Made by a program: the position numbers and the translations under genes. Below, in pieces: positions 1-64,000 of a DNA stretch of 64,000 bases. This DNA comes from Eubacterium sp. (GTDB lineage Bacteria > Bacillota > Clostridia > Lachnospirales > Lachnospiraceae), in assembly GCA_024698585.1 (NCBI GenBank), contig JAILRB010000056.1, forward strand, positions 1 to 64,000, in the 5' to 3' direction. The first letter of the stretch is position 1. Each line of letters opens with the position of its first letter. The notes under the pieces are model-generated. The model had not been told where the DNA came from. It did not search any database and worked only from the letters and a program-made list of their open reading frames with translations.

Positions 1-1
1 T

Positions 2-454
2 AAAGCAAATAGTTTATCACACACCAAATGGATGTGTAAGTACCACATAGTGTTCATTCCTAAGTATAGAAGGAAGTCAATATATGGAGTATACAAAGAG
101 AGTATACGTGAAATATTAATACAACTATGTAAGTACAAAGGAGTGGAAATACTGGAAGGTCATCTAATGCCAGACCATGTACATATGCTTGTAAGCGTTC
201 CACCGAAACTAAGTGTATCACAGTTCATAGGATATCTCAAAGGAAAAAGTGCACTTATGATATTCGATAAGCACGCAAATCTAAAATATAAATTTGGCAA
301 CAGACATTTCTGGGCGGAAGGATACTATGTAAGCACGGTAGGTCTAAATGAGGCAACAATAAAAAAGTACATACAAGATTAAGAGAAACATGACATTGCA
401 ATGGATAAACTTAGTGTAAAAGAGTATGAGGACCCTTTTAAGGGTAGCCGGTAA
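2..454 (+). pseudogene. tnpA: IS200/IS605-family transposase TnpA, 5' end off the window, interrupted by a nonsense codon
   Basis: HUH-type Y1 transposase that would move an IS200/IS605 element through single-stranded intermediates. The frame is open from base 2 (KANSLSHTKW before the Met at base 32), so the true start lies left of the window and the Met at 32 is internal. The HUH motif is visible as PDHVHML, and the conserved stretch YYVSTVGLNE is present. The frame stops at 380-382 (taa) right after YIQD. Past this stop the same frame continues for 23 codons with the usual family C terminus (EKHDIAMDKLSVKEYEDPF) to a second stop at 452-454. Relatives have Gln at the stopped position, so a single caa to taa change explains it. 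The stop falls four residues after the tyrosine expected to be catalytic, so the enzyme is probably inactive. No tnpB is visible. Confidence 0.85.
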
Positions 455-587
455 TACAAACGCCCTTTCAAGGGCGGCGACGAGTCAAGGGCATTAAGGC
501 TTGAACAAAGTGAAAGCCAGCGTCTTTAGGCGCTGGCCGGCAACTGCCCCTTATAGGGGCGAGCAAACCACCCGTTTGACGGGTGGT
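432..587. repeat. Array of five short hairpins at the IS right end
   Basis: Five stem-loops follow each other: 432-445 (ACCCTT/AAGGGT), 461-476 (CGCCCTT/AAGGGCG), 516-537 (GCCAGCG/CGCTGGC), 546-560 (GCCCC/GGGGC) and 567-587 (ACCACCCGT/ACGGGTGGT). Stems are GC-rich and loops mostly 2-5 bases, unlike the AT-rich surroundings. Subterminal hairpins are known transposase recognition sites in this IS family. The last one may also end transcription of the - strand gene. Confidence 0.55.
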
Positions 588-1045
588 CATGATTTTCTAC
601 CAAATAACTTTTTCTTTTTTGGTGGTTCGGAAACAGGGCCGCGGATTCTTTTAAAGGATGTAATGTATAGACCACTGACCGTTGCCTTGATTTCCTGTTT
701 TGGTAAGATTGCATCGTAAACTTTTGCATCGGCGATGAGGTTCATCACACGTGGGCCGGCTTTTACCTTGACGATAGGGATTTTAGCGGCTTTTGCAAGC
801 TTTGGAGCCTGCTCTAATACAATGCTAGGAAGACCAGCATCTTTCAGACGCATCTTCTTTTTATCAATAACGAACAAACTAATGGTTTGTGCATTTGCTT
901 CTAATGCTTTCTGCTGTTCGTCCTGTTTTTTCTCAGCTTTTCTTCCAAGAAAATATAATACAGCCATCACTGCAATCATAACGACAAGAACGATTGCAAT
1001 AACCCAAACATAAGTTGCCACTGCAAGAAAAGGTGTATAAATCAT
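587..1045 (-). CDS. Small membrane-anchored protein of unknown function
   Basis: A 152-residue protein that I do not recognise as a named family. It has one N-terminal membrane helix (about residues 8-34), a charged Lys/Glu/Gln-rich stretch, a soluble domain of about 90 residues (LFVIDKKKM and KAGPRVMNL are inside it) and a basic tail ending KKKKLFGRKS. With one helix and a basic end, the soluble part is probably cytoplasmic. The start follows a GGAGG site 8 bases upstream. It lies 67 bases downstream of plsC on the same strand and may be cotranscribed with it. Its stop codon touches the last hairpin of the IS remnant, so the insertion landed at its 3' end without damaging the reading frame. 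Confidence 0.75.
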   Translation of the reverse strand: MIYTPFLAVATYVWVIAIVLVVMIAVMAVLYFLGRKAEKKQDEQQKALEANAQTISLFVIDKKKMRLKDAGLPSIVLEQAPKLAKAAKIPIVKVKAGPRVMNLIADAKVYDAILPKQEIKATVSGLYITSFKRIRGPVSEPPKKKKLFGRKS

Positions 1046-1112
1046 CTTGTACCTCCATAATTATAAAAATTCTTGTGATATTTTAACATTGAAATAGTAA
1101 AAAGACAATGTT

Positions 1113-1859
1113 TTATTCTTCGAATGTGTTTCCGGAATGTGATTCCTGACCGGAGAGTCTGGCAACTTCTTCACGAATCATGGATGGAAGTGCTTTCATA
1201 TCTGAACGACTCATTTCCGCAGTAGAAACAGGCTTGCCGAAATTAATGGTAACCTTTGCAGGTTTCATCCATGGTGTATGCTTTTCAAATACATCAGGGG
1301 TGCCAATGATTCCCATTGGAACAACCGGACATTTTGCTTTTGTGGCAATTTTAAAGGAGCCTTCCTTGAACTCGCCAAGAGTACCATCTTTGGAACGGGT
1401 ACCTTCTGGGAAGATTACAATGGAAATTCCGTTCTGGATATATTCTGCTGCTTTTAAAATTGTCTGTAATCCGGCACGAGGGTCTTCCCTGTCTAAAAAC
1501 AGGCAACGTACAAAATACATAACCCAAGGAAGAATTGGTATTTTTTTGATTTCTTTTTTTGCCACAAAACCGGTAGGTCGTTTCATGATTGGATAGGTCG
1601 TGATGATGTCGAAATAGCTGGTATGATTACCGATAAATAATACGGCTTCATCTTTCGGGATATTTTCCAATCCATTTACTGTGACTTTTACTCCTACAAT
1701 AAAACGGTATACGGTATAAAGACCGAATTGAACAAAACGGAGCATCATAAGATCCCTGGCTTTTATGGAAAAAAGTCCCACAATTAGTGCGATTAGCATA
1801 ACCGGCAGGGAAAAAATCAAAAATAGAAATAAATATGTTACTGCTATAATAGAACGCAT
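1113..1859 (-). CDS. plsC: 1-acyl-sn-glycerol-3-phosphate acyltransferase
   Basis: Transfers an acyl group to lysophosphatidic acid to make phosphatidic acid at the inner face of the membrane, the second acylation in phospholipid synthesis. The 248-residue length is normal for the family. Motif I is visible as NHTSYFD (H-x4-D, near residues 79-84) and motif III as FPEGTRS. An N-terminal hydrophobic segment (about residues 5-30) anchors it. The start follows an AGGAGG site. A - strand promoter (TTGCAT, 17 bases, TATAAT) lies just upstream. It is a housekeeping gene transcribed divergently from the glucan locus and probably not functionally linked to it. Confidence 0.92.
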   Translation of the reverse strand: MRSIIAVTYLFLFLIFSLPVMLIALIVGLFSIKARDLMMLRFVQFGLYTVYRFIVGVKVTVNGLENIPKDEAVLFIGNHTSYFDIITTYPIMKRPTGFVAKKEIKKIPILPWVMYFVRCLFLDREDPRAGLQTILKAAEYIQNGISIVIFPEGTRSKDGTLGEFKEGSFKIATKAKCPVVPMGIIGTPDVFEKHTPWMKPAKVTINFGKPVSTAEMSRSDMKALPSMIREEVARLSGQESHSGNTFEE

Positions 1860-1883
1860 GGTTTTATCCTCCTTTGCTGCTTC

Positions 1884-1912
1884 ATTATATTAAAAGGGAA
1901 ACGAAAATGCAA
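1884..1912 (-). promoter_or_regulatory. Promoter of plsC
   Basis: On the - strand, TTGCAT (1907-1912) and TATAAT (1884-1889) are separated by exactly 17 bases, a good sigma-A match about 25 bases before the plsC start codon. Confidence 0.65.
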
Positions 1913-1993
1913 TTGCATTAGGCAAATTGTACAGATATTTTTTAAAAAAATTGTTGATTATGTCTGAAAGATAGAAAAAACCGATTTTATCCA

Positions 1994-2022
1994 TTGAATT
2001 AGAGCAATGTTCGTGCTATACT
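1994..2022 (+). promoter_or_regulatory. Promoter of the first glucan-locus gene
   Basis: TTGAAT (1994-1999) and TATACT (2017-2022) with a 17-base spacer, 48 bases before the start codon at 2070. A perfect palindrome begins two bases after the -10 box. Confidence 0.7.
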
Positions 2023-2023
2023 T

Positions 2024-2035
2024 CGTTTATAAACG
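2024..2035. promoter_or_regulatory. Palindromic operator candidate CGTTTATAAACG
   Basis: A perfect 12-base palindrome at the predicted transcription start of the gene at 2070. This is where a repressor would block initiation. The LacI-family protein encoded at 20236 is a possible partner, but that link is inference. Confidence 0.45.
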
Positions 2036-2069
2036 CGATACTGTCGCATATCAAGAGGAGGACAAAATA

Positions 2070-2843
2070 ATGAAGAAATTTAAAAGAGTCATGGCAGTAG
2101 TTGCAGCTCTTGCGCTTACTGCAGGTATGACAGTAAACTGTATGGCTAAAGATACATGGGGAAGCTACTTCGGAAGAGAAGAAGGAGCGGGACATGGTAT
2201 CTGGTATGAAGGAGCAGAAGGTACATTGAAATCTCAGTCAGCAGACGGCTGGACAGCTGAAATTAAAGAAATCGGCTGGGGCGGTGTCTGGGGCGGACAG
2301 GTTTACCAGAACACGAAAGACGGATTCGGATCTGTTGATGTTAAAAAAGGAACAAAGTATAAAATCAACTTAACATTAAAGTCATCTAAGTGTGACAAAT
2401 GGGTATTCATTAAGATTGCTACGAAAGAAGATATCGCATATGGTAAGTGGATCAGACTTAAAAAAGGTCAGAATCAGACATTAAGCGAATCATTCACAGC
2501 TGCTTGTGATGCAAACTCTGTTTACTTCGGTATCGGTGGTGAATTCGGTGATAGAGGTGATGAAACAGCAGCATACTCTTATGCAGATGGCGGACAGAAC
2601 GCTATTGCAAAGGAAACTGATGAAGATGCTTTATTAGCTACAGTAATTACATGTACAGGGTTCTCTTTAGTTGAAGATTCAGGTTCATCTACAGAAGCTC
2701 CAACTGCATCAAGCTCAGGTGCTACTACAACAACTACAACAACTGTTTCTACAGGTGATTTCGAACCATACGCATTCGGAATGGTTGCTATTTTAGCAGC
2801 TGCAGCAGTAGTTGTATTCTCTAAGAAGAGAGAACAGGCATAA
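2070..2843 (+). CDS. Secreted, wall- or membrane-anchored glucan-binding protein (CBM4/9-like)
   Basis: A 257-residue secreted protein. The start at 2070 is chosen because a GAGGAGG site lies 8 bases upstream and a typical signal peptide (MKKFKRVMAVV..) begins there; an in-frame Met at 2007 lacks both. After signal cleavage (near MAKD) comes a beta-sandwich of about 180 residues resembling carbohydrate-binding modules of the CBM4/9 type: Trp-rich, with VKKGTKYKINL and a repeated WGG motif. A Thr/Ser-rich linker follows, then a C-terminal hydrophobic helix and KKREQA tail. The TGD before the helix resembles degenerate sorting signals in related bacteria, but no LPxTG is present. It probably holds glucan at the cell surface for the transporter that follows. 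It has its own promoter and terminator. Confidence 0.75.
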   Translation: MKKFKRVMAVVAALALTAGMTVNCMAKDTWGSYFGREEGAGHGIWYEGAEGTLKSQSADGWTAEIKEIGWGGVWGGQVYQNTKDGFGSVDVKKGTKYKINLTLKSSKCDKWVFIKIATKEDIAYGKWIRLKKGQNQTLSESFTAACDANSVYFGIGGEFGDRGDETAAYSYADGGQNAIAKETDEDALLATVITCTGFSLVEDSGSSTEAPTASSSGATTTTTTTVSTGDFEPYAFGMVAILAAAAVVVFSKKREQA

Positions 2844-2870
2844 GAATTAAAGAAATGCGACATGTTTAAA

Positions 2871-2902
2871 TGGTCAGTTTGTAAGAACTGGCCATTTTTT
2901 TG
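2871..2902 (+). terminator. Intrinsic terminator after the surface binding protein
   Basis: TGGTCAGTT and AACTGGCCA form a stem around a short loop, followed by seven T. The gene at 2070 is thus probably monocistronic. The rest of the 362-base gap up to 3205 holds an operator-like palindrome and the transporter promoter. Confidence 0.85.
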
Positions 2903-3091
2903 TGTCGGAGAGGCAATTTAGAGACCGGAAAAAGAAATACTAGATTTAGTTGAATAAAAATCTTTTTATTCTAGATGTGGTAATTGTAAAAAAACACGTG
3001 ACAAAAAATTGTTGAAATAGTTTATTTTTGTCATAATTCCATAAATGGATAAATGAGTTATAGTAAAAAATTCACAAGAGAAATGAAGCTT

Positions 3092-3101
3092 AAAACGTTT
3101 T
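3092..3101. promoter_or_regulatory. LacI-type operator candidate AAAACGTTTT
   Basis: A perfect 10-base palindrome with a central CG, typical of LacI/CcpA-family operators. It ends six bases before the -35 box of the transporter promoter. A related site (GGAAGCGTTTC, 44002-44012) lies upstream of the GH81 gene. Confidence 0.45.
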
Positions 3102-3107
3102 TTGTTG

Positions 3108-3136
3108 TTGATTTGTACATATCTCTGTGATAAAAT
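3108..3136 (+). promoter_or_regulatory. Promoter of the glucan transporter operon
   Basis: TTGATT (3108-3113), 17-base spacer, TAAAAT (3131-3136), about 70 bases before the start codon at 3206. Confidence 0.65.
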
Positions 3137-3205
3137 ATTTTCAAGAATATCACTATGTGGATTCTAATGTAAGTGAAATTTTTTCGACAAGGAGGAGGAT
3201 AAAAA

Positions 3206-4888
3206 ATGAAAAAATTTAGTCGCAAGGCATTAGCTTTTTCTATGGCCGCAGTTGTTGGTGCGTCTATGGTGATGACAGGATGTGGTGGATCTAAAGGAGG
3301 TTCACAGGGAAGCGGTAAAAGCTCAAAATTAAGTGAAACAAAAACAAATTTAGGAGCTACAAACTTAAAAGATAAAGAAATCGAAGGTGACGTATCTATC
3401 ATGGTATGGTCTGGTGACGGAAAATATTATGAAGATATGGGACATCAGGAATTAAGAGCTGAAGATATTACAGCTAGTAACGTTGCTCAGGTATATGCTG
3501 TTGCTCATAAGTTCAACGAAACTTATCCAAACATTAAAATTAACCTTTGGTCTAAGGAAGGAGATCCGGATCAGGTTGGAACACCTACTTGGGAACAGGA
3601 AATGGAAAACTTTAAGGCTACTTATGGTAAGTATCCTGATATCTGGGCATCAACAGATGTACCAAACGATATCAAGAAGGGTCTTGTAGCTGATCTTTCC
3701 AAATATAAAGATGACGAAACATATAAGGCTTATAACGCAAACCTTATGGATAACTTAAACTACTATGGATTCCAGGCGGGTCTTCCATCCTACACAATTC
3801 CTGCTGGTATCTGGATTAATAAGTCATTAGCATCTAGTAAGAATATTTCTATCCCTGAACCAGATTGGGATATTGATGATTATACAGAATTTGTTGCAAA
3901 TACTGACCACTCAAGCTATTGGGGAAGTAAAGGTACTGCATCAAGTATCGTAGATATCGGAACAACTACAATTAACAAGCAGATCAAGGAATCTGGTACT
4001 GTTGATATTAACAGTGATGAGGTTAAGAGCTTACTTTCATACATGAACGAATGGTCACAGTCTACTGTTGATACAGATAACGGTGCAGGAAATGTATCTC
4101 TTGAAATCATGAAAGAATGTACTGACTATTCTTGGTTCTTCTTTACAAAGAACAGAACATTAACAAACTTCGAAGATCCTTGGTACATCACTGCTGCAGC
4201 TGATGAATCAGCTTCACAGTCTGATACATATGTAAACGCAAGCGATTGGGATATTTATCCATACCCTGCAACAGATTATTGTGATAACACAATCAAGGTT
4301 GTAATGGACCCTATCTGTTTACACAACTACGCTTCAGATGATAACAACAAAGAATGGAGCGATGAAGAATCTAAAAAACTTGATGTGACTTATGCATTTG
4401 CTACATACTGGACTGCTAGTACAGAAGCTAAGAAAGCAATCTTTGATCAGCAGTACACAGATGGAACTCAGGTGAAGGAAACAACAACTGGTGACTCATT
4501 CCCAGTAGTAACAGATCAGGCATTTGATGAACAGATGGAAATTTGGAACAATGTTGAAGCTCACAAGATTTACGAAAGTAAAGAAGGATGGCAGAAAGTT
4601 CTTGAAATCTGGAAATCTGAAAAGTATTGGGATTATGCAGATAAATGTGCCCCACTTAGCATCACAGAAAACGGTGAAAGCACAAAATGTTTATATGAAT
4701 GGATTAACAAGTGGGATGAAGAAGTTGCTGGTTCTTGGATGACAGATAAGAACTGGGTAGATAATGTTAAGTCAAGACTTGCTGACTGGAACACAAAGAT
4801 TAACGAACGTCTTGAAAAAGCTCAGGATCAGTTAAAGAGTGCTCTGAAAGACAACTATGGAATGACTGATGCAGACTTTGAAAAATAA
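3206..4888 (+). CDS. Sugar ABC transporter substrate-binding lipoprotein
   Basis: A 560-residue extracellular solute-binding protein, probably the receptor for beta-1,3-gluco-oligosaccharides. The signal peptide ends in a lipobox (VMTGC, lipid-modified Cys26). A Gly/Ser/Lys linker of about 30 residues follows, then a type-1 solute-binding fold (VSIMVWSGDGKYY near the start; FNETYPNIKI and DIWASTDVP typical of this family) that is longer than the usual ~420 residues. The start has GGAGGAGG seven bases upstream. It is the first gene of the transporter operon. A hairpin with a short T-run follows it (4908-4936), so it is probably made in excess over the permeases. The substrate is inferred from the neighbouring enzymes, not from the sequence of the binding site. 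Confidence 0.85.
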   Translation: MKKFSRKALAFSMAAVVGASMVMTGCGGSKGGSQGSGKSSKLSETKTNLGATNLKDKEIEGDVSIMVWSGDGKYYEDMGHQELRAEDITASNVAQVYAVAHKFNETYPNIKINLWSKEGDPDQVGTPTWEQEMENFKATYGKYPDIWASTDVPNDIKKGLVADLSKYKDDETYKAYNANLMDNLNYYGFQAGLPSYTIPAGIWINKSLASSKNISIPEPDWDIDDYTEFVANTDHSSYWGSKGTASSIVDIGTTTINKQIKESGTVDINSDEVKSLLSYMNEWSQSTVDTDNGAGNVSLEIMKECTDYSWFFFTKNRTLTNFEDPWYITAAADESASQSDTYVNASDWDIYPYPATDYCDNTIKVVMDPICLHNYASDDNNKEWSDEESKKLDVTYAFATYWTASTEAKKAIFDQQYTDGTQVKETTTGDSFPVVTDQAFDEQMEIWNNVEAHKIYESKEGWQKVLEIWKSEKYWDYADKCAPLSITENGESTKCLYEWINKWDEEVAGSWMTDKNWVDNVKSRLADWNTKINERLEKAQDQLKSALKDNYGMTDADFEK

Positions 4889-4907
4889 GATTTTTAAGCA
4901 CAGCTTT

Positions 4908-4936
4908 GCGGAACTGCCTAACGTAGTTCCGCTTTT
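4908..4936 (+). terminator. Partial terminator after the substrate-binding protein
   Basis: GCGGAACT and AGTTCCGC form a perfect 8-bp stem followed by only four T. No promoter is evident between here and the next gene at 5013, so it is best read as a leaky terminator that raises binding-protein levels relative to the downstream permeases. Confidence 0.6.
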
Positions 4937-5012
4937 GTGCCAAAATAATATATGTAACACACGAAGAAAAACGTGATTAATTTTAAGAAGATTACAAGGA
5001 AAGAGGACGGCA

Positions 5013-8000
5013 ATGAAGAAGAAAATCATTACTACATTAATAGCCATAGCGTGTATTATCGCTGTCGTCATTTGTCTTTTCCAGTTTGTGTTCAAGAAAG
5101 ATGCTGTATATATTGAAGATGCCAGTGCATCAGATGTGCAGTGGGCGTATGATTTGCTTGCGAATTCATATCTTGAAGAAGGTGAACAGCCGGAAGCGTA
5201 TTATACAGATTATATTAAGGAACACACCGAATTAGGTGAAGGCGAATATACATGTGAGCTGGAAGATGGTATTTCTCCACAGGAATATTTAACACAGAAC
5301 AGCGAGCAGATTAAAAAAGAAACTACCAGCGAAGATATTATCGCGGCTATGAACGGATACGAGTCTCCGATTACAGTGTTGGATTATAACAAGAGTGCCT
5401 ACTATTATGTAGATGTGGAAAAGGCAGGCATGTATACACTGAACATTGACTATATGTCTACGGGAAATTCGTTATCCGATTTTACTGTGTCTGCGAAAGT
5501 TAACAAGCAGCAGCCTTATTCAGAAATGAAGACCATTGCATTACCATTGCAGTGGACAGATGTAGACGATTATAAGGATTATGTAGGAAGCGAAACAGAA
5601 AAAGCATTCGATACAGATAGTTATGGTGATGAAATTGCATTGCCTCAGAACAAGATTGTAGATTGGTTTACAAATGTTCCGCTTTATAACAATACCTATG
5701 TTTCTGCGACACCGCTTCAGTTCTATTTGGAAGCCGGAAGAAACGAAATTATGATTACGAACGTTTCATCCAGTGGTCTTGCATTAGGTAATCTGATTGC
5801 AAAAGCTCCGGAAACAGTTGAAAACTACAAGAAATATGCGGACTATGTAAAAGAACATCAGAATGCTGACTTGATTACAGATCCGGAAGATGCAATTCAG
5901 ATTGACTCCGTTTCTTATTCAAGAAAAAATACAATTGATGCGATTTACGGTTCGTCAGCAAAAACTTCACTTACAAAATACGACATAGATAATAAGAAAA
6001 TAAATACATTGGAATGGCAGGGAGCCGGAACAGATGTAACATATACATTTGAAGTAAAGAAGCCGGGAAATTATCATCTTGCTTTCCATTATTCAAATGA
6101 AAAGAAAGAATTCCAGACATTTGAAACAATTGCTATTGATGGAGTTGTTCCGTTTGCAGAATTATATAATTATTCTTTTGCACCGGTAACTTCAGGTTAC
6201 GCTAACGAAGTCCTTTCTGATAAGGAAGGAGAACCATTTAAGTTCTTCTTAGATTCCGGCGTACATACCATCACAATCAAACAGGAAAATGAACCGGTTA
6301 TGGAAGCATACCGTTATGCATCCATGCTTCAGAAACACGTTACGGATTTCGAATTGGAAATCACAAAGATTACCGGTAGTAACGTAGATGAAAACAGAAA
6401 CTGGAAAATGACAAACTATATCAAGGATACAGAAAATTATCTGAAAGCTTATAAGATTCTGTTACAGCATATCCGTTTCCTCCTTCAGGATTATTCCGAA
6501 AATGGAAGCAACGGGGCAATCCTTGCATATTTAGATGAAGCTGCACAGTACATCAATAACATCAGCAAATATCCGGATGATATTGCATTGCATAAAATTG
6601 ATTTAACAGGTGCTGATAACTCAGTTCTGGTTTCATTAAGTAAATTTACAACAGATGTAACTTCAAACAAGTTTACATTAGATAGAATTTACATATATGG
6701 TGATGAGGATATCTTAGAAAATCCAAACACTACATGGTACAGCTCTTTATGGACAGGAACCATGGCATTGGTTAACACTTATACATCAGAAAAGTATTCT
6801 GCTGAAATTCCGGATGACGGTGAAACAATCACAATCTGGGTTAACAGAGCGATTACTCACGTTGACTTGCTTCAGAAGATGGCAGATACAGAATTCGTAA
6901 AATATTATAAAGAAAAGACAGGTAAGGATATCAAGGTTAAAGTTGCAACCATGCCTGATGTAAATAAGATTACATTAGCAATTGCAGCGGATGAAGAGCC
7001 GGATATTGCTTTGGGATTAATGTCATATGTACCATTCGACTTATCAAGCCGTGGTGCTTTATATGACCTTTCTCAGTTCGATGATTTCTGGAGTGTAGCA
7101 AACAGATTCCCATCTGGATCATTCGTATCCTATGTATATAATGATGGAATGTATGCAATTCCGGAAACAACAGACTTTAATGCAGTAGTATATCGTACTG
7201 ATATTTTTGATCAGTTAGGTGTAGAATGTCCTGAAAACTGGGATGAATTAATTGAAATCCTTCCAACTCTTCAGAGATATGGAAAGAACTTCTACCATAA
7301 CATTGCACAGGGTGCAACCGGTTATAAGTGGTTCTACCAGACAGCACCAATGATCTTACAGAACGGTGGACATCTGTATGAACAGGATCCTACAACAGGT
7401 CGTGTTACAACAGGAATTGATTCTAAGAATGCGGTTGAGGGATTACAGCTTTTAGGAGACTTATTCACAAAGTACTCTCTGGAAAAATCAATCAACTCAT
7501 TCTTCAACTCATTCCGTTATGCAACAGCACCAATTGGTATTGTGGGAATGGAAGATTACACATTGATTAAGAATGGTGCTCAGGAATTAAATGGTAATTG
7601 GGAATTAATGCCATACTTATATACACAGAATGAAAATGGCGAAAAGAACGCCAGCTTCGTAGCAAACGGAACCGGTGGTGTTATTTTCAAAGATTCTGAA
7701 ATGAAGGATGAAGCTTGGGAATTCCTGAAATGGTGGACAAGTAAGGATGTTCAGACAGAATACACTCAGACACTTCGTTCCACATACGGAAAGACCTTCT
7801 TCTGGTTATCTGCTAATAAGGCAGCATTGGAAAACAACCCAATGGATGAAAAAGACAAGAGAACAGTTATGAGTCAGATTGACTCCGTAACAGACGTTCC
7901 AAGAACACCGGGTCAGTACTTATTGGAAAGAACAATTTCTAATATTTGGACAACCATGGTATTTGACGGTACATCAGCTCAGGTTGCAGTTGATGAAGCA

Positions 8001-8213
8001 AAGTCAGATGTAAATAAAGAAATTGTACGTAAGATGCAGGAGTTTGGATTCTATGATGCAAACGGAGATATGGCGAAGGGCCAGAACTTTGTGCTTCATG
8101 CAGATGCGAAAGCATGGATTGAAGAACAGATGGCTAAGGCAACTCCGGAAGAAGATCAGATGCCTGTAAACGACTATAAAGAAACGGAGGTGGAAGACGA
8201 TGGCAGCGAGTAA
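5013..8213 (+). CDS. Membrane-anchored solute-binding protein fused to beta-sandwich domains
   Basis: A 1066-residue protein with an unusual layout. Residues 6-28 form a signal anchor without a lipobox Cys. About residues 30-600 form two beta-sandwich, CBM-like regions (around YYVDVEKAGMYTLNID and TFEVKKPGNYHLAFHY, each typical of the start of such domains) plus an alpha-helical stretch. About residues 610-1020 form a type-1 solute-binding domain (ETITIWVNRAI, FVKYYKEKTGKDI, DGMYAIPETTDFNA). It could bind longer glucan at the membrane and hand oligosaccharides to the permeases. Its last 14 bases overlap the first permease gene, so the two are translationally coupled. It is a second binding protein in the same operon as the lipoprotein at 3206. 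The function of the added domains is inferred. Confidence 0.8.
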   Translation: MKKKIITTLIAIACIIAVVICLFQFVFKKDAVYIEDASASDVQWAYDLLANSYLEEGEQPEAYYTDYIKEHTELGEGEYTCELEDGISPQEYLTQNSEQIKKETTSEDIIAAMNGYESPITVLDYNKSAYYYVDVEKAGMYTLNIDYMSTGNSLSDFTVSAKVNKQQPYSEMKTIALPLQWTDVDDYKDYVGSETEKAFDTDSYGDEIALPQNKIVDWFTNVPLYNNTYVSATPLQFYLEAGRNEIMITNVSSSGLALGNLIAKAPETVENYKKYADYVKEHQNADLITDPEDAIQIDSVSYSRKNTIDAIYGSSAKTSLTKYDIDNKKINTLEWQGAGTDVTYTFEVKKPGNYHLAFHYSNEKKEFQTFETIAIDGVVPFAELYNYSFAPVTSGYANEVLSDKEGEPFKFFLDSGVHTITIKQENEPVMEAYRYASMLQKHVTDFELEITKITGSNVDENRNWKMTNYIKDTENYLKAYKILLQHIRFLLQDYSENGSNGAILAYLDEAAQYINNISKYPDDIALHKIDLTGADNSVLVSLSKFTTDVTSNKFTLDRIYIYGDEDILENPNTTWYSSLWTGTMALVNTYTSEKYSAEIPDDGETITIWVNRAITHVDLLQKMADTEFVKYYKEKTGKDIKVKVATMPDVNKITLAIAADEEPDIALGLMSYVPFDLSSRGALYDLSQFDDFWSVANRFPSGSFVSYVYNDGMYAIPETTDFNAVVYRTDIFDQLGVECPENWDELIEILPTLQRYGKNFYHNIAQGATGYKWFYQTAPMILQNGGHLYEQDPTTGRVTTGIDSKNAVEGLQLLGDLFTKYSLEKSINSFFNSFRYATAPIGIVGMEDYTLIKNGAQELNGNWELMPYLYTQNENGEKNASFVANGTGGVIFKDSEMKDEAWEFLKWWTSKDVQTEYTQTLRSTYGKTFFWLSANKAALENNPMDEKDKRTVMSQIDSVTDVPRTPGQYLLERTISNIWTTMVFDGTSAQVAVDEAKSDVNKEIVRKMQEFGFYDANGDMAKGQNFVLHADAKAWIEEQMAKATPEEDQMPVNDYKETEVEDDGSE

Positions 8214-9144
8214 ATATGTTGAAGTTGCAGAGCAGGTTGGAAAGAAAAAATTCACTGACAGAAATGGCTTCCACGTATTCGTATTATTTTTACCATACGG
8301 ATTATTATTCTTTACATTTATTTTCTTACCTATCGTAATAGGTATGGGATTATCATTTACATATTTTGATGTTATAAACACTCCGACATTTGCAGGAATG
8401 AATAACTACATTACATTGCTGACAGGTGATGAAGTGTTTATGAAATATGTATTACCGAACACGATTCTATACGCAATCGTCGTAGGTATCGGAGGATATA
8501 TTTTATCCTTCCTTATGGCATGGATTTTGGCACAGGTTACACCGCGTGCCAGAACAATCTATGCATTGTGCATGTACATTCCGTCCATGTCAGGTCAGTT
8601 ATTTATTCAGTATGTATGGAAGTTAATCTTCTCTGGTGACCAGAGTGGTATCGCAAATGCATACTTAATGAAACTGGGATTGATTAGTCAGCCGGTACAG
8701 TGGTTGATTTCATCAGATTACTTTATGGCGATTATGATTTTCGTATCCTTATGGTCATCCATGGGTATCGGATTCTTGTCAATGCTTTCCGGTATCATGA
8801 ATATCGACCAGGAATTATATGAAGCTGCATACGTTGACGGAATCAAGAACAGAGCGCAGGAAATTATTTATATTACAATTCCATCTATGAAACCGCAGAT
8901 GTTATTCGGTGCGGTAATGTCCATCGTAGGTGCGTTCAACATGGGCTGGCTCGGTGTTGCTTTGGCAGGTGCAAACCCAACACCGGATTATTCCGGACAG
9001 TTGATCGCGAACCATATCGACGACTATGCCTTTGTACGATATGAAATGGGTTATGCTTCTGCAGTTTCCGTTTCATTACTGGTATTGGTATGGATTTGTA
9101 GTAAAGTAGCCAATAAGTTATTTACAGAAAAAGACGAATATTAG
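8200..9144 (+). CDS. Sugar ABC transporter permease, MalF/UgpA type
   Basis: A 314-residue inner-membrane permease with six hydrophobic segments. The ATPase-contact (EAA) loop is visible as EAAYVDGIKNRAQEII, about residues 207-222. The start overlaps the upstream gene by 14 bases, with GGAGG inside that gene. It pairs with the permease at 9161. No ATP-binding subunit is encoded anywhere in the window, so the pair probably uses a shared ATPase of the MsmX/MsiK kind encoded elsewhere, as is common for sugar importers in Firmicutes. Confidence 0.92.
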   Translation: MAASKYVEVAEQVGKKKFTDRNGFHVFVLFLPYGLLFFTFIFLPIVIGMGLSFTYFDVINTPTFAGMNNYITLLTGDEVFMKYVLPNTILYAIVVGIGGYILSFLMAWILAQVTPRARTIYALCMYIPSMSGQLFIQYVWKLIFSGDQSGIANAYLMKLGLISQPVQWLISSDYFMAIMIFVSLWSSMGIGFLSMLSGIMNIDQELYEAAYVDGIKNRAQEIIYITIPSMKPQMLFGAVMSIVGAFNMGWLGVALAGANPTPDYSGQLIANHIDDYAFVRYEMGYASAVSVSLLVLVWICSKVANKLFTEKDEY

Positions 9145-9160
9145 GAAGGAGGATATAAAA

Positions 9161-10030
9161 ATGGCAAATTTTCAGGGCAATAGAATTAACCCAAGTAGAT
9201 TTTCCAGGGGACAGATTAAGTTTCACGTGATTGCATTACCATTGTCAATCTTGATGCTTATTCCGGTTATATTCCTCTTCAGTAATGCGTTTAAACCGCT
9301 GGGAGAATTATTTAGATTCCCTCCATCGATATTCGTTTATAACCCAACCTTGGATAACTTTAGAAACTTATTAAACTTAGCAGGTTCTACAGGAATTCCA
9401 ATGTCAAGATATTTCTTGAACACATTGTTTGTTACTGTATTAACTGTAATCTTAAATATTATTATTTCCATTATGGGTGCTTATGTATTCTCTAAGAAGA
9501 AATTTAGAATCAAAGGCGCTTTATGGGAAATTAACCAGGCAGCTTTGATGTTTATCGCTACAGCCGTTGCGATTCCAAGATACTTAATCATTGTAAACAT
9601 TGGAGCATACAACACATGGTTTGCACATATCCTTCCGTTGATTGCCGCACCGGTTGTTTTATTCTTGGTAAAACAGTTCGTTGATGGTATTCCGGATGCG
9701 TTAATTGAAGCAGCCGTTGTGGATGGGGCAGGAGATGCCATCATCTTAAGAAAAATCATTATCCCACTTGCAAAACCGGCTCTTGCTACATCAGTCGTGT
9801 TAACATTCCAGCAGGTATGGGGAAATGTGGAAAGTTCAAACAATTACATTACTAGTGAATCATTAAGAACATTGACATATTATGTAAACTCAGTAGGAAC
9901 GAACAATGCTGTGGCAGCTGCAGGTATGATGGCAGCAGCACAGTTGGTAATGTTTATTCCAAACCTCATTATCTTTATCTCAATGCAGTCTAAGGTAATG
10001 AACACAATGAGTCATTCAGGTATTAAGTAA
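9161..10030 (+). CDS. Sugar ABC transporter permease, MalG/UgpE type
   Basis: A 289-residue permease that pairs with the one at 8200. It shows the binding-protein-dependent transport fold with an EAA loop (EAAVVDGAGDAIILRKIIIP) near residues 185-204. It starts 16 bases after the upstream stop with an AGGAGG site. Part of the same operon. The first segment (RFSRGQIKFHVIALPLS) is a normal MalG-like N terminus. Confidence 0.92.
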   Translation: MANFQGNRINPSRFSRGQIKFHVIALPLSILMLIPVIFLFSNAFKPLGELFRFPPSIFVYNPTLDNFRNLLNLAGSTGIPMSRYFLNTLFVTVLTVILNIIISIMGAYVFSKKKFRIKGALWEINQAALMFIATAVAIPRYLIIVNIGAYNTWFAHILPLIAAPVVLFLVKQFVDGIPDALIEAAVVDGAGDAIILRKIIIPLAKPALATSVVLTFQQVWGNVESSNNYITSESLRTLTYYVNSVGTNNAVAAAGMMAAAQLVMFIPNLIIFISMQSKVMNTMSHSGIK

Positions 10031-10041
10031 GGAGGCAGTCG

Positions 10042-12144
10042 ATGAAAAAAGGAATGAAAAAATCATTAGTGCTGCTTCTGGCACTAACGTTTACAATGTT
10101 ATCTGTGTTGACTGTAGCTGCATCGCAGGCAACAAGTTATTCCTATACATTAGATGATGAAGGGGAATATGTGAGAACACAGGACGCGTACCTTCCTGAC
10201 AGAACAATTACTTCTTTAGGATTAAGTGATCCGGAAGATATGTTAATTGAGCAGAATGCAAAGGGAGAAAACATCCTTATTGTTGCGGACACAGGACATA
10301 AAAGAATTTTGATTTATAACTTGGATACAGAAAAAATAATCAATACTATTGAAGCATTTTCTGTATCCGGTCAGGAGACAAGATTCTCTTCTCCAAAGGG
10401 AATTTACCTGACAGCAAAAGGAGATTTATACGTAGCGGATTCCGCTGCAAAGACAGTTTATCGTTTTAAGAAACAGAACGATAATTATGATTTCTTCTTT
10501 ACAAGACAGTATGACAGACCAACAGCTCCTATCTTTGATGAATCCGCTTCATCAAACTATGAGCCAAGTAAGGTCGCAATCGATAGTGGTGAAAACCTTT
10601 ACATTGTTTCAGAAGGTAACTACAACGGTATTATCCAGTTAGCAAACTCCGGAGAATTCCTTGGTTACTTCGCAGCAAACCTTACAAAGTTAACACCACA
10701 GCAGGCGTTCTTGAAATTAATCTACACAAGAGAACAGGAAGAAAAGTCAGAAGTGTTGAATACACTTCCATCAACATTCTCAAATGTATATGTAGATCAT
10801 GCCGGAGCTGCTTATTCTGTAAGTATGGGTACCGGAGATAACCTGTTAAAGAAACATAGTACAGATGGTTCAAACCTCTATAAATCTGTTGTTTGTTCAG
10901 GAAACATGACTGATGTTACAGCAGATGATGACGGTATTGTTTATACTTCTGACGTACGTGGTTACATCAATGTTTATACGCGTGATGGAGAACTTATCTT
11001 CAGCATGGGTGAAGCAGTTCAGGGAATGGATATTTCCGGATTGTTCTCAAGCTTGACAACCATTGCAGTAGATAATAAAGGAAATATCTGGACAGCAGAT
11101 GGAGAAAAGGGATATATTCAGTCATTTGTTCCAACAGAATATGCAGAAACAATTTTCAAGGCATTAAAGGAATATGAAAGTGGTGATTATGATGCAGCCA
11201 TGGAAGACTGGAATACAGTACTTCGTCTGAACCAGATGTCTGTATTAGCACATAACGGTGTTGCGAAAGCTTATTACAATGATGAAGATTACGAACCGGC
11301 TATGGAACATTTTGAAATTGCCGGAAACAGAGATGGTTATTCCAATGCATTCTGGGAAGTACGAAATGTAGTTCTGAAGAAGTACATTGGACCATTCTTA
11401 CTTGCACTTGTAATCTTGTTCATTTTGAAAGTCTTAATTGGAGTAATCGACAGAAATGACGTAATTCCAAGAAAGAAGAAAGCGCTGGGCGAGAAATTAA
11501 AGAACGTTCCGGTTCTTGGAGAAATTGGATATGCATTTAAGTGTGCAAGACATCCGATTGAAAGATATTACGATATCCGTGTTGGAAAGAACGGTTCCAT
11601 GATTGCAGCAACAGTTATTTACATCGTATTCTTTGGTGTATATATGCTGTATCAGACCGGGAAGGGATTCATTTATCAGTACACAGATGTTGAAGATATG
11701 GACATGGGAGCCGTAGTTATCGGTTTCTTTGCAATCCTGATTCTGTTTATTGTATGTAACTTCCTTGTTACATCTATCACAGATGGTGACGGAACATTAA
11801 AACAGGTATATATGATTCCGGCTTATGGTGTAATGCCTGCAATGTTTGCAATGTTGGCAACCATCGGATTATCTTATGTACTTACCTATAATGAAGCATT
11901 TATTTTGACAGTTATTATGATTGTTGGTGTGGGCTGGTCTATCGCAGTTATTTTTGAAGGACTGGCAACCGTACATGATTATGATTTTAGCCATACGGTA
12001 TTAAGTTTGATCATTACATTTGTATTTATGCTGATTGCCGCAATTGTAGTATTGGTAGTAATTATCATGTGGGAACAGTTATATGACTTTATTTTAACGG
12101 TAGGAAAGGAGATTGTAAGAAATGTTACAGAATCAGAAAGTTAA
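10042..12144 (+). CDS. Membrane protein with extracytoplasmic beta-propeller, TPR and Yip1-like domains
   Basis: A 700-residue protein. After a signal peptide (residues 1-30) come NHL-like propeller repeats to about residue 370 (ENILIVADTGHKRIL, GIYLTAKGDLYVADS, TIAVDNKGNIWTADG). Next is a short TPR-like stretch (YESGDYDAAMEDWNTVLRLN), one helix near residue 450, and a C-terminal Yip1-like membrane domain of four or five helices (about 500-690). It lies between two permease pairs and overlaps the next gene by 23 bases, so it probably works with the importer. Related propeller/Yip1 proteins often sit in sugar ABC loci of Firmicutes, but their role is not established to my knowledge. A scaffold or accessory role is inference. 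Confidence 0.75.
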   Translation: MKKGMKKSLVLLLALTFTMLSVLTVAASQATSYSYTLDDEGEYVRTQDAYLPDRTITSLGLSDPEDMLIEQNAKGENILIVADTGHKRILIYNLDTEKIINTIEAFSVSGQETRFSSPKGIYLTAKGDLYVADSAAKTVYRFKKQNDNYDFFFTRQYDRPTAPIFDESASSNYEPSKVAIDSGENLYIVSEGNYNGIIQLANSGEFLGYFAANLTKLTPQQAFLKLIYTREQEEKSEVLNTLPSTFSNVYVDHAGAAYSVSMGTGDNLLKKHSTDGSNLYKSVVCSGNMTDVTADDDGIVYTSDVRGYINVYTRDGELIFSMGEAVQGMDISGLFSSLTTIAVDNKGNIWTADGEKGYIQSFVPTEYAETIFKALKEYESGDYDAAMEDWNTVLRLNQMSVLAHNGVAKAYYNDEDYEPAMEHFEIAGNRDGYSNAFWEVRNVVLKKYIGPFLLALVILFILKVLIGVIDRNDVIPRKKKALGEKLKNVPVLGEIGYAFKCARHPIERYYDIRVGKNGSMIAATVIYIVFFGVYMLYQTGKGFIYQYTDVEDMDMGAVVIGFFAILILFIVCNFLVTSITDGDGTLKQVYMIPAYGVMPAMFAMLATIGLSYVLTYNEAFILTVIMIVGVGWSIAVIFEGLATVHDYDFSHTVLSLIITFVFMLIAAIVVLVVIIMWEQLYDFILTVGKEIVRNVTESES

Positions 12145-14821
12145 GAAAATTAAACATATCTCTGTGGCAGTATTTGCATTTATGACTCTTTCTGTTGCCG
12201 TTGGTGTCGGTGCAGCATTTTTGAATACCAATAGAGATACAAGACCGGTACCGGAGCGGGTTGAATCCGCAATGGAATATACAGATGCTTACACAGAATT
12301 ATGTACAGTAGGTGATTATAAATATCTTTTCTTTGAAGAGAAAGATATTATTGCAGTAGAAAACGTAAAGACCGGCTGGGTTTGGAAAACTGGTTTGGAC
12401 GTTCCTTCCATTGATACTATCAAGGATGGAAGAAAGAAATTAAAGAGATGTCAGGAAGATATCTTGGCATTAAAGGGCAAAGCGAAAGTTTCCGACAAAG
12501 GAAAAACGGAAGACGAAGTTATTAAGGCAATCATTGAAAAGATTGAAAAAGGTGATGTGAAGATTGAATCAGACACCTATACAGGATTTACAGGATTTGC
12601 TAATAAGAACAATATGTCTCCGGTAGAATTGATGGACTTCATCGAATCGACAGATTCTTCATTCCAGTCTGATCAGTTCGTAGACTTTGCAAACTCCCTG
12701 ATTACCGTTGAGTATTATGAAGGTAGCGGTGACAACACAATGGTACAGAAGGCATCTTCCGCACCATGTGATGATGACACTGCATCCAGCTTGACTGTAG
12801 TAGATGAAAGCACACATAAATATAAATTACAGTGTGAATTTAAACTTGGAGCAAAGGCTGAAAAATTAGGAGTTAATGTTTATCTTACATTTAATGAAGA
12901 TGGAACAATCAACTTCCAAATCCCTAATAAAGAAATTTCCGGGGAGAATGCTAGAAAGAAGTTAAAAGATATTATTGTTGCACCATTCCTTGGAGCAAGC
13001 GGTGGTATTTTAAACTATTTCGATGGAAAAGGATATAACAAGGCGGAAATTCAGGATGTTACACCGGGTTATGTATTTGTACCGGATGGAAGTGGAGCAT
13101 TAATCCGTTTTGCAGCAAACAGTGCAACCTTTAATGAGTACAGTGGTGATGTATACGGTACTGATCCAGCTACAGCATTACACCATTACGCTCCGAACCA
13201 GGACGAAGGTGTATCCCAGAACGTAGTACCTTTAAAGAACCCTACAATGCCTGTTTATGGTATTTCACAGGGTGATGGCACACAGGCCGCATTTTTGGCA
13301 TATGCTGATTCCGGAGACGAATATATGAGCATTCATGTATTACCTGAATCTACTCAGCCAAAGCAGAATGCTTATACCTATGCTTATGCATCATTCCTGT
13401 ATAACAGCGAATATTATCAGGTTACCAACCAGCAGGGTGATGCTTATAGAAAAATCCAGGATAACATGAACGACTTTGATGTAGACTTTACAATTCATTT
13501 CTTATCCGGTGATGGAAGCGATGGAACACAATCTGCTGATTATGCCGGAATGGCAAAGGCATATCGTGAACACTTAATTGAAAAAGGTGTTCTTACTGAA
13601 GTTCAGCAGGGTTATGATAGCATTCCACTTCGAATTGATTTCTTAATGTCAGATTCCAAGAACGGTGTATTCTCTACAAAGGAAGTTGCCGTTACAACAG
13701 CAGATGATGTTAAGAGCATTTTAGAGCAGGTTAGTGACAATGGAATTTCAAATATTAACTCAGGATTAATTGGATGGCAGAGTGGCGGAGAAACATTATC
13801 AAAACCAAACAGCACAAGCTTCTCAAGCACAATTGGTTCTGAAGGAAACTTCTCAGATGTTATGGGTGCTCTGAAAGATAAGGGAATTGACGTTTCCTTC
13901 TCCAGAGAATTTGTAACAATCAATGAAGATATGATTTCATACTATAACAATGCTGCAAAGCACTTAAGCACACAGTATATGGAATTAGATCGTTCTGAAG
14001 TACTTCCATCAAACTGTCCGGTAACAGAATATGGCTACGCATTGCCAGAAAAGAGTGCCGAATGGTTGAAGGATTTATATGGCGATTTAGGTGACTTAAG
14101 TAATTCCATCACAATAGATGGTATTTCAAATAAGTTAATCAGTTCTTATACAAGTAATAAGACAAAGAGAACAACAGCAGTTGATACAATTAAGTTATAT
14201 CAGGATGCAGTAAAGGGCATTAAGGATAACGGAACAAAGATTAACATGGTAAATCCAAACAAATATATGTGGCAGTATACAGACAGATATCTTCAGTCAC
14301 CGATTGGAACATCTCAGTATGTATACGAAACAGATACTGTTCCATTCCTTCAGATGGTTCTTCATGGAACAATGGAAGTATATGCACCATATGCAAACTT
14401 CTCATTCTATTCCAACAATGATATGTTACGAATGATTGATTACAATGCGAGTCCATCCTTCGTTTTAACAAAGCAGCCATCATATCTCTTGTCTGCTACA
14501 GCATCAGCTGACTATTACTCAACAGAATATGAGCAGTATAAGGAATTAATTAACACAATTTATACAACAGTAAACAAACCATTGTCAGAGGTTGTTGATT
14601 ACAGCTGGGATTCCAGAACAGTATTTACCTGGGACGGAAGCAAGTTAGTTCAGAAACCGGATAATGGAGATGAAGCAACTGGTGGTGTTATTGCGAACCA
14701 GTATTCAAAAGATGGAACTATTAAAACAATTATTATTAACTACACAGATGAAGACATCGTGGTTAATGGTGTGACAATCGCAGCAACAAGTGCTGGAGTA
14801 GTTGAAGGAGGTGTTGAATAG
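12122..14821 (+). CDS. Exported DUF5696-like protein of the transporter locus
   Basis: An 899-residue protein with an N-terminal signal anchor (about residues 13-33) and a large extracytoplasmic part. The stretch PGYVFVPDGSGALIRF and the later barrel-like region (VPLRIDFLMSDSK, INSGLIGWQSGG) match my memory of DUF5696 proteins, which co-occur with sugar ABC permeases and propeller/Yip1 proteins in Firmicutes. The middle and C-terminal parts could be a degenerate glycosidase-type barrel, but no catalytic pair can be named from sequence alone. It overlaps the upstream gene by 23 bases and the next by one base (TAGTG), so expression is tightly coupled. Probable role: envelope-side handling of glucan for the importer (inference). 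Confidence 0.7.
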   Translation: MLQNQKVKKIKHISVAVFAFMTLSVAVGVGAAFLNTNRDTRPVPERVESAMEYTDAYTELCTVGDYKYLFFEEKDIIAVENVKTGWVWKTGLDVPSIDTIKDGRKKLKRCQEDILALKGKAKVSDKGKTEDEVIKAIIEKIEKGDVKIESDTYTGFTGFANKNNMSPVELMDFIESTDSSFQSDQFVDFANSLITVEYYEGSGDNTMVQKASSAPCDDDTASSLTVVDESTHKYKLQCEFKLGAKAEKLGVNVYLTFNEDGTINFQIPNKEISGENARKKLKDIIVAPFLGASGGILNYFDGKGYNKAEIQDVTPGYVFVPDGSGALIRFAANSATFNEYSGDVYGTDPATALHHYAPNQDEGVSQNVVPLKNPTMPVYGISQGDGTQAAFLAYADSGDEYMSIHVLPESTQPKQNAYTYAYASFLYNSEYYQVTNQQGDAYRKIQDNMNDFDVDFTIHFLSGDGSDGTQSADYAGMAKAYREHLIEKGVLTEVQQGYDSIPLRIDFLMSDSKNGVFSTKEVAVTTADDVKSILEQVSDNGISNINSGLIGWQSGGETLSKPNSTSFSSTIGSEGNFSDVMGALKDKGIDVSFSREFVTINEDMISYYNNAAKHLSTQYMELDRSEVLPSNCPVTEYGYALPEKSAEWLKDLYGDLGDLSNSITIDGISNKLISSYTSNKTKRTTAVDTIKLYQDAVKGIKDNGTKINMVNPNKYMWQYTDRYLQSPIGTSQYVYETDTVPFLQMVLHGTMEVYAPYANFSFYSNNDMLRMIDYNASPSFVLTKQPSYLLSATASADYYSTEYEQYKELINTIYTTVNKPLSEVVDYSWDSRTVFTWDGSKLVQKPDNGDEATGGVIANQYSKDGTIKTIIINYTDEDIVVNGVTIAATSAGVVEGGVE

Positions 14822-16188
14822 TGGATGAAAATCAGTTAACACCTAAGCAGCCAACTCAGTTAGATGATGCGGTTGAGAAGGTAGTAAGTAATTCAGAAGA
14901 AACAATTGGGGAAGCTACGAAAGTAGTGGAACCAATTGAAGAAACTGTAAAGGAATCAGTAGCGGAACCTGTAGTGGAAGTAGCAGAGGAAGTTGCAGAA
15001 GAACCTGTAGTAGAATCAGTTGCGGAAGAAACAGTTGTGGAAACAATTGCAGAGGAAACCGTACCGGAAGTTGAAGTCGAAGAGGAAAAAGTTGCAGAGG
15101 AACCAGTTGCAGAGGAACCAGTAGCGGAACCGGTAAAAGAAGAAAAGGCTTCAGCATCAAAAAAAGAAAAGAAAAAGAAGATGCGTACCTATCAGCAGAG
15201 ACAGGACAGAAATGGATATCTGTTTATGGCACCTTGGATTCTGGGATTCGTAATCTTCACATTGTACCCGTTCATTATGACAATCATCTTAAGTTTCAGT
15301 GCGGTAAGCTCTACTGCATGGGGCTACAAGAGAGAGTTCATTGGAGTGAAAAACTACATTAATGCGTTCGTCGGAAACCAGGAATTCCTGCCGGCATTGT
15401 TAGGATATCTTAGAATGATTATTCCATACACATTTATTGTAGTAGTATTATCATTTATTATCGCGTACCTGTTAAATAAGATTAATGTAGGAAAGGGAAT
15501 CTTAAGAACCATTTATTTCCTTCCGGTTATTATCATGTCAGGTCCGGTAATGCAGCAGTTATTAACAGCCCAGGGTAAGGCTGATGCTGCATCAGCAGCT
15601 GCAACAGCAGCAAAAACAACAACAAATGCATATTCCAATATTTTCATTATGCAGATTATTGAGAGTTATTCCAGACCTTTAGCAAACGGTTTGGCAGGAA
15701 TTTTCGATCAGCTTTCCGTAATTCTTTGGTTTACTGGTATTCCAATTGTATTATTTATCAATGGTTTACAGAAGATTAACCCAAGTATTTACGAAGCAGC
15801 GAAAATCGATTCCGCAAATGCATGGCAGATTATGTGGAAAATCACAATCCCGATGTTAAAGGGTGTCGGATTAATTATCACAGTCTTCACAGTGATTCAG
15901 TTGGGTATGTTTGATTCAATTAACCCAATGTACAAGTTGATTGAAGAAAAGACCGGTGACTTAAGCGCAGGACTTGGATTCGCAGCAACTTATGCATGGA
16001 TTTACAGTGTAATCGCTCTTTTGATTATCGGCATCATCTTCCTGTTATTTAAGGATAGAACTCCGAAGGATATTAAAGCCAGAAAGAAACAGGAAAAGAA
16101 ATTAAAGAAACTTGATAAGTATCAGAAGAGAAGATTGAAAGCTCAGAAGAGACATCAGGCAAAGGAGGCAAAGTTATATGGAAAATAA
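14821..16188 (+). CDS. Sugar ABC permease (MalF type) with long acidic cytoplasmic extension
   Basis: A 455-residue permease. The GTG start is chosen because a GGAGG site lies 9 bases before it and the stop of the upstream gene overlaps it (TAGTG); the nearby ATG is out of frame. Residues 1-115 are a low-complexity Val/Glu/Ala/Pro extension built from repeats such as VAEEPV, followed by a Lys-rich patch. Membrane segments start near residue 135. The EAA loop is YEAAKIDSANAWQIMWKITIP, near residues 322-342 (shown with the preceding Tyr). The extension should lie in the cytoplasm and is unusual for this family. It forms the second permease pair with the gene at 16178. Confidence 0.88.
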   Translation: MDENQLTPKQPTQLDDAVEKVVSNSEETIGEATKVVEPIEETVKESVAEPVVEVAEEVAEEPVVESVAEETVVETIAEETVPEVEVEEEKVAEEPVAEEPVAEPVKEEKASASKKEKKKKMRTYQQRQDRNGYLFMAPWILGFVIFTLYPFIMTIILSFSAVSSTAWGYKREFIGVKNYINAFVGNQEFLPALLGYLRMIIPYTFIVVVLSFIIAYLLNKINVGKGILRTIYFLPVIIMSGPVMQQLLTAQGKADAASAAATAAKTTTNAYSNIFIMQIIESYSRPLANGLAGIFDQLSVILWFTGIPIVLFINGLQKINPSIYEAAKIDSANAWQIMWKITIPMLKGVGLIITVFTVIQLGMFDSINPMYKLIEEKTGDLSAGLGFAATYAWIYSVIALLIIGIIFLLFKDRTPKDIKARKKQEKKLKKLDKYQKRRLKAQKRHQAKEAKLYGK

Positions 16189-17134
16189 AAATGAAGTGGC
16201 AAAGAAGCGTAGCCTTCCTTCATTGAAGAATATCAACTTTGCCAGATTAAAGAAATTAAAAGCAGTACAGTTTGTATCAAAATTTATGATTTATTTTGTA
16301 TTGATTTGTATCGGTTATGTATTTTTAAGTCCAATCTTTGAAATGCTTGCAAAGTCAATCATGAATGAAGCAGACTTGATTGATCCATCGATTACATGGA
16401 TTGCAAAAAATGTAACATTTGAGAACTTTAACAACGCAATTAAGCAGTTAGATGTTCCATCATCATTGATTAACTCAATCTGGTTCTCCGCATTATTGGC
16501 GGTTGGACAGACTTTTGTATCAGCAACTACAGGTTTTGCATTATCAAGATACACATTTAAGGGACGTAATATCTGGTATATCATGTTAATCTTAGCGTTT
16601 ATTTTACCGGTTCCATTACTTACTATCCCACGAGTTATGATGTTTACAGATTTAAATACATATACAGGTATTAACTTAATGAATTCCATCTGGCCGCAGT
16701 TCTTTATGGCACTGTTAGGTCAGGGAACTTACTCAACAATGTTGATTTTGATTTTCTATAACTTCTTCAATATGATTCCAAAATCATTAGATGAAGCTGC
16801 CATGATTGATGGTGCCGGTTCATTCCGTGTATTCTATCACGTAGCTATTAGATTATCATTATCTACCATTTTAGTAGTATTCTTATTCTCATTCGTATTT
16901 AACTGGAATGAGACTTATTCAACCAGTATCTTCTTAAGAGATGCGGTAGACTTATTACCTGGAAACTTAGCTGCCTTTGATAATGGAGCAGCAACAGGTG
17001 GAGCAAATGCACTGAATGAAGCGCAGCGTATGTCAGCGATCTTAATTTCCATCGCGCCGTTGTTAGTATTGTACTTATTCGTACAGAGACAGTTCATTCA
17101 GGGTATTGAAAATACCGGTATTACCGGTGAATAA
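16178..17134 (+). CDS. Sugar ABC transporter permease, MalG type
   Basis: A 318-residue permease that pairs with the one at 14821, overlapping it by 11 bases with GGAGG inside the upstream gene. EAA loop: DEAAMIDGAGSFRVFYHVAI. A basic N terminus (about 35 residues) precedes the first helix. Together with the upstream gene it could form a second importer or one with different substrate length. It also lacks a neighbouring ATPase. It is the last transporter gene before the secreted glucanases. Confidence 0.92.
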   Translation: MENKNEVAKKRSLPSLKNINFARLKKLKAVQFVSKFMIYFVLICIGYVFLSPIFEMLAKSIMNEADLIDPSITWIAKNVTFENFNNAIKQLDVPSSLINSIWFSALLAVGQTFVSATTGFALSRYTFKGRNIWYIMLILAFILPVPLLTIPRVMMFTDLNTYTGINLMNSIWPQFFMALLGQGTYSTMLILIFYNFFNMIPKSLDEAAMIDGAGSFRVFYHVAIRLSLSTILVVFLFSFVFNWNETYSTSIFLRDAVDLLPGNLAAFDNGAATGGANALNEAQRMSAILISIAPLLVLYLFVQRQFIQGIENTGITGE

Positions 17135-17145
17135 AATGTGTAGTC

Positions 17146-17170
17146 GGGCAAGGCACCGATGTGCCTGCCC
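17146..17170 (+). other. Hairpin without T-run between transporter and glucanase genes
   Basis: GGGCAAGGCAC and GTGCCTGCCC form a GC-rich stem with loop CGAT and one bulge, followed by ATAAAC rather than a T-run. It is more likely an mRNA 3'-end stabiliser or processing site than a terminator. Confidence 0.5.
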
Positions 17171-17221
17171 ATAAACACATCAGGAAACTTGTAAAAAATG
17201 AACAGAAAAAAGGAGAGTAAA

Positions 17222-18667
17222 ATGAAAAACAAAAAAAGATTTTTAGCAGTTATGATGGCAGTCGTTATGAGTGTTGCTACTTTTGCTTCAACACCGGCTG
17301 TTACAACACAGGCCAAGGTGAAGATTATCGTTGGAAAGAAACTAAATCTTTCCATTGGCGAATCTGAATATGTAGTAGCAAAAGGAAAAGGAGTAACCTA
17401 TAAATCCAGCAATAAAAAAATTGCGACTGTAAATAAAAAAGGTTTGGTCGTTGCAAAAGGTGCTGGGAAATGTAAGATTACTGTAAAGCAGGGTGGTAGT
17501 AAAGCTACTGCAAAGGTAAATGTTACACCGGCTAAGGTTAAGATTCAGTCTGTTGCAACAGTAGGTTCTTCTAGTGGAGAGAGCCTTGCACAGAAATTAA
17601 CCTTAAAGGTTAGCTGGAAGAAAGCAAAAAATGTTTCCGGTTATTATGTATACTATGCAACCTCAAAGAATGGAAAATATACAAAGAAAACTGTAAAGGG
17701 AGCAAAGAAAACGAGTACAACTCTTACAAATCTTGTATACGGAAACACATACTTTGTAAAAGTAAAGGCTTATGGTGGAAAAAAGAAAATTGCCAGCAAG
17801 GAAGATTCCAAAGTTTTATCTGTAAAGACCTATAAAAAAGTTTGGTCTGATGAATTTAACTACACAGATAAGAGCAAATTGTTAGATAACTGGAGTTACG
17901 AAGTAGGACATGGTGATCCATATGGTTGGGGAAACCAGGAATTAGAGCACTATACTGATAATGGAGAAAATGTGTCATTAAATGGTAGCGCATTAGTCAT
18001 CCAACCTAAGAAAGAAACCATTCAGTGCGGTGGAAAATCAGTTACAGAATATACATCTGCCAGAATGATTTCCAGAGGAAAACGAGAATTTCAATACGGA
18101 AAAATCGAATTCCGCGCACAGCTTCCATCAGCGCAGGGTACATGGGCTGCATTATGGATGTTAGGAAACTTTAAGGATGATAAAGGAAACACGGTTGGAT
18201 GGCCGGATTGTGGAGAAATTGATATTTTAGAAACATTATCGGATACAAGAACCGGTCTATTCCAGTTAGATAAGATTCCTCAGACAATTCACTGTAGAAA
18301 ATACAATGGAATGTCATCCAGTTCAGGACCAAAGCATCATGATTCCATCGTGAAGGGTTCTACCACCGGATATCATACATACGGTATTGAGTGGAACGAA
18401 AAACAGATTGATTTTTACATTGACGGAAAGAAAACATGGACTTACACTCCAAGTCAGTATGTGACACAGGGAGACGGAACAAACGATCCTGAAAAGTGGC
18501 CATATAAGCATAACTTCTACCTTCTTATGAATGTTGCCATCGGTGGAACATTAGGTGGTGGAATTATGGGTGAAAACGGAAAAATCAGTAAACATGTTGT
18601 TTATGATAATGAAGTTACCGGTGTGAAAGGTCAGATGAAAGTCGATTATGTCAGAGTATATAAGTAA
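17222..18667 (+). CDS. Secreted GH16 endo-beta-1,3-glucanase with Big2 and FN3 domains
   Basis: A 481-residue laminarinase-type enzyme. The start at 17222 is preferred over an in-frame Met at 17198 because AGGAGAG lies six bases upstream of it and a typical signal peptide starts there. Layout: signal peptide (1-31), bacterial Ig-like Big2 domain (32-105, SSNKKIATVNKKG), FN3-like domain (about 115-205, YYVYYATSKNGKY), GH16 catalytic domain (about 207-481). The catalytic motif is GEIDILE with nucleophile Glu332, Asp334 and acid/base Glu337; WPDCG precedes it. The domain ends with VDYVRVYK, the normal GH16 end. It cuts internal beta-1,3 bonds in mixed or pure beta-1,3-glucan; exact specificity is inferred from the neighbours. 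A close paralogue follows. Confidence 0.92.
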   Translation: MKNKKRFLAVMMAVVMSVATFASTPAVTTQAKVKIIVGKKLNLSIGESEYVVAKGKGVTYKSSNKKIATVNKKGLVVAKGAGKCKITVKQGGSKATAKVNVTPAKVKIQSVATVGSSSGESLAQKLTLKVSWKKAKNVSGYYVYYATSKNGKYTKKTVKGAKKTSTTLTNLVYGNTYFVKVKAYGGKKKIASKEDSKVLSVKTYKKVWSDEFNYTDKSKLLDNWSYEVGHGDPYGWGNQELEHYTDNGENVSLNGSALVIQPKKETIQCGGKSVTEYTSARMISRGKREFQYGKIEFRAQLPSAQGTWAALWMLGNFKDDKGNTVGWPDCGEIDILETLSDTRTGLFQLDKIPQTIHCRKYNGMSSSSGPKHHDSIVKGSTTGYHTYGIEWNEKQIDFYIDGKKTWTYTPSQYVTQGDGTNDPEKWPYKHNFYLLMNVAIGGTLGGGIMGENGKISKHVVYDNEVTGVKGQMKVDYVRVYK

Positions 18668-18725
18668 AATCAACCTGCTACTTTTCATTTAAAAGAACGG
18701 ACGGAATTATTGAGGCCTACCTAGA

Positions 18726-18754
18726 TTAAATGTTCATTGATTACGTTGTAATAT
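18726..18754 (+). promoter_or_regulatory. Weak promoter and palindrome before the second GH16 gene
   Basis: TTAAAT (18726-18731), 17 bases, TAATAT (18749-18754). The palindrome ATTACGTTGTAAT (18740-18752, perfect around GTT) overlaps the -10 box and could be an operator. The match is modest; read-through from upstream is also possible. Confidence 0.35.
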
Positions 18755-18786
18755 ACGAATAAATCAAATTTTCAAAGGAGGATTCA

Positions 18787-20172
18787 ATGAAAAAAATGAA
18801 GAAAGTAATGTCTGCTGTATTAGTAGTGGCAATGGTCGTTGTTATGTTTGCTGCTACACCGGCTGTTACAGCACAGGCAAAAGTAAAAATTCTTGCCGGA
18901 AAAAAATTGACCCTTGCGGTAGGTGATTCAGATTACGTATTAGTAAAGGGAAAAGCTACTTACAAAACAAGCAATAAGAAAATTGCGACTGTTTCTAAAA
19001 AAGGTGAAGTAAAAGCGAAAGCGGTAGGAACCTGTAAAATTACAGTAACTAAGAATGGAAGTAAAGCGACAGCTAAAATCACTGTTGTACCTGCAAAGGT
19101 TTCTCTCAAGTCTGTAGTTGTATCAGGAAAGAACAGCGCAGAAACACTTGCATCTAAGGCAACCATTACGGCAACATGGAAGAAGGCAAAAGGTGCTTCC
19201 GGTTACTACGTATACTATTCCACATCAAAAAAAGGAAAGTATACAAAGAAGACTGTAAAGGGAGCAAAGAAAACAAGACTTTCCATTAGTGGCCTTGCAT
19301 ATGGAAAGACCTATTTTGTGAAAGTTAAGGCTTATGGTGGCAAGAAGAAAACTACAAGTACTGCGTATTCAAAGGTTTTATCAGTTAAGACATATTTGTT
19401 GAAATGGAACGATGAATTTAATGGAACAAAGATTGATGAAACTAAGTGGAATACGAACGGTGCCACAGGTGCCGGCGGATATGGAAATAAGGAATTACAG
19501 AATTATCAGCCGGAGTATCATAAGGTAGAGAATGGTAGTCTCGTAATTATGCCTGAATTTAAGTACAACACATCCACAAAGACTGCTGTAAAAGATTCAT
19601 ATTATTCCACAAAACTTTGGACAAGAGGCCAGCATTCATTTAAATATGGAAAGGTTGAATTTCGTGCAAAACTTCCAAAAGGACAGGGAACATGGGCAGC
19701 TTGCTGGATGTTAGGAAATAACAATTCATGGCCGACTTGTGGTGAAATTGATATCCTGGAAACAACCTCTCAGTTACAGAAGACTTTAATTCCACAGACA
19801 ATTCACTGTGAGAAGTACAACGGTATGGGAACAAGTTCAGGACCAAAACATTATGATAGTACAGTGTCAACTGCAACAACAGCATATCATACATATGGAA
19901 TTGAATGGACAGAAAGCGTAATTGATTTTTATATTGATGGAAAGAAGACCGGAACATATGATCCGAACAATTATGATTTGAATAACAAAGGAACATCAAG
20001 AAATGATATCTGGCCGTACAAACAGCCGTTCTATTTAATTATTAACTGTGCAATTGGTGGAACGTTGGGAGGCAATGTAACACCTACTTACTGGACAGAA
20101 AAAGAGAAAAACGGAAATGTTGTTACATATCAGGATTATATGTATGTTGATTATGTAAGAGTATATCAGTAA
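18787..20172 (+). CDS. Secreted GH16 endo-beta-1,3-glucanase, paralogue of the previous gene
   Basis: A 461-residue enzyme with the same order as the gene at 17222: signal peptide (1-32), Big2 domain (about 33-105, TSNKKIATVSKKG), FN3-like domain (about 115-200), GH16 domain (about 203-461). Catalytic residues are Glu320, Asp322 and Glu325 in GEIDILE; the C terminus is VDYVRVYQ. The N-terminal modules of the two paralogues are nearly identical in places (VKGAKKT, VKVKAYGGKKK), while the catalytic loops differ, which suggests duplication followed by change in product pattern. The Lys-rich modules are probably for wall retention or spacing. The start has AAAGGAGG seven bases upstream. Confidence 0.92.
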   Translation: MKKMKKVMSAVLVVAMVVVMFAATPAVTAQAKVKILAGKKLTLAVGDSDYVLVKGKATYKTSNKKIATVSKKGEVKAKAVGTCKITVTKNGSKATAKITVVPAKVSLKSVVVSGKNSAETLASKATITATWKKAKGASGYYVYYSTSKKGKYTKKTVKGAKKTRLSISGLAYGKTYFVKVKAYGGKKKTTSTAYSKVLSVKTYLLKWNDEFNGTKIDETKWNTNGATGAGGYGNKELQNYQPEYHKVENGSLVIMPEFKYNTSTKTAVKDSYYSTKLWTRGQHSFKYGKVEFRAKLPKGQGTWAACWMLGNNNSWPTCGEIDILETTSQLQKTLIPQTIHCEKYNGMGTSSGPKHYDSTVSTATTAYHTYGIEWTESVIDFYIDGKKTGTYDPNNYDLNNKGTSRNDIWPYKQPFYLIINCAIGGTLGGNVTPTYWTEKEKNGNVVTYQDYMYVDYVRVYQ

Positions 20173-20192
20173 AGATTATTATCAGTTGTGCT

Positions 20193-20218
20193 TTAGGCGG
20201 GGCACAGTCCCCGCCTTA
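20193..20218 (+). other. GC-rich hairpin before the regulator gene
   Basis: TTAGGCGGGG and CCCCGCCTTAA pair around CACAGT, a strong stem with no T-run after it (AACATAAGGAGG follows). Its position between a highly expressed glucanase and a regulator suggests differential mRNA stability or partial termination. Confidence 0.5.
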
Positions 20219-20235
20219 AACATAAGGAGGAAACT

Positions 20236-21240
20236 ATGGTTACAATTAAAGACGTTGCTCGCGAAGCGGACGTGGCCATTTCTACAGTATCGAATGTATT
20301 TAACAATGCGGATATTGTTAGTGAAGAAACAAAGCAGAGAGTATTGGCTGCAGTAGAAAAACTGCATTATATTCCAAATATGAATGCCAAACTTCTCAAA
20401 TCCAATAGAAAGAATACCATCGGGGTATTTCTTACTAGTTTGCAGGGGGATTTTTATCGTGTATTGACACAGGCAATACATCTGCAGTGTAAATTAAATA
20501 ATTATTTATTGAATATTTACGTGAGTAATGATAATTCACCAGATGAGATTTATCGAATGATTATTGCATCCGGAGTTGCTGGAGCAATTATTTACCATGA
20601 AGATTTAACAGGGGATTATGTTAAGAGAATTGCAACTGTTAATATTCCAATGGTATTCATCGATAGAGACAGCAAAGGAAAAAACGTATCCGGCGTTTTG
20701 TCCGATGACAAACTCGGAGCCTCCATGGCAGTTGACCATCTAATTAAATTAGGACATAAAAGAATCGGATATATGCATGGAAATGAATCCGGTGACGATA
20801 CCCATCGTTATCAGGGATATGTGGAAATGATGCAGAAGAACGGATTACCAATTGATGAGGACATCATTTTACGAGGATACTATGAAGAGTCATTAGCATA
20901 CAGTGAAATGCGTTCTATGCTTTCCAGTGGAGTAGAACTTCCTGATGCAATGTTCTGTGCCAATGACGAAATGGCATGGGGAACAATTCAGGCATTACAG
21001 GATGTAGGAATCAAGGTTCCGGAAGACGTCAGCGTTATCGGATACGATGACAGTCTTCTCAGTAAATACTATAGTGTGCCATTGACTACGGTACACAGCC
21101 CAATTACCGAAATGGGTAACGCCAGTGCTACGGAATTATTCCGTTTGTTACATGATGAAGGGGATAAGTCCGGAACAGTTACAAAATTGTCACCAAAAAT
21201 GGTGTACAGAAGTTCTTGTGGAAAACACAAGGAGAAATAA
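20236..21240 (+). CDS. LacI-family transcriptional regulator
   Basis: A 334-residue repressor. The N-terminal helix-turn-helix is clear (TIKDVAREADVAISTVSNVF, residues 3-22), followed by the hinge region (HYIPNMNAKLL) and a periplasmic-binding-like sensor domain (NTIGVFLTS to the C terminus). The dimer/effector region has typical motifs (FCANDEMAWG, VPEDVSVIGYDD). It lies between the secreted glucanases and the phosphorylases and probably senses a beta-glucan breakdown product. Candidate operators in this window are AAAACGTTTT (3092-3101), GGAAGCGTTTC (44002-44012) and perhaps CGTTTATAAACG (2024-2035). Effector and targets are inferred. Confidence 0.93.
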   Translation: MVTIKDVAREADVAISTVSNVFNNADIVSEETKQRVLAAVEKLHYIPNMNAKLLKSNRKNTIGVFLTSLQGDFYRVLTQAIHLQCKLNNYLLNIYVSNDNSPDEIYRMIIASGVAGAIIYHEDLTGDYVKRIATVNIPMVFIDRDSKGKNVSGVLSDDKLGASMAVDHLIKLGHKRIGYMHGNESGDDTHRYQGYVEMMQKNGLPIDEDIILRGYYEESLAYSEMRSMLSSGVELPDAMFCANDEMAWGTIQALQDVGIKVPEDVSVIGYDDSLLSKYYSVPLTTVHSPITEMGNASATELFRLLHDEGDKSGTVTKLSPKMVYRSSCGKHKEK

Positions 21241-21303
21241 GTAAACGAATGCTTTTGCATTTAAAATAAATTTAATACAAATAACATTCACAAGGAGATT
21301 ATT

Positions 21304-24300
21304 ATGGAGAATTACAGACTTGAAGGAAAAACATTTGTCATTGATGATTATGACAGAAAACCAGCTTTTTCCAGTTTCTTACCGGGTCTTGCAGGAGTAA
21401 AGGGAATTCCAATGTGGACATTCTATACCAACAGAGGTCAGGGAATGAACAGTTTCGGTATTGACAACAAAGGCAATGCCATTATGGAATTTAATTCAGC
21501 AAATACCGCATTTGAAAATACGCAGGTAAAGGGATTCAGAACTTTCCTGAAAATTGATGGGGAATATTATGAACCATTCTTCAAATATGAAGCTGAAGCA
21601 AAACGTCAGATTCGTATGAACAAGAATAGTTTCAAGATTATTGAAACAAATGAAAAATACGGTATTGAAGTAACAGTAAATTACTTTATTTTACCAAACG
21701 AAAGCATTGGTGCTTTAGTAAGACAGGTATCTGTTAAGAATATTGGAGACGCTGCAAAGGATGTTGAAATCATTGACGGTCTTCCAAAAATCATTACATA
21801 CGGAATTTCTAACGGAGAATTTAAGGAAATGTCAAACTTATTCAAGAGTTGGGCATACATCAAGAACATTGATAATAAAGTTCCTTATTATACACTTCGT
21901 GCTTCAACAAAGGATTCTGCAGAAGTTTCTGATGTAGAAGGTGGTTACTACTACCTGACAATTAAGGATGGAAAACTTCAGGATGTAATCTATGATGTAG
22001 ATACTGTATATGGATATGATTTATCCTTAATGACACCGGTTAACTTCATTGAAGGATCTGTTGACGGGGTTCTTGCTAAGAAGCAGTGCTTTGCAAATAA
22101 GGTTCCTTGTGGATTTACACCATTTAAGACAACAATTGCTGCAGGAGAAGCATTCTCATTTGATTCCATGATGGGATTTGCAGGTTCTGTAGAACAGATT
22201 AATGCAAAGCTCGACACATTCTGTGGTAAGGATTATCTTGCTAACAAGTTTGTGGAAGCAGAAGAATTAGCTGACAGCTTTACATCAGATGTAAAGACTC
22301 ATACATCAGCAGGAAAATTCGATCAGTATATCGAACAGTGTTATTTAGATAACTTCCTTCGTGGTGGTTATCCATACGTATTAAATAAAGACGGTAATAA
22401 GTCAATCATTCACTTATTCAGCCGTAAGCATGGAGATCCGGAAAGAGATTATAACTTCTTCTCAATCGCTGCGGAATATTATTCGCAGGGTAACGGAAAC
22501 TTCCGTGACGTTTCTCAGAACAGAAGAAACGATGTATTCTTCAATAAGGATGTTGGAGAATTTAACGTAAAGACATTCTTCAGTTTAGTTCAGGCAGACG
22601 GTTACAATCCATTGGAAGTACGTCCAAGCTTGTTCAATGTAAAAGAAGGATTACAGGATGAAGTAAATGCATATGTTAAGGAAAGCATTGATGGCGATTC
22701 CTCTGCGATCGTGAAATTGGTGGAAGGTAAATTCACACCGGGACAGATTTCCAATACTATTGCAAGACTTCAGTTAAAGTTAAAATTAGATGACGGTGAT
22801 TTCATTGCCGCAATCTTAGAAAAATGTGATCAGAATATCGAAGCCGGATTCGGTGAAGGATATTGGAGTGATCACTGGGATTACAATATGGACTTAGTAG
22901 ATAACTACTTGTCTATTTTCCCTGATAAGGTAGAAGACTTATTATTCAATGACAAGTCATACAAGTTCTATGACAGTGTTGCAACGGTTGTACCAAGAAG
23001 CGAAAAGTACGTAATCAACAAGAAGGGTGCAGTTCGTCAGTACGGTATGGAAGTGGAATCTGCTGAAAAGCTTGCAAGACCAGGATTTAATAAGTGGGCA
23101 ACAAACTGGTTAAAGACACCGGATGAAAAGATTTATGAAACAACATTAGCTGTAAAGATGGTTACCTTAGCATTAAGTAAGTTTGCTCAGCTTGACGTTG
23201 ACGGAATCGGTGTTGAAATGGAAGGTGGAAAGCCGGGATGGAATGATGCCATGAACGGACTTCCTGGATTATTCGGTTCAGGAACACCGGAAACATTTGA
23301 ATTAAAGAGATTAGTAAACTTTATCGTGGAAAACTTTGATGGAGAAGGCGATGTAGTAATGCCTGCTGAAATCGCACAGTACTTAGAAGACGTGAAGGCT
23401 GCATTAGATGCATACAATGCAGGAAGCTTAAACGACTTCGAATACTGGGATAAGGTTGCTACCATCAGAGAAGAATACAGAGCATCTGTAGTAACATACT
23501 TCAGTGGAAAAGAAACTGCAGTATCAAGAGCACAGATCGTGGAAGTATTCAAAGCCTTTGAAGAAAAGATTTCAAAGGGTATTGCAAAGGCAATCGAACT
23601 TGGAAACGGAATTGTACCTACATACTTAACACATGAAGTTACAGATTTCGAGCCGGTTGTTGATGCAGAAGGAAATGCTGTAATCAGTCATTACGGACTT
23701 CCAAAGGCAAAGGTAAAAGCATTTAAGACCGTTCCATTGCCATACTTCTTAGAAGGACCTGCTCGAATGATGGGTTACGAAGATGTTGAAACAGCAAGAA
23801 CACTTTACAACAAAGTTAAGGAAACTGACCTTTATGATCAGAAGCTTGCAATGTATAAGACATCAGCATCAATTGAAGACTGCTCTATGGAAAATGGACG
23901 TTGTCGTGCATTTACACCGGGATGGCAGGAAAGAGAAAACGTATTCCTTCACATGGAATATAAGTACATTCTTGCTATGATTAAGGCAGGACTTTATGAT
24001 GAATATTATGAAACAATCACAAGAGCGTTAATTCCGTTCTTGGATCCAAATATGTATGGTAGAAGTACATTGGAAAATTCATCATTCCTTGCATCCAGTG
24101 TAAATCCAAACGAAGATATTCACGGTAGAGGATTTGTTGCAAGACTTTCCGGTTCTACAACAGAAATGATTTCTATGTGGATTGAAATGTTCATGGGTGG
24201 TAAGGTATTTACTTACGAAAACGGAGAATTAGTATTAAACTTCACACCAAAGCTTGCTAATTGGCTTTTTGATGAAGGAAAGGCTACATTCAGACTTCTT

Positions 24301-24483
24301 TCAAACTGTGATATTACATACGTAAACAACACAGGAAAGAACACTTACGGAGACGACGCTGCAAAAGTTTCTAAGGTTGAAATCGATGGTGAAGTAGTTT
24401 CTACAGAAGCTAAGATTACAGGAAAACTTGCAGAAGATGTTCGTGATGGTAAAGTAAATGCAATCACTGTATACTTCGAATAA
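21304..24483 (+). CDS. Probable beta-1,3-glucan/oligoglucan phosphorylase (GH149/GH161-like, GH94 clan)
   Basis: A 1059-residue cytosolic enzyme without signal peptide. It belongs to the large cellobiose-phosphorylase-related group: N-terminal beta-sandwich (about 1-320), linker helices and an (alpha/alpha)6 barrel (about 340-990). The stretch GNFRDVSQNRRND and the acid motif GWNDA (Asp648) fit what I recall of GH149/GH161 beta-1,3-glucan phosphorylases better than classical GH94. It would split beta-1,3-gluco-oligosaccharides with phosphate into glucose 1-phosphate. Context supports this: secreted beta-1,3-glucanases upstream and a laminaribiose-phosphorylase-like gene downstream. Family number and exact linkage are uncertain; a cellodextrin-type activity cannot be excluded from sequence alone. 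The start follows AAGGAG. Confidence 0.75.
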   Translation: MENYRLEGKTFVIDDYDRKPAFSSFLPGLAGVKGIPMWTFYTNRGQGMNSFGIDNKGNAIMEFNSANTAFENTQVKGFRTFLKIDGEYYEPFFKYEAEAKRQIRMNKNSFKIIETNEKYGIEVTVNYFILPNESIGALVRQVSVKNIGDAAKDVEIIDGLPKIITYGISNGEFKEMSNLFKSWAYIKNIDNKVPYYTLRASTKDSAEVSDVEGGYYYLTIKDGKLQDVIYDVDTVYGYDLSLMTPVNFIEGSVDGVLAKKQCFANKVPCGFTPFKTTIAAGEAFSFDSMMGFAGSVEQINAKLDTFCGKDYLANKFVEAEELADSFTSDVKTHTSAGKFDQYIEQCYLDNFLRGGYPYVLNKDGNKSIIHLFSRKHGDPERDYNFFSIAAEYYSQGNGNFRDVSQNRRNDVFFNKDVGEFNVKTFFSLVQADGYNPLEVRPSLFNVKEGLQDEVNAYVKESIDGDSSAIVKLVEGKFTPGQISNTIARLQLKLKLDDGDFIAAILEKCDQNIEAGFGEGYWSDHWDYNMDLVDNYLSIFPDKVEDLLFNDKSYKFYDSVATVVPRSEKYVINKKGAVRQYGMEVESAEKLARPGFNKWATNWLKTPDEKIYETTLAVKMVTLALSKFAQLDVDGIGVEMEGGKPGWNDAMNGLPGLFGSGTPETFELKRLVNFIVENFDGEGDVVMPAEIAQYLEDVKAALDAYNAGSLNDFEYWDKVATIREEYRASVVTYFSGKETAVSRAQIVEVFKAFEEKISKGIAKAIELGNGIVPTYLTHEVTDFEPVVDAEGNAVISHYGLPKAKVKAFKTVPLPYFLEGPARMMGYEDVETARTLYNKVKETDLYDQKLAMYKTSASIEDCSMENGRCRAFTPGWQERENVFLHMEYKYILAMIKAGLYDEYYETITRALIPFLDPNMYGRSTLENSSFLASSVNPNEDIHGRGFVARLSGSTTEMISMWIEMFMGGKVFTYENGELVLNFTPKLANWLFDEGKATFRLLSNCDITYVNNTGKNTYGDDAAKVSKVEIDGEVVSTEAKITGKLAEDVRDGKVNAITVYFE

Positions 24484-24501
24484 TTAAATATCGAACTTAT
24501 A

Positions 24502-24687
24502 TGCAAATGGGCAGCTCACATATCTTTTGAAACAAGTTGCAATTCTACCCGAGCTGCGCCGCCTATCAACAGGCGCTCTCGCAAACTCGCTACGCTCAAA
24601 CAGTGCTTCGCACCTGTAGCTATGCTCGCTCGGCTAACGAATTGCTGCCTATGTTTTCAAAAGTTATGTGAGCTGCCCTTTCATGTG
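24502..24687. repeat. MITE-like long imperfect palindrome
   Basis: The ends are inverted repeats of about 40 bases: GGGCAGCTCACATATCTTTT near 24509-24528 and its counterpart AAAAGTTATGTGAGCTGCCC at 24659-24678. Similarity continues inward to GCAATTC and its complement GAATTGC. The core is GC-rich (gctcgctcggc, CGCCT/AGGCG hairpin) in an AT-rich genome. It sits between the two phosphorylase genes without coding capacity. It looks like a small non-autonomous mobile element or a REP-like RNA hairpin; family membership cannot be tested here. Confidence 0.55.
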
Positions 24688-24760
24688 GTTCGGTAATTAT
24701 TTTTTGTAAGATACATATTTATCAATTGACACATCAATGAAAATTATTTGGGAGAAAAAA

Positions 24761-27457
24761 ATGAGCGATTTAAAATATTTAGATACCAAGGGGACTTTCA
24801 CCTTGGACAATCCGGATTTAACCAGCTATATGTATTTTCCGCTTTGCAATGAAGCAGGGATGATGAGCTCCATCACACCTGATTTAGGCGGAGATATTAA
24901 ACTGGATCAGAATACTTTCTTACTGGAGCCGGTAAGTGCTGAAAACCTTCACAATAACAAATCCAGCAGAAACTTCTGGGTTTATGTGGAAGGAAAAGGT
25001 GCATGGTCCGCTACAGGACGTTCTGCAAAACAGCAGGCACAGCTTTTTGATGAAAAGAAAGAACAGGTAAAACTGACTGCCGGAATTGCATGGCATCAGG
25101 TTGAAAGAGAATCAGAAGAGTTTGGCTTAAAGGCAGTGCTTACTTCCTTTGTACCAAACACAGAAGATAAAGTAGAATTAACAAAAGTAGAAATTACAAA
25201 TACATCCGGGGAAACACAGAAGATTACATCGACTGTAGCAATTCCAATGTATGCACGTTCTGCAACAAACATCAGAGATCACAGACATGTAACATCTCTG
25301 CTTCACAGAACGCATACTGTGAAAAACGGAATCATGATATTCCCGACACTTACTTTTGATGAAAGAGGACATAACAAAAATACTGTTTACTATAGTGCTC
25401 TGGCAAAAGAAGATGTGAATGGTGAAATGACTTCACCGGTAAGCTTCTGTCCGGTTACGGAAGAGTTTATCGGGGACGGAGGAAACTTCGAAAATCCATA
25501 TTATGTCATGAAGAATGAACCGTTGCCATATGTGGCAGGACAGCAGGTAGACGGTTATGAAACTGTTGCTGCAATCCGTTTTGCAACCGGTGATATTGCT
25601 CCGGGTGAAACAAAGACATATATCGTGGCATTAGGTTATGGAAATTCAGAGGCTGATATTACAGAAATCAGCAAGAAATATTTGATCACAAAGCATTTCG
25701 ATAATTTATTGGAACAGACAAAGAACTACTGGCAGGACAAAATCAATGTCAGCTACTCTTCTGCGGACACCGATTTTGATAACTGGATGCACTGGGTAAA
25801 TTATCAACCAATGCTTCGCCGTATTTACGGATGTTCCTTCCTTCCACATCATGACTATGGAAAAGGTGGTCGTGGATGGAGAGATTTATGGCAGGATTGT
25901 TTGGCACTTCTCATTATGGAACCGGAACAGGTTCGCCAGATGTTAATTGATAACTTTGGCGGGGTTCGTTTCGACGGAACCAATGCGACAATTATCGGAG
26001 CAAAGCAGGGTGAATTTATTGCCGATAGAAACAATATTACCCGTGTTTGGATGGACCATGGTGCATGGCCATATCTGACTACAGAATTATACATCCAGCA
26101 GACCGGTGATATTGAATTCCTTACAGAAGAAAATACATACTTTAAAGATATTCAGGTTTGCCGTGGAGAAGGCAAGGACTGGGAATGGAAAGATGCTCAG
26201 GGAAATCAGCAGTTAACAGCGGAAATGTCATCTTATTCCGGAACAGTTTTGGAACATATGCTCATTCAGCATTTGACAGCCTTCTATGACGTGGGAGAAC
26301 ATAACCACATCAAGATTCGTGGTGCTGACTGGAATGATGCTTTGGATATGGCAGATGAGCGAGGAGAAAGTGTAGCATTTACAGCACTTTATGGTGGAAA
26401 CTTAAGAGACCTTGCAAAGGACATTCTGGCATATCAGGAAAAGACAGGAAAAGATACTGTTGTTTTAGCAAAAGAATTATTGATTCTTTTAGATGCAGAT
26501 GCGTCCATTTATGATAGCATTGGTGAAAAGAATGCTGTACTGAGTGAATATTGCGAAACAGTAAAACATACGATTAGCGGAGAAAAAGTGGAAGTATCCT
26601 GCGTAGACCTTGCAAAGACATTGACAGGAATGTCTGAATGGATTGCAGAGCACATTCGTGCAACAGAATGGACCGGCGATAAGGCAGGAAACTTCTGGTT
26701 CAACGGATATTATGACAACAGCGGAAAGGCAGTAGAAGGAGACTTTGAAACCGGAGCAAGAATGATGCTTACCAGCCAGGTATTTACCGTTATGGCAGGA
26801 ACAGCTACCGATGCTCAGATTGAAAGCATTGTAAAGGCAGCAGACAAGTATCTTTATGATGAGACAATCGGTGGATACCGCCTGAATACAGATTTCAAGG
26901 AAGTAAAGGCAGACTTGGGACGAGCTTTCGGATTCGCTTTCGGTCATAAGGAAAATGGAGCAGTCTTCTGTCATATGGCAACCATGTATGCCAACGCATT
27001 ATACAGCAGAGGATATGCGAAAGAAGGTTATAAGGTAATTAATACATTATATAAACATTGTAATGATTATCATAAGAGTAACATCTATCCGGGTGTTCCG
27101 GAATATGTCAGCCAACGTGGACGTGGAATGTACCACTATCTGACAGGAGCAGCCAGCTGGTTACTGCTTACCGTATTAAATCAGATGTACGGTATTCAGG
27201 GAAGCCTTGGTGCATTGACCTTTAAGCCACAGCTTTTGGCAGAACAGTTTGAAGATGGAAAGGCATCTGCACAGTGCATGTTCCGTGGCGTAAAAATCAA
27301 TGTGACTTATGTCAATGATGAAGGCGTGGAAGCCGGAATCTATAAGGTGAAGGAAATCTACATTGACGGTCAGAAATATTCTGACGGAGATACCATCACA
27401 AAGGCAGACGTTGATAAGTTAGGCGATGAAGCAGACATTCGTGTCGTACTGGGATAA
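24761..27457 (+). CDS. Probable laminaribiose phosphorylase (GH94)
   Basis: An 898-residue cytosolic GH94 enzyme. The start at 24761 is preferred to an in-frame Met at 24737 because GGGAG lies six bases before it. Layout: beta-sandwich (about 1-300), linker helix, (alpha/alpha)6 barrel (about 330-800), C-terminal beta-sheet. The catalytic Asp lies in RGADWNDALD (Asp526 region) and phosphate/substrate motifs GGRGWRDLWQDCLA and RVWMDHGAWPY are intact. The length and the GRGWRDLWQD motif fit laminaribiose phosphorylases; cellobiose phosphorylases are nearer 810 residues. The reaction is laminaribiose plus phosphate to glucose 1-phosphate plus glucose. Specificity is inferred from these traits and the beta-1,3-glucan context. 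Confidence 0.82.
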   Translation: MSDLKYLDTKGTFTLDNPDLTSYMYFPLCNEAGMMSSITPDLGGDIKLDQNTFLLEPVSAENLHNNKSSRNFWVYVEGKGAWSATGRSAKQQAQLFDEKKEQVKLTAGIAWHQVERESEEFGLKAVLTSFVPNTEDKVELTKVEITNTSGETQKITSTVAIPMYARSATNIRDHRHVTSLLHRTHTVKNGIMIFPTLTFDERGHNKNTVYYSALAKEDVNGEMTSPVSFCPVTEEFIGDGGNFENPYYVMKNEPLPYVAGQQVDGYETVAAIRFATGDIAPGETKTYIVALGYGNSEADITEISKKYLITKHFDNLLEQTKNYWQDKINVSYSSADTDFDNWMHWVNYQPMLRRIYGCSFLPHHDYGKGGRGWRDLWQDCLALLIMEPEQVRQMLIDNFGGVRFDGTNATIIGAKQGEFIADRNNITRVWMDHGAWPYLTTELYIQQTGDIEFLTEENTYFKDIQVCRGEGKDWEWKDAQGNQQLTAEMSSYSGTVLEHMLIQHLTAFYDVGEHNHIKIRGADWNDALDMADERGESVAFTALYGGNLRDLAKDILAYQEKTGKDTVVLAKELLILLDADASIYDSIGEKNAVLSEYCETVKHTISGEKVEVSCVDLAKTLTGMSEWIAEHIRATEWTGDKAGNFWFNGYYDNSGKAVEGDFETGARMMLTSQVFTVMAGTATDAQIESIVKAADKYLYDETIGGYRLNTDFKEVKADLGRAFGFAFGHKENGAVFCHMATMYANALYSRGYAKEGYKVINTLYKHCNDYHKSNIYPGVPEYVSQRGRGMYHYLTGAASWLLLTVLNQMYGIQGSLGALTFKPQLLAEQFEDGKASAQCMFRGVKINVTYVNDEGVEAGIYKVKEIYIDGQKYSDGDTITKADVDKLGDEADIRVVLG

Positions 27458-27462
27458 CAATC

Positions 27463-27493
27463 AAGCCGGAGCGAAAAACTCCGGCTTTTTAAA
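27463..27493 (+). terminator. Intrinsic terminator after the GH94 gene
   Basis: AAGCCGGAG and CTCCGGCTT pair around CGAAAAA, followed by a T-run that starts in the stem. It lies only about 15 bases before the next start codon, so some read-through into the GH17 gene is likely; no separate promoter is seen in the gap. Confidence 0.8.
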
Positions 27494-27507
27494 AAAGGAG
27501 AATAAAG

Positions 27508-28416
27508 ATGTTTAAAATGGAATACGGCAGAGCAATCTGTTATTCAGGGTATCGTGAAGGACAGAGTCCTGTAACAGAAACTTACCCAACCTATGATCAA
27601 ATTGTAGAGGATATGAAAATTTTGGATAAGCATGGTTTTAAGTACATAAGAATGTACGATCCGGTAAGCTATGCGGAAATGACTTGTCAGGTCATCAGAG
27701 ATTTAGGACTGAATATCAAGTTGATGTTAGGACCGGGATTGATTTCAGAAGTAAACAATCCGGGATGTCCGTGGTTACAGACCAACTATTCTGCAGAAGA
27801 ATTGGCAGAACGTGCGAAATTCAATGACCAGAGAATCGAAGAATTAATCCGTATCGCCAATGAATATTCGGATGTAATTAATGTGGTTTCCATTGGAAAT
27901 GAAAACACACCGGATTGGGGTGCAAACAATGTGCCGGTAGAGCGTTTGGTAAGTTTTGCCAAGAGATTGCATGAAGGAACCGATAAGCCGGTAACCTTTA
28001 ATGAAGGTGCTTTCGAATGGCCAAGAATTCCGCAGATTGCAGAACAGATAGATATTATCTGTGTTCATTCTTATCCGCTTTGGCATGGAGTTTCCGTAGA
28101 AGATGGATTGGCTGAAAACAAAGAGTGGTATCAGAAAATCAAGGAAGCCTATCCGGATAAACCGGTCATCTTCTCTGAAGTGGGCTGGGCAACCAAGAGT
28201 AAGCCTGGAACTGAAATGGGAGAAGGTCAGACCAATGAAGCAAACCAGAAAAAATATTATGATGAATTCTGGGCATGGGCAGATAAGGAACAAATCATTG
28301 CTTATATGTTTGAAGCCTTTGATGAACCATGGAAGGGTGGAAATGACCCAATCGAAGCAGAAAAGAACTGGGGAATTTACTACGTAGACAGAACACCGAA
28401 ACCGGTGATGGAATAA
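27508..28416 (+). CDS. Cytosolic GH17-like beta-1,3-glucosidase or glucanosyltransferase
   Basis: A 302-residue protein without signal peptide that forms a single TIM barrel of the GH17 type. The expected acid/base Glu is in SIGNENTPDW (Glu132) and the nucleophile Glu in FSEVGWAT (near residue 225). The end FEAFDEPWKG is typical of bacterial GH17 enzymes. It could trim or rearrange imported laminari-oligosaccharides so the two phosphorylases can use them. The start has AAGGAG eight bases upstream. GH17 is usually secreted in fungi and plants; an intracellular form in a phosphorylase cluster suggests work on oligosaccharides. Exact activity is inferred. Confidence 0.8.
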   Translation: MFKMEYGRAICYSGYREGQSPVTETYPTYDQIVEDMKILDKHGFKYIRMYDPVSYAEMTCQVIRDLGLNIKLMLGPGLISEVNNPGCPWLQTNYSAEELAERAKFNDQRIEELIRIANEYSDVINVVSIGNENTPDWGANNVPVERLVSFAKRLHEGTDKPVTFNEGAFEWPRIPQIAEQIDIICVHSYPLWHGVSVEDGLAENKEWYQKIKEAYPDKPVIFSEVGWATKSKPGTEMGEGQTNEANQKKYYDEFWAWADKEQIIAYMFEAFDEPWKGGNDPIEAEKNWGIYYVDRTPKPVME

Positions 28417-28421
28417 TATAA

Positions 28422-28478
28422 AACAGTCTTTCAGACAATGTGACAAAAAGGACATTGTTTGAAAGGCTTTTCTTTTTA
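28422..28478 (+). terminator. Intrinsic terminator after the GH17 gene
   Basis: GTCTTTCAGACAATGT pairs with ACATTGTTTGAAAGGC around a short loop, followed by TTTTCTTTTT. It closes the phosphorylase operon. The remaining gap to 28740 holds a promoter and a small leader hairpin; nothing else was seen. Confidence 0.8.
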
Positions 28479-28638
28479 TAAAAAAATTGTTCAAGGTTGA
28501 AAATTGTTAAAAATGTACAAAAAGACGGTGAAAGTGTGGGCTCGCAAAGATTTATTTTGTTAGATTTATCAATTATTGCGTCTTAAAGGGAGTTGTGCAA
28601 GATGCATAGTTAAAAAGGTTTTTAAAGAGAGGGATTGG

Positions 28639-28701
28639 TTGAATTGCACATAACATTGTGGTAAAATGTCTTTATCATTGGTTACAGGGGAAGTGCCCTG
28701 T
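28639..28701 (+). promoter_or_regulatory. Promoter and leader hairpin of the large surface-protein gene
   Basis: TTGAAT (28639-28644), 17 bases, TAAAAT (28662-28667) make a good promoter. In the leader, ACAGGG and CCCTGT (28684-28701) pair around a 6-base loop before the AAAGGAG site. Confidence 0.65.
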
Positions 28702-28740
28702 TAATGAGTAGAAAAATAAATATTTGAAAGGAGACATAAT

Positions 28741-31700
28741 ATGAAACTCAGTAAAACGATGAAGAAGTTTTTAGCTTATGTTTGCACATTGGCTATGGTT
28801 GTGGCAAGTATGGCAAGTTATCAGGCTAAAATAGTTAATGCAGTAGAGTTTTCGTTGGAAAAGGATGGAGCTACATATACTATGGCGAATCCGAGCGGAA
28901 ACTATGTAGGATTTGTATTGCAGGGTGCTTTTGATAATGCTCGTTTTGGTACAGCATGGAACGGTGATACAAGTGTTACATCTGCACAGGCGACCGTTAC
29001 TGTTGAACAGAATAACACAACAGTACTTGATTTAGGATCAAAAGGGAATGGTGGAAGTGTATATTTGAACGAAATTGAAAGTTTGGCGGATGGTACATAT
29101 TCTGTAGTGTTTACCGGAACAGGCGATTTCACAAATCAGGTAGAAAGAATTACTCTTACCGTTAGCGGAAAAGGTGGAAATGAAGGTGAAACATCAACGA
29201 ACGAAGATTCATCAGATGATGAACAGACTACAGATGCTACTTCTGCTTTGGCACCAGACACTAACACTGTAACAGACGGATGGTCAGATGCAGGAATTTA
29301 TAAAGTATATGCAGGAACCGGATGGTCCGGATGCGCTTCAAAGTTTGGCGTTGATGCCAATGATGATTCGCATATTGTTGTACAACAGACAGCAAGTAAC
29401 TGGGGTAGTGAATGGGGTACACAGGTAATGTTACTTCTTCCGGAATTAACAGCCAGCTTACAGGACGGTGCAACCTATACATTTGAATGGCCTATTAAGG
29501 CAGCTAATAATGATGGTGTGATTAAATTTGGCGGAAAAGAAGTTGCAATGACAGGAGAAGCACAGAAACTTGAAGGAAATGTTGAATTTAAAGGTGATGG
29601 GTTCGATCAGGCAGCAATTGTTGTAGGAATGGGGTATGTTGGATTGGCTAATCCAGTAGAATTCTATCAGCCAACAATTAAGGATGCCGAAGGAAAAATT
29701 GTTTATCCGAAGGAAGAAACATCTGCAGAAGAAACTTCCGCAGAAGAAACTTCCGCAGAAGAGACATCGGCAGAGGAGACATCCTCAGAAGAAACTACAG
29801 AAGAAACTACAGAAGAAACTACAGAAGAACCTGCAACAGTTGTTACTCCGGATTATGATGCAATCGTTAATGGAACAACAAACCTTGCGCTTCTTGGAAC
29901 AGCTTCTGACGAAGGAATTCATAGAGAAGGTGCTGTATCACAGCTCAATGATGGTGTAATTAATTCTTGGAATAATTACGATGCAGTCACAGTAGAAGGA
30001 AATGGTTCAGGAGCATTTGTTATTACCTTAGATAAAGCGTATGCTGCTTCTAGTATCGATCAGGTTGCTGTATGGTGGAGAACTTCTGACGTGCAGTTCC
30101 ACCCGGCTTCAAGTTATAAAGTTCAGTTTGGATATAAAGGATCCTTTAGAACAGTTGCAACTGCAACAATGGATGCAAAAGGTGATGCTGTTGGTGGCTG
30201 GGCAGATGAATCAAGACTTGTTACGGATTCCAACTTTACAGTTTCCCGTGTCAGCGGAAACGTTGATGCAATCAAGATTGTAGTTGATACTCCTGTAGAA
30301 TGGGGAGCACAGGTGAGAGAAATTGGTATTTTCTCTGAAACCCCACAGGAAGAACTGCCTTTGGAAAAAGCTGATACACCAGCAGGAATCACAGCAGAAT
30401 CTACAGATTATAATACAATTCAGTTTACTGTTACAGCTGCAGAAGGACAGGAAGAGGCTGGATATAAGTACAATGTTTTCATGGATGGAAAACTTGTAAA
30501 AGAAGGTGTTGCGGCTGGAACATATACAATTTCAAATGTTGCTGAAGGTGAACATACAGTTTCAGCAGTATCTGTTGTTGATGGAATGAACCCATCTGAT
30601 GCTGTAAGCAGTGATGCTGTAACAGTAAAAGATGTTGTGGAATTATTTAATTCCGTAAAAAATGTAGCATTAAATTCATCAGTAATTGATGTTTCATCAT
30701 TCTATAGTGAGGCTTATAATCTAGAAACTTCGCAGTGTGCAGTAGATGGAAACTTAGCTATTGGAGAAGATGCAGATAAGTGTATCAGAACAGGCGGTGG
30801 ACAGGATGCAACAATTACAATTGAATTGGCTCAGGCTTATAAAATAGCAGATTTAAAGAAGATTTTAATTGGATATTCAAACCCAAGAACATACGCAGCA
30901 GATACTGTTATTTCTGTATCTGAAGATGGTGAGAATTTTATGGATGTTGCTCAGAAGACAGGGTATGCATGCGTTAAAGATAACTCTACAATTGATGTAA
31001 ATACAATTGAAGCAACAAATACAGATGAAACAGAATTTAAGTTTGTGAAATTAGCAATCTCTGGTGGAAGCAATGCCTGGGGATATGTTGTAAATGAAAT
31101 TGCAGTAATTGTTGACAATGGAACAGAAGAAACATCTACAGTAGAAGAAACATCTTCAGAAGAGGAATCTTCAGAAGAGGAATCTTCAGAAGAAGAATCT
31201 TCAACAGTAGTAGAAACTTGCGATCTTCCAGCTCCCGTTGGATTAGTTAATTCAACAGGCGAAGGAACACTTCCATATAACTTCGCATGGGCTGCAGTAG
31301 AAGGTGCTGTTTTATATAATGTTTATATTAATGGAAACTTCGTAGATTCAGCTACAGTTTCAAGTTATAATTTGACACAGTTAGAAGATATGGCTGATGA
31401 TTACTATACAATCTCAGTAAGAGCAGTTGATGCTGAAGGAAGAGTATCTGTAAATGAAGCTTCTGTTGAATTTACAAAAGGTGAACCATCAACAGAGGTA
31501 TCATCAACAGTAGAAGAGACATCATCAGAAGAAACATCATCAGAAGAAACATCATCAGAAGAAAGTTCAACAGATGCTCAGGAAGTACTTGTGCCAGATA
31601 CAAATACTGTTACTGATGGATGGTCAGACGCAGGAATTTATAAAGTATATGCCGGAACCGGATGGTCTGGATGTGCTTCAAAATTCGGTGTGGATAGTAA

Positions 31701-32598
31701 GGATACATCGCATATCGTTGTTCAGCAGACGGCAAGTAACTGGAGTAGTGAATGGGGAACACAGATAATGTTACTTCTTCCGCAGTTGACAGCGAACGTA
31801 CAAGTTGGAGCAACATATACATTTGAGTGGCCAATTAAGGCAGCTAATAATGATGGTGTGATTAAATTTGGCGGAAAAGAAGTTGCAATGACAGGAGAAG
31901 CACAGACACTTGAAGGAACTGTTGAAATTAAAGGTGATGAATTCCAGCAGGCAGCAGTTGTTGTAGGTATGGGATACGTTGGATTGGCTAATCCGGTAGA
32001 ATTCTATCAGCCAACAATTAAGGATGCAGAAGGAAAAGTAGTTTATCCAGCATCTGAAGAAACATCAAGTGAAGAAACATCAAGTGAAGAAACATCAAGT
32101 GAAGAAATATCAAGTGAAGAGACATCAAACGAAGAGACATCAAGCGAAGAGACATCATCAGAAGTGACTACGGCAGAAGTTACAACTGGTACACCAGCTA
32201 CGACAAAAGCGCCTGCAACTACAAAGGCACCAGCAACTACAAAGAGTGCAGCTCAGCAGATTGCAGACTTCCAGAAGAAGTGTGGTGTAGCAAAGGTAAA
32301 ACTTGCTTCTAAGGCTAAGAAATCAGCTAAGAAGGTTAAAGTAACATTGAAGAAGAATGTTAAGGGTGCAGACGGATTGGTAGTTCGCTTCTATAAGAGC
32401 AGAAAACTTGCAAGAAAGAATCGGAAGTTTGTAAAAGAATTTACAGTTAAGAAGAACCCTAAGACATTTACTCTTAAGAACAAGAAACTGAAAGCGAAGA
32501 AATTATTTATCCGAGTATGTGGATACAAGATGATCAACGGAAAGAAAGTCTTTGCTAAGAAATGGTCAGTTACAAAGAGTGTTAAAATTAAAAAATAA
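28741..32598 (+). CDS. Large secreted multi-domain carbohydrate-binding surface protein
   Basis: A 1285-residue secreted protein with no catalytic domain that I recognise. Layout: signal peptide (1-32); beta domain (34-145); CBM-like domain A (169-326, NTVTDGWSDAGIYKVYAGTG); Glu/Thr/Ser linker (327-370); F5/8-type-C-like sandwich (370-535); FN3 (538-632); second F5/8-type-C-like domain (632-795); linker; FN3 (824-915); a second copy of domain A (948-1105); long Ser/Glu/Thr linker; Lys-rich C-terminal module (about 1180-1285). The two A copies are almost identical, including 73 identical bases. The same C-terminal module ends the next two proteins. It probably acts as a glucan-binding scaffold on the cell surface; linker Glu and module Lys charges may help wall retention. 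Confidence 0.75.
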   Translation: MKLSKTMKKFLAYVCTLAMVVASMASYQAKIVNAVEFSLEKDGATYTMANPSGNYVGFVLQGAFDNARFGTAWNGDTSVTSAQATVTVEQNNTTVLDLGSKGNGGSVYLNEIESLADGTYSVVFTGTGDFTNQVERITLTVSGKGGNEGETSTNEDSSDDEQTTDATSALAPDTNTVTDGWSDAGIYKVYAGTGWSGCASKFGVDANDDSHIVVQQTASNWGSEWGTQVMLLLPELTASLQDGATYTFEWPIKAANNDGVIKFGGKEVAMTGEAQKLEGNVEFKGDGFDQAAIVVGMGYVGLANPVEFYQPTIKDAEGKIVYPKEETSAEETSAEETSAEETSAEETSSEETTEETTEETTEEPATVVTPDYDAIVNGTTNLALLGTASDEGIHREGAVSQLNDGVINSWNNYDAVTVEGNGSGAFVITLDKAYAASSIDQVAVWWRTSDVQFHPASSYKVQFGYKGSFRTVATATMDAKGDAVGGWADESRLVTDSNFTVSRVSGNVDAIKIVVDTPVEWGAQVREIGIFSETPQEELPLEKADTPAGITAESTDYNTIQFTVTAAEGQEEAGYKYNVFMDGKLVKEGVAAGTYTISNVAEGEHTVSAVSVVDGMNPSDAVSSDAVTVKDVVELFNSVKNVALNSSVIDVSSFYSEAYNLETSQCAVDGNLAIGEDADKCIRTGGGQDATITIELAQAYKIADLKKILIGYSNPRTYAADTVISVSEDGENFMDVAQKTGYACVKDNSTIDVNTIEATNTDETEFKFVKLAISGGSNAWGYVVNEIAVIVDNGTEETSTVEETSSEEESSEEESSEEESSTVVETCDLPAPVGLVNSTGEGTLPYNFAWAAVEGAVLYNVYINGNFVDSATVSSYNLTQLEDMADDYYTISVRAVDAEGRVSVNEASVEFTKGEPSTEVSSTVEETSSEETSSEETSSEESSTDAQEVLVPDTNTVTDGWSDAGIYKVYAGTGWSGCASKFGVDSKDTSHIVVQQTASNWSSEWGTQIMLLLPQLTANVQVGATYTFEWPIKAANNDGVIKFGGKEVAMTGEAQTLEGTVEIKGDEFQQAAVVVGMGYVGLANPVEFYQPTIKDAEGKVVYPASEETSSEETSSEETSSEEISSEETSNEETSSEETSSEVTTAEVTTGTPATTKAPATTKAPATTKSAAQQIADFQKKCGVAKVKLASKAKKSAKKVKVTLKKNVKGADGLVVRFYKSRKLARKNRKFVKEFTVKKNPKTFTLKNKKLKAKKLFIRVCGYKMINGKKVFAKKWSVTKSVKIKK
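29249..29715 (+). repeat. Domain A, copy 1 of an internal duplication
   Basis: Coding repeat within the surface-protein gene. Bases 29494-29566 are identical over 73 positions to 31834-31906, and the rest is highly similar. This implies recent duplication or gene conversion. Confidence 0.8.
31584..32050 (+). repeat. Domain A, copy 2 of an internal duplication
   Basis: Second copy of the CBM-like domain of the surface protein, about 2.3 kb after the first. See 29249-29715 for the identical stretch. Confidence 0.8.
32055..32165 (+). repeat. 15-base tandem repeat encoding the Ser/Glu/Thr linker
   Basis: About seven units of GAAACATCAAGTGAA-like sequence encode ETSSE repeats. Since the unit is a multiple of three, copy-number change would alter linker length without frameshift. 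Related arrays lie at 29714-29830, 31140-31203 and 31500-31565. Confidence 0.7.
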
Positions 32599-32617
32599 AC
32601 CATTATAAAATGGGATG

Positions 32618-32648
32618 GAGAGCGACTTTAGTAAGTCGCTCTCTTTTT
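32618..32648 (+). terminator. Intrinsic terminator after the large surface-protein gene
   Basis: GAGAGCGACTT and AAGTCGCTCTC form a perfect 11-bp stem with loop TAGT, followed by five T. Confidence 0.9.
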
Positions 32649-32767
32649 ATTGATGGCGAAGAAATTTACGGATTTACCTGAACGAATTTGGCAATAAGAA
32701 GTTGTGCTTTGGCGCATATGGTGTTAGAATCAATATCAAGGAAAAAAGAACGGATTGGAGAAAGATA

Positions 32768-33916
32768 ATGAAGAAAAAAATTTTTGCGTTATTTATGGCT
32801 TTAACATTACTTGGTAGTACAATTAGTATCTCAGCAGACGAAGAGGGGGTCGTGGTTGATAATCCATGGGCTGATTTTTTTGCCGGAACGAAAATAGGAT
32901 TTGATGTCAATGATTCGTATTTAAATGGATGGACAGGTTCATCTGCTACAGTAGAGTCGCAGAACAACAATGCGATAGTGAAGGTTGCCACGACAGGAAC
33001 ATCCGAAGGGGATGAGTCTATGTGGGCGATTCAGATTAAGAGTGTGACTTTTGATGTGATTGTCGGAGAAAAATATAAATATACGGCCACGTTGATGTCC
33101 ACAAAGGATAAAGAAATTGTTATTAAATTGGCTTCTACCGATGGAAATAATACGGAGTATAAAGCACTTCGAGTACAGTTGAAAGCAAATGAATCGAAAA
33201 ACATTGCAATCGACAATATAGAACCGACGATGAATGGAATGCAGGTTATATATGGGTTAGGAACAATGGGAACAGAAACTCCTGTTACGAATTTTGAGAT
33301 TGTTTTAAATAATTCATTAATAGAAGGAACTTTACCGAAAAATAATCCGACAACGGAAGTGACAACGTCTGAAATAACATCAGAAGCAACATCAGAGGTT
33401 GGAACGTCAGAAGTAACAACATCAGAAGTCAGCACGTCAGAAGTGACCACAGCAGAAGTGACTACAGCAGAAGTGACTACAGCAGAAGTGACTACAGAGC
33501 CAGTTAGCGGTTCTTCTAATGAAACTTCGACCAAAGAACAAAAGACAACCAGCAGTGAACAACAACAAATTCAGGCTTTTCAGAAGCAGTGTGGTGTTGC
33601 AAAGGTTAAACTTGCTTTAAAGGCTAAAAGGTCAGCGAAGAAGATTAAAGTGACTTTAAAGAAGAATGTGAAAGGTGCAGATGGATTAGTTGTTCGCTTT
33701 TATAAGAGTAGAAAGCTTGCTAAAACAAATAAGAAATATGTGAAGGAATTTACGGTAGTAGGTAATCCAAAAGCATTTTCTCTGAAAAACAAGAAATTAA
33801 AGGCGAAGAAATTATTTATCAGAGTGTGCGGCTACAAGATGATTGGTGGAAAGAAAGTCTTTGCCAAGAAGTGGTCTGTAACAAAGATGGTTAAAATTGC
33901 AAAGAAGAAATCGTAA
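32768..33916 (+). CDS. Secreted CBM-like protein with Thr-rich linker and Lys-rich C-terminal module
   Basis: A 382-residue secreted protein. The start at 32768 is chosen because GGAG lies seven bases upstream and a signal peptide (MKKKIFALFM..) starts there; an upstream in-frame Met at 32702 lacks a ribosome site. Layout: signal peptide (about 1-24), beta-sandwich of the CBM4/9 kind (about 30-190, VIVGEKYKYTATLMS), Thr/Ser/Glu/Val linker built of TSEVT and TAEVT repeats (about 195-245), and the Lys-rich module (about 275-382, VKVTLKKN-like, RVCGYKM). The module is about 85 percent the same as that ending the previous protein by eye. It resembles the protein at 2070 in its sandwich. Probably a surface glucan-binding protein. 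Confidence 0.75.
   Translation: MKKKIFALFMALTLLGSTISISADEEGVVVDNPWADFFAGTKIGFDVNDSYLNGWTGSSATVESQNNNAIVKVATTGTSEGDESMWAIQIKSVTFDVIVGEKYKYTATLMSTKDKEIVIKLASTDGNNTEYKALRVQLKANESKNIAIDNIEPTMNGMQVIYGLGTMGTETPVTNFEIVLNNSLIEGTLPKNNPTTEVTTSEITSEATSEVGTSEVTTSEVSTSEVTTAEVTTAEVTTAEVTTEPVSGSSNETSTKEQKTTSSEQQQIQAFQKQCGVAKVKLALKAKRSAKKIKVTLKKNVKGADGLVVRFYKSRKLAKTNKKYVKEFTVVGNPKAFSLKNKKLKAKKLFIRVCGYKMIGGKKVFAKKWSVTKMVKIAKKKS
33415..33492 (+). repeat. 15-base tandem repeat encoding the Thr/Glu/Val linker
   Basis: Units of GTGACTACAGCAGAA recur three to four times exactly, with diverged units before them. They encode VTTAE and could vary in number without frameshift. Confidence 0.7.
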
Positions 33917-33928
33917 GGAGAAAATCAA

Positions 33929-34438
33929 ATGAAGAAGAAAATAATTGTTATTGCGACAGCGGCAATGGTAATGAGTTCTGTTAGTCCAGTCACAGCATGG
34001 GGAGCGGAGATGGAAACAGAGCAGGGAGAGGTAGTATCGAATCCTTGGACTGACCTGTTTGATGAAACAACAAAGGATGAAGGTGGTAAAGGGAGTTCAG
34101 GGAAAGCTGCAAAGACAGAAGGAAGCATTGGGACAGTTAAGATTGTGAAAAAAATCGCCAAGAAGAAAAATGCAAAAAAAATTAAGATTACCATCAAGAA
34201 ATTAAAGGACGTAAACGGATATCAGGTATACGTGTTTAAGAAAAAATCTTTTGCAAAAAAGAACAAAAAGATTCTGTATAAGAAGACAATTACAAAAAAT
34301 ACAAATGTGTTGAAAGTATCAAATAAAAAATTAAGCAAAAAGAAAACACTTTTTGTTAAGGTGCGTGCATTTAAGAAAACGAATGGAAAAAATGTCTACG
34401 GATCCTGGTCGAAAATTGCAAAAGTCAAGGTGAAATAA
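33929..34438 (+). CDS. Small, highly basic secreted protein consisting mostly of the Lys-rich module
   Basis: A 169-residue protein. Signal peptide (1-25, ending AWGA), short acidic region (VVSNPWTDLF, also resembling VDNPWADFF of the previous protein), Gly/Ser/Lys linker, then the Lys-rich FN3-like module (about 68-169, with KKLKDVNGYQVYVFKK and VKVRAFKK). It is 12 bases after the previous gene with AAGGAG and is cotranscribed. It shows that the module can exist alone. It may bind anionic wall polymers and help retain or organise the other module carriers (inference). No catalytic features. Confidence 0.7.
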   Translation: MKKKIIVIATAAMVMSSVSPVTAWGAEMETEQGEVVSNPWTDLFDETTKDEGGKGSSGKAAKTEGSIGTVKIVKKIAKKKNAKKIKITIKKLKDVNGYQVYVFKKKSFAKKNKKILYKKTITKNTNVLKVSNKKLSKKKTLFVKVRAFKKTNGKNVYGSWSKIAKVKVK

Positions 34439-34773
34439 ATAGGCTTGGGTGAATTAAGAAAAGTAAGGAAAACCGTGTAAAAAAATGGCAAAAAGTCCGA
34501 AAAAAATTTTTGAGATAAAAATGAGGAAATTTTTACCGGAAATATGAACAAATTGTTAAGAAAATGACAAAAACAGAGTGGTGAAAAAAGACTATTTTAG
34601 AAGTAGAATTATGAAAAGCCGATTGAATGGGGAAAAACAGAAAAAATAGAGTGTTTGCACAAAATGCCTAAATATTAACAAAAAATGAACAAAAAATGAA
34701 AAAACTGATTTCGAAAAAATGAAAAAGGTGTGAAATTTTTTGAAAAGGTGACGAAATTTTATCAAAGAAGGTT

Positions 34774-34820
34774 AAAAAAGTTAAGAAAAGTGAAAAAAAG
34801 CTAAAAATAGTGAAAAAAAA
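34774..34820. promoter_or_regulatory. Phased A-tracts upstream of the Tad promoter
   Basis: Five A-tracts of four to eight bases start at 34774, 34786, 34793, 34803 and 34813, spaced close to one helical turn, ending 13 bases before a -35 box. This predicts bent DNA or an UP element. The whole 34439-34916 gap is A-rich on the + strand (many GTGAAAAA-like words) and has no gene I can support. Confidence 0.5.
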
Positions 34821-34832
34821 GCTTGTTTGATA

Positions 34833-34860
34833 TTGATTTTTTTCTGGAATTTGGTAAAAT
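34833..34860 (+). promoter_or_regulatory. Promoter of the Tad pilus operon
   Basis: TTGATT (34833-34838), 16-base spacer, TAAAAT (34855-34860), about 56 bases before the prepilin peptidase start. Confidence 0.6.
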
Positions 34861-34916
34861 GATTTTACAGTAAAAAATGAACGAACCAAACAAATAAAGT
34901 TAGGAGATTACATCTC

Positions 34917-35585
34917 ATGATATCTTTGATAATAAGAATACTAATCGGAGTAGCCGCTGGCGTAGCTTGTAAGTTTATTGGAGATTTGATTGAAAAACAA
35001 CTCCTCAAAAACCGAGAGTTGGAATTTAGGCGCGTGAAACATGAGAATGTACTTTTTATTATCGGATCAGCTTTGGCTGGTGGATTGATTACCTGGAGGA
35101 TTTCTTCCGTGGTAGAGATGTGCTACATATTTTTACTGTTAGTAACAGTTGTAGTGATAGTCGAGATGGACATCCATCATCGTGTAATTCCAAATGATAT
35201 ATTGCTGGTAGTGCTAGTTTTAAAGTTGGCATTTGGCATACCGTATTTATTTGGAATGAAAGCATTTCCAGAATTTCATGTTGCTAGTTCGATTTTCGGA
35301 TTGATGGTTAGCTTTGCTATCTTCATCGCACCAGCGCTTCTTGCGAAGCAGGTTGGTATGGGAGATGTAAAACTGGCGGCAGTGATGGGATTTGTCTTAG
35401 GGTTCTTTGGTTGTATGACCGCGATTATAGTTATGGGATTCTTGGTTGCCGGTTACACGGTACTCCAAAGAGATATGCCGGTACTGACCATGGTTAAGAC
35501 AATGATTCCGATGGGACCGTTTTTAGCGGTGGCGATGATAGTGGTGTTGTTATTACCGGACACACTATTCACTATTAACATTTAA
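34917..35585 (+). CDS. tadV: Prepilin peptidase, TadV/CpaA type (A24 family)
   Basis: A 222-residue integral membrane aspartic peptidase that cleaves the leader of Flp-type prepilins at the cytoplasmic face. Both catalytic Asp are visible: Asp85 in EMDIHHRVIPND and Asp150 in the GxGD motif (VGMGDVKLA). About six membrane helices. It lacks the N-terminal methyltransferase domain of type IV pilus PilD, as is usual for Tad systems. It is the first gene of the Tad operon, directly before the pilin. The start follows AGGAGA at 9 bases. Confidence 0.92.
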   Translation: MISLIIRILIGVAAGVACKFIGDLIEKQLLKNRELEFRRVKHENVLFIIGSALAGGLITWRISSVVEMCYIFLLLVTVVVIVEMDIHHRVIPNDILLVVLVLKLAFGIPYLFGMKAFPEFHVASSIFGLMVSFAIFIAPALLAKQVGMGDVKLAAVMGFVLGFFGCMTAIIVMGFLVAGYTVLQRDMPVLTMVKTMIPMGPFLAVAMIVVLLLPDTLFTINI

Positions 35586-35647
35586 TCAGTTTCCGACAAC
35601 GGAATACGTTGTTAGAGATAAATACAAATAATAAGGAGGAACACATT

Positions 35648-35800
35648 ATGATTAAGAATTTCTTAAAGGATGAAAGCGGACAGGGAATGGTAGAATATGC
35701 ACTTATTATTGCATTAATCGCAGTTGCACTTATCGCAGTTGTTGTTCTCTTAAAGAACAAGATTTCTGATACATTCTCAAATGCTGCAAACAACTTATAA
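35648..35800 (+). CDS. flp: Flp-type pilin
   Basis: A 50-residue prepilin, the major subunit of the Tad pilus. The start at 35648 is chosen because AAGGAGGA lies 9 bases before it; an in-frame Met at 35609 has no site and would lengthen the leader. The leader MIKNFLKDESG is cleaved after Gly11 by the prepilin peptidase. The mature part starts QGMVEYALI (conserved Glu and Tyr at +5/+6), followed by a hydrophobic helix and a short polar tail. Size and motif are typical. A stem-loop follows, so pilin mRNA is likely made in excess of the assembly genes. Confidence 0.95.
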   Translation: MIKNFLKDESGQGMVEYALIIALIAVALIAVVVLLKNKISDTFSNAANNL

Positions 35801-35850
35801 GATTTAGTTGCCTAGCGCAATTGAAGATTAAAAAATCAAATTCTAATGGT

Positions 35851-35878
35851 AGTAGGGTGGGTGATTACTCACCCTATT
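35851..35878 (+). terminator. Attenuator-like stem-loop after the pilin gene
   Basis: TAGGGTG (35853-35859) and CACCCTA (35870-35876) pair, with A-T and G-T extensions, followed by an imperfect T/A run. It is weak as a terminator, which fits partial termination that keeps pilin mRNA above assembly-gene mRNA. Confidence 0.55.
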
Positions 35879-35924
35879 ATTCATCCAGGAAAACAGTGAA
35901 TTTAAAGAAAAAAAGGACATATGT

Positions 35925-36332
35925 ATGAAACGAAGATTTTTTAAAAATGAAAAAGGACAGGCCATGGTTGAGTTTGCTATTGTTCTGCCCCTTTTGTTAT
36001 TAATCTTATGTGGTATCTTGGATTTTGGTTGGATTTACTTTAACAAGTATAAAGTTGAAGATGCAACTTATCAGGGTGCAAGGTTCGCATTTGTCGCTAT
36101 TTCAAGGTCGACAGATCCAACGGCTGATGATACTACGATTAGGAACAATACAGCAAACTTTGTTCGGCAGGGATTGCCTGGAAATGGTGCAAATGCCGAC
36201 GTTACTGTAACTATCACAGCAGACACAATCACGGTTGATGTGGAAAACAGAGTAAACTGTCTTACGATTGTTGGACAAACTTTTTTGGGCAGAACATACA
36301 ACGCACAGTCGACAAGTGTCGCGGCTAGATAA
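35925..36332 (+). CDS. tadE: TadE-like minor pilin / pseudopilin
   Basis: A 135-residue protein with the TadE N terminus: NEKGQAMVEFAIVLPLLLL, cleavage expected after Gly at the KG/QA junction, Glu at +5 of the mature protein, then a membrane helix. The extracytoplasmic part is small and rich in Thr/Asp/Val. TadE pseudopilins are processed by the same peptidase and take part in pilus assembly or tip formation. It follows the pilin and has an AAAGGA ribosome site. Confidence 0.9.
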   Translation: MKRRFFKNEKGQAMVEFAIVLPLLLLILCGILDFGWIYFNKYKVEDATYQGARFAFVAISRSTDPTADDTTIRNNTANFVRQGLPGNGANADVTVTITADTITVDVENRVNCLTIVGQTFLGRTYNAQSTSVAAR

Positions 36333-36368
36333 GAAAACAATAAAAATTAGACAAAATGGAGTGTAGAT

Positions 36369-37049
36369 ATGAAGAAAATATATATTATTGCAACGATTTC
36401 AGCTGTAGCATGTGCTATGTTGCTGTTTATCTTTTTACAGAACTATGAGAAAAAAGGTGGAAGTGGTTCTATTCAGGACAAAATCGCAAAAGAAAAAATT
36501 GTAACTGTAGTAGTTGCTCAGCAGGAAATTCCTGAAAACACACAGATTACAGCAGAAATGCTCACGAAAATTCAGGTTCCTCAGAGTGCAGCAAACTATG
36601 ATGCTTTCAACAGCCCGAATGCGGTAGTTGGTAAGTTTACAAATGTTAAGATTTTACCAAAAGAACAGGTATTAAGAGCGAAAGTTTATGATGAAAAAAC
36701 AGGTAACAATGATTCGTTAGCACTTGGATTAGGTAGTGATGTTAACGTTGATGAAGATTCCAGAGCTATCACATTGAACGTTGATTTGGAACAGGGTGTT
36801 GGTGGATACGTACAGAAAGGTGATTTCGTAGACGTATTAGCAGCAAAGTCTGATTCAGAAAATCCTCAGGTATGGATTGAAGGTGCTTATATTATCCGAA
36901 TTGGTGATCAGCACTATACAGCAGAAGCAGGTGTATACACCAGTGTAACTATTGCATGTTCAATGGAAGACTGCCAGAAACTTTATCGCTTACAGTCAAG
37001 TAAGGGTGCAGGATGGAGCTTCAGCTTTGTATTGAGACCTAAAAAATAA
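36369..37049 (+). CDS. cpaB: Pilus assembly protein CpaB/RcpC (SAF domain)
   Basis: A 226-residue protein with one N-terminal membrane helix (about 5-24) and an extracytoplasmic SAF domain (about 45-110; VVVAQQEIPENTQITAEML, the family signature), followed by a RcpC-type C-terminal domain (ITLNVDLEQGVGGYVQKGDFVDVL). In Gram-negative systems it gates or stabilises the secretin; this organism has no secretin gene here, so its job in a monoderm is probably at the wall or in pilus modification. It is in operon order. Confidence 0.9.
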   Translation: MKKIYIIATISAVACAMLLFIFLQNYEKKGGSGSIQDKIAKEKIVTVVVAQQEIPENTQITAEMLTKIQVPQSAANYDAFNSPNAVVGKFTNVKILPKEQVLRAKVYDEKTGNNDSLALGLGSDVNVDEDSRAITLNVDLEQGVGGYVQKGDFVDVLAAKSDSENPQVWIEGAYIIRIGDQHYTAEAGVYTSVTIACSMEDCQKLYRLQSSKGAGWSFSFVLRPKK

Positions 37050-37079
37050 AAACTAAGTTAGAGAAAGTGGTGAATTAAT

Positions 37080-37832
37080 ATGAGAAATAAGGAAGACAGA
37101 AATGAAGATGTAATGCGTGATGCCACTGTAGTTGCCGTTTTTGGAACAAAGGGTGGAACAGGAAAAACTACTTTTGCTGTAAACTATGCAATGTCATTGC
37201 AGGATATTGGGAAAAAAGTATTATTGGTAGACCTGGATCTCCAGTTTGGAGATGTTGGAGTATTCTTAGATATTCCAAAATTTGAGACGATTTCAGATTT
37301 GGTAACGGATGGCGATTTTTCTCTTGAAAATGTTAACACATATTTGTTTAAACATAAGAGTGGGATGCAGGTTATGTGTGCACCGAATTCACCAGAATTT
37401 GCAGAATTGGTAAAACCGGATCACATTAGCATGATTGTAGATGTATTAAGAAATGAGTTCGACTATATCATTTTTGATTTAGGACCAACCATTGACGAAA
37501 CATCCCTTCAGGCAGTTGATATTTGCAATGATATTTGCTTTATTATCACACCGGATATTTCAAGCTTGAAGAATGCCAAGGTATGTTTGAAAGTATTAGA
37601 TACTTTGGGATTGACCGGAAAAGTTAAATTAATCTTGAATAAGGACGGTAGTTCGGATATTAAAGCAAAGGATATGGAAGCTGCTTTAGGTGTGGGAATG
37701 AATTTAACAATTCCTTTCGACGCAAAGAGTGCAATTGCTTCCGTTAACAGAGGTATTCCGATTGTTACAGCTGCTCCAAAGTCAAAGGTAAGTAAAGTTA
37801 TCAAAGATTTTGCAGAACAGGGAAGTAAGTAA
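37080..37832 (+). CDS. cpaE: CpaE/TadZ-like MinD/ParA-type ATPase
   Basis: A 250-residue ATPase that places the Tad machinery in the cell, usually at a pole. The deviant Walker A motif is FGTKGGTGKTT (about residues 20-30), then VDLDLQFGD (Walker A' Asp) and DYIIFDLGPT (Walker B). It lacks the N-terminal receiver-like domain of longer CpaE proteins, so localisation signals must differ. Position between cpaB and cpaF is standard. Confidence 0.9.
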   Translation: MRNKEDRNEDVMRDATVVAVFGTKGGTGKTTFAVNYAMSLQDIGKKVLLVDLDLQFGDVGVFLDIPKFETISDLVTDGDFSLENVNTYLFKHKSGMQVMCAPNSPEFAELVKPDHISMIVDVLRNEFDYIIFDLGPTIDETSLQAVDICNDICFIITPDISSLKNAKVCLKVLDTLGLTGKVKLILNKDGSSDIKAKDMEAALGVGMNLTIPFDAKSAIASVNRGIPIVTAAPKSKVSKVIKDFAEQGSK

Positions 37833-37855
37833 GGAAGTCATTAAGGAGGAAGAAT

Positions 37856-39370
37856 ATGTCATTACTTGAAAGAATGGGGAAAATTAGTACTCCAGAAGTG
37901 AAGCCGGAAGTGAAAGCACCGGAACCTGAAGAGACGCCAGTTGCGAAAGAAGAACCGGTTGTTGAGGAGAAAAAAGAGGAAGCGAGCGAAGCGGCTGAAA
38001 CAGCAGATGTTGTTGAAGCTCCGGAAAAAGTAAGCGTTTCAAGTCTTTGGAAGACAAATACCTCTCAGAAAACAGCTCCTCCGAAGAAAGAAGAAAAAAC
38101 CAACGAAGTGGACGAAAAAATGCTACAGATTATTGAAAATACTCATAAAGAAGTAGCAACTATTTTATCCAGAACAGATAAAATTGAAAGTCCGGAAGAA
38201 ATTGAAAAGTTAATTGAAGAGATTGTTGAAGAAAACAACTCTGATATGAAACGTAATGATAAGTCAAAAGTTATCAAGACGGTTTACGATGAAATCACTG
38301 GTTTGGGACCGTTAGAAGAACTTTTGAATGATAAAGATATCAGCGAAGTTATGGTTAACGGACCAAAACAGATTTATGTGGAAAAAAGAGGTAAGTTAAC
38401 AAAATCAAACGTAACTTTTAATGACGAAGAGCATGTTCGAAGAATTATCGATCGAATCGTAACTCCGTTAGGAAGAAGAATTGATGATTCTAATCCGATG
38501 GTTGATGCGAGACTTGCAGATGGATCCCGTGTTAACGCTATCGTTCCACCGTTAGCATTAAACGGATCAACAATTACAATTCGAAAGTTCTCTGACACTC
38601 CATTAGGGGTAAATGATTTGATTGGATTCGGTTCTCTGTCAAAGGAAATGGCTGAGTTTTTGGAAGCGGCAGTATTAGGTAAGTTAAATATTCTCGTATC
38701 CGGTGGTACTGGTTCTGGTAAAACGACACTGTTAAACGTTTTGTCAGCTTTTATCCCAGCGGATGAACGAATTGTTACTATCGAGGATGCTGCCGAATTA
38801 AAACTGTTGCAGGATCATGTAGTATCACTGGAAAGCCGTCCTGCTAACTTGGAAGGAAATGGAGCGATTACCATTCGAGATTTGGTAAAGAACTCTCTTC
38901 GTATGAGACCTGACCGAATCGTTGTAGGTGAGTGTCGAGGCGGTGAAACGGTAGATATGCTTCAGGCCATGAACACAGGTCATGATGGATCTTTGACAAC
39001 AGCTCATGCGAACTCGCCAAGAGACGCGTTGCTCCGTATCGAGACCATGTTCATGATGTCAGGTATGGAAATTCCGGTTACTGCGATTAGACAGCAGATT
39101 GCCGGAGCGTTGGATGTTATTGTACAGCAGGCCAGACTTCGTGATGGTTCCAGAAAGGTTATTAGTATTTCAGAAGTAACCGGAATGGAAGGAGATATCA
39201 TTACTACTCAGGAAATTTTCAAATATCATATTGAAGGATATGATTCAAATAATAAAGTCGTTGGTAGATTTATGAGCACAGGTGTTAAACCGATTTGTTG
39301 TGATAAGATGACAGCAAATGGTGCGAAAGTGAAAGACACTTGGTTCTTTGAAGACCGAATGAGAATGTAG
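37856..39370 (+). CDS. cpaF: Tad pilus assembly ATPase CpaF/TadA
   Basis: A 504-residue secretion ATPase of the GspE/VirB11 family that powers pilus extension (and perhaps retraction). Walker A is SGGTGSGKTT (near residues 282-291), Walker B region is MRPDRIVVGECRGGE, and the His box is TAHANSPRDAL. Residues 1-95 are an acidic Glu/Pro/Ala/Val extension not typical of the core fold; it resembles the acidic extension of the permease at 14821 only in composition. It is followed by TadB and TadC, its membrane partners. The start follows AAGGAGGA. Confidence 0.95.
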   Translation: MSLLERMGKISTPEVKPEVKAPEPEETPVAKEEPVVEEKKEEASEAAETADVVEAPEKVSVSSLWKTNTSQKTAPPKKEEKTNEVDEKMLQIIENTHKEVATILSRTDKIESPEEIEKLIEEIVEENNSDMKRNDKSKVIKTVYDEITGLGPLEELLNDKDISEVMVNGPKQIYVEKRGKLTKSNVTFNDEEHVRRIIDRIVTPLGRRIDDSNPMVDARLADGSRVNAIVPPLALNGSTITIRKFSDTPLGVNDLIGFGSLSKEMAEFLEAAVLGKLNILVSGGTGSGKTTLLNVLSAFIPADERIVTIEDAAELKLLQDHVVSLESRPANLEGNGAITIRDLVKNSLRMRPDRIVVGECRGGETVDMLQAMNTGHDGSLTTAHANSPRDALLRIETMFMMSGMEIPVTAIRQQIAGALDVIVQQARLRDGSRKVISISEVTGMEGDIITTQEIFKYHIEGYDSNNKVVGRFMSTGVKPICCDKMTANGAKVKDTWFFEDRMRM

Positions 39371-39419
39371 AATTAACAATTAACGATAGCTTGGGTGCAA
39401 GCAGAAAGTTGGAAAATAT

Positions 39420-40400
39420 ATGTATTATATAATGGGTATATCTTTCGTTGCGATGATATTTGTATTTTCTATAATGACTCTATTTTTGACCAGTCTTGAA
39501 AAAGATAAGATGGAAATTGAAAAGAGAGTGCAAGGTCTTGTTACTGTGGATACAGAACCGGAACCGGAAAAAGAAAGTCGAAGATTACGCAGAAAGAAAG
39601 AAAAAGAAAAAGATAAAGAAAAAAGTAGTATTCAGTTATCTGATGATATGAAAAAGAGAATTCAGGGAATTGAAGAAGAGTTGTATAACTTGGGATTCAA
39701 GATTTCCACAAAGAACTTTTTCATTATGTGGTTCGGAGCTGCAGTACTTATCCCTCTTGTTTTCACAATGTTAGGGTTTAATCAGATTATCGCATTAGCA
39801 GGTTTAGCTGTTGCAGTTGTTTTCCCAATTTTCTATCTTAGAAGAAAAAAGAAAAAGAGAAGAGAAGCATTGGAAGAACAGTTGGTTGATGCTATTGGTG
39901 TATTGATTAATGCGTTGCGTGCCGGTTATACATTCCAGTCTGCGATTTCAACAATTGCAGATGATATGGATGATCCGATTGCTGAAGAATTTGGACGTGT
40001 GTTCAGAGAAACACAGCGAGGTATTACATTGGAAGAAAGCTTAGATGCTCTTTCTGAAAGAATCGGCAGTGATGACTTATCAATCATGTGTACTGCTATT
40101 AATATTCAGAGACAGGTTGGTGGTAACCTTTCTGAAATTCTTGAAAATATTTCAGGAACTATTAGACAGCGTATCTCATTAAAGGGTGAAATTAAGTCGA
40201 AAACATCCAGTGGACGTATTTCGGGTTACATTGTAGGTGCGCTTCCGGTATTTATTTTGTTAGGTGTTTCGTTAATTAATCCGATGTATTCTGATACATT
40301 GCTTCATACTGGAACAGGACATATCCTGTTGATTGCCAGTGCATGTTTAGAAGGAATTGGATTTGCGGTAATACAGAAAATTGTAACGGTTAAATATTAA
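39420..40400 (+). CDS. tadB: Tad pilus platform protein TadB
   Basis: A 326-residue membrane protein with the GspF/T2SSF domain (about 150-280, EEQLVDAIGVLINALRAGYT), two N-terminal-half helices near residue 110-145 and a helix at each end. It forms the inner-membrane platform with TadC and transmits ATPase motion to the pilin. A Lys/Glu-rich cytoplasmic loop (about 45-80) precedes the central helices. Standard position after cpaF. The ribosome site is weak (GAAAGTTGGAAAAT), so translation may depend on the upstream gene. Confidence 0.9.
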   Translation: MYYIMGISFVAMIFVFSIMTLFLTSLEKDKMEIEKRVQGLVTVDTEPEPEKESRRLRRKKEKEKDKEKSSIQLSDDMKKRIQGIEEELYNLGFKISTKNFFIMWFGAAVLIPLVFTMLGFNQIIALAGLAVAVVFPIFYLRRKKKKRREALEEQLVDAIGVLINALRAGYTFQSAISTIADDMDDPIAEEFGRVFRETQRGITLEESLDALSERIGSDDLSIMCTAINIQRQVGGNLSEILENISGTIRQRISLKGEIKSKTSSGRISGYIVGALPVFILLGVSLINPMYSDTLLHTGTGHILLIASACLEGIGFAVIQKIVTVKY

Positions 40401-40433
40401 TTAGAAAGAAATTAAGGATATGGAGGAATACAT

Positions 40434-41360
40434 ATGAATGCAATGGCTATAATAGTGACTTTAGTATTTATGGTGTCCGTGTTTTTCGTATACGTTGCAA
40501 TTTTCCAATTCTTTGAAACCCGAACAAAGATGAATAAACGTCTTGAAGGGGTAAGAGAAGAACAGGAATATCTTGGCGAAGAAGAAAATGAAAAGAGCGG
40601 CTTAAAAGATAGAATTCGTCAGCAACAGTCAGACAGACGAATGAGAATTACTCGTGAAAAGGCAAAGAAAGAGGTTAACAATGAAGCTGAATCAAGCATT
40701 GAAGCATTGCTTGACAAGGCGGATGTGGATTTCACAGCAAACCAGTTTACAGCTATCAGAGTAATTTTAATGATTACTGCGGTAATGTTAGGATTCTTCC
40801 TGACAGGAACATTGTCATTGACTACTATACAGAGAGTGGCAGTAATTCTTGTTTTGGCAATTATTGCCATAATTTTGCCGACCCGTGTTTTGGTAATGAA
40901 AATTGATTCAAAGAAGAAACATATCAGACAGCATCTTCCGGATGTAATGGATTTGCTGGTAGTAAGTGTTGAAGCGGGATTAGGTTTTGATGCTGCGTTG
41001 GCAAAACTTTATGAAAAAGATAAATCGCCATTGATGCAGGAATTCATGCAGGCGTCTCGAGATATTAAGCGAGGTGTTTCGAAGAAGGAAGCGTATGATG
41101 CTCTTGCAAAAAGATGCGACGTAAAGGAAATGACTTCATTTGTAATGGCTATTATTCAGGCGGATCAGATGGGTATTTCCGTTCGATCTATTTTAAGAAC
41201 ACAGTCAGAGTCCTTAAGAGAAAAGAGAAGGCAGCGTGCAGAAGAAAAAGCTTTAAAGGCACCGGTATTGATGCTTCTCCCTCTGGTTATTTTTATCTTC
41301 CCGGTTATCTTCATTGTGTTACTGGGACCAGCGGCTATTACAGCGATGAGTAGTTTTTAG
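40434..41360 (+). CDS. tadC: Tad pilus platform protein TadC
   Basis: A 308-residue partner of TadB with the same T2SSF domain (about 165-290, HLPDVMDLLVVSVEAGLGF, a family signature). Membrane helices lie near residues 5-25, 100-145 and at the C terminus. It is 33 bases after TadB with a GGAGG site. Together with CpaF they are the core motor. Confidence 0.92.
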   Translation: MNAMAIIVTLVFMVSVFFVYVAIFQFFETRTKMNKRLEGVREEQEYLGEEENEKSGLKDRIRQQQSDRRMRITREKAKKEVNNEAESSIEALLDKADVDFTANQFTAIRVILMITAVMLGFFLTGTLSLTTIQRVAVILVLAIIAIILPTRVLVMKIDSKKKHIRQHLPDVMDLLVVSVEAGLGFDAALAKLYEKDKSPLMQEFMQASRDIKRGVSKKEAYDALAKRCDVKEMTSFVMAIIQADQMGISVRSILRTQSESLREKRRQRAEEKALKAPVLMLLPLVIFIFPVIFIVLLGPAAITAMSSF

Positions 41361-41377
41361 AATAGTAGGAAATTTTT

Positions 41378-41722
41378 ATGAAATGCAAAAAAGTATTTGT
41401 AAATCAGACAGAAATTGGTAAAATATATATAGCGGATAATTTCTTTTTGAGATTAAGAGGCTTAATTGGAAGAAATCCATCGGAAGTGGGAGCACTGTTT
41501 ATTAAACCGTGCTCTCAAATCCATACATTCATGATGTCAGCGCCCATTGATGTGGTTTACGTTGATGTAAATGGAACGGTTCTGAAGATTGATGAGAACG
41601 TTCCGAAAAATAAGTGTAAGCCGATTGTGAGAAAAAGCAAGGCGGTAGTAGAGTTCCCGGCATTTAAGGCGAAGGAACTAAACATCAACATTGGTGATGT
41701 GATAACAATTTCCGAAAATTAA
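41378..41722 (+). CDS. DUF192 protein
   Basis: A 114-residue soluble protein of the DUF192 family: FLRLRGLIGR near the start and the core SQIHTFMMSAPIDVVYVD are family hallmarks. Typical DUF192 proteins are 110-160 residues; many are exported, but no signal peptide is visible here. The family has no firm biochemical role to my knowledge. It lies 17 bases after tadC, so it is cotranscribed with the pilus genes; such neighbours are frequent in Tad loci of Clostridia. Confidence 0.85.
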   Translation: MKCKKVFVNQTEIGKIYIADNFFLRLRGLIGRNPSEVGALFIKPCSQIHTFMMSAPIDVVYVDVNGTVLKIDENVPKNKCKPIVRKSKAVVEFPAFKAKELNINIGDVITISEN

Positions 41723-41747
41723 AGAAGGGTTAGATGGTGATTGAAAA

Positions 41748-42293
41748 ATGAGTGAAGAAAATGTATCGATTGAAGACTTACGAAGTGCGGTAGAAAATGA
41801 ACACAGATTTGCCACAGTGCTTCGTGGCTATGACAAAAAAGCTGTTAATACATACCTGAAAGAAATGGAAGAAAATTACCAGCAGTCTTTAGCTGAATAT
41901 GATGAGAAAAGAGTAGATATCATTAAAGAAAATGAACTTCTGAATGAAAAAGTGGAAATCTTAAATGCCAGAATTAAGGATTTGAATGCTCGTTTAGATG
42001 CAAAAAGAGATAATGACGAAAAGATTCGTCAGACAGTAATGGCAGAAATGAGTGTAAAAACAAATCAGATTAAAAGTGAAAAACGTGAAGTTGAGTTGAA
42101 ATTAACAGAGACAGAAAAAGAATTAGAAAACTTTAAGGCAGATGTTAAGGAAGCAACCGGTGAATTAAACGGAATGAGTGAGAAACTTGAAAAACTTCTT
42201 AGAGAAAAGTTTGACGAATGTGCAGAAATCATTAAAACTTGGGAAACACAGCATGGCGTTGTTGTGGAAAATATTGAAAATCAGGTTAAATAG
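41748..42293 (+). CDS. Coiled-coil protein, DivIVA-like N terminus
   Basis: A 181-residue soluble protein. Residues 10-45 (ENEHRFATVLRGYDKKAVNTYL) resemble the membrane-binding start of DivIVA/GpsB proteins, where FxxxxRGYD is conserved. The rest is almost all coiled coil (KENELLNEKVEILNARI and following). DivIVA-like proteins gather at cell poles or curved membrane. In a Tad operon with a CpaE lacking its receiver-like domain, it could be the polar marker for the pilus machine (inference). Confidence 0.75.
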   Translation: MSEENVSIEDLRSAVENEHRFATVLRGYDKKAVNTYLKEMEENYQQSLAEYDEKRVDIIKENELLNEKVEILNARIKDLNARLDAKRDNDEKIRQTVMAEMSVKTNQIKSEKREVELKLTETEKELENFKADVKEATGELNGMSEKLEKLLREKFDECAEIIKTWETQHGVVVENIENQVK

Positions 42294-42339
42294 TGATGTA
42301 AAAAATATTCTTTTTGAATAAGGGTTAGGAGAGATGCTT

Positions 42340-43782
42340 ATGAATCTAAAGAAAATCTTAAAAAATGAAAATGGTGCTACAGCCGTAATTGTTGCACTGC
42401 TTATGGTTGTTCTCCTTGGAGCAGTGGCCATTGTAGTTGACTTGGGACGTGGTTATAATGCCAAAGCACAGATGCAGTCAGCATGTGACCTTGCTGCCTT
42501 GGCTGGTGCGAAACAACTCCCGGATTCTTCTGCTGCAGATGTAGCTGCAAGACAAATTGCTATTTCAAATGGATATGATCCTTCTGAAATAAATGTGGAA
42601 GTATTCGATGGAAACTCCAGAGTTCGAGTTACGATTAATCAGAGAAAGAATACATTATTTGCAGGTGTTATCGGTGTAAATGATATGAATATTGGATGTA
42701 CAGCCGTTGGTTCAAAAGATCTGTCGACACCTTCGAATGTGAAACGAGTGAATCCATTTTTTGACTATTTGTTATTCCATTCTGGTGAGACAGGAACGTT
42801 GACTCTTGGAACATCTGGATTAAAGGTATATGGTGGAATTCATTCTAATGCGAACATCATGATTAACCAGTTAGATACGATTGGTGGATTTTCAAGTGTA
42901 GGTAACTTTGATGGCTCTGTGTCTTGCAAGGTTTATCGTGCAACGGATGTTGAAAAAGATGAATATGAAGAAATTGGAACTGCTGAAAGGCAGTGGTGGC
43001 CATATAATGGTTATGTCCTGAGAAAGAAGGATGGTTCGACGACACCTTTGAATGAAACGGTGTTTTATAAGAAGACAGATGATTTGATCGAGGTTCCTTC
43101 TTCAATTATGGATTCAGCAATGGATATTATTCCAACAGATTCCAGCGGAAATCCGAAAATGCCGGAATCACACAATGTTGCTGTAGAAGGAAGCGTTGTA
43201 GAAAATAAGAGTAGAGTAATTAATGGTGATATTGTAATCTATGGCGATGGTAAGGTATGGTGTCATACAGGAAATATCACAGTAAATGGAAATATTTATT
43301 GTACTGGAAATCTTCAGTTACAGAGAGTAACCATTAATGGTGATGTATATTGCTGTAATAAGATCACTACTTCAGGTGAAAATATTAGCTTTAATGGAAA
43401 CTATGTATATGCTGATAGTTTTCAACCTGGAAATGGAATTAATGTAAAAGGTGTTATCGTAGTTAATCATAATTTTAGAACTACTGGTAATGTGAACCAG
43501 TTAGATGGTGGTGTGGCAGTTCTTTCCTTGCATGGTAATATTGCATTAACTGCAGGAAATCAGACTCTTAATGGAATTGTATATGCTCCAGAAGGAAGTG
43601 TAGAGTTTGGTGGTGGAACTGTTATTCATGGGAATGTAATTGCAAAGGACTTACCAGTAAGATCTGCGCTTACGATTTATCCGATGAAGCAGGCAACCAT
43701 TGATGATTTAGATGATATGGTAACAATTACACAGCCAGGTGGACCGAGTGGTTCAAATGGTGAAGTTAAACTGGTTGAGTAA
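42340..43782 (+). CDS. tadG: TadG-like pilus protein with beta-helix-like C-terminal half
   Basis: A 480-residue protein. The start at 42340 is chosen because AGGAG lies 8 bases before it, whereas the Met at 42334 would have only 2 bases of spacing. The N terminus (KNENGATAVIVALLMVVLLG) is the TadG/TadE-like signal with membrane helix, followed by the conserved Tad region (DLGRGYNAKAQMQSACDLAA). From about residue 140 the protein becomes Gly/Asn-rich with recurring units such as NGDIVIYGDG, NITVNGNIY and TINGDVY, which suggest a bactofilin-like or right-handed beta-helix. TadG usually carries a von Willebrand A domain; that is absent. It may be the pilus tip or a wall-embedded anchor (inference). 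Confidence 0.82.
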   Translation: MNLKKILKNENGATAVIVALLMVVLLGAVAIVVDLGRGYNAKAQMQSACDLAALAGAKQLPDSSAADVAARQIAISNGYDPSEINVEVFDGNSRVRVTINQRKNTLFAGVIGVNDMNIGCTAVGSKDLSTPSNVKRVNPFFDYLLFHSGETGTLTLGTSGLKVYGGIHSNANIMINQLDTIGGFSSVGNFDGSVSCKVYRATDVEKDEYEEIGTAERQWWPYNGYVLRKKDGSTTPLNETVFYKKTDDLIEVPSSIMDSAMDIIPTDSSGNPKMPESHNVAVEGSVVENKSRVINGDIVIYGDGKVWCHTGNITVNGNIYCTGNLQLQRVTINGDVYCCNKITTSGENISFNGNYVYADSFQPGNGINVKGVIVVNHNFRTTGNVNQLDGGVAVLSLHGNIALTAGNQTLNGIVYAPEGSVEFGGGTVIHGNVIAKDLPVRSALTIYPMKQATIDDLDDMVTITQPGGPSGSNGEVKLVE

Positions 43783-43797
43783 AAAAAGATTTGACAA

Positions 43798-43835
43798 ACA
43801 TCTGTATATCAGAGATGATATACAGATGTTTTTTT
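43798..43835 (+). terminator. Intrinsic terminator of the Tad operon
   Basis: ACATCTGTATATC and GATATACAGATGT form a perfect 13-bp stem around AGAGAT, followed by seven T. The 357-base gap to 44139 otherwise holds an operator candidate and the GH81 promoter. Confidence 0.93.
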
Positions 43836-44000
43836 GTGCGTGTTATGAGAAGCAATGCGAAAAAATATTACATATTTGGAGGACGTAATATAATATCAAA
43901 ACAAATTCTAATTTGTGTAAAAAAAAGAAATTGAAATGTTTTTACCACTAAGAGTAGAAATTGTGAAAAATGTACATATCTTACACAAAAATAGTGTGCT

Positions 44001-44015
44001 TGGAAGCGTTTCTTT
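44001..44015. promoter_or_regulatory. cre/LacI-type operator candidate
   Basis: TGGAAGCGTTTCTTT contains the imperfect palindrome GAAGCGTTTC with central CG, as in CcpA/LacI-family sites. It lies about 62 bases upstream of the GH81 -35 box. Confidence 0.4.
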
Positions 44016-44076
44016 GGTGTAGTTTTCACAAAACATTGGACATACTGCCGAAAAGTTGACAAAACTATTTTTATGC

Positions 44077-44105
44077 TTGAGTACCGAAAAATACCATCAT
44101 ATAAT
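44077..44105 (+). promoter_or_regulatory. Promoter of the GH81 gene
   Basis: TTGAGT (44077-44082), 17 bases, TATAAT (44100-44105), 35 bases before the start codon at 44140. This location also argues against the upstream in-frame Met at 44056 as the start. Confidence 0.7.
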
Positions 44106-44139
44106 TAAACTATCAAAGTATGATTCGGAGGAGAAATAT

Positions 44140-47100
44140 ATGCGAAAGAAAATGAAAAAAGTATTGTCAATGTTGATGGTATTGACTATGGTTGTTTCTA
44201 TCTGTCCGCAGACACAGTTAATTGATGTGGCTGCTGCAGATGAAAACACCACACCTTATAATCTTTCAGAAGAACGTCCGGTATTTGTAAGTTCCGGCGC
44301 AAATGAAGATTATGCGGTAGACGGAAATACCAACACAAGATGGCAGGCAGAACAGTCTGACCAGAATGAATGGTTGTATGTAGACCTTGGAAAGGTTGCA
44401 ACCATTGACCATTTGTATATGCAGTGGGAGGCTGCTTATGCAAAATATTATCAGATTCAGTTTTCTGATGATGAAACAAATTGGACTACTGTATATACAA
44501 AAGCTAAGAATACAGGAGCCTATGTAGATATGGCTGTATCTTACAACTATACCGGAGTTCGTGAGGATGGGGATTTAAGATTTAGCGTAAACTGGACAAG
44601 TGTTGAAGATGCACATTATAGAGTTTATGTGGATGATGAGATTGCCACAGCCGGTGGTGATGGCTATAAATTTAGCAATCATGGTGGTACACAGGGTGAT
44701 GTTCGTTTTACACCGGGAGAACATACAATTAGAGTTGAAGCATTCAATGGCGATAAGGAATTAGGTAGTGGTACTTGTACCTTTACCGCTGAACAGGGAG
44801 CAAGTGGAAACAATGGTATTGTTGTAGATGCTTCAGCAGCATTGAAGCAGACAATTAACGCTAGTGAGCTTAGTAAAACTACAGCAAGATATGTAAAGAT
44901 TATTGCTACAGAAAGAGCAACAGCTTATGGTAGTTCTCTTTTTGAATTTCAGGTTTGGGGTACCGGTGGAGCAAATAAGCCTCCAGTGGATTATGGTACA
45001 AACATCGCATTAAATAAACCGGTACAGTGTTCCGGAACCAGAGATGAATGGTGGATGAAAGATGAAAATGGAAATATTACAGAAGCTGCCTACAACGGTG
45101 TTAAGCCTGAAAATGCAGTAGACGGAAGTACCAGTACAAGTTTTACATCTTACCAGGGCGATGACCAGTGGTTATATGTTGACTTAGGCCGGCAGTATGA
45201 CATTGGTCGTGTAATCACAAAGTTTACAGATGATGGTGGAAAGATTTATGATGTTCAGGTTTCAGCAGATGCTGTAGAATGGACAACAATTCATAGATAT
45301 TTAAGAGGATACCCAAGCATGATTGATAACTTCACATGCTATCAGAGAGGTGTTCGTTATGTTAGAGTTCTTGCATACGCTAAGGTTGAAAGCGGAAGTG
45401 GTGTAGGAATTAAGGAATTAGAAGTATATGAATACAAAGAAGGAGATAGCAAAGAAAATGCTCCAATCCCTCAGTTACCAACCAGACAGATTGTAAATAA
45501 CAAGAATGGTAAGGGTTCATATATTTCTGGTGAAATTAAGAAAGAATTAAATAAGTTACCTGTATTCGTAAATGATGAAACAGTTCAGGTGCCAATCGAT
45601 TCTAACAGTTGGTGGTCATCATCAATGATTAAAACTTTTGGAAACGTAGCCTGTGTTCATCCGTTAAAGACCGTATATTCTAAGAAAGGTCTTGGTGTAC
45701 TTCTTGCATCAGCAGGATGGGTTAACGACAGAAACAAAGGTGATCTTGGTACAGGTTATTCCACAGAAAATCAGATGGACTTCTATGTATATCCTGATAA
45801 CTATGTTGGAAAGACCGGATATGACAGAGTAGAAGGTTATGGAGATTACTCCGTTAAGTTAGGACTTTGCGATGAAGATGGATTAAAGATGACATCTACT
45901 GTAGTAAAAGGTTCTCCATATGTATTTACAGATTACTATGGAACAAATACAGCGTTTATTAGTTCTACATCCATTGATGAATTCTTTAACGCTAACGGAA
46001 CTAAAATTCTTACAGCAGAAGGTCAGAGCGTAACAGCTGACCACATTGGATTTAAGTCCGAAGATTCAGAAAATGAAAAGGCTGGAAATGATGGTTCATA
46101 CTTCACAATTTCAGCTCCGGAAGGAACAACATTTACAGCAAAAGCAGTTGGAAAGAATACTTTAATTAAAGTTGAATTCCCTTCAGCAAATGATGCATAC
46201 ATGTCAATTGGTGCAATGACAGAAAAGAACCAGATGGAACAGATTTACAGACATGGTTATGCATATGTAACAAATACAAAGGTTGGATATACATTCAACA
46301 AAGCAAACTCTAAGATTGTTACTACATATACAGCAACAACACAGACAAAGAGAAGTGATTTCAGTAGTCAGACACTTCAGGCATTCTATCCACATCAGTG
46401 GAAGCATGCTACAGACACGAATAATCCGGATATCATTTATCCGTCAATTCGTGGACAGATGAAGGGCGTGTTCTCTAACCAGATTAGTACAACACAGCAG
46501 TTTGCAGGATTACTTCCTACATTCACAAAACCAAACAGTTCATTGTTCAACAGTGAAGAATGTATTGAATATTTATACACAGTATTAAATGAACTTGGAA
46601 CAGGACCAAATGCAGATGCATATTGGCAGGGTAAAGCAGTTCATCCATTAGCAATCAGTGCTTTAATGGCTGATCAGCTTGGTGAAACAGAAATGAGAGA
46701 CGGTCTCCTGAAAGATTTGAAGAAGATTATGGTAGACTGGTTCACATATGATGGTGGAGATGATAGTTGTTACTTCATCTACAATAAGGACTGGGGTACA
46801 TTATATTATCCGGAAAGTTCCTTCGGTGCAAACGCAGCAATCTGTGACCACCACTTTACATACGGATACTTCATGTTTGGTGCATCTGTATTAGCATCAT
46901 ATGATCAGGAATTCTATAACGATTACAAGGATATGATTGAACTTCTTGTTCGTGACTACGCAAATCCGGAAGAACCGGAAGATGATGGAAACATGTTCTG
47001 TAAGTTCAGATCATTTGATCAGTATTCAGGACATTCATGGGCAGGCGGTTACGCAGATAATGATGACGGAAACAATCAGGAATCCGCATCAGAATCCTTA

Positions 47101-50100
47101 TTCAGCTGGGTAGGTATGTATCTTTGGGGTGAAACAACAAAGAACAGCAAATACATTGATGCCGGTGCATACGGATTCACAACAGAAATGGAAGCAATCG
47201 AACAGTATTGGTTCGATTACGATGGAGATAACTGGTTAGAAAAATATCCATTCGAAGGTACAGGACAGATTTACGGAGCCTCTTACAGCTACGGTACCTT
47301 CTTCGGTGGACAGCCACTGTACGTCTATGGTATTCAGTGGTTACCAATCTCAGAATACTTAACAAACTATGGTATGAATCAGACCAAATGTGCAAGTATG
47401 TATCAGGGACTTTGGGATGATACAGAATATGCGATGCAGGCTGTATTAGATACGATGGACATCAAGGTTGCGGAAGCACAGGCACAAGGAAAGTCTCAGG
47501 CAGAAATTGATGCAATCATTGCAGATTACCAGAAGACCTATGATGAATATGCTACACCGGATAATGGATGGCAGCACATCACCTGGCCAATGCTTTCACA
47601 GACAAATCCTCAGGCAGCATACGATTTATTCGAAGAAAACGTATCTGCAATGCAGAAGGAAGATAGAGCAAACACGTTATGGTTCATTTCTGCAATGGAT
47701 CAGTTAGGATACAGAACAAATGATTACATCATTACAGGTGATTACATTACCGGTTCTGTATATAAGAAAGAAAAGAACGGAACAACAACATACACCGGTG
47801 AAGTTTGGAACCCAACAGATACTACACAGACAGTAACTGTTAAGGATGCAAATGGAAATACAAAGGGTACAGCATCTGTTGCCTCCGGAGCATTCGTAAG
47901 CTTCAACATTGATGGCAACCATGCATTTGAATTAACTCAGGTAAGTGCACCGGTTATTAAGGCTACATCATTGAAGACAGGAGAAGTTTCCGATAACATT
48001 TCCGGAACAGTAGCATTTGATGATACACAGTTAATTGAGCTTTCGGCAGAAAGTGGAGCAACCATTCACTATACAACTGACGGTAGTGTTCCTACAACAT
48101 CATCACCTGTATATGAAGGAAAGTTCCTTGTATCCAGCGATACTTCTGTAAAAGCAATTGCTGTAAAAGAAGGATTCATTGATTCTTCATTCGCATCTGC
48201 AACCATCACAATTGAAGGTGATGTCATTCAGAGTGCTGATGATTTATCAGAAGGAAAATTAGTTACTGCATCATCTGAAAATGGTGGTGAAACAGCTGAA
48301 AAGGCAAACGATGGCATTGCTACAACAAGATGGCAGGCTCAGAGTGATGATACAAACGAATGGTTACAGGTAGACCTTGGTTCCTTAAGAGCAATTAACA
48401 CAGTTGATGTAACTTGGGAAGCAGCTTATGCAGCGAAATATGATATCAAGGTTTCTAAGGATGGTGAAGAATGGACTACCGTAGCGACTCCAAGTGGAAA
48501 GACCGGATTAGTTCATACCACATTCGATGCAGTAAATACTAGATACGTAAGAGTTCAGACAGTTACAAGAGGAACTGCTTATGGATCATCTATTTTCGAA
48601 ATCGCAGTATACGGTGCCGTACAGGCGAATGCACCAGTAATTACTCCGGCAAGTGGAATTTACAACGGAGCACAGGATGTAGTAATGTCCACAACTGTTA
48701 AGGGTGCAGAAGTGAAGTATACATTGGATGGAACAGATCCAACAGAAAATTCATTAACTTACACAGAACCATTACATATTGATAAGTCAGCTATCATTAA
48801 GGCTGTAACATACAGAAAGGGAATGGTACTTTCTGACGTAACAGAATCAAGTATCATTATCTCAGGAACAGTATCCATGAATAAGACATCTGAAAGAATC
48901 GCTGTAGGTAGAACATCACAGCTTCTTGCATTAACAGATGAAACAGTTACATGGAGAAGTTCAAACAATAATATTGCAACAGTAGACCAGAATGGTCTTG
49001 TAACAGCAGTAAATGAAGGTAATGCAACAATTACCGCAAGAACAGCATCCGGAAAAGAAGTTACATGTGATGTAACAGTAACGGAAGCAGTTCACATCAG
49101 CGAAGTATATCTGAAGAAGACAACTCTCGAAATGAGAAACAGAACTTCAGAAACATTAGAAATCGTAATTAACCCAGCTGATACAACAGATGATAAGACG
49201 GTAACATGGTCATCTAATGATGAGAACGTTGTAACAGTTAACCAGTCTGGTACAGTAACTGCTAAGGGCGAAGGTGAAGCAACAATCACAGCTCAGGTTG
49301 GAAACTTTACAGTAACATGTGATGTTACCGTAGGACCAGCAGCAACCGTTGAAGAAATGGTAAGTAGCAATAAGTACAACTTAGCATTAAGAAAGGATAT
49401 CACAGTATATCCTGAAGTTGCAGAAGGAAATAAGACATACTTAAATGATGGTGCATTGACAATGAATGGAAATCATTGTGCATTAAGTAGAGCAGGATGG
49501 GGATACCACGATGAAGGTTATGCAATCATTGACTTAGGTGATATCTATGATGCGTCAACCATCGATGAAGTATTAGTACAGTATAAGAACATTGCAACAA
49601 ATGATACAGTATTAGGAAGAAACTTCAATATCCAGTATTCTGCAAACGGTGTGGATTATGATGTTGTTTATACATCAGACACAGTAGTAGAAGCAGACTT
49701 TGATGAAAATGCAATTATCAGAACTGATGTATCCGGTGTTACAGGTGGCGTAAGATATATCAAGATTGATTATCCATCAGTAGCTGACTATGGTATCCAG
49801 ATCAGTGAAATGGCAGTTCTCGATACAGACTTAAATGCAGCACTTGCTCAGGTTGAAACCATTGCAAATCCTGCAGATTTAGTAGTAAGCTCAGATACAA
49901 TCAAGACAATTACATATACAATCGTTCCGGACGCAGGTCAGGAAGCATTCAAGTATATGGTTTACATTGATGGTAAACTTGTAGCTGACAGAGTTAATGC
50001 AGGAACATACAGAGCAGAAAACATTGAAGCAGGTGAACATACCGTTAAGGTAATGTCATACTACAACAAGTTAAATTCTGAAGGAATTTCCAAGAAGGTA

Positions 50101-51522
50101 ACTGTAGATGACGGATCATTATTCAAATACATCAACAGTGTAAGAAACCTTGCATTAGGTTGTGATGTAACTGTAGAAGACATTAACACATCTGAAGGAA
50201 GTCAGAATCCTAAGACAATTACAAATGGTGTTGTTGGTAAGTCCAATGACACAGTTGTTCAGACAACATGGGGAGCAAAAGAACAGACAGTAACCCTTGA
50301 CTTAGGAAGACAGATTTCAAAGAATCAGATTCAGGAAACGTTAATCGCTTTCAAGGCTGACAACACTAATGCAACAGCTTACAACATTCAGTTCTCAGCA
50401 GACGGTGAAAACTATGAAACAGTAATCGATGTTACAGGTGCAGCTTACAAAGAAGCATTAGAAGATGAATTCGACGCAAGTCAGTATAATCAGGATACAG
50501 TTCGTTACGTGAAGGTAAACTTTACAGCAGGAAATTATAACTGGGGTTACCAGATTGGTGAAATCGCAGTTATGGGAACTGATGTATACATGCCGGAAGA
50601 AGTAACAGGATTAACAGCAACTCAGACAGGTAAGAATTCCATTAACGTAACATGGGTTGGACCAAACAACGGACAGCTCTATAACGTATATGTAGACAAT
50701 GCAATTAAGGGAATGAACCTTGCAACATCTACATTAGATTGTAACGGAATCGATGCAGGTAGCCATACCGTTAAGGTTACGGCATTACTCAATGGTATTG
50801 AATCCAAGGGTGTTACTACTACAGTAATCGTTGCAGGAGATGAACCTATTACGGAAGTAACGACTGCAGAAGTTACAACAAAAGAAGAAACAACGAAGGA
50901 AGTTACAACTGCGGAAGTTACAACAAAAGAAGAAACTACAGCAGAAGTAACAACAGAAGAAGTTTATGCCGGAACAATTAGTGTAGAAGGATACCAGATT
51001 AGTACAAAGTATGAAGGATTCAGAATTGTTGGAGCAGTAGAACCAAAGATTGATGGCAAGAGAGTTCAGAAGTTTGGTACTGTTTATGCAATTAAGAATC
51101 TGAATGGTAAGACAAATACCGGAGTGACAGCAGACGATTTAGTTGTTGGATCCACAAATAGATTTGTAGCTTCCTATGAAGCAACGGAAGAAGGAATTCT
51201 TACAAGAAAGTCAGAAAACTCAGAAACAGCTACATGTTATGCAATGACAATGAAGTTTGGTAAGAAGAATAAGAATGCATTCATCACAACATACACTGTC
51301 AGAACATACGCATTGTTAGAAGACGGAAGCTATGTATATAGTGACGCTGTTGATTTCTCAGTATTCGACTTAGCGCAGTATGCATATGAACGTGGTTTGA
51401 TGAATAACTTAGAAGGACATAATTACTTATACAATAACATTCTTACAGTAGTTCAGCCGGATTACAAACAGAAAGATTTTGATTGGACAAGTCCAATTGC
51501 TGGAGCCGATGAGATTGGCTAA
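44140..51522 (+). CDS. Giant secreted modular GH81 endo-beta-1,3-glucanase
   Basis: A 2460-residue secreted enzyme that cuts internal beta-1,3 bonds. The start at 44140 has GGAGGAG and a signal peptide. Layout: signal peptide (1-35); F5/8-type-C domain (40-275) interrupted by an FN3-like insert (about 135-228); second F5/8-C (288-430); GH81 (about 445-1265, with CDHHFTYGYF near 901 and the acidic motif NQESASES near 978); chitobiase-C-like domain (1268-1358); third F5/8-C (1362-1490); chitobiase-C-like (1497-1577); two Big2 (1577-1735); F5/8-C-like (1737-1890); FN3 (1907-1992); F5/8-C-like (1994-2147); FN3 (2150-2235); Thr/Glu/Val linker; unrecognised C-terminal module (2279-2460) shared with the next three complete glucanase/CotH proteins. 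GH81 enzymes commonly act on insoluble beta-1,3-glucan. No LPxTG, SLH or dockerin. Confidence 0.92.
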   Translation: MRKKMKKVLSMLMVLTMVVSICPQTQLIDVAAADENTTPYNLSEERPVFVSSGANEDYAVDGNTNTRWQAEQSDQNEWLYVDLGKVATIDHLYMQWEAAYAKYYQIQFSDDETNWTTVYTKAKNTGAYVDMAVSYNYTGVREDGDLRFSVNWTSVEDAHYRVYVDDEIATAGGDGYKFSNHGGTQGDVRFTPGEHTIRVEAFNGDKELGSGTCTFTAEQGASGNNGIVVDASAALKQTINASELSKTTARYVKIIATERATAYGSSLFEFQVWGTGGANKPPVDYGTNIALNKPVQCSGTRDEWWMKDENGNITEAAYNGVKPENAVDGSTSTSFTSYQGDDQWLYVDLGRQYDIGRVITKFTDDGGKIYDVQVSADAVEWTTIHRYLRGYPSMIDNFTCYQRGVRYVRVLAYAKVESGSGVGIKELEVYEYKEGDSKENAPIPQLPTRQIVNNKNGKGSYISGEIKKELNKLPVFVNDETVQVPIDSNSWWSSSMIKTFGNVACVHPLKTVYSKKGLGVLLASAGWVNDRNKGDLGTGYSTENQMDFYVYPDNYVGKTGYDRVEGYGDYSVKLGLCDEDGLKMTSTVVKGSPYVFTDYYGTNTAFISSTSIDEFFNANGTKILTAEGQSVTADHIGFKSEDSENEKAGNDGSYFTISAPEGTTFTAKAVGKNTLIKVEFPSANDAYMSIGAMTEKNQMEQIYRHGYAYVTNTKVGYTFNKANSKIVTTYTATTQTKRSDFSSQTLQAFYPHQWKHATDTNNPDIIYPSIRGQMKGVFSNQISTTQQFAGLLPTFTKPNSSLFNSEECIEYLYTVLNELGTGPNADAYWQGKAVHPLAISALMADQLGETEMRDGLLKDLKKIMVDWFTYDGGDDSCYFIYNKDWGTLYYPESSFGANAAICDHHFTYGYFMFGASVLASYDQEFYNDYKDMIELLVRDYANPEEPEDDGNMFCKFRSFDQYSGHSWAGGYADNDDGNNQESASESLFSWVGMYLWGETTKNSKYIDAGAYGFTTEMEAIEQYWFDYDGDNWLEKYPFEGTGQIYGASYSYGTFFGGQPLYVYGIQWLPISEYLTNYGMNQTKCASMYQGLWDDTEYAMQAVLDTMDIKVAEAQAQGKSQAEIDAIIADYQKTYDEYATPDNGWQHITWPMLSQTNPQAAYDLFEENVSAMQKEDRANTLWFISAMDQLGYRTNDYIITGDYITGSVYKKEKNGTTTYTGEVWNPTDTTQTVTVKDANGNTKGTASVASGAFVSFNIDGNHAFELTQVSAPVIKATSLKTGEVSDNISGTVAFDDTQLIELSAESGATIHYTTDGSVPTTSSPVYEGKFLVSSDTSVKAIAVKEGFIDSSFASATITIEGDVIQSADDLSEGKLVTASSENGGETAEKANDGIATTRWQAQSDDTNEWLQVDLGSLRAINTVDVTWEAAYAAKYDIKVSKDGEEWTTVATPSGKTGLVHTTFDAVNTRYVRVQTVTRGTAYGSSIFEIAVYGAVQANAPVITPASGIYNGAQDVVMSTTVKGAEVKYTLDGTDPTENSLTYTEPLHIDKSAIIKAVTYRKGMVLSDVTESSIIISGTVSMNKTSERIAVGRTSQLLALTDETVTWRSSNNNIATVDQNGLVTAVNEGNATITARTASGKEVTCDVTVTEAVHISEVYLKKTTLEMRNRTSETLEIVINPADTTDDKTVTWSSNDENVVTVNQSGTVTAKGEGEATITAQVGNFTVTCDVTVGPAATVEEMVSSNKYNLALRKDITVYPEVAEGNKTYLNDGALTMNGNHCALSRAGWGYHDEGYAIIDLGDIYDASTIDEVLVQYKNIATNDTVLGRNFNIQYSANGVDYDVVYTSDTVVEADFDENAIIRTDVSGVTGGVRYIKIDYPSVADYGIQISEMAVLDTDLNAALAQVETIANPADLVVSSDTIKTITYTIVPDAGQEAFKYMVYIDGKLVADRVNAGTYRAENIEAGEHTVKVMSYYNKLNSEGISKKVTVDDGSLFKYINSVRNLALGCDVTVEDINTSEGSQNPKTITNGVVGKSNDTVVQTTWGAKEQTVTLDLGRQISKNQIQETLIAFKADNTNATAYNIQFSADGENYETVIDVTGAAYKEALEDEFDASQYNQDTVRYVKVNFTAGNYNWGYQIGEIAVMGTDVYMPEEVTGLTATQTGKNSINVTWVGPNNGQLYNVYVDNAIKGMNLATSTLDCNGIDAGSHTVKVTALLNGIESKGVTTTVIVAGDEPITEVTTAEVTTKEETTKEVTTAEVTTKEETTAEVTTEEVYAGTISVEGYQISTKYEGFRIVGAVEPKIDGKRVQKFGTVYAIKNLNGKTNTGVTADDLVVGSTNRFVASYEATEEGILTRKSENSETATCYAMTMKFGKKNKNAFITTYTVRTYALLEDGSYVYSDAVDFSVFDLAQYAYERGLMNNLEGHNYLYNNILTVVQPDYKQKDFDWTSPIAGADEIG

Positions 51523-51537
51523 AAAGAGATGATAGAA

Positions 51538-51566
51538 ACGGAGGTCGTTAGACCTCCGTTTTTTGC
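51538..51566 (+). terminator. Intrinsic terminator after the GH81 gene
   Basis: ACGGAGGTC and GACCTCCGT pair around GTTA, followed by six T. No convincing promoter was found in 51567-51753, though the ribosome site of the next gene is clear. Confidence 0.9.
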
Positions 51567-51753
51567 GTGGGAATGCAAAAACACTGCATTGGAACACGGG
51601 AAAATAAGGGGGATTTTTTTCAGAAAAGGTGTAAATATTTTAGAAAGGGGTGTTATATTTCAACCGGAATTGTTCGAAAAATTTCAATATGTTACGATGA
51701 ATCCTAGAGGTGTTAGAAAAACAGGAAAAAATGAGACGAGGAGAAGGATTATT

Positions 51754-54540
51754 ATGTTGAAAAAAGTAATTGCATGTGTAACTTCAGTTGCGCTTGCAGT
51801 GTCTTCTGTTGTGTTTTATCCGGCAGAGAAAAAGACCGTGCAGGCGTTAGTGGCAGATCCAGGAACATCCGGATGGAACTTAGTTTGGAGCGATGAGTTT
51901 AATGGAACTTCATTAGACACCAATGCCTGGACTTATGATATCGGAACAGGCTCTAGCGGATGGGGAAATAACGAAATCCAGTATTACACAAACAGAACGG
52001 ATAATGTTCGTGTATCAGATGGAACTTTGAAATTAATTGCAAAAAGAGAAAATTATGGCGGATCAAGTTTTACATCCGGCAGAATTAAGACACAGGATAG
52101 AAAAACTTTTAAATATGGAAAGATGGAAGCTAAGATTAAGGTCGAAGGTGGAAATCAGAATGGTGTTTGGCCGGCGTTCTGGATGATGGGAAATGATATC
52201 AGTGCTTATGGATGGCCAGCATGTGGTGAGTTAGATATTATGGAACACAGAAACGGTGAACCGGAAGTTTTAGGTACACTGCACTGGGGACCAAATTACA
52301 GCAGTCACCTGTGGTGGGGAAGTGAATCCGGTGGAAACTTTTATCGCTATCAGGACAATGCCAATAATGGAATCAATGGATGGCATACCTACGGGGTAAC
52401 CTGGGATGAAACATCCATTAAATGGTATGTGGATGATCAGGTATACCAGACAGCTTACCTGACAGATCAGAATGCTTCTTATTTTAGAAAGAATCATTTC
52501 TTCTTATTAAATCTGGCGTTAGGTGGAACAGGAACACCATTCACCAGAGGAATTACAGTAGATGGAAACTTCCAGCAGGCAACCATGTATGTGGATTATG
52601 TTCGTGCTTATTCATATAACGGAAGTGGCGGCTCAGAACTTCCATCCGGATTTACCAGTTGCGGTACCGGAAGCTGGAATGATATCGGAGCCTGGAAATA
52701 TTATGTAAACAGTGGAGAGGCTGCATATAAAGATGGTGGGTCTTTAAGCAATTTCTCAATGTACATTAAATCAAAGTCTTCTTGGGACTGGGGAATTCAG
52801 GCTAAGCCGGAAGTAACATTGGATGCAAACTCCAAATATACTTACAGCATTACAGCAAACTCCAGCAAGAGTACAGGAGCGTTGTTAGTAAACAGAGATG
52901 TGAACGGAAATGGTGTTGGAAGCATTATCAATCAGGGGATTGTTTCCGGAAATAATGTGTTTACCGGAACGATTGAAACCGGCGATTCTCCGGAAGAATT
53001 AGTATTTAACCTGGCAAATATTGATAGTGACACAACATTTAAGATTACAAACTTCTCAGTAACCAAAGTTGTGGAAACTACTGCAGCACCGAGTGATGGA
53101 TATACAGCAGTAGATAATAATCAGGTAGGTGCATGGACATTATATGCGGCAAACGGTTCATGGACTACCGGAAGAATGTCTTATAAAGGTAGCGGAAACA
53201 ACATGGACTTAAAGGTTCGTGTAGACGAATCCAGTGGACAGGCTGGAAGTTGGGGACTTCAGATGAAGTATCCGGTAACCGGATTAGATGCGAATAAAAC
53301 ATATGATGTAACCGTTCGTTATAATTCTTCAGTAGCAGGAACGGTCCTTGCAAAAATCGAAGAAGGTGGAACCGAGGCAGGAAATTCTGGTAACATTGCA
53401 ACGGTAGCAGGAAACAATACTTATACAACAACTGCTTCCGGATTCAATCAGTATCAGTTAATTCTGGAACTTTCCGGAATGCCGGCAGGCACAGTGATCG
53501 ATATGCAGGAAGTTACTTTCACACCACGTGCGGAAACAATCACACAGGCTCCGACAACTGCAGAGCCAACCAGTGCATCTACAAGTGGTGAATGGGTAAA
53601 GATTGAAGGAAACATCCAGCAGGGAACAAACTATTATTACAATAATGCGACAAGCGTATCTGTTGTAAACATTCAGGAACCGGGATTCACAACAGAAAGA
53701 GGTGTCTATGTAACTGTTCCGGCAGGAATCAGCAGCGTAGCATTAAATGGTGCAAACGTAACATCCATTCAGGGTGCGGGAGTAATTCTTCCATTATCTA
53801 TGATGAATGAAGGACAGAATACTGCAGTGATTAATTATGCAGGTGGTACAGCATCCATCGTAATCAAGAAGGAAGTGGAAGCAACCACAGCACAGCCAAC
53901 AACAAAAGAAATAACAACACAGGAGCCAACAACACAGGAACCTACTACGGTAGAACCAACTACTGAGGAACCGGAAACAGTGGATCCAAAAACTCAGGTG
54001 AACGTGTTAGGATATCAGATTAGTGCCACAAAAGAAGGGTACAGAGTGGTAGGTTCTGTTGAACCACAGATTAACGGGAAGCAGGTGACTTCCTACGGCG
54101 TGGTTTACGCAATCAATAATCTTTATGGAACAACACCGACAAACGTTACGGAGAACGATATGGTGGTAGGATCCAAAAATCCATATGTTGTATCTTATCA
54201 GGCAAGTAATGAAGCAATCTTAGGTCGTCATTACGGAGAATCAGAAACAGCAATCAACTTCGCTCAGGTAATGAAGTTCGGTAAGAAGAATGTAAAAGCT
54301 TTTGAAACAGTTTATGCAACGAGAGTGTATGCAGTATTAGAGGACGGAACATATGTATACAGTGATGTAAAGAGTTCTTCGGTTTTTGCAATCGCAAAGA
54401 AAGTTTATGATGGTAAAATTATGGGAAATCTTGCAGCGCATGAATATTTATATAATCAGATTCTTAAAGTGGTAGATCCGGCTTACGAAGAAGTGGATTA
54501 TCATTGGAATAGTGGAATGGCAAAACCGGGTGAGCTCTAA
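51754..54540 (+). CDS. Secreted modular GH16 endo-beta-1,3-glucanase with shared C-terminal module
   Basis: A 928-residue enzyme. The start at 51754 is chosen for its GAGGAGA site and signal peptide; the open frame extends 75 codons upstream across the terminator without either. Layout: signal peptide (1-31); GH16 domain (38-290; Glu159, Asp161 and Glu164 in GELDIME); two CBM4/9-like sandwiches (about 300-440 and 450-593); a ~100-residue unrecognised module (about 610-708, VVNIQEPGF, VYVTVPAG, QGAGVIL) also present at the N terminus of two CotH proteins; Thr/Pro/Glu linker (TTQEPTTQEPTT); C-terminal module (749-928) as in GH81. It differs from the region A GH16 enzymes in all accessory domains, so it is not a simple duplicate. 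Confidence 0.92.
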   Translation: MLKKVIACVTSVALAVSSVVFYPAEKKTVQALVADPGTSGWNLVWSDEFNGTSLDTNAWTYDIGTGSSGWGNNEIQYYTNRTDNVRVSDGTLKLIAKRENYGGSSFTSGRIKTQDRKTFKYGKMEAKIKVEGGNQNGVWPAFWMMGNDISAYGWPACGELDIMEHRNGEPEVLGTLHWGPNYSSHLWWGSESGGNFYRYQDNANNGINGWHTYGVTWDETSIKWYVDDQVYQTAYLTDQNASYFRKNHFFLLNLALGGTGTPFTRGITVDGNFQQATMYVDYVRAYSYNGSGGSELPSGFTSCGTGSWNDIGAWKYYVNSGEAAYKDGGSLSNFSMYIKSKSSWDWGIQAKPEVTLDANSKYTYSITANSSKSTGALLVNRDVNGNGVGSIINQGIVSGNNVFTGTIETGDSPEELVFNLANIDSDTTFKITNFSVTKVVETTAAPSDGYTAVDNNQVGAWTLYAANGSWTTGRMSYKGSGNNMDLKVRVDESSGQAGSWGLQMKYPVTGLDANKTYDVTVRYNSSVAGTVLAKIEEGGTEAGNSGNIATVAGNNTYTTTASGFNQYQLILELSGMPAGTVIDMQEVTFTPRAETITQAPTTAEPTSASTSGEWVKIEGNIQQGTNYYYNNATSVSVVNIQEPGFTTERGVYVTVPAGISSVALNGANVTSIQGAGVILPLSMMNEGQNTAVINYAGGTASIVIKKEVEATTAQPTTKEITTQEPTTQEPTTVEPTTEEPETVDPKTQVNVLGYQISATKEGYRVVGSVEPQINGKQVTSYGVVYAINNLYGTTPTNVTENDMVVGSKNPYVVSYQASNEAILGRHYGESETAINFAQVMKFGKKNVKAFETVYATRVYAVLEDGTYVYSDVKSSSVFAIAKKVYDGKIMGNLAAHEYLYNQILKVVDPAYEEVDYHWNSGMAKPGEL

Positions 54541-54585
54541 AAAGAACATTATAAAAAGTGGATTAATTGAAAGCGGGAAAGATTT

Positions 54586-57500
54586 ATGGGGAAAAAGTTA
54601 TTATCAATCATGATGGTTTTGGCACTGATGTTCACAACAATGAACTATGTGCCAAAGCAGGTTAAGGCTGCACAGAGTGATGTGCAGAATTATGACTGGA
54701 GCAGTGTGGATTACATCGGATGTGATGGATCGGCATTGGCTTATGTCAATAAAGTGAAAGTGGCAGTAGTAGACAATAGCCAGTTTGACAATTATGTAAA
54801 CATTCAGACAGGCGCTGCAACACAGCCGGGAATTTATATGACATTTCAGGGAGCTGATTTTGGGGATATCCTTTTAAATGGAGAACCATTCACTTCTTAT
54901 GATGTACAGGGTGCCGGAATGTGGATTCATGTGGCAGCATTGGGTGAATACAATGATTTAGTTGTGAAAAACGCAAGTGGTGCAACGAAAGCAGAACTCT
55001 ACATCTATAAGAGCGAAGTGGAAGAGGAGTCCGGCGAACAGCCTTCTGAAACTCAGAGTGAACAGAACCAGTCAGAGGCCAGAGGGGAATTATTACCTGG
55101 TCTTGATCAGTGGAATACATATCCGGCAGGAGCAGTGATTTCTGAAAGTGGCGTCACAGCTACAGTGCCAGCCGTGACTGGTGGAGATAACTGGACTACA
55201 CAGTTAGTAAAAAATGGAATTCAGTTGGTAAACGGAAAATATTATAAAGCAAGCGTGACATTGACTTCTTCTGTAGCAAGAAAGTTCCAGTTATTGATAC
55301 AGAATGATGCAGGAAATGGCGCAGCAAACTGGAATGTAAATAATAGCGAAACAACTTTCAGCGTAGAAGCAAATGAAGCTTATACATTTACAACAGTATT
55401 TCAGGCGAGCAGTGCATCTAATCCGGTTCTTTTCGGAATTATGATGGGATTTGTTGCTGAAGCTAGTGATGAAGCAAATGTTACTGTATCTGCCGCAAGT
55501 TTGGTAGAATATGATGCTGATCCATCTCAGGGTGGAGAACAGCCATCTGAGACACAGACTCCGGAGCCGGAAACATTTGGGGCTCCAAAAGATTTGGCAG
55601 CATATAACTTCTATGGAAACGGAAAAGGATATCAGGTATGCTTTACAGAATCCGTAGATGCCGTTTCTTACAATGTATATATGGATGATTCCGATGTATT
55701 GGCTACAGTAACAAAGACAGACCAGTACATTAATGCATCTGTATTCTCTGCATATGCAGACAATGCACTTCATACTTTAGCAGTGGAAGCAGTAGATGCA
55801 GAAGGAAATGTATCAGCAAAATCAACAACAAAAGTTCGTGTTACTACACTTACAAATTCTAATAATGATCCAAGTGACATTTCCAGAGTTTATGTAGTAA
55901 CAAATTCAGATAAGAAGATTGAAAAGTCTAGTAAGACGAAGGCTTCCCTAACCGTGGTTAGTGGTGATGGAGCAATCAAGAGTGTTCATTACGGCGGAAC
56001 CATTAAGCTGCGTGGAAATTCCACGTCCTTAGCAGATAAGCCGGCATATAATATTTCCTTCAATAAGAAACAGGAAGTGATTTCCGGTGTGACAAAAGGA
56101 AAGAAATGGTGTCTCCTGGCCAATGCATATGAAAAGACCATGATGAGAAATAAACTTGCAATGGACTTTGGAAAGAAACTTGGCAATGTGGCAGCGCCGG
56201 CAGAACATTATTCAGATTTATATATTGATGGTGTTTACATGGGAACTTTCGTCATCAGTGAACCGGCTGAAAATGGTCGTTCAGAAGTTTCTTATAATGA
56301 AGATGGCGATGACGTGTTAATCGAATTAGAGCAGAATGGGAAAGATGAATCTGCTGATGGTGCAGCATACTATACGACTTCCAGATTAGGAAGACGTTTC
56401 GCCTGCGAAGATCTGGCAGATCAGGTAGAAGAACTTTATAAGTCAGGCGTAACCTCTCAGGACGCAATTGCAAATAATCTGAGACAGAACTATACGAAGT
56501 TTAGCAGTATGATTACTACCTTAAATGACTTTGAAACAGATCTGGTAAATAGTTCTTCCGATGCAATGCTTAGCCATATTGATGTGGATTCCTTTGTAAG
56601 CATGTATATTGTTAATGAATTATTCCAGACGGTTGACTTCGGTTACAGCTCTGTAAAATTCTATATCACCTATGATGAAAATCATGTACCGACAATTCAT
56701 GCAGGTCCGCTTTGGGATTTCGACCTTTCTTCAGGAAACTCCGCAGATGGAAGCTGCAGAACTTACAATACATTCCGTGGACAGAATGTGAACCCATGGT
56801 TCTCATACTTGATGAAGAACAATACATTTAAGAATAAGGTTATTGCAAAGTATACTGCAATGCAGCCAACCATTCAGAACATCTATCGTGACAATGCTTT
56901 GGGACTTTCACAGATTCATCAGAATGAAGAATTAATGGAAGCATCCAGAATCAGAAACTACAGCATTGCCGGATGGTCAGAATCTGTTGCAGACAGTGCA
57001 GAATACAATATTTATAACTATAGCTACAGCACTGTAGCACCATATAGTACATATACTTATGATCAGCACATTGAATATTTGACCAATTGGTTGAAGAATA
57101 GAAATGAATGGATCTGCGGACAGTGGGGCATTGACTACACTGCTTATGAAAGCGAATATAATCCGAATGGAACCATTTCTGAGGATTTGGATATTACAGG
57201 ATACCAGATGACTTCTACTTACAATGGAGAAGAAGGAAGAATGGGACTTAGAGTAATCTTCCAGACTGAAGAAACAGTAAACGGAGAAGTTCCTGTAGAA
57301 AGTGGTTTGGTTTATGGATTAGACTATGATGGATCCATTACAGAAAATGATGTGGTAGTCGGTTCAGATAGTCGTTTTGTTGCATCCTTTGATGCACCAA
57401 GACAAAACAAAATGTCAAAGCAGATGGGAGATTCTGCGACAGCATCTTACTACTCCATGGTAATGAATACCGGACAGGATAATGTATCAGCAGCAGCATT

Positions 57501-57729
57501 TACAACAACATATTTTGTTCGTGCATATGCGAAGATGAGTGATGGCTCTTATGTATATAGTAAAGTTTATTCATATACTGTATTCAGAGTTGCAAAATAC
57601 TTATATAACAATATTTTATCAAGCAATGCATATACTCATGACTTCTTGTACGAGAAGGTGTTGGCTTATGTTGATCCATCATTTAGACCAGTTGAATACG
57701 ACTGGAGTAAGATCATTACACATTTATAA
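54586..57729 (+). CDS. Secreted CotH-kinase-domain protein 1 with shared modules
   Basis: A 1047-residue secreted protein. Layout: signal peptide (1-29); unrecognised module (34-140, DWSSVDYIG, IYMTFQG, DVQGAGM); linker; CBM4/9-like sandwich (168-311); FN3-like (327-420); CotH domain (about 425-850) with IKLRGNST, KKWCLLANAYEKT and the active-site motif GPLWDFDLSSGN (Asp711, Asp713); C-terminal module (868-1047). CotH of Bacillus spores phosphorylates coat proteins, and CotH domains also occur in cellulosomal proteins of Clostridia; a role in modifying surface partners is inference. It starts 45 bases after the GH16 gene with a weak ribosome site (GCGGGA), so it is likely cotranscribed. Confidence 0.88.
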   Translation: MGKKLLSIMMVLALMFTTMNYVPKQVKAAQSDVQNYDWSSVDYIGCDGSALAYVNKVKVAVVDNSQFDNYVNIQTGAATQPGIYMTFQGADFGDILLNGEPFTSYDVQGAGMWIHVAALGEYNDLVVKNASGATKAELYIYKSEVEEESGEQPSETQSEQNQSEARGELLPGLDQWNTYPAGAVISESGVTATVPAVTGGDNWTTQLVKNGIQLVNGKYYKASVTLTSSVARKFQLLIQNDAGNGAANWNVNNSETTFSVEANEAYTFTTVFQASSASNPVLFGIMMGFVAEASDEANVTVSAASLVEYDADPSQGGEQPSETQTPEPETFGAPKDLAAYNFYGNGKGYQVCFTESVDAVSYNVYMDDSDVLATVTKTDQYINASVFSAYADNALHTLAVEAVDAEGNVSAKSTTKVRVTTLTNSNNDPSDISRVYVVTNSDKKIEKSSKTKASLTVVSGDGAIKSVHYGGTIKLRGNSTSLADKPAYNISFNKKQEVISGVTKGKKWCLLANAYEKTMMRNKLAMDFGKKLGNVAAPAEHYSDLYIDGVYMGTFVISEPAENGRSEVSYNEDGDDVLIELEQNGKDESADGAAYYTTSRLGRRFACEDLADQVEELYKSGVTSQDAIANNLRQNYTKFSSMITTLNDFETDLVNSSSDAMLSHIDVDSFVSMYIVNELFQTVDFGYSSVKFYITYDENHVPTIHAGPLWDFDLSSGNSADGSCRTYNTFRGQNVNPWFSYLMKNNTFKNKVIAKYTAMQPTIQNIYRDNALGLSQIHQNEELMEASRIRNYSIAGWSESVADSAEYNIYNYSYSTVAPYSTYTYDQHIEYLTNWLKNRNEWICGQWGIDYTAYESEYNPNGTISEDLDITGYQMTSTYNGEEGRMGLRVIFQTEETVNGEVPVESGLVYGLDYDGSITENDVVVGSDSRFVASFDAPRQNKMSKQMGDSATASYYSMVMNTGQDNVSAAAFTTTYFVRAYAKMSDGSYVYSKVYSYTVFRVAKYLYNNILSSNAYTHDFLYEKVLAYVDPSFRPVEYDWSKIITHL

Positions 57730-57741
57730 AAGTTGATTCGA

Positions 57742-57770
57742 AACGCGGTTCGTTGGGACCGCGTTTTTTT
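57742..57770 (+). terminator. Intrinsic terminator after CotH protein 1
   Basis: AACGCGGTTC and GGACCGCGTT pair around GTTG with one T-G pair, followed by a run of T. Confidence 0.9.
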
Positions 57771-57805
57771 ACGTGAATTATAAATGGAATCCTTTCCCAT
57801 TCTCG

Positions 57806-57834
57806 TTGCCACCGATATGAAAATGTGATACAAT
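57806..57834 (+). promoter_or_regulatory. Promoter of CotH protein 2
   Basis: TTGCCA (57806-57811), 17 bases, TACAAT (57829-57834), about 49 bases before the start codon. Confidence 0.75.
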
Positions 57835-57882
57835 CTATAGGCATTGAAAGGGTCGGAAAAAAGTGAATATGGAGGAGATGAA

Positions 57883-60555
57883 ATGAGAAAAGCATTCAAA
57901 AAAGTGCTGTCAGGAATGATGGCTGTTGTTTTGATGTCTGCGAGTGTTACAATGTCCGACGTGAAAACAATGAAGGCAGAAGATGGGATGACAGCAGTTC
58001 AGGAAGAAATCACCTGTGAACAGAATATTGTGGGCGGAAAAAATGCAGCAATGATTACTTCCGAAAGTGTAACAATTAGTGACGTGGAGTATTATAACTA
58101 TGTCAAGTATAAAGGGATTAGCGCAAAAGCATCAACGGAATTAGGTGATGCCGATAATGCTATCGATGGAAAAATGGATTCCCGTTGGGAAAGTATTCAG
58201 GGATTAGATGGACAGACATTGACCATTAATCTTGGAAATACCTATAAGGTAAAAAGAGTGTCGGCTTGTTGGGAAGCTGCATCTGCGAAAAAATATACAT
58301 TGCAGGTGTCAACAGACGGAAAGAATTTCCAGGATATTACTGTGGTAGAGAGTAACATAGGGGAACGTACTGAGGAGTTAACCTTGTCTTCAGAAGTAGA
58401 TGCTCGATATATCCGTTTTAATTGCGAGTCAAGAAATACAGCATACGGTTTTTCCATTTTCGAAGTGGGAGTATTCGGAAGTGAAACACAAAAAGAATCA
58501 TTGACAGAACTGGATAATCTGGAAGTAAAGAACTACTATGAATATTCTGGGAAGTATATGCTTTATTTCGATGAAGAAACCGGAGCAACAGGATATAACG
58601 TATACTTAGATGATCAGGAAACACCGGTTAAGACCGTTACCTCTTCCGGTGACTATTTAGATGCCAGTGACGTAGAAGGATTAAGCGAAGGAACACATAC
58701 CGTTCGTGTTGTGTCATTGGATGCAGATAACAATGAAAAAACGGAAGTGACTAAGGCCTTTACGAAAATGGGAGACAGAGGTACTTACACTGACATTGCA
58801 CAGGTATACATTTACACAGAAAAAGAAATTAACAGAGAGTATCATGCGAATAAGGATGTAACTGTTACCGTTGTGGATAAGAAGGGTAGCAAGACAAAGG
58901 ATTTGATTGCTACAAACAGTAATATTAAGATTCGTGGTAACACGACTGCAGGTGCTCCAAAGAAGCCATATAACATTAAGCTTGATAAGAAGCAGGCAGT
59001 CCTTGGAATGGGTAAGGCGAAGAAGTGGTGCCTGTTAGCAAACTCTTTTGATAAGTCCTTAATGAGAAATTATCTTTCTTATAACTTTGGACGAGAAAAT
59101 GGTTGTATCTATACCAATAACAACCGTTACGTAGAAGTTTATGTGAACGGAAACTTCCAGGGAAATTATCTGTTAACAGAAGCAGTGGAAGCAAAGAAAG
59201 AACGTGTTAATGTAGATGCTTATGTGGCAGACAGCAATGATGTATTATTGGAATTAGGACATCGTTCAGAAGAAACAGATGTAGATCACTTTACAACAAA
59301 CGTTCTCGGAACTACTTTTGATATTAATGATCCGGAACGAGGAGATGATTTAACTGATGAACAGGTTGATACAAAGATTGCCAATGTAAAGGCTTATTTG
59401 GAAGACTTTGAGCAGACCTTGAAGAGTCAGAATTATGACAATATTTTAGAGTACATTGATGAAGATTCTTTTGTGAACTTCTATATCGTAAATGAATTAT
59501 TTAAGAATGTAGACTTTAACTTCAGTTCTACCAGATTCTTCATTAAAGGAGATAAGATTTATGCAGGACCAATGTGGGATTTGGATTTATCCAGTGGTAA
59601 CTGTAAGAGCACAATGTATACAGGATATTATGGTGCAGATGGGTTAAGCTATACCGGATATTATTGCCAAGATATGAACTGGTACCGTGAACTTCTGAAG
59701 AATCAGATTTTCATGGGTAAGGTGAAAGCACGTTACGAAGAATTACAGTATAAGATTCAGAGTATTTTCCGTGAGGATTCTGTAGAAGAAATCAGCATTG
59801 AAAAGGCAGTAGAAACTTATGGTGCATCTTATGAAAGAAACTATAAGTCAAAGGCTAAATTAGGTGCTGGTTGGGAACTGGACAATGAAGATGGTTTCAG
59901 TTTTGCGGCAGAAGCTGGTTGGGAAACATGGCAGGAACCAATTGAATTCTTAAGAACATGGCTTCAGAATAGAAATGAATGGCTCTGCCAAGAATGGGGC
60001 ATTGACCCAGAAGTGGCTTATGAGGAAACAGAACCAAACACAGTTCATGTGGAAATCAATGGAAGCCAGATCAGTACCCTTTATGAAGGATACCGTATCG
60101 TTTATTCCGTAAATAAACCGGAATTGGTAACCAGCGTAGGTATGGTTTACGGATTAAGTGACTATGTAACCAATGAAGATATGGTAGTGGGCAGCACAGC
60201 AGAAACCGTTTACTCTTTCGAAAGTTCAGCAGACGGAGTATTATCTACCAACTTCAGCAAGAGAAAAAATGCACAGAGCTATGCAATGACCATGAAGAGC
60301 ATCAAGAGTGCGGAGTTCTATAATACAAAAATCAGCGCGAGAGCTTATGCAGTATTAGAAGACGGAAGCATCGTTTACAGTGATGTGAAGAAGATGACAG
60401 TATATAACACAGCAGATTACCTGTACCAGAATCTGAAGATGAACAATCTTTCAGGACATGAGTACCTGTACAATGAGATTCTTTACAGAGTAAATCCTGC
60501 ATACCAAAAGAAGGACTTCATTTGGAACAATGCAACAGCTCCAATGGAGGACTAA
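57883..60555 (+). CDS. Secreted CotH-kinase-domain protein 2 with shared C-terminal module
   Basis: An 890-residue secreted protein. The start at 57883 has GGAGG seven bases upstream and begins a signal peptide (1-29). Layout: F5/8-type-C domain (about 70-205, NAIDGKMDSRWES); FN3-like (210-295); CotH domain (about 300-710) with IKIRGNTT, KKWCLLANSFDKS and GPMWDLDLSSGN (Asp566, Asp568); C-terminal module (720-890). It lacks the module found at the N terminus of CotH proteins 1 and 3; the F5/8-C domain, close to the third one in GH81 by eye, takes that place. It has its own promoter and terminator, so it can be regulated apart from protein 1. Confidence 0.88.
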   Translation: MRKAFKKVLSGMMAVVLMSASVTMSDVKTMKAEDGMTAVQEEITCEQNIVGGKNAAMITSESVTISDVEYYNYVKYKGISAKASTELGDADNAIDGKMDSRWESIQGLDGQTLTINLGNTYKVKRVSACWEAASAKKYTLQVSTDGKNFQDITVVESNIGERTEELTLSSEVDARYIRFNCESRNTAYGFSIFEVGVFGSETQKESLTELDNLEVKNYYEYSGKYMLYFDEETGATGYNVYLDDQETPVKTVTSSGDYLDASDVEGLSEGTHTVRVVSLDADNNEKTEVTKAFTKMGDRGTYTDIAQVYIYTEKEINREYHANKDVTVTVVDKKGSKTKDLIATNSNIKIRGNTTAGAPKKPYNIKLDKKQAVLGMGKAKKWCLLANSFDKSLMRNYLSYNFGRENGCIYTNNNRYVEVYVNGNFQGNYLLTEAVEAKKERVNVDAYVADSNDVLLELGHRSEETDVDHFTTNVLGTTFDINDPERGDDLTDEQVDTKIANVKAYLEDFEQTLKSQNYDNILEYIDEDSFVNFYIVNELFKNVDFNFSSTRFFIKGDKIYAGPMWDLDLSSGNCKSTMYTGYYGADGLSYTGYYCQDMNWYRELLKNQIFMGKVKARYEELQYKIQSIFREDSVEEISIEKAVETYGASYERNYKSKAKLGAGWELDNEDGFSFAAEAGWETWQEPIEFLRTWLQNRNEWLCQEWGIDPEVAYEETEPNTVHVEINGSQISTLYEGYRIVYSVNKPELVTSVGMVYGLSDYVTNEDMVVGSTAETVYSFESSADGVLSTNFSKRKNAQSYAMTMKSIKSAEFYNTKISARAYAVLEDGSIVYSDVKKMTVYNTADYLYQNLKMNNLSGHEYLYNEILYRVNPAYQKKDFIWNNATAPMED

Positions 60556-60574
60556 GAATTAAAGACAGTGAAGG

Positions 60575-60602
60575 AAGAGAGTTTGAAAGAACTCTCTTTT
60601 TT
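60575..60602 (+). terminator. Intrinsic terminator after CotH protein 2
   Basis: AAGAGAGTT and AACTCTCTT pair around a short loop, followed by six T. Confidence 0.88.
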
Positions 60603-60631
60603 CGCGGAAAAAGGGAAGTATGAAGGCAGTG

Positions 60632-60659
60632 TTGACAAAAATGAATACGGTGTTATAAT
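60632..60659 (+). promoter_or_regulatory. Consensus promoter before the Rpn-family gene
   Basis: TTGACA (60632-60637) and TATAAT (60654-60659), both perfect consensus, with a 16-base spacer. It is the strongest promoter in the window by consensus match. Transcription should start near 60666. Confidence 0.85.
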
Positions 60660-60665
60660 CGGAAT

Positions 60666-60712
60666 ATACCGAAGATAAAGTTTGAATGGTAAACTTTGTC
60701 TTCGGTTTTTTT
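60666..60712 (+). ncRNA. Short terminated leader RNA / attenuator
   Basis: Directly at the predicted start of transcription, ACCGAAGATAAAGTTT (60668-60683) pairs with AAACTTTGTCTTCGGT (60691-60706) over 16 bp (one G-T pair), loop GAATGGT, followed by seven T. Most transcripts should end here as a ~47-base hairpin RNA; read-through is needed to express the nuclease gene. Confidence 0.7.
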
Positions 60713-60767
60713 GTGGGGCATTTTCGTTAGGTGCTGGTCCTTGGACTTGGAGAGGGAAAGGAGTAGA

Positions 60768-61685
60768 ATGTCGGAAAAGGACATAACAGAAAAGGTGCTT
60801 ATGAGTCATAACGACGTCTTTGCGGATGTCATTAATGGACTCGTGTTTAAGGGAGAACAAAAGGTTAAATCATTCGATTTGGGGAATGAGGTTGTACATG
60901 CACAATATAAGGCATCGGATGAAGTGATACATGAAGAAGAAAGAGATGTTGCAAAATACTGGGAAACACAAAGTGTAAAAATAGCTATGTTTGGCGTGGA
61001 AAATCAAACGAACGTTGATTCGTATATGCCACTTAGGGTTATTGGATATGATGGAGCGGTCTATAAAGAACAGTTGTCAATGGCAAATGAAAAGTTCTAT
61101 CCGGTGGTTACAATAGTGCTTTATTTTGGAACGGACAGAAGATGGAATGGTAAGAAGAATCTTAAATCTTATTTTGACATACCCGATGGACTGGAAAAGT
61201 ATGTTAATGATTATAAGATTCATGTGTTTGAAATTGCATGGCTCACAGAAGAAGAACTGGCTTATTTTCACAGTGATTTTAAAGTGGTAGCAAACTTTTT
61301 TGTGAACAAACGGAAAAATAAAGATTACATCCCGGATGATGAGACTGAAATAGAACATGTGGACGAAGTGTTAAAACTCCTGACCGTGATGACAGGAGAC
61401 AGAAGATACGAAAGAATATTAAGTAAGGGAGATGGGAAAGAGGTGCGTAGAATGTGTGATGTGGCAGAAAGACTTGAACAGATGGGGATTGAAAAAGGAC
61501 TCAAGGAGGGGATTAGCCAAGGAATCAGCCAAGGAATCAGCCAGGGAATCAAAGAGGCTAGGACTGTGGATATTGCCATTTTAAAATCATTGAAAAAGGG
61601 AATGACGATTGAAGAAATATCGAAGGGTCAAGATGTTGAATTGGAAGAGGTTCGGAAAATTGCAGAGGCGTTAATGGAAGAGTAG
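60768..61685 (+). CDS. Rpn-family PD-(D/E)XK nuclease / putative transposase
   Basis: A 305-residue protein of the Rpn (YhgA-like) recombination-promoting nuclease family. The start at 60768 has AAAGGAG upstream; an in-frame Met at 60696 lies inside the terminator hairpin. Family features are MSHNDVFADVINGLVF (DVFAD, N-terminal part), GVENQTNVDSYMPLRVIGYD (core) and VLYFGTDRRW. Three exact GISQ repeats (residues 248-259) lie in a variable stretch before the C-terminal helices (MTIEEISKGQDVE). Such proteins act as DNA endonucleases with mobile-element behaviour, or have been linked to phage defence in some cases; the role here is unknown. The gene interrupts the CotH cluster and has no functional link to glucan use that I can see. 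Confidence 0.85.
   Translation: MSEKDITEKVLMSHNDVFADVINGLVFKGEQKVKSFDLGNEVVHAQYKASDEVIHEEERDVAKYWETQSVKIAMFGVENQTNVDSYMPLRVIGYDGAVYKEQLSMANEKFYPVVTIVLYFGTDRRWNGKKNLKSYFDIPDGLEKYVNDYKIHVFEIAWLTEEELAYFHSDFKVVANFFVNKRKNKDYIPDDETEIEHVDEVLKLLTVMTGDRRYERILSKGDGKEVRRMCDVAERLEQMGIEKGLKEGISQGISQGISQGIKEARTVDIAILKSLKKGMTIEEISKGQDVELEEVRKIAEALMEE
61509..61544 (+). repeat. Three 12-base tandem repeats in the Rpn-family gene
   Basis: Three units of GGAATCAGCCAA-like sequence encode GISQ three times. In-frame expansion or contraction is possible, as reported for related Rpn genes in which repeat changes alter the protein's C-terminal part. Confidence 0.8.
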
Positions 61686-61709
61686 CCGGAAGGAAAATAA
61701 TGATGAGGG

Positions 61710-61744
61710 AAGGTTAGTGGACGTTTTGTTTGCTGACCTTTTTT
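61710..61744 (+). terminator. Intrinsic terminator after the Rpn-family gene
   Basis: AAGGTTAG and CTGACCTT pair (one T-G) around a 15-base loop, followed by six T. Confidence 0.75.
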
Positions 61745-61881
61745 GATAAAAAAATGATGGAAATGTGAACGATAACAAGTGGTGGAATGTAAATGTGTAT
61801 AAAACATACAGATGTATAAACATGTAAAGAAATTATATTGCTGAACCGTTTCAATTTCGTTGAAAAAACGTGGGTTAGATG

Positions 61882-61911
61882 TTAAACTAATTATGATAGA
61901 CTTAGTATACT
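61882..61911 (+). promoter_or_regulatory. Probable promoter of CotH protein 3
   Basis: TTAAAC (61882-61887), 18 bases, TATACT (61906-61911). The -35 match is moderate. Transcription from here would give a leader of about 215 bases before the start codon at 62133. Confidence 0.5.
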
Positions 61912-61984
61912 TTGGTGGAGTGCACCCTTTTTTAAAAAGAGGAGAAAATGAAAGAAATAATTTGAAGAGAAAAGGGGGCATTGG

Positions 61985-62108
61985 TAGACTTTTGGTTCAA
62001 TTAGCAGCAGGTCGGAAAAAAAGTCTGGCAGGGTGCTAATTGAATCGGGAGTCTAAATTCGAAGGGAATGTAATAGACTTCAGAAATGCCGAAGTTTGTG
62101 GTCTAAAT
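61985..62108 (+). ncRNA. Structured leader RNA candidate upstream of CotH protein 3
   Basis: Bases 61985-62006 pair with 62034-62055 over 22 consecutive positions (18 Watson-Crick, four G-U that are valid only in + strand RNA), with a 27-base loop containing an A7 run. A second, weaker stem-loop (62074-62105) is flanked by the same words TAGACTT and GTCTAAAT, so arms can exchange partners. It does not match any riboswitch class I know. No T-run follows; it ends 24 bases before the start codon. Confidence 0.6.
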
Positions 62109-62132
62109 AATAAAAGGAAAGGAAGAAAAACT

Positions 62133-64000
62133 ATGAAAGGAACAATGAAGAAATTTATTTCTGTAGTTCTTACATTGGCTATGATTGTAACCGGATTACA
62201 GTATAGTCCGAGGACTACGGTAAGTGCGGCTCAACCCGATTGGTCTAGTATCGAGTGGGCCGGTGATGGCGCAGGCGGTGGAGCTTATTCAAATAAATAT
62301 AAGTTTTACGGAACCAATGCATCGTTGGTAAATATTCAACACCCGGGTTTTGCATCAGAAGCGGGACTATATGTTACATTTCCGGCAGGAATATCTGCAT
62401 GTAGTTTGTCGGGCTATGACGTTCAGGGAGCAGGTATTATAATTTATTTGTCTAATTTTACTCAGCAGGTTACCGAGTTTACGGTAACACAGGGGGGGAA
62501 TGTAGAGACCTGTTATGTATATTACGCAGATGGAGTGGCGGAAACTACAACAGAGGCTACTACACCGGAGGTAACTACAGCAACTCCGGAGACAACTACA
62601 GTAGCTCCGGAAACAACAACCGAAGAAACGACAGAAGCTCCGTTAAATTGGCAGACAGATGCGAATTTGACAGCTTACTTTGGTAGTGGAGCAAGATATG
62701 CATATGTAACATCAAATCCTGGAAATGGTGATGACAAGTTCCTGGGTGGTAATTTCACGTTTAATGCAAGTAATATGAACTGCACAACAGGGGCATATGG
62801 TAATTCCCAGACATATACCTTTAATGGCAAAGTAATTAACACATCTAGTGAGTCATATGCATTAGGAGAAAATATTGCTTACGCAGATTTTAATCCGGGA
62901 ATGAATACTGCCGTATTCATTGGACATTATACAGCAGGTGAAAGCGATATTGATGTCACCTGTACGATGTATATTGATGTTCCGAATAAACCAATGGGAC
63001 TTTCAATAAATGACTATTCAGAATATACAGGAAAATATATCGCAAAATTTAAAGAAGCTAATGATGTCGAAAACTACAAAGTTTATGTAGATGGTGTTGC
63101 TACTAGTATTGAACTTGGCGGTAGTGGAGATTACTTTACCGTTGCTGAATTAAATGATGCAGGATATTCAGCAGATACATATGCGATTACTATTACAGGT
63201 GTAGATGCTGAGGACGTTGAAACTCCGGTTTCAAATTCTGTATCTGTTAGTGTTCCGGCAACTGCAGGAACAAATGGAGATATTGCACAGATTTACATTC
63301 AGACAGATAACACAAATCTTTCTCCGACACCACAGGATGGAAAAGAAACAATGTTAAAGACTCCTCACGACAAACAGGAAGCAGCAATTACTGTTGTTGA
63401 TAAGGATGGAGGAAATAGTGCATATACAGTTTTTGAAGATCTTCCAAAAACTACTGTTAAGGTACGTGGAAATTCTACAGCCGGAGCAGTTAAGAAGGCG
63501 TATAATATTACGTTTGGTTCAGGAAAAGATTTATTTGGTTTAGATGGTTCAGCAAAGTCGGCTAAGAAGTGGAGTCTTCTTGCAAACGCATTTGATAAAT
63601 CATTAATCCGTAACTATTTAGGATTTGATATTGCACATCATATGTGGGCTAATGGAACTACACCGGACTACAATAGCCAGTGTAAATTTGTCGACTTGTA
63701 TTTCAATGGAGTATATTTAGGTAACTATTTGCTTATTGAATCTGTTGAAACAGGTGCAGGACGAGTAAATATTGATTCTGAAAATTCTGAAACATACAAT
63801 AGTGAAGCGTTATTGGAATTAGAAGAAATCCATGCAATCGGTGAAGAAGCTCATTTTACAACAACCAGATATAATCAGACATTTATCTTTGGCTCGCCGG
63901 AAGTTGTAAAGGATATTGGAAATAATGCAGAATTCTTTGCTCAAAAGCAAACAGATGTAGCAGGATTCTTTAACGATTTTGAAACAGATTTATATAATGA
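62133..64000 (+). CDS. Secreted CotH-kinase-domain protein 3, 3' end off the window
   Basis: At least 622 residues; the frame is open to the right edge. The start has GGAAAGGAAG upstream and begins a signal peptide (about 1-31). Layout: unrecognised module (33-130; DWSSIEWAG, VNIQHPGF, LYVTFPAG, DVQGAGI) as in the GH16 enzyme at 51754 and CotH protein 1; Thr/Pro/Glu linker (131-168); a beta-sandwich (about 170-285); FN3-like (286-380); CotH domain from about 385 with VKVRGNST and KKWSLLANAFDKS. The GPxWDxD motif and any C-terminal module lie beyond the edge. Its leader is long and structured (61985-62108). It is the third CotH gene within 9.5 kb. Confidence 0.88.
   Translation, partial: MKGTMKKFISVVLTLAMIVTGLQYSPRTTVSAAQPDWSSIEWAGDGAGGGAYSNKYKFYGTNASLVNIQHPGFASEAGLYVTFPAGISACSLSGYDVQGAGIIIYLSNFTQQVTEFTVTQGGNVETCYVYYADGVAETTTEATTPEVTTATPETTTVAPETTTEETTEAPLNWQTDANLTAYFGSGARYAYVTSNPGNGDDKFLGGNFTFNASNMNCTTGAYGNSQTYTFNGKVINTSSESYALGENIAYADFNPGMNTAVFIGHYTAGESDIDVTCTMYIDVPNKPMGLSINDYSEYTGKYIAKFKEANDVENYKVYVDGVATSIELGGSGDYFTVAELNDAGYSADTYAITITGVDAEDVETPVSNSVSVSVPATAGTNGDIAQIYIQTDNTNLSPTPQDGKETMLKTPHDKQEAAITVVDKDGGNSAYTVFEDLPKTTVKVRGNSTAGAVKKAYNITFGSGKDLFGLDGSAKSAKKWSLLANAFDKSLIRNYLGFDIAHHMWANGTTPDYNSQCKFVDLYFNGVYLGNYLLIESVETGAGRVNIDSENSETYNSEALLELEEIHAIGEEAHFTTTRYNQTFIFGSPEVVKDIGNNAEFFAQKQTDVAGFFNDFETDLYN

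Follow-up and report, generated by a model that had tools for sequence, protein, structure and literature searches.

A C-terminal module shared by glucanases and CotH-family proteins in a Eubacterium sp. as a candidate lineage-specific attachment tag

In a stretch of 64,000 nucleotides from a Eubacterium sp. of the Lachnospiraceae (contig JAILRB010000056.1, positions 1 to 64,000; hereafter the window), three genes for proteins with CotH kinase domains lie beside genes for GH16 and GH81 glucanases, and the same C-terminal module is found on both kinds of protein. What could bring putative kinases and glucan hydrolases together under a common module? The original prediction was that the CotH kinases phosphorylate the module or linkers rich in Thr, and that an extracellular complex is built or hardened in this way. 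We consider it rather more probable that the locus belongs to a secreted set encoded all over the genome and bearing a lineage-specific attachment tag, with the CotH enzymes included in that set.

Gene and domain content of the locus

All features described here are on the forward (+) strand. The GH81 endo-beta-1,3-glucanase (44056..51522), in which Pfam also recognises F5/8 type C (F5/8C), Big_2 and CHB_HEX domains, ends in a copy of the module (50980..51510; E 4e-57). The next gene encodes a GH16 beta-glucanase (51529..54540, with a likely start at ATG 51754; PF00722, E 1.1e-19), whose terminal copy lies at 53998..54537. CotH1 (54586..57729) comprises, by Pfam and a local HMM, a second shared domain, a CBM4_9-like domain, a CotH domain and the module (57193..57711; E 6.4e-31), while CotH2 (57844..60555) comprises an F5/8C domain (58126..58455), a CotH domain and the module (60052..60540; E 2.1e-31). 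CotH3 begins at 62040 and is cut by the window end at 64000; the full ORF has 3183 codons, runs to contig position 71588, and carries F5/8C and CARDB domains and, past the window, a divergent copy of the module close to its end. The second shared domain, of about 75 residues and with no Pfam name, is common to GH16 (53632..53853), CotH1 (54769..54987) and CotH3 (62295..62510).

The predicted arrangement of three CotH genes beside GH16 and GH81 is therefore confirmed by Pfam (PF08757 plus the glucanase domains), as is a module common to both kinds of protein, the GH81, CotH2 and CotH1 copies being 54%, 43% and 37% identical to the GH16 copy. Secretion of the CotH proteins is backed by signal-peptide-like N-termini, as judged by eye. 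Their supposed glucan-binding-like modules held up in part: CotH2 and CotH3 have the F5/8C domains, CotH1 has a CBM4_9 match (25.7 bits) that falls just below the Pfam cut-off of 25.9, and the second shared domain is present in CotH1 and CotH3.

Between CotH2 and CotH3 lies a Transposase_31 (YhgA-like) gene (60696..61685; PF04754, E 5.2e-8), which is probably unrelated to its CotH neighbours. A terminator-like hairpin of 17 pairs with a T tail, found 3' of CotH2 by pattern match only (60668..60706), is a possible end of a GH81-GH16-CotH1-CotH2 unit; terminator-like sites in the region number 5 versus 5.6 in shuffled sequence, and promoter-like sites 22 versus 32.0, with no excess of either.

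The shared module and its partners across the genome

The module is about 165 residues long. The structure predicted for the GH16 copy (pLDDT 93.1, pTM 0.85) is an FN3-like beta-sandwich followed by helices, and its closest fold in the PDB is an FN3 domain (E 1.9e-3, TMq 0.39), a match too weak to mark a clear relative among solved structures; comparison with a viral fold library gave nothing at E ≤1e-3. No Pfam family matches the module in the 39 proteins described below, nor does any NCBIfam family in the six that were scanned. A sequence search against solved structures returned 30 matches, mostly to DNA polymerase I and with a best E of 0.3, which were judged to be chance. Going by their E-values, the matches to the CotH and GH families and among the module copies are beyond chance.

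The module is not local to this locus: it has 41 matches across the genome, and 39 ORFs in the genome stretches fetched bear strong copies. Of these 39 proteins, 35 have it no more than 25 residues from their C-terminus and 3 have it at the N-terminus or internally. A Thr-rich linker (of Thr, Glu and Pro) directly precedes the module in 18 of the 39, and in none of the three CotH proteins; the Thr-rich stretch of CotH3 is in its N-terminal part and not before the module. Within the module itself, two Ser/Thr columns are conserved at 97% (position 118) and 95% (position 122).

Many of the module's partners are hydrolases. In 15 of the 39 proteins it is joined to GH18 (six), GH81 (two), GH16 (two), GH128-like Glyco_hydro_cc (two), alpha-1,3-glucanase (two) or GH76 (one) domains, a set that appears, from its families, to be suited to fungal-type walls, although GH16 and GH81 may serve on plant or other glucans too. 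Its further partners include S8 (two) and M64 (one) peptidases and the three CotH domains. Altogether 24 of the 39 proteins are off the fungal-wall list (GH43, GH115, amylase, peptidases, CotH and unknowns), and one GH18 protein also has a GH5 cellulase-family domain. CBM5/12, CBM6 and F5/8C domains stand beside the module on glycoside hydrolases. In two other MAG records, 7 of 18 chosen module-bearing proteins have cargo from the same GH list, and over 23 same-genus genomes the module count tracks the GH18 count (rho 0.66, kinship ignored); one genome of the genus, G019, has GH18 and no module. Dockerin, SLH and sortase-anchor domains are absent from the matches of the 39 proteins (E ≤1e-5 for most), and cohesin (PF00963) was found in none of five module-rich genomes.

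On the grounds of its position, copy number and company, we think it likely that the module is a lineage-specific attachment or display tag, which would fasten secreted enzymes to the cell surface or onto their substrate, much as dockerins or CBM37 do in other bacteria. The tagged enzymes would attack chitin, beta-1,3-glucan, alpha-1,3-glucan, alpha-mannan and perhaps wall protein, and their domain families suggest that the set is probably directed in good part against fungal-type walls. CotH1-3, under the same tag, would modify proteins that are on their way to the surface or already in place there. Attachment, substrate and catalysis are all things that we infer. An extracellular set with a common tag is the likeliest reading, and to this extent the original prediction is partly supported.

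CotH domains and their association with the module

All three domains belong to PF08757, with E-values of 1.5e-33 for CotH1 (domain at 56002..57114), 1.4e-43 for CotH2 (58924..59985) and 4.4e-16 for the in-window part of CotH3 (63456..64000, continuing to contig position 64409). Only two intact GPxWDxD motifs had been counted; all three domains have one (GPLWDFD, GPMWDLD and GPIWDMD, respectively), the third lying past base 64000. The whole genome has five CotH genes above the curated PF08757 cut-off, and the two outside this locus end in lysine-rich tails. Over 13 CotH domains, which are 27-69% identical to that of CotH2, K13, D197, D219 and D221 are invariant and E86 is nearly so; D197 and WD219xD221, which are similarly spaced, are candidate counterparts of the catalytic D228 and D251 of B. 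subtilis, the C-lobe having given no alignment to 5jd9. The one domain modelled, that of CotH2 (pLDDT 80.9), finds the B. cereus CotH kinase as its best Foldseek match (5jd9, E 2.5e-8; 5jda, E 3.8e-8; TM ~0.6). A profile of the 13 domains also reaches 5jd9 (E 5.2e-8), covering the N-lobe alone, and neither the CotH2 domain sequence by itself nor a C-lobe profile matched any solved structure. Because of the predicted kinase fold and the conserved Asp motifs, CotH1-3 may well be active enzymes, a judgement that we hold to be evenly balanced.

Does the module accompany CotH beyond this locus? The suggested genomic survey did find such co-occurrence, the lack of which had been named as evidence against the original prediction. 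Of 17 lower-copy genomes in the same genus, 10 have CotH and the module at most 10 kb apart, and 25 of the 69 module copies in these related genomes lie within 10 kb of CotH, versus 2.2 under an even spread. A Poisson figure for this excess is given no weight, as it treats related genomes as independent; the count covers genomes other than the module-rich G000, G006, G007 and G009 and the module-free G017 and G019 of the same genus. The glucanase-CotH-module locus is seen again in part of the genus, and genes for GH16-module and CotH1-module proteins stay together in loci L109 and L080. Of three CotH genes in a second genus, at least one bears the module.

Nevertheless, a special kinase-substrate relation between CotH and the module is not supported. 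Most of the 39 module proteins are not CotH proteins; in 7 of the 17 lower-copy genomes no module copy lies near CotH, and G016, among these seven, has 13 copies; and CotH occurs without any module match in 17 of 37 genomes from other genera. Moreover, the CotH2 ortholog at L109:11505-14105 (56% identity over 725 residues) has a Lys-rich tail where CotH2 has the module, so the tag is exchangeable. This is also the only clean ortholog with a different tail in a tree of 21 CotH domains marked by module presence, which is weak evidence: in L072 and L073 the CotH3 row, and in L080 the last CotH row, run up to contig or locus ends, and the middle CotH row of L080 ends within the domain, so that their 'none' labels are unreliable. 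Strong module copies come from two genera among those sampled; matches in other Clostridia are partial and weak, a hint that the sandwich part may reach somewhat beyond these two.

Competing readings and related systems

The phosphorylation of the module or its linkers can draw on the kinase fold, the intact CotH motifs, the conserved Ser/Thr columns, the closeness of CotH and module in the related genomes, and the GH16-CotH1 pairing kept in L109 and L080, and this closeness is more than a mere passenger role would require. We nonetheless regard it as improbable. Dozens of module proteins are encoded away from CotH, CotH occurs without the module in 17 of the 37 other-genus genomes, and to our knowledge no source of ATP is evident outside the cell. 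Since some 40 secreted proteins bear the module, it has the look of a common display tag and not of a substrate designed for the kinases; furthermore, the CotH substrates on record are repeats rich in Ser, Lys and Arg (PMC7821199), unlike the Thr/Glu/Pro linkers here. The secreted location, where ATP is not evident, would suit a non-catalytic CotH that uses the kinase fold for structure or binding within the assembly, and a structural role has been proposed beside a regulatory one for cellulosomal CotH in a review (PMC12484212). We give this pseudokinase use a minority share of our belief, against it being the near-complete conservation of K13, E86, D197, D219 and D221 over 13 domains.

Somewhat less probable still is a module that acts as a carbohydrate-binding module, aiming enzymes at their substrate without helping to keep them on the cell. 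The predicted beta-sandwich, with FN3 domains as its top fold matches, and the CBM5/12, CBM6 and F5/8C domains that accompany it are what such a module would lead one to expect, but its position is nearly fixed at the C-terminus, one module serves enzymes for different sugars as well as peptidases and CotH, and strong copies are confined to few of the genera sampled. Very unlikely, finally, is that CotH1-3 belong to the spore or its exosporium, as CotH does in Bacillus, with their neighbours as bystanders. The genome keeps SpoIVA, the sole sporulation marker looked at, and can therefore probably sporulate; against this reading, the CotH proteins have signal-peptide-like starts, F5/8C or carbohydrate-binding-like domains, adjoining glucanases and a tag in common with secreted hydrolases.

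The attachment-tag reading has its closest parallel in the CBM37 system of R. albus, for which 77, 51 and 102 copies are reported in three strains, on glycoside hydrolases, non-catalytic proteins and the CotH protein Rumal_1044, and which is proposed to stand in for a scaffoldin as the main means of attachment to the cell surface (PMC4300822, PMC4081043). Both are lineage-restricted, high-copy modules on enzymes and non-catalytic proteins, here 39 of them; the likeness is one of copy number, cargo type and CotH partner, with binding presumed here, and the cargo differs, being directed to plant cell walls there and in good part to fungal-type walls here. CseP bears a dockerin. CotH domains in cellulosomal proteins are known from C. 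thermocellum (CseP/Cthe_0044 and Cthe_0239; PMC6083626, PMC3413522, PMC12484212), and dockerin-bearing CotH proteins of A. cellulolyticus and C. thermocellum are stated as a group (PMC3413522). There, too, CotH sits inside the enzyme-display system of the species, but here no cohesin was found in the five module-rich genomes and no dockerin among the matches of the 39 proteins, and the module is of another family. Hence, the original statement that no system of this make-up is described was too strong: CotH joined to display-type modules is already known, and it is this module that is previously unlisted. The open-licence literature yielded nothing on a C-terminal domain conserved among Lachnospiraceae of the rumen, nothing on GH81 with GH18 in these bacteria in connection with fungi, and, among the matches listed, no work on such a module-CotH system.

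If the attachment-tag reading is right, gut Lachnospiraceae have a further route for gathering hydrolases, beside dockerin-cohesin and CBM37, and rumen bacteria may be equipped against fungal walls. Anaerobic fungi are important to rumen fibre digestion. Rumen protozoa prey on fungi (PMC7200989). A bolder version, in which a member of the rumen Lachnospiraceae that specialises in feeding on rumen fungi, or preys on them, has a cohesin-free, module-organised surface apparatus for wall degradation whose tagged proteins are controlled or matured by secreted CotH kinases, is one that we think quite unlikely. The attachment-tag reading would also suggest a rule, by which CotH becomes fused time and again to the species' own display module, be it dockerin, CBM37 or the present one, and this rule bears on the function of secreted CotH.

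CotH of Bacillus (PDB 5jd9/5jda), a spore-coat kinase encoded in a cotB-cotG-cotH group whose substrates have Ser/Lys/Arg-rich repeats (PMC7821199), shares the family and predicted fold of CotH1-3; the latter differ in being multi-domain with signal-peptide-like starts, and no CotB/CotG-type repeat partner was seen by eye among ORFs of at least 150 codons over ~44-81 kb of the contig. In streptococci and clostridia, CotH also lies next to genes for the Pel exopolysaccharide (PMC7112168), which likewise links it, beyond spore coats, to extracellular polysaccharide, but through synthesis rather than hydrolysis, and no Pel-type match appeared in those window ORFs that were searched with Pfam. A CotH gene is also part of the stalk cluster of Zetaproteobacteria (PMC8250860).

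A C-terminal module on secreted enzymes

A search of the module copy of GH16 (a glucanase of the window) against its own genome gives 41 matches at E ≤ 0.01, and a local profile run over the fetched stretches of that genome recovers 40 copies of at least 100 bits in 39 ORFs. In 35 of these ORFs, at most 25 residues separate the end of the copy from the C-terminus. The exceptions are CotH3, where 142 residues, apparently an insertion near the protein end, follow the module; two proteins with the module at the N-terminus (G000:C24:40002-42422 and G000:C52:2173-4134); and one with two tandem internal copies (G000:C26:13371-19718). The last three are possible adaptors. The module itself has no match in a Pfam scan of the 39 proteins or in an NCBIfam scan of six module proteins. 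Its AlphaFold2 model (86 aligned rows; mean pLDDT 93.1, pTM 0.85) is predicted to place beta strands first and helices after; by fold, the two best PDB matches are FN3 domains (E 1.9e-3 and 2.7e-3), with TMq ≤ 0.40 among the 50 matches listed.

Partners were tallied over fetched ORFs only, with domains assigned by Pfam. Fifteen of the 39 proteins carry GH18 (6, one with GH5 too), GH81 (2), GH16 (2), Glyco_hydro_cc (2; which we take to be GH128-like), alpha-1,3-glucanase (2) or GH76 (1), whose targets by family are presumably chitin, beta-1,3-glucan, alpha-1,3-glucan and alpha-mannan. The others carry GH43 (2), GH115 (1), alpha-amylase (1), S8 (2) and M64 (1) peptidases, CotH (3), pectate-lyase-like (1), CBM5/12 (1) or other domains (7), or have no match at the threshold used (5); GH9, GH10, GH11 and GH48 are absent among the Pfam matches of the 39. 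The cargo is similar in 18 module proteins from two further records, SIG293 (13) and RUG12910 (5), which, judged by ORF lengths, appear to correspond to G342 (another genus) and G016 (the same genus), respectively. This sample was chosen from 103 module matches in the loci fetched, a total that takes in those of the window itself and of loci overlapping it. Seven of the 18 fall in the same GH list (GH81 2, GH18 2, GH16 2, GH128-like 1); the remainder are S8 2, M64 2, GH43 2, CotH 1, GDSL lipase 1, DUF4832 1, F5/8C 1 and no match 1.

We propose that the module would be a tag for attachment and display: its secreted bearers, whose catalytic parts are dissimilar, would share one need, which the C-terminal module would meet. 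This reading also draws on a lack of the usual anchors, cohesin being missing from 5/5 module-rich genomes searched, and dockerin, SLH and sortase-anchor families from the matches of the 39 proteins. Signal peptides were called by eye, and functional statements are predictions from sequence and modelled structure. R. albus provides a parallel: there CBM37 attaches enzymes to the cell, was reported in 2014 as unique to that species, and is carried by a CotH protein that rises about fourfold on cellulose (PMC4300822, PMC4081043). Cellulosomes also contain CotH proteins (PMC6083626, PMC3413522, PMC12484212). The present CotH proteins would then be a local case of a recurrent pattern, in which CotH is fused to the species' own display module.

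Taxonomic range and association with CotH

Module matches occur in 21/23 same-genus genomes (own counted) versus 0/37 others, and CotH in 21/23 versus 17/37; the two genomes of the genus without the module, G017 and G019, are also the two without CotH, and G019 has four GH18 matches. In a family draw of 397 genomes, strong copies are confined to the own genome and G342, with weak copies in five more (E 1.3e-6 to 7.3e-4). In a class draw of 391, only the own genome has strong copies, and 11 have weak ones, mostly over the sandwich part. Both draws scored up to nine candidates per genome, so that copy numbers are lower bounds. Across the 23 genomes of the genus, kinship ignored, module count correlates with the numbers of GH18 (rho 0.66) and CotH matches (rho 0.65), and more weakly with genome size (0.43). 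The own genome has eight GH18 ORFs, six with the module.

The original prediction, that CotH kinases may modify the module or Ser/Thr-rich linkers to build or harden an extracellular assembly, called for a survey of CotH and module co-occurrence. In favour of a special tie, the pair lies within 10 kb in 10 of 17 same-genus genomes (1 to 13 copies each): 25/69 module copies are that close to a CotH gene versus 2.2 expected under even spread, and 21/44 CotH genes have a near copy. Against it, the other seven have no such pair, G016 with its 13 copies included, and much of this signal is a single inherited locus rather than many independent events. The order GH16-module then CotH1-module is kept in relatives L109 (record title MGBC, presumably a mouse-gut catalogue) and L080, and GH81-module in L079, L081 and L084. 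These kept pairs and the proximity suggest that the core of glucanase, CotH and module is an old one within the genus; we infer that copy number rose later in a few species.

CotH domains and candidate substrates

All three window CotH domains far exceed the PF08757 cut-off in a profile search. Invariant in 13 aligned domains are K13, D197 and G-P-x-W-D219-x-D221 (CotH2-domain numbering). The CotH2 domain model (mean pLDDT 80.9, 13-row alignment) matches the B. cereus CotH kinase (5jd9, E 2.5e-8; 5jda, E 3.8e-8), the rest of the matches listed being at E 0.017 or worse. Changes at D228 and D251 inactivate B. subtilis CotH (PMC7821199); D197 and D219/D221 are candidate equivalents, and the spacing fits.

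Thr-rich linkers directly precede the module in 18/39 proteins. Of the genome's five CotH genes, two have Lys-rich tails instead of the module (net charges of +25 and +30 in the last 100 residues), a further point against a special tie of CotH to the module. Similarly, the CotH2 ortholog L109:11505-14105 (56% over 725 residues) ends in a Lys-rich tail (+41 in the last 100 residues) where CotH2 has the module. From this single clean ortholog pair and the paralogs, the module behaves, at the level of sequence, as an exchangeable tag. The CotH substrates described in PMC7821199 are Ser/Lys/Arg-rich, nearer to these tails than to the Thr/Glu/Pro linkers here; by this likeness, the Lys-rich tails are a putative CotH substrate. 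Since SpoIVA is present in the genome, a spore role for the CotH proteins is kept in view, albeit as an unlikely one.

Locus layout and surroundings

The window comes from a 109,267-base contig of an incomplete draft assembly (2.5 Mb, 65 contigs, 92.9% complete). Its nearest relative, isolate RUG11188, is 99% identical in the module, and the bacterium is probably of a rumen line, going by isolate names of close relatives. The unit, on the + strand, comprises GH81 (44056-51522), GH16 (51529-54540; likely start 51754), CotH1 (54586-57729) and CotH2 (57844-60555). A 17-pair terminator-like hairpin follows CotH2 at 60668-60706, a pattern match of a kind no commoner here than in shuffles; it comes immediately after a 12/12 sigma-70 promoter match (60632-60659). 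Downstream lie a Transposase_31 gene and then CotH3. The window ends inside CotH3, at 64000; on the contig this gene continues to 71588 as a single open frame of 3183 codons (L006:1040-10588). Next is an ORF of 591 codons, counted from the first ATG, with another divergent module. The CotH3 module copy looks interrupted close to the protein end, and CotH frames of 2932-3443 codons also occur in genomes G002, G005, G007 and G013.

GH81 is directly preceded by a Tad/Flp pilus locus (34917-43782: prepilin peptidase, RcpC, AAA_31, T2SSE, two T2SSF, TadE/G-like). A probable glucan uptake region (5013-27457) holds a solute-binding protein, three permease genes, a LacI regulator, a GH94 phosphorylase, DUF5696 and two GH16, neither of which has a module match. 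On contig C60, a second neighbourhood runs from a CotH with a Lys-rich tail (L007:5296-7227) through a LytR-CpsA-Psr-like gene, called by eye, to a GH81 with the module (L007:9068-13000). A second domain of ~75 residues, with no Pfam name, is common to 53632-53853, 54769-54987 and 62295-62510, and recurs in a GH5-GH18 protein (contig C29) and, partially, in the C60 GH81.
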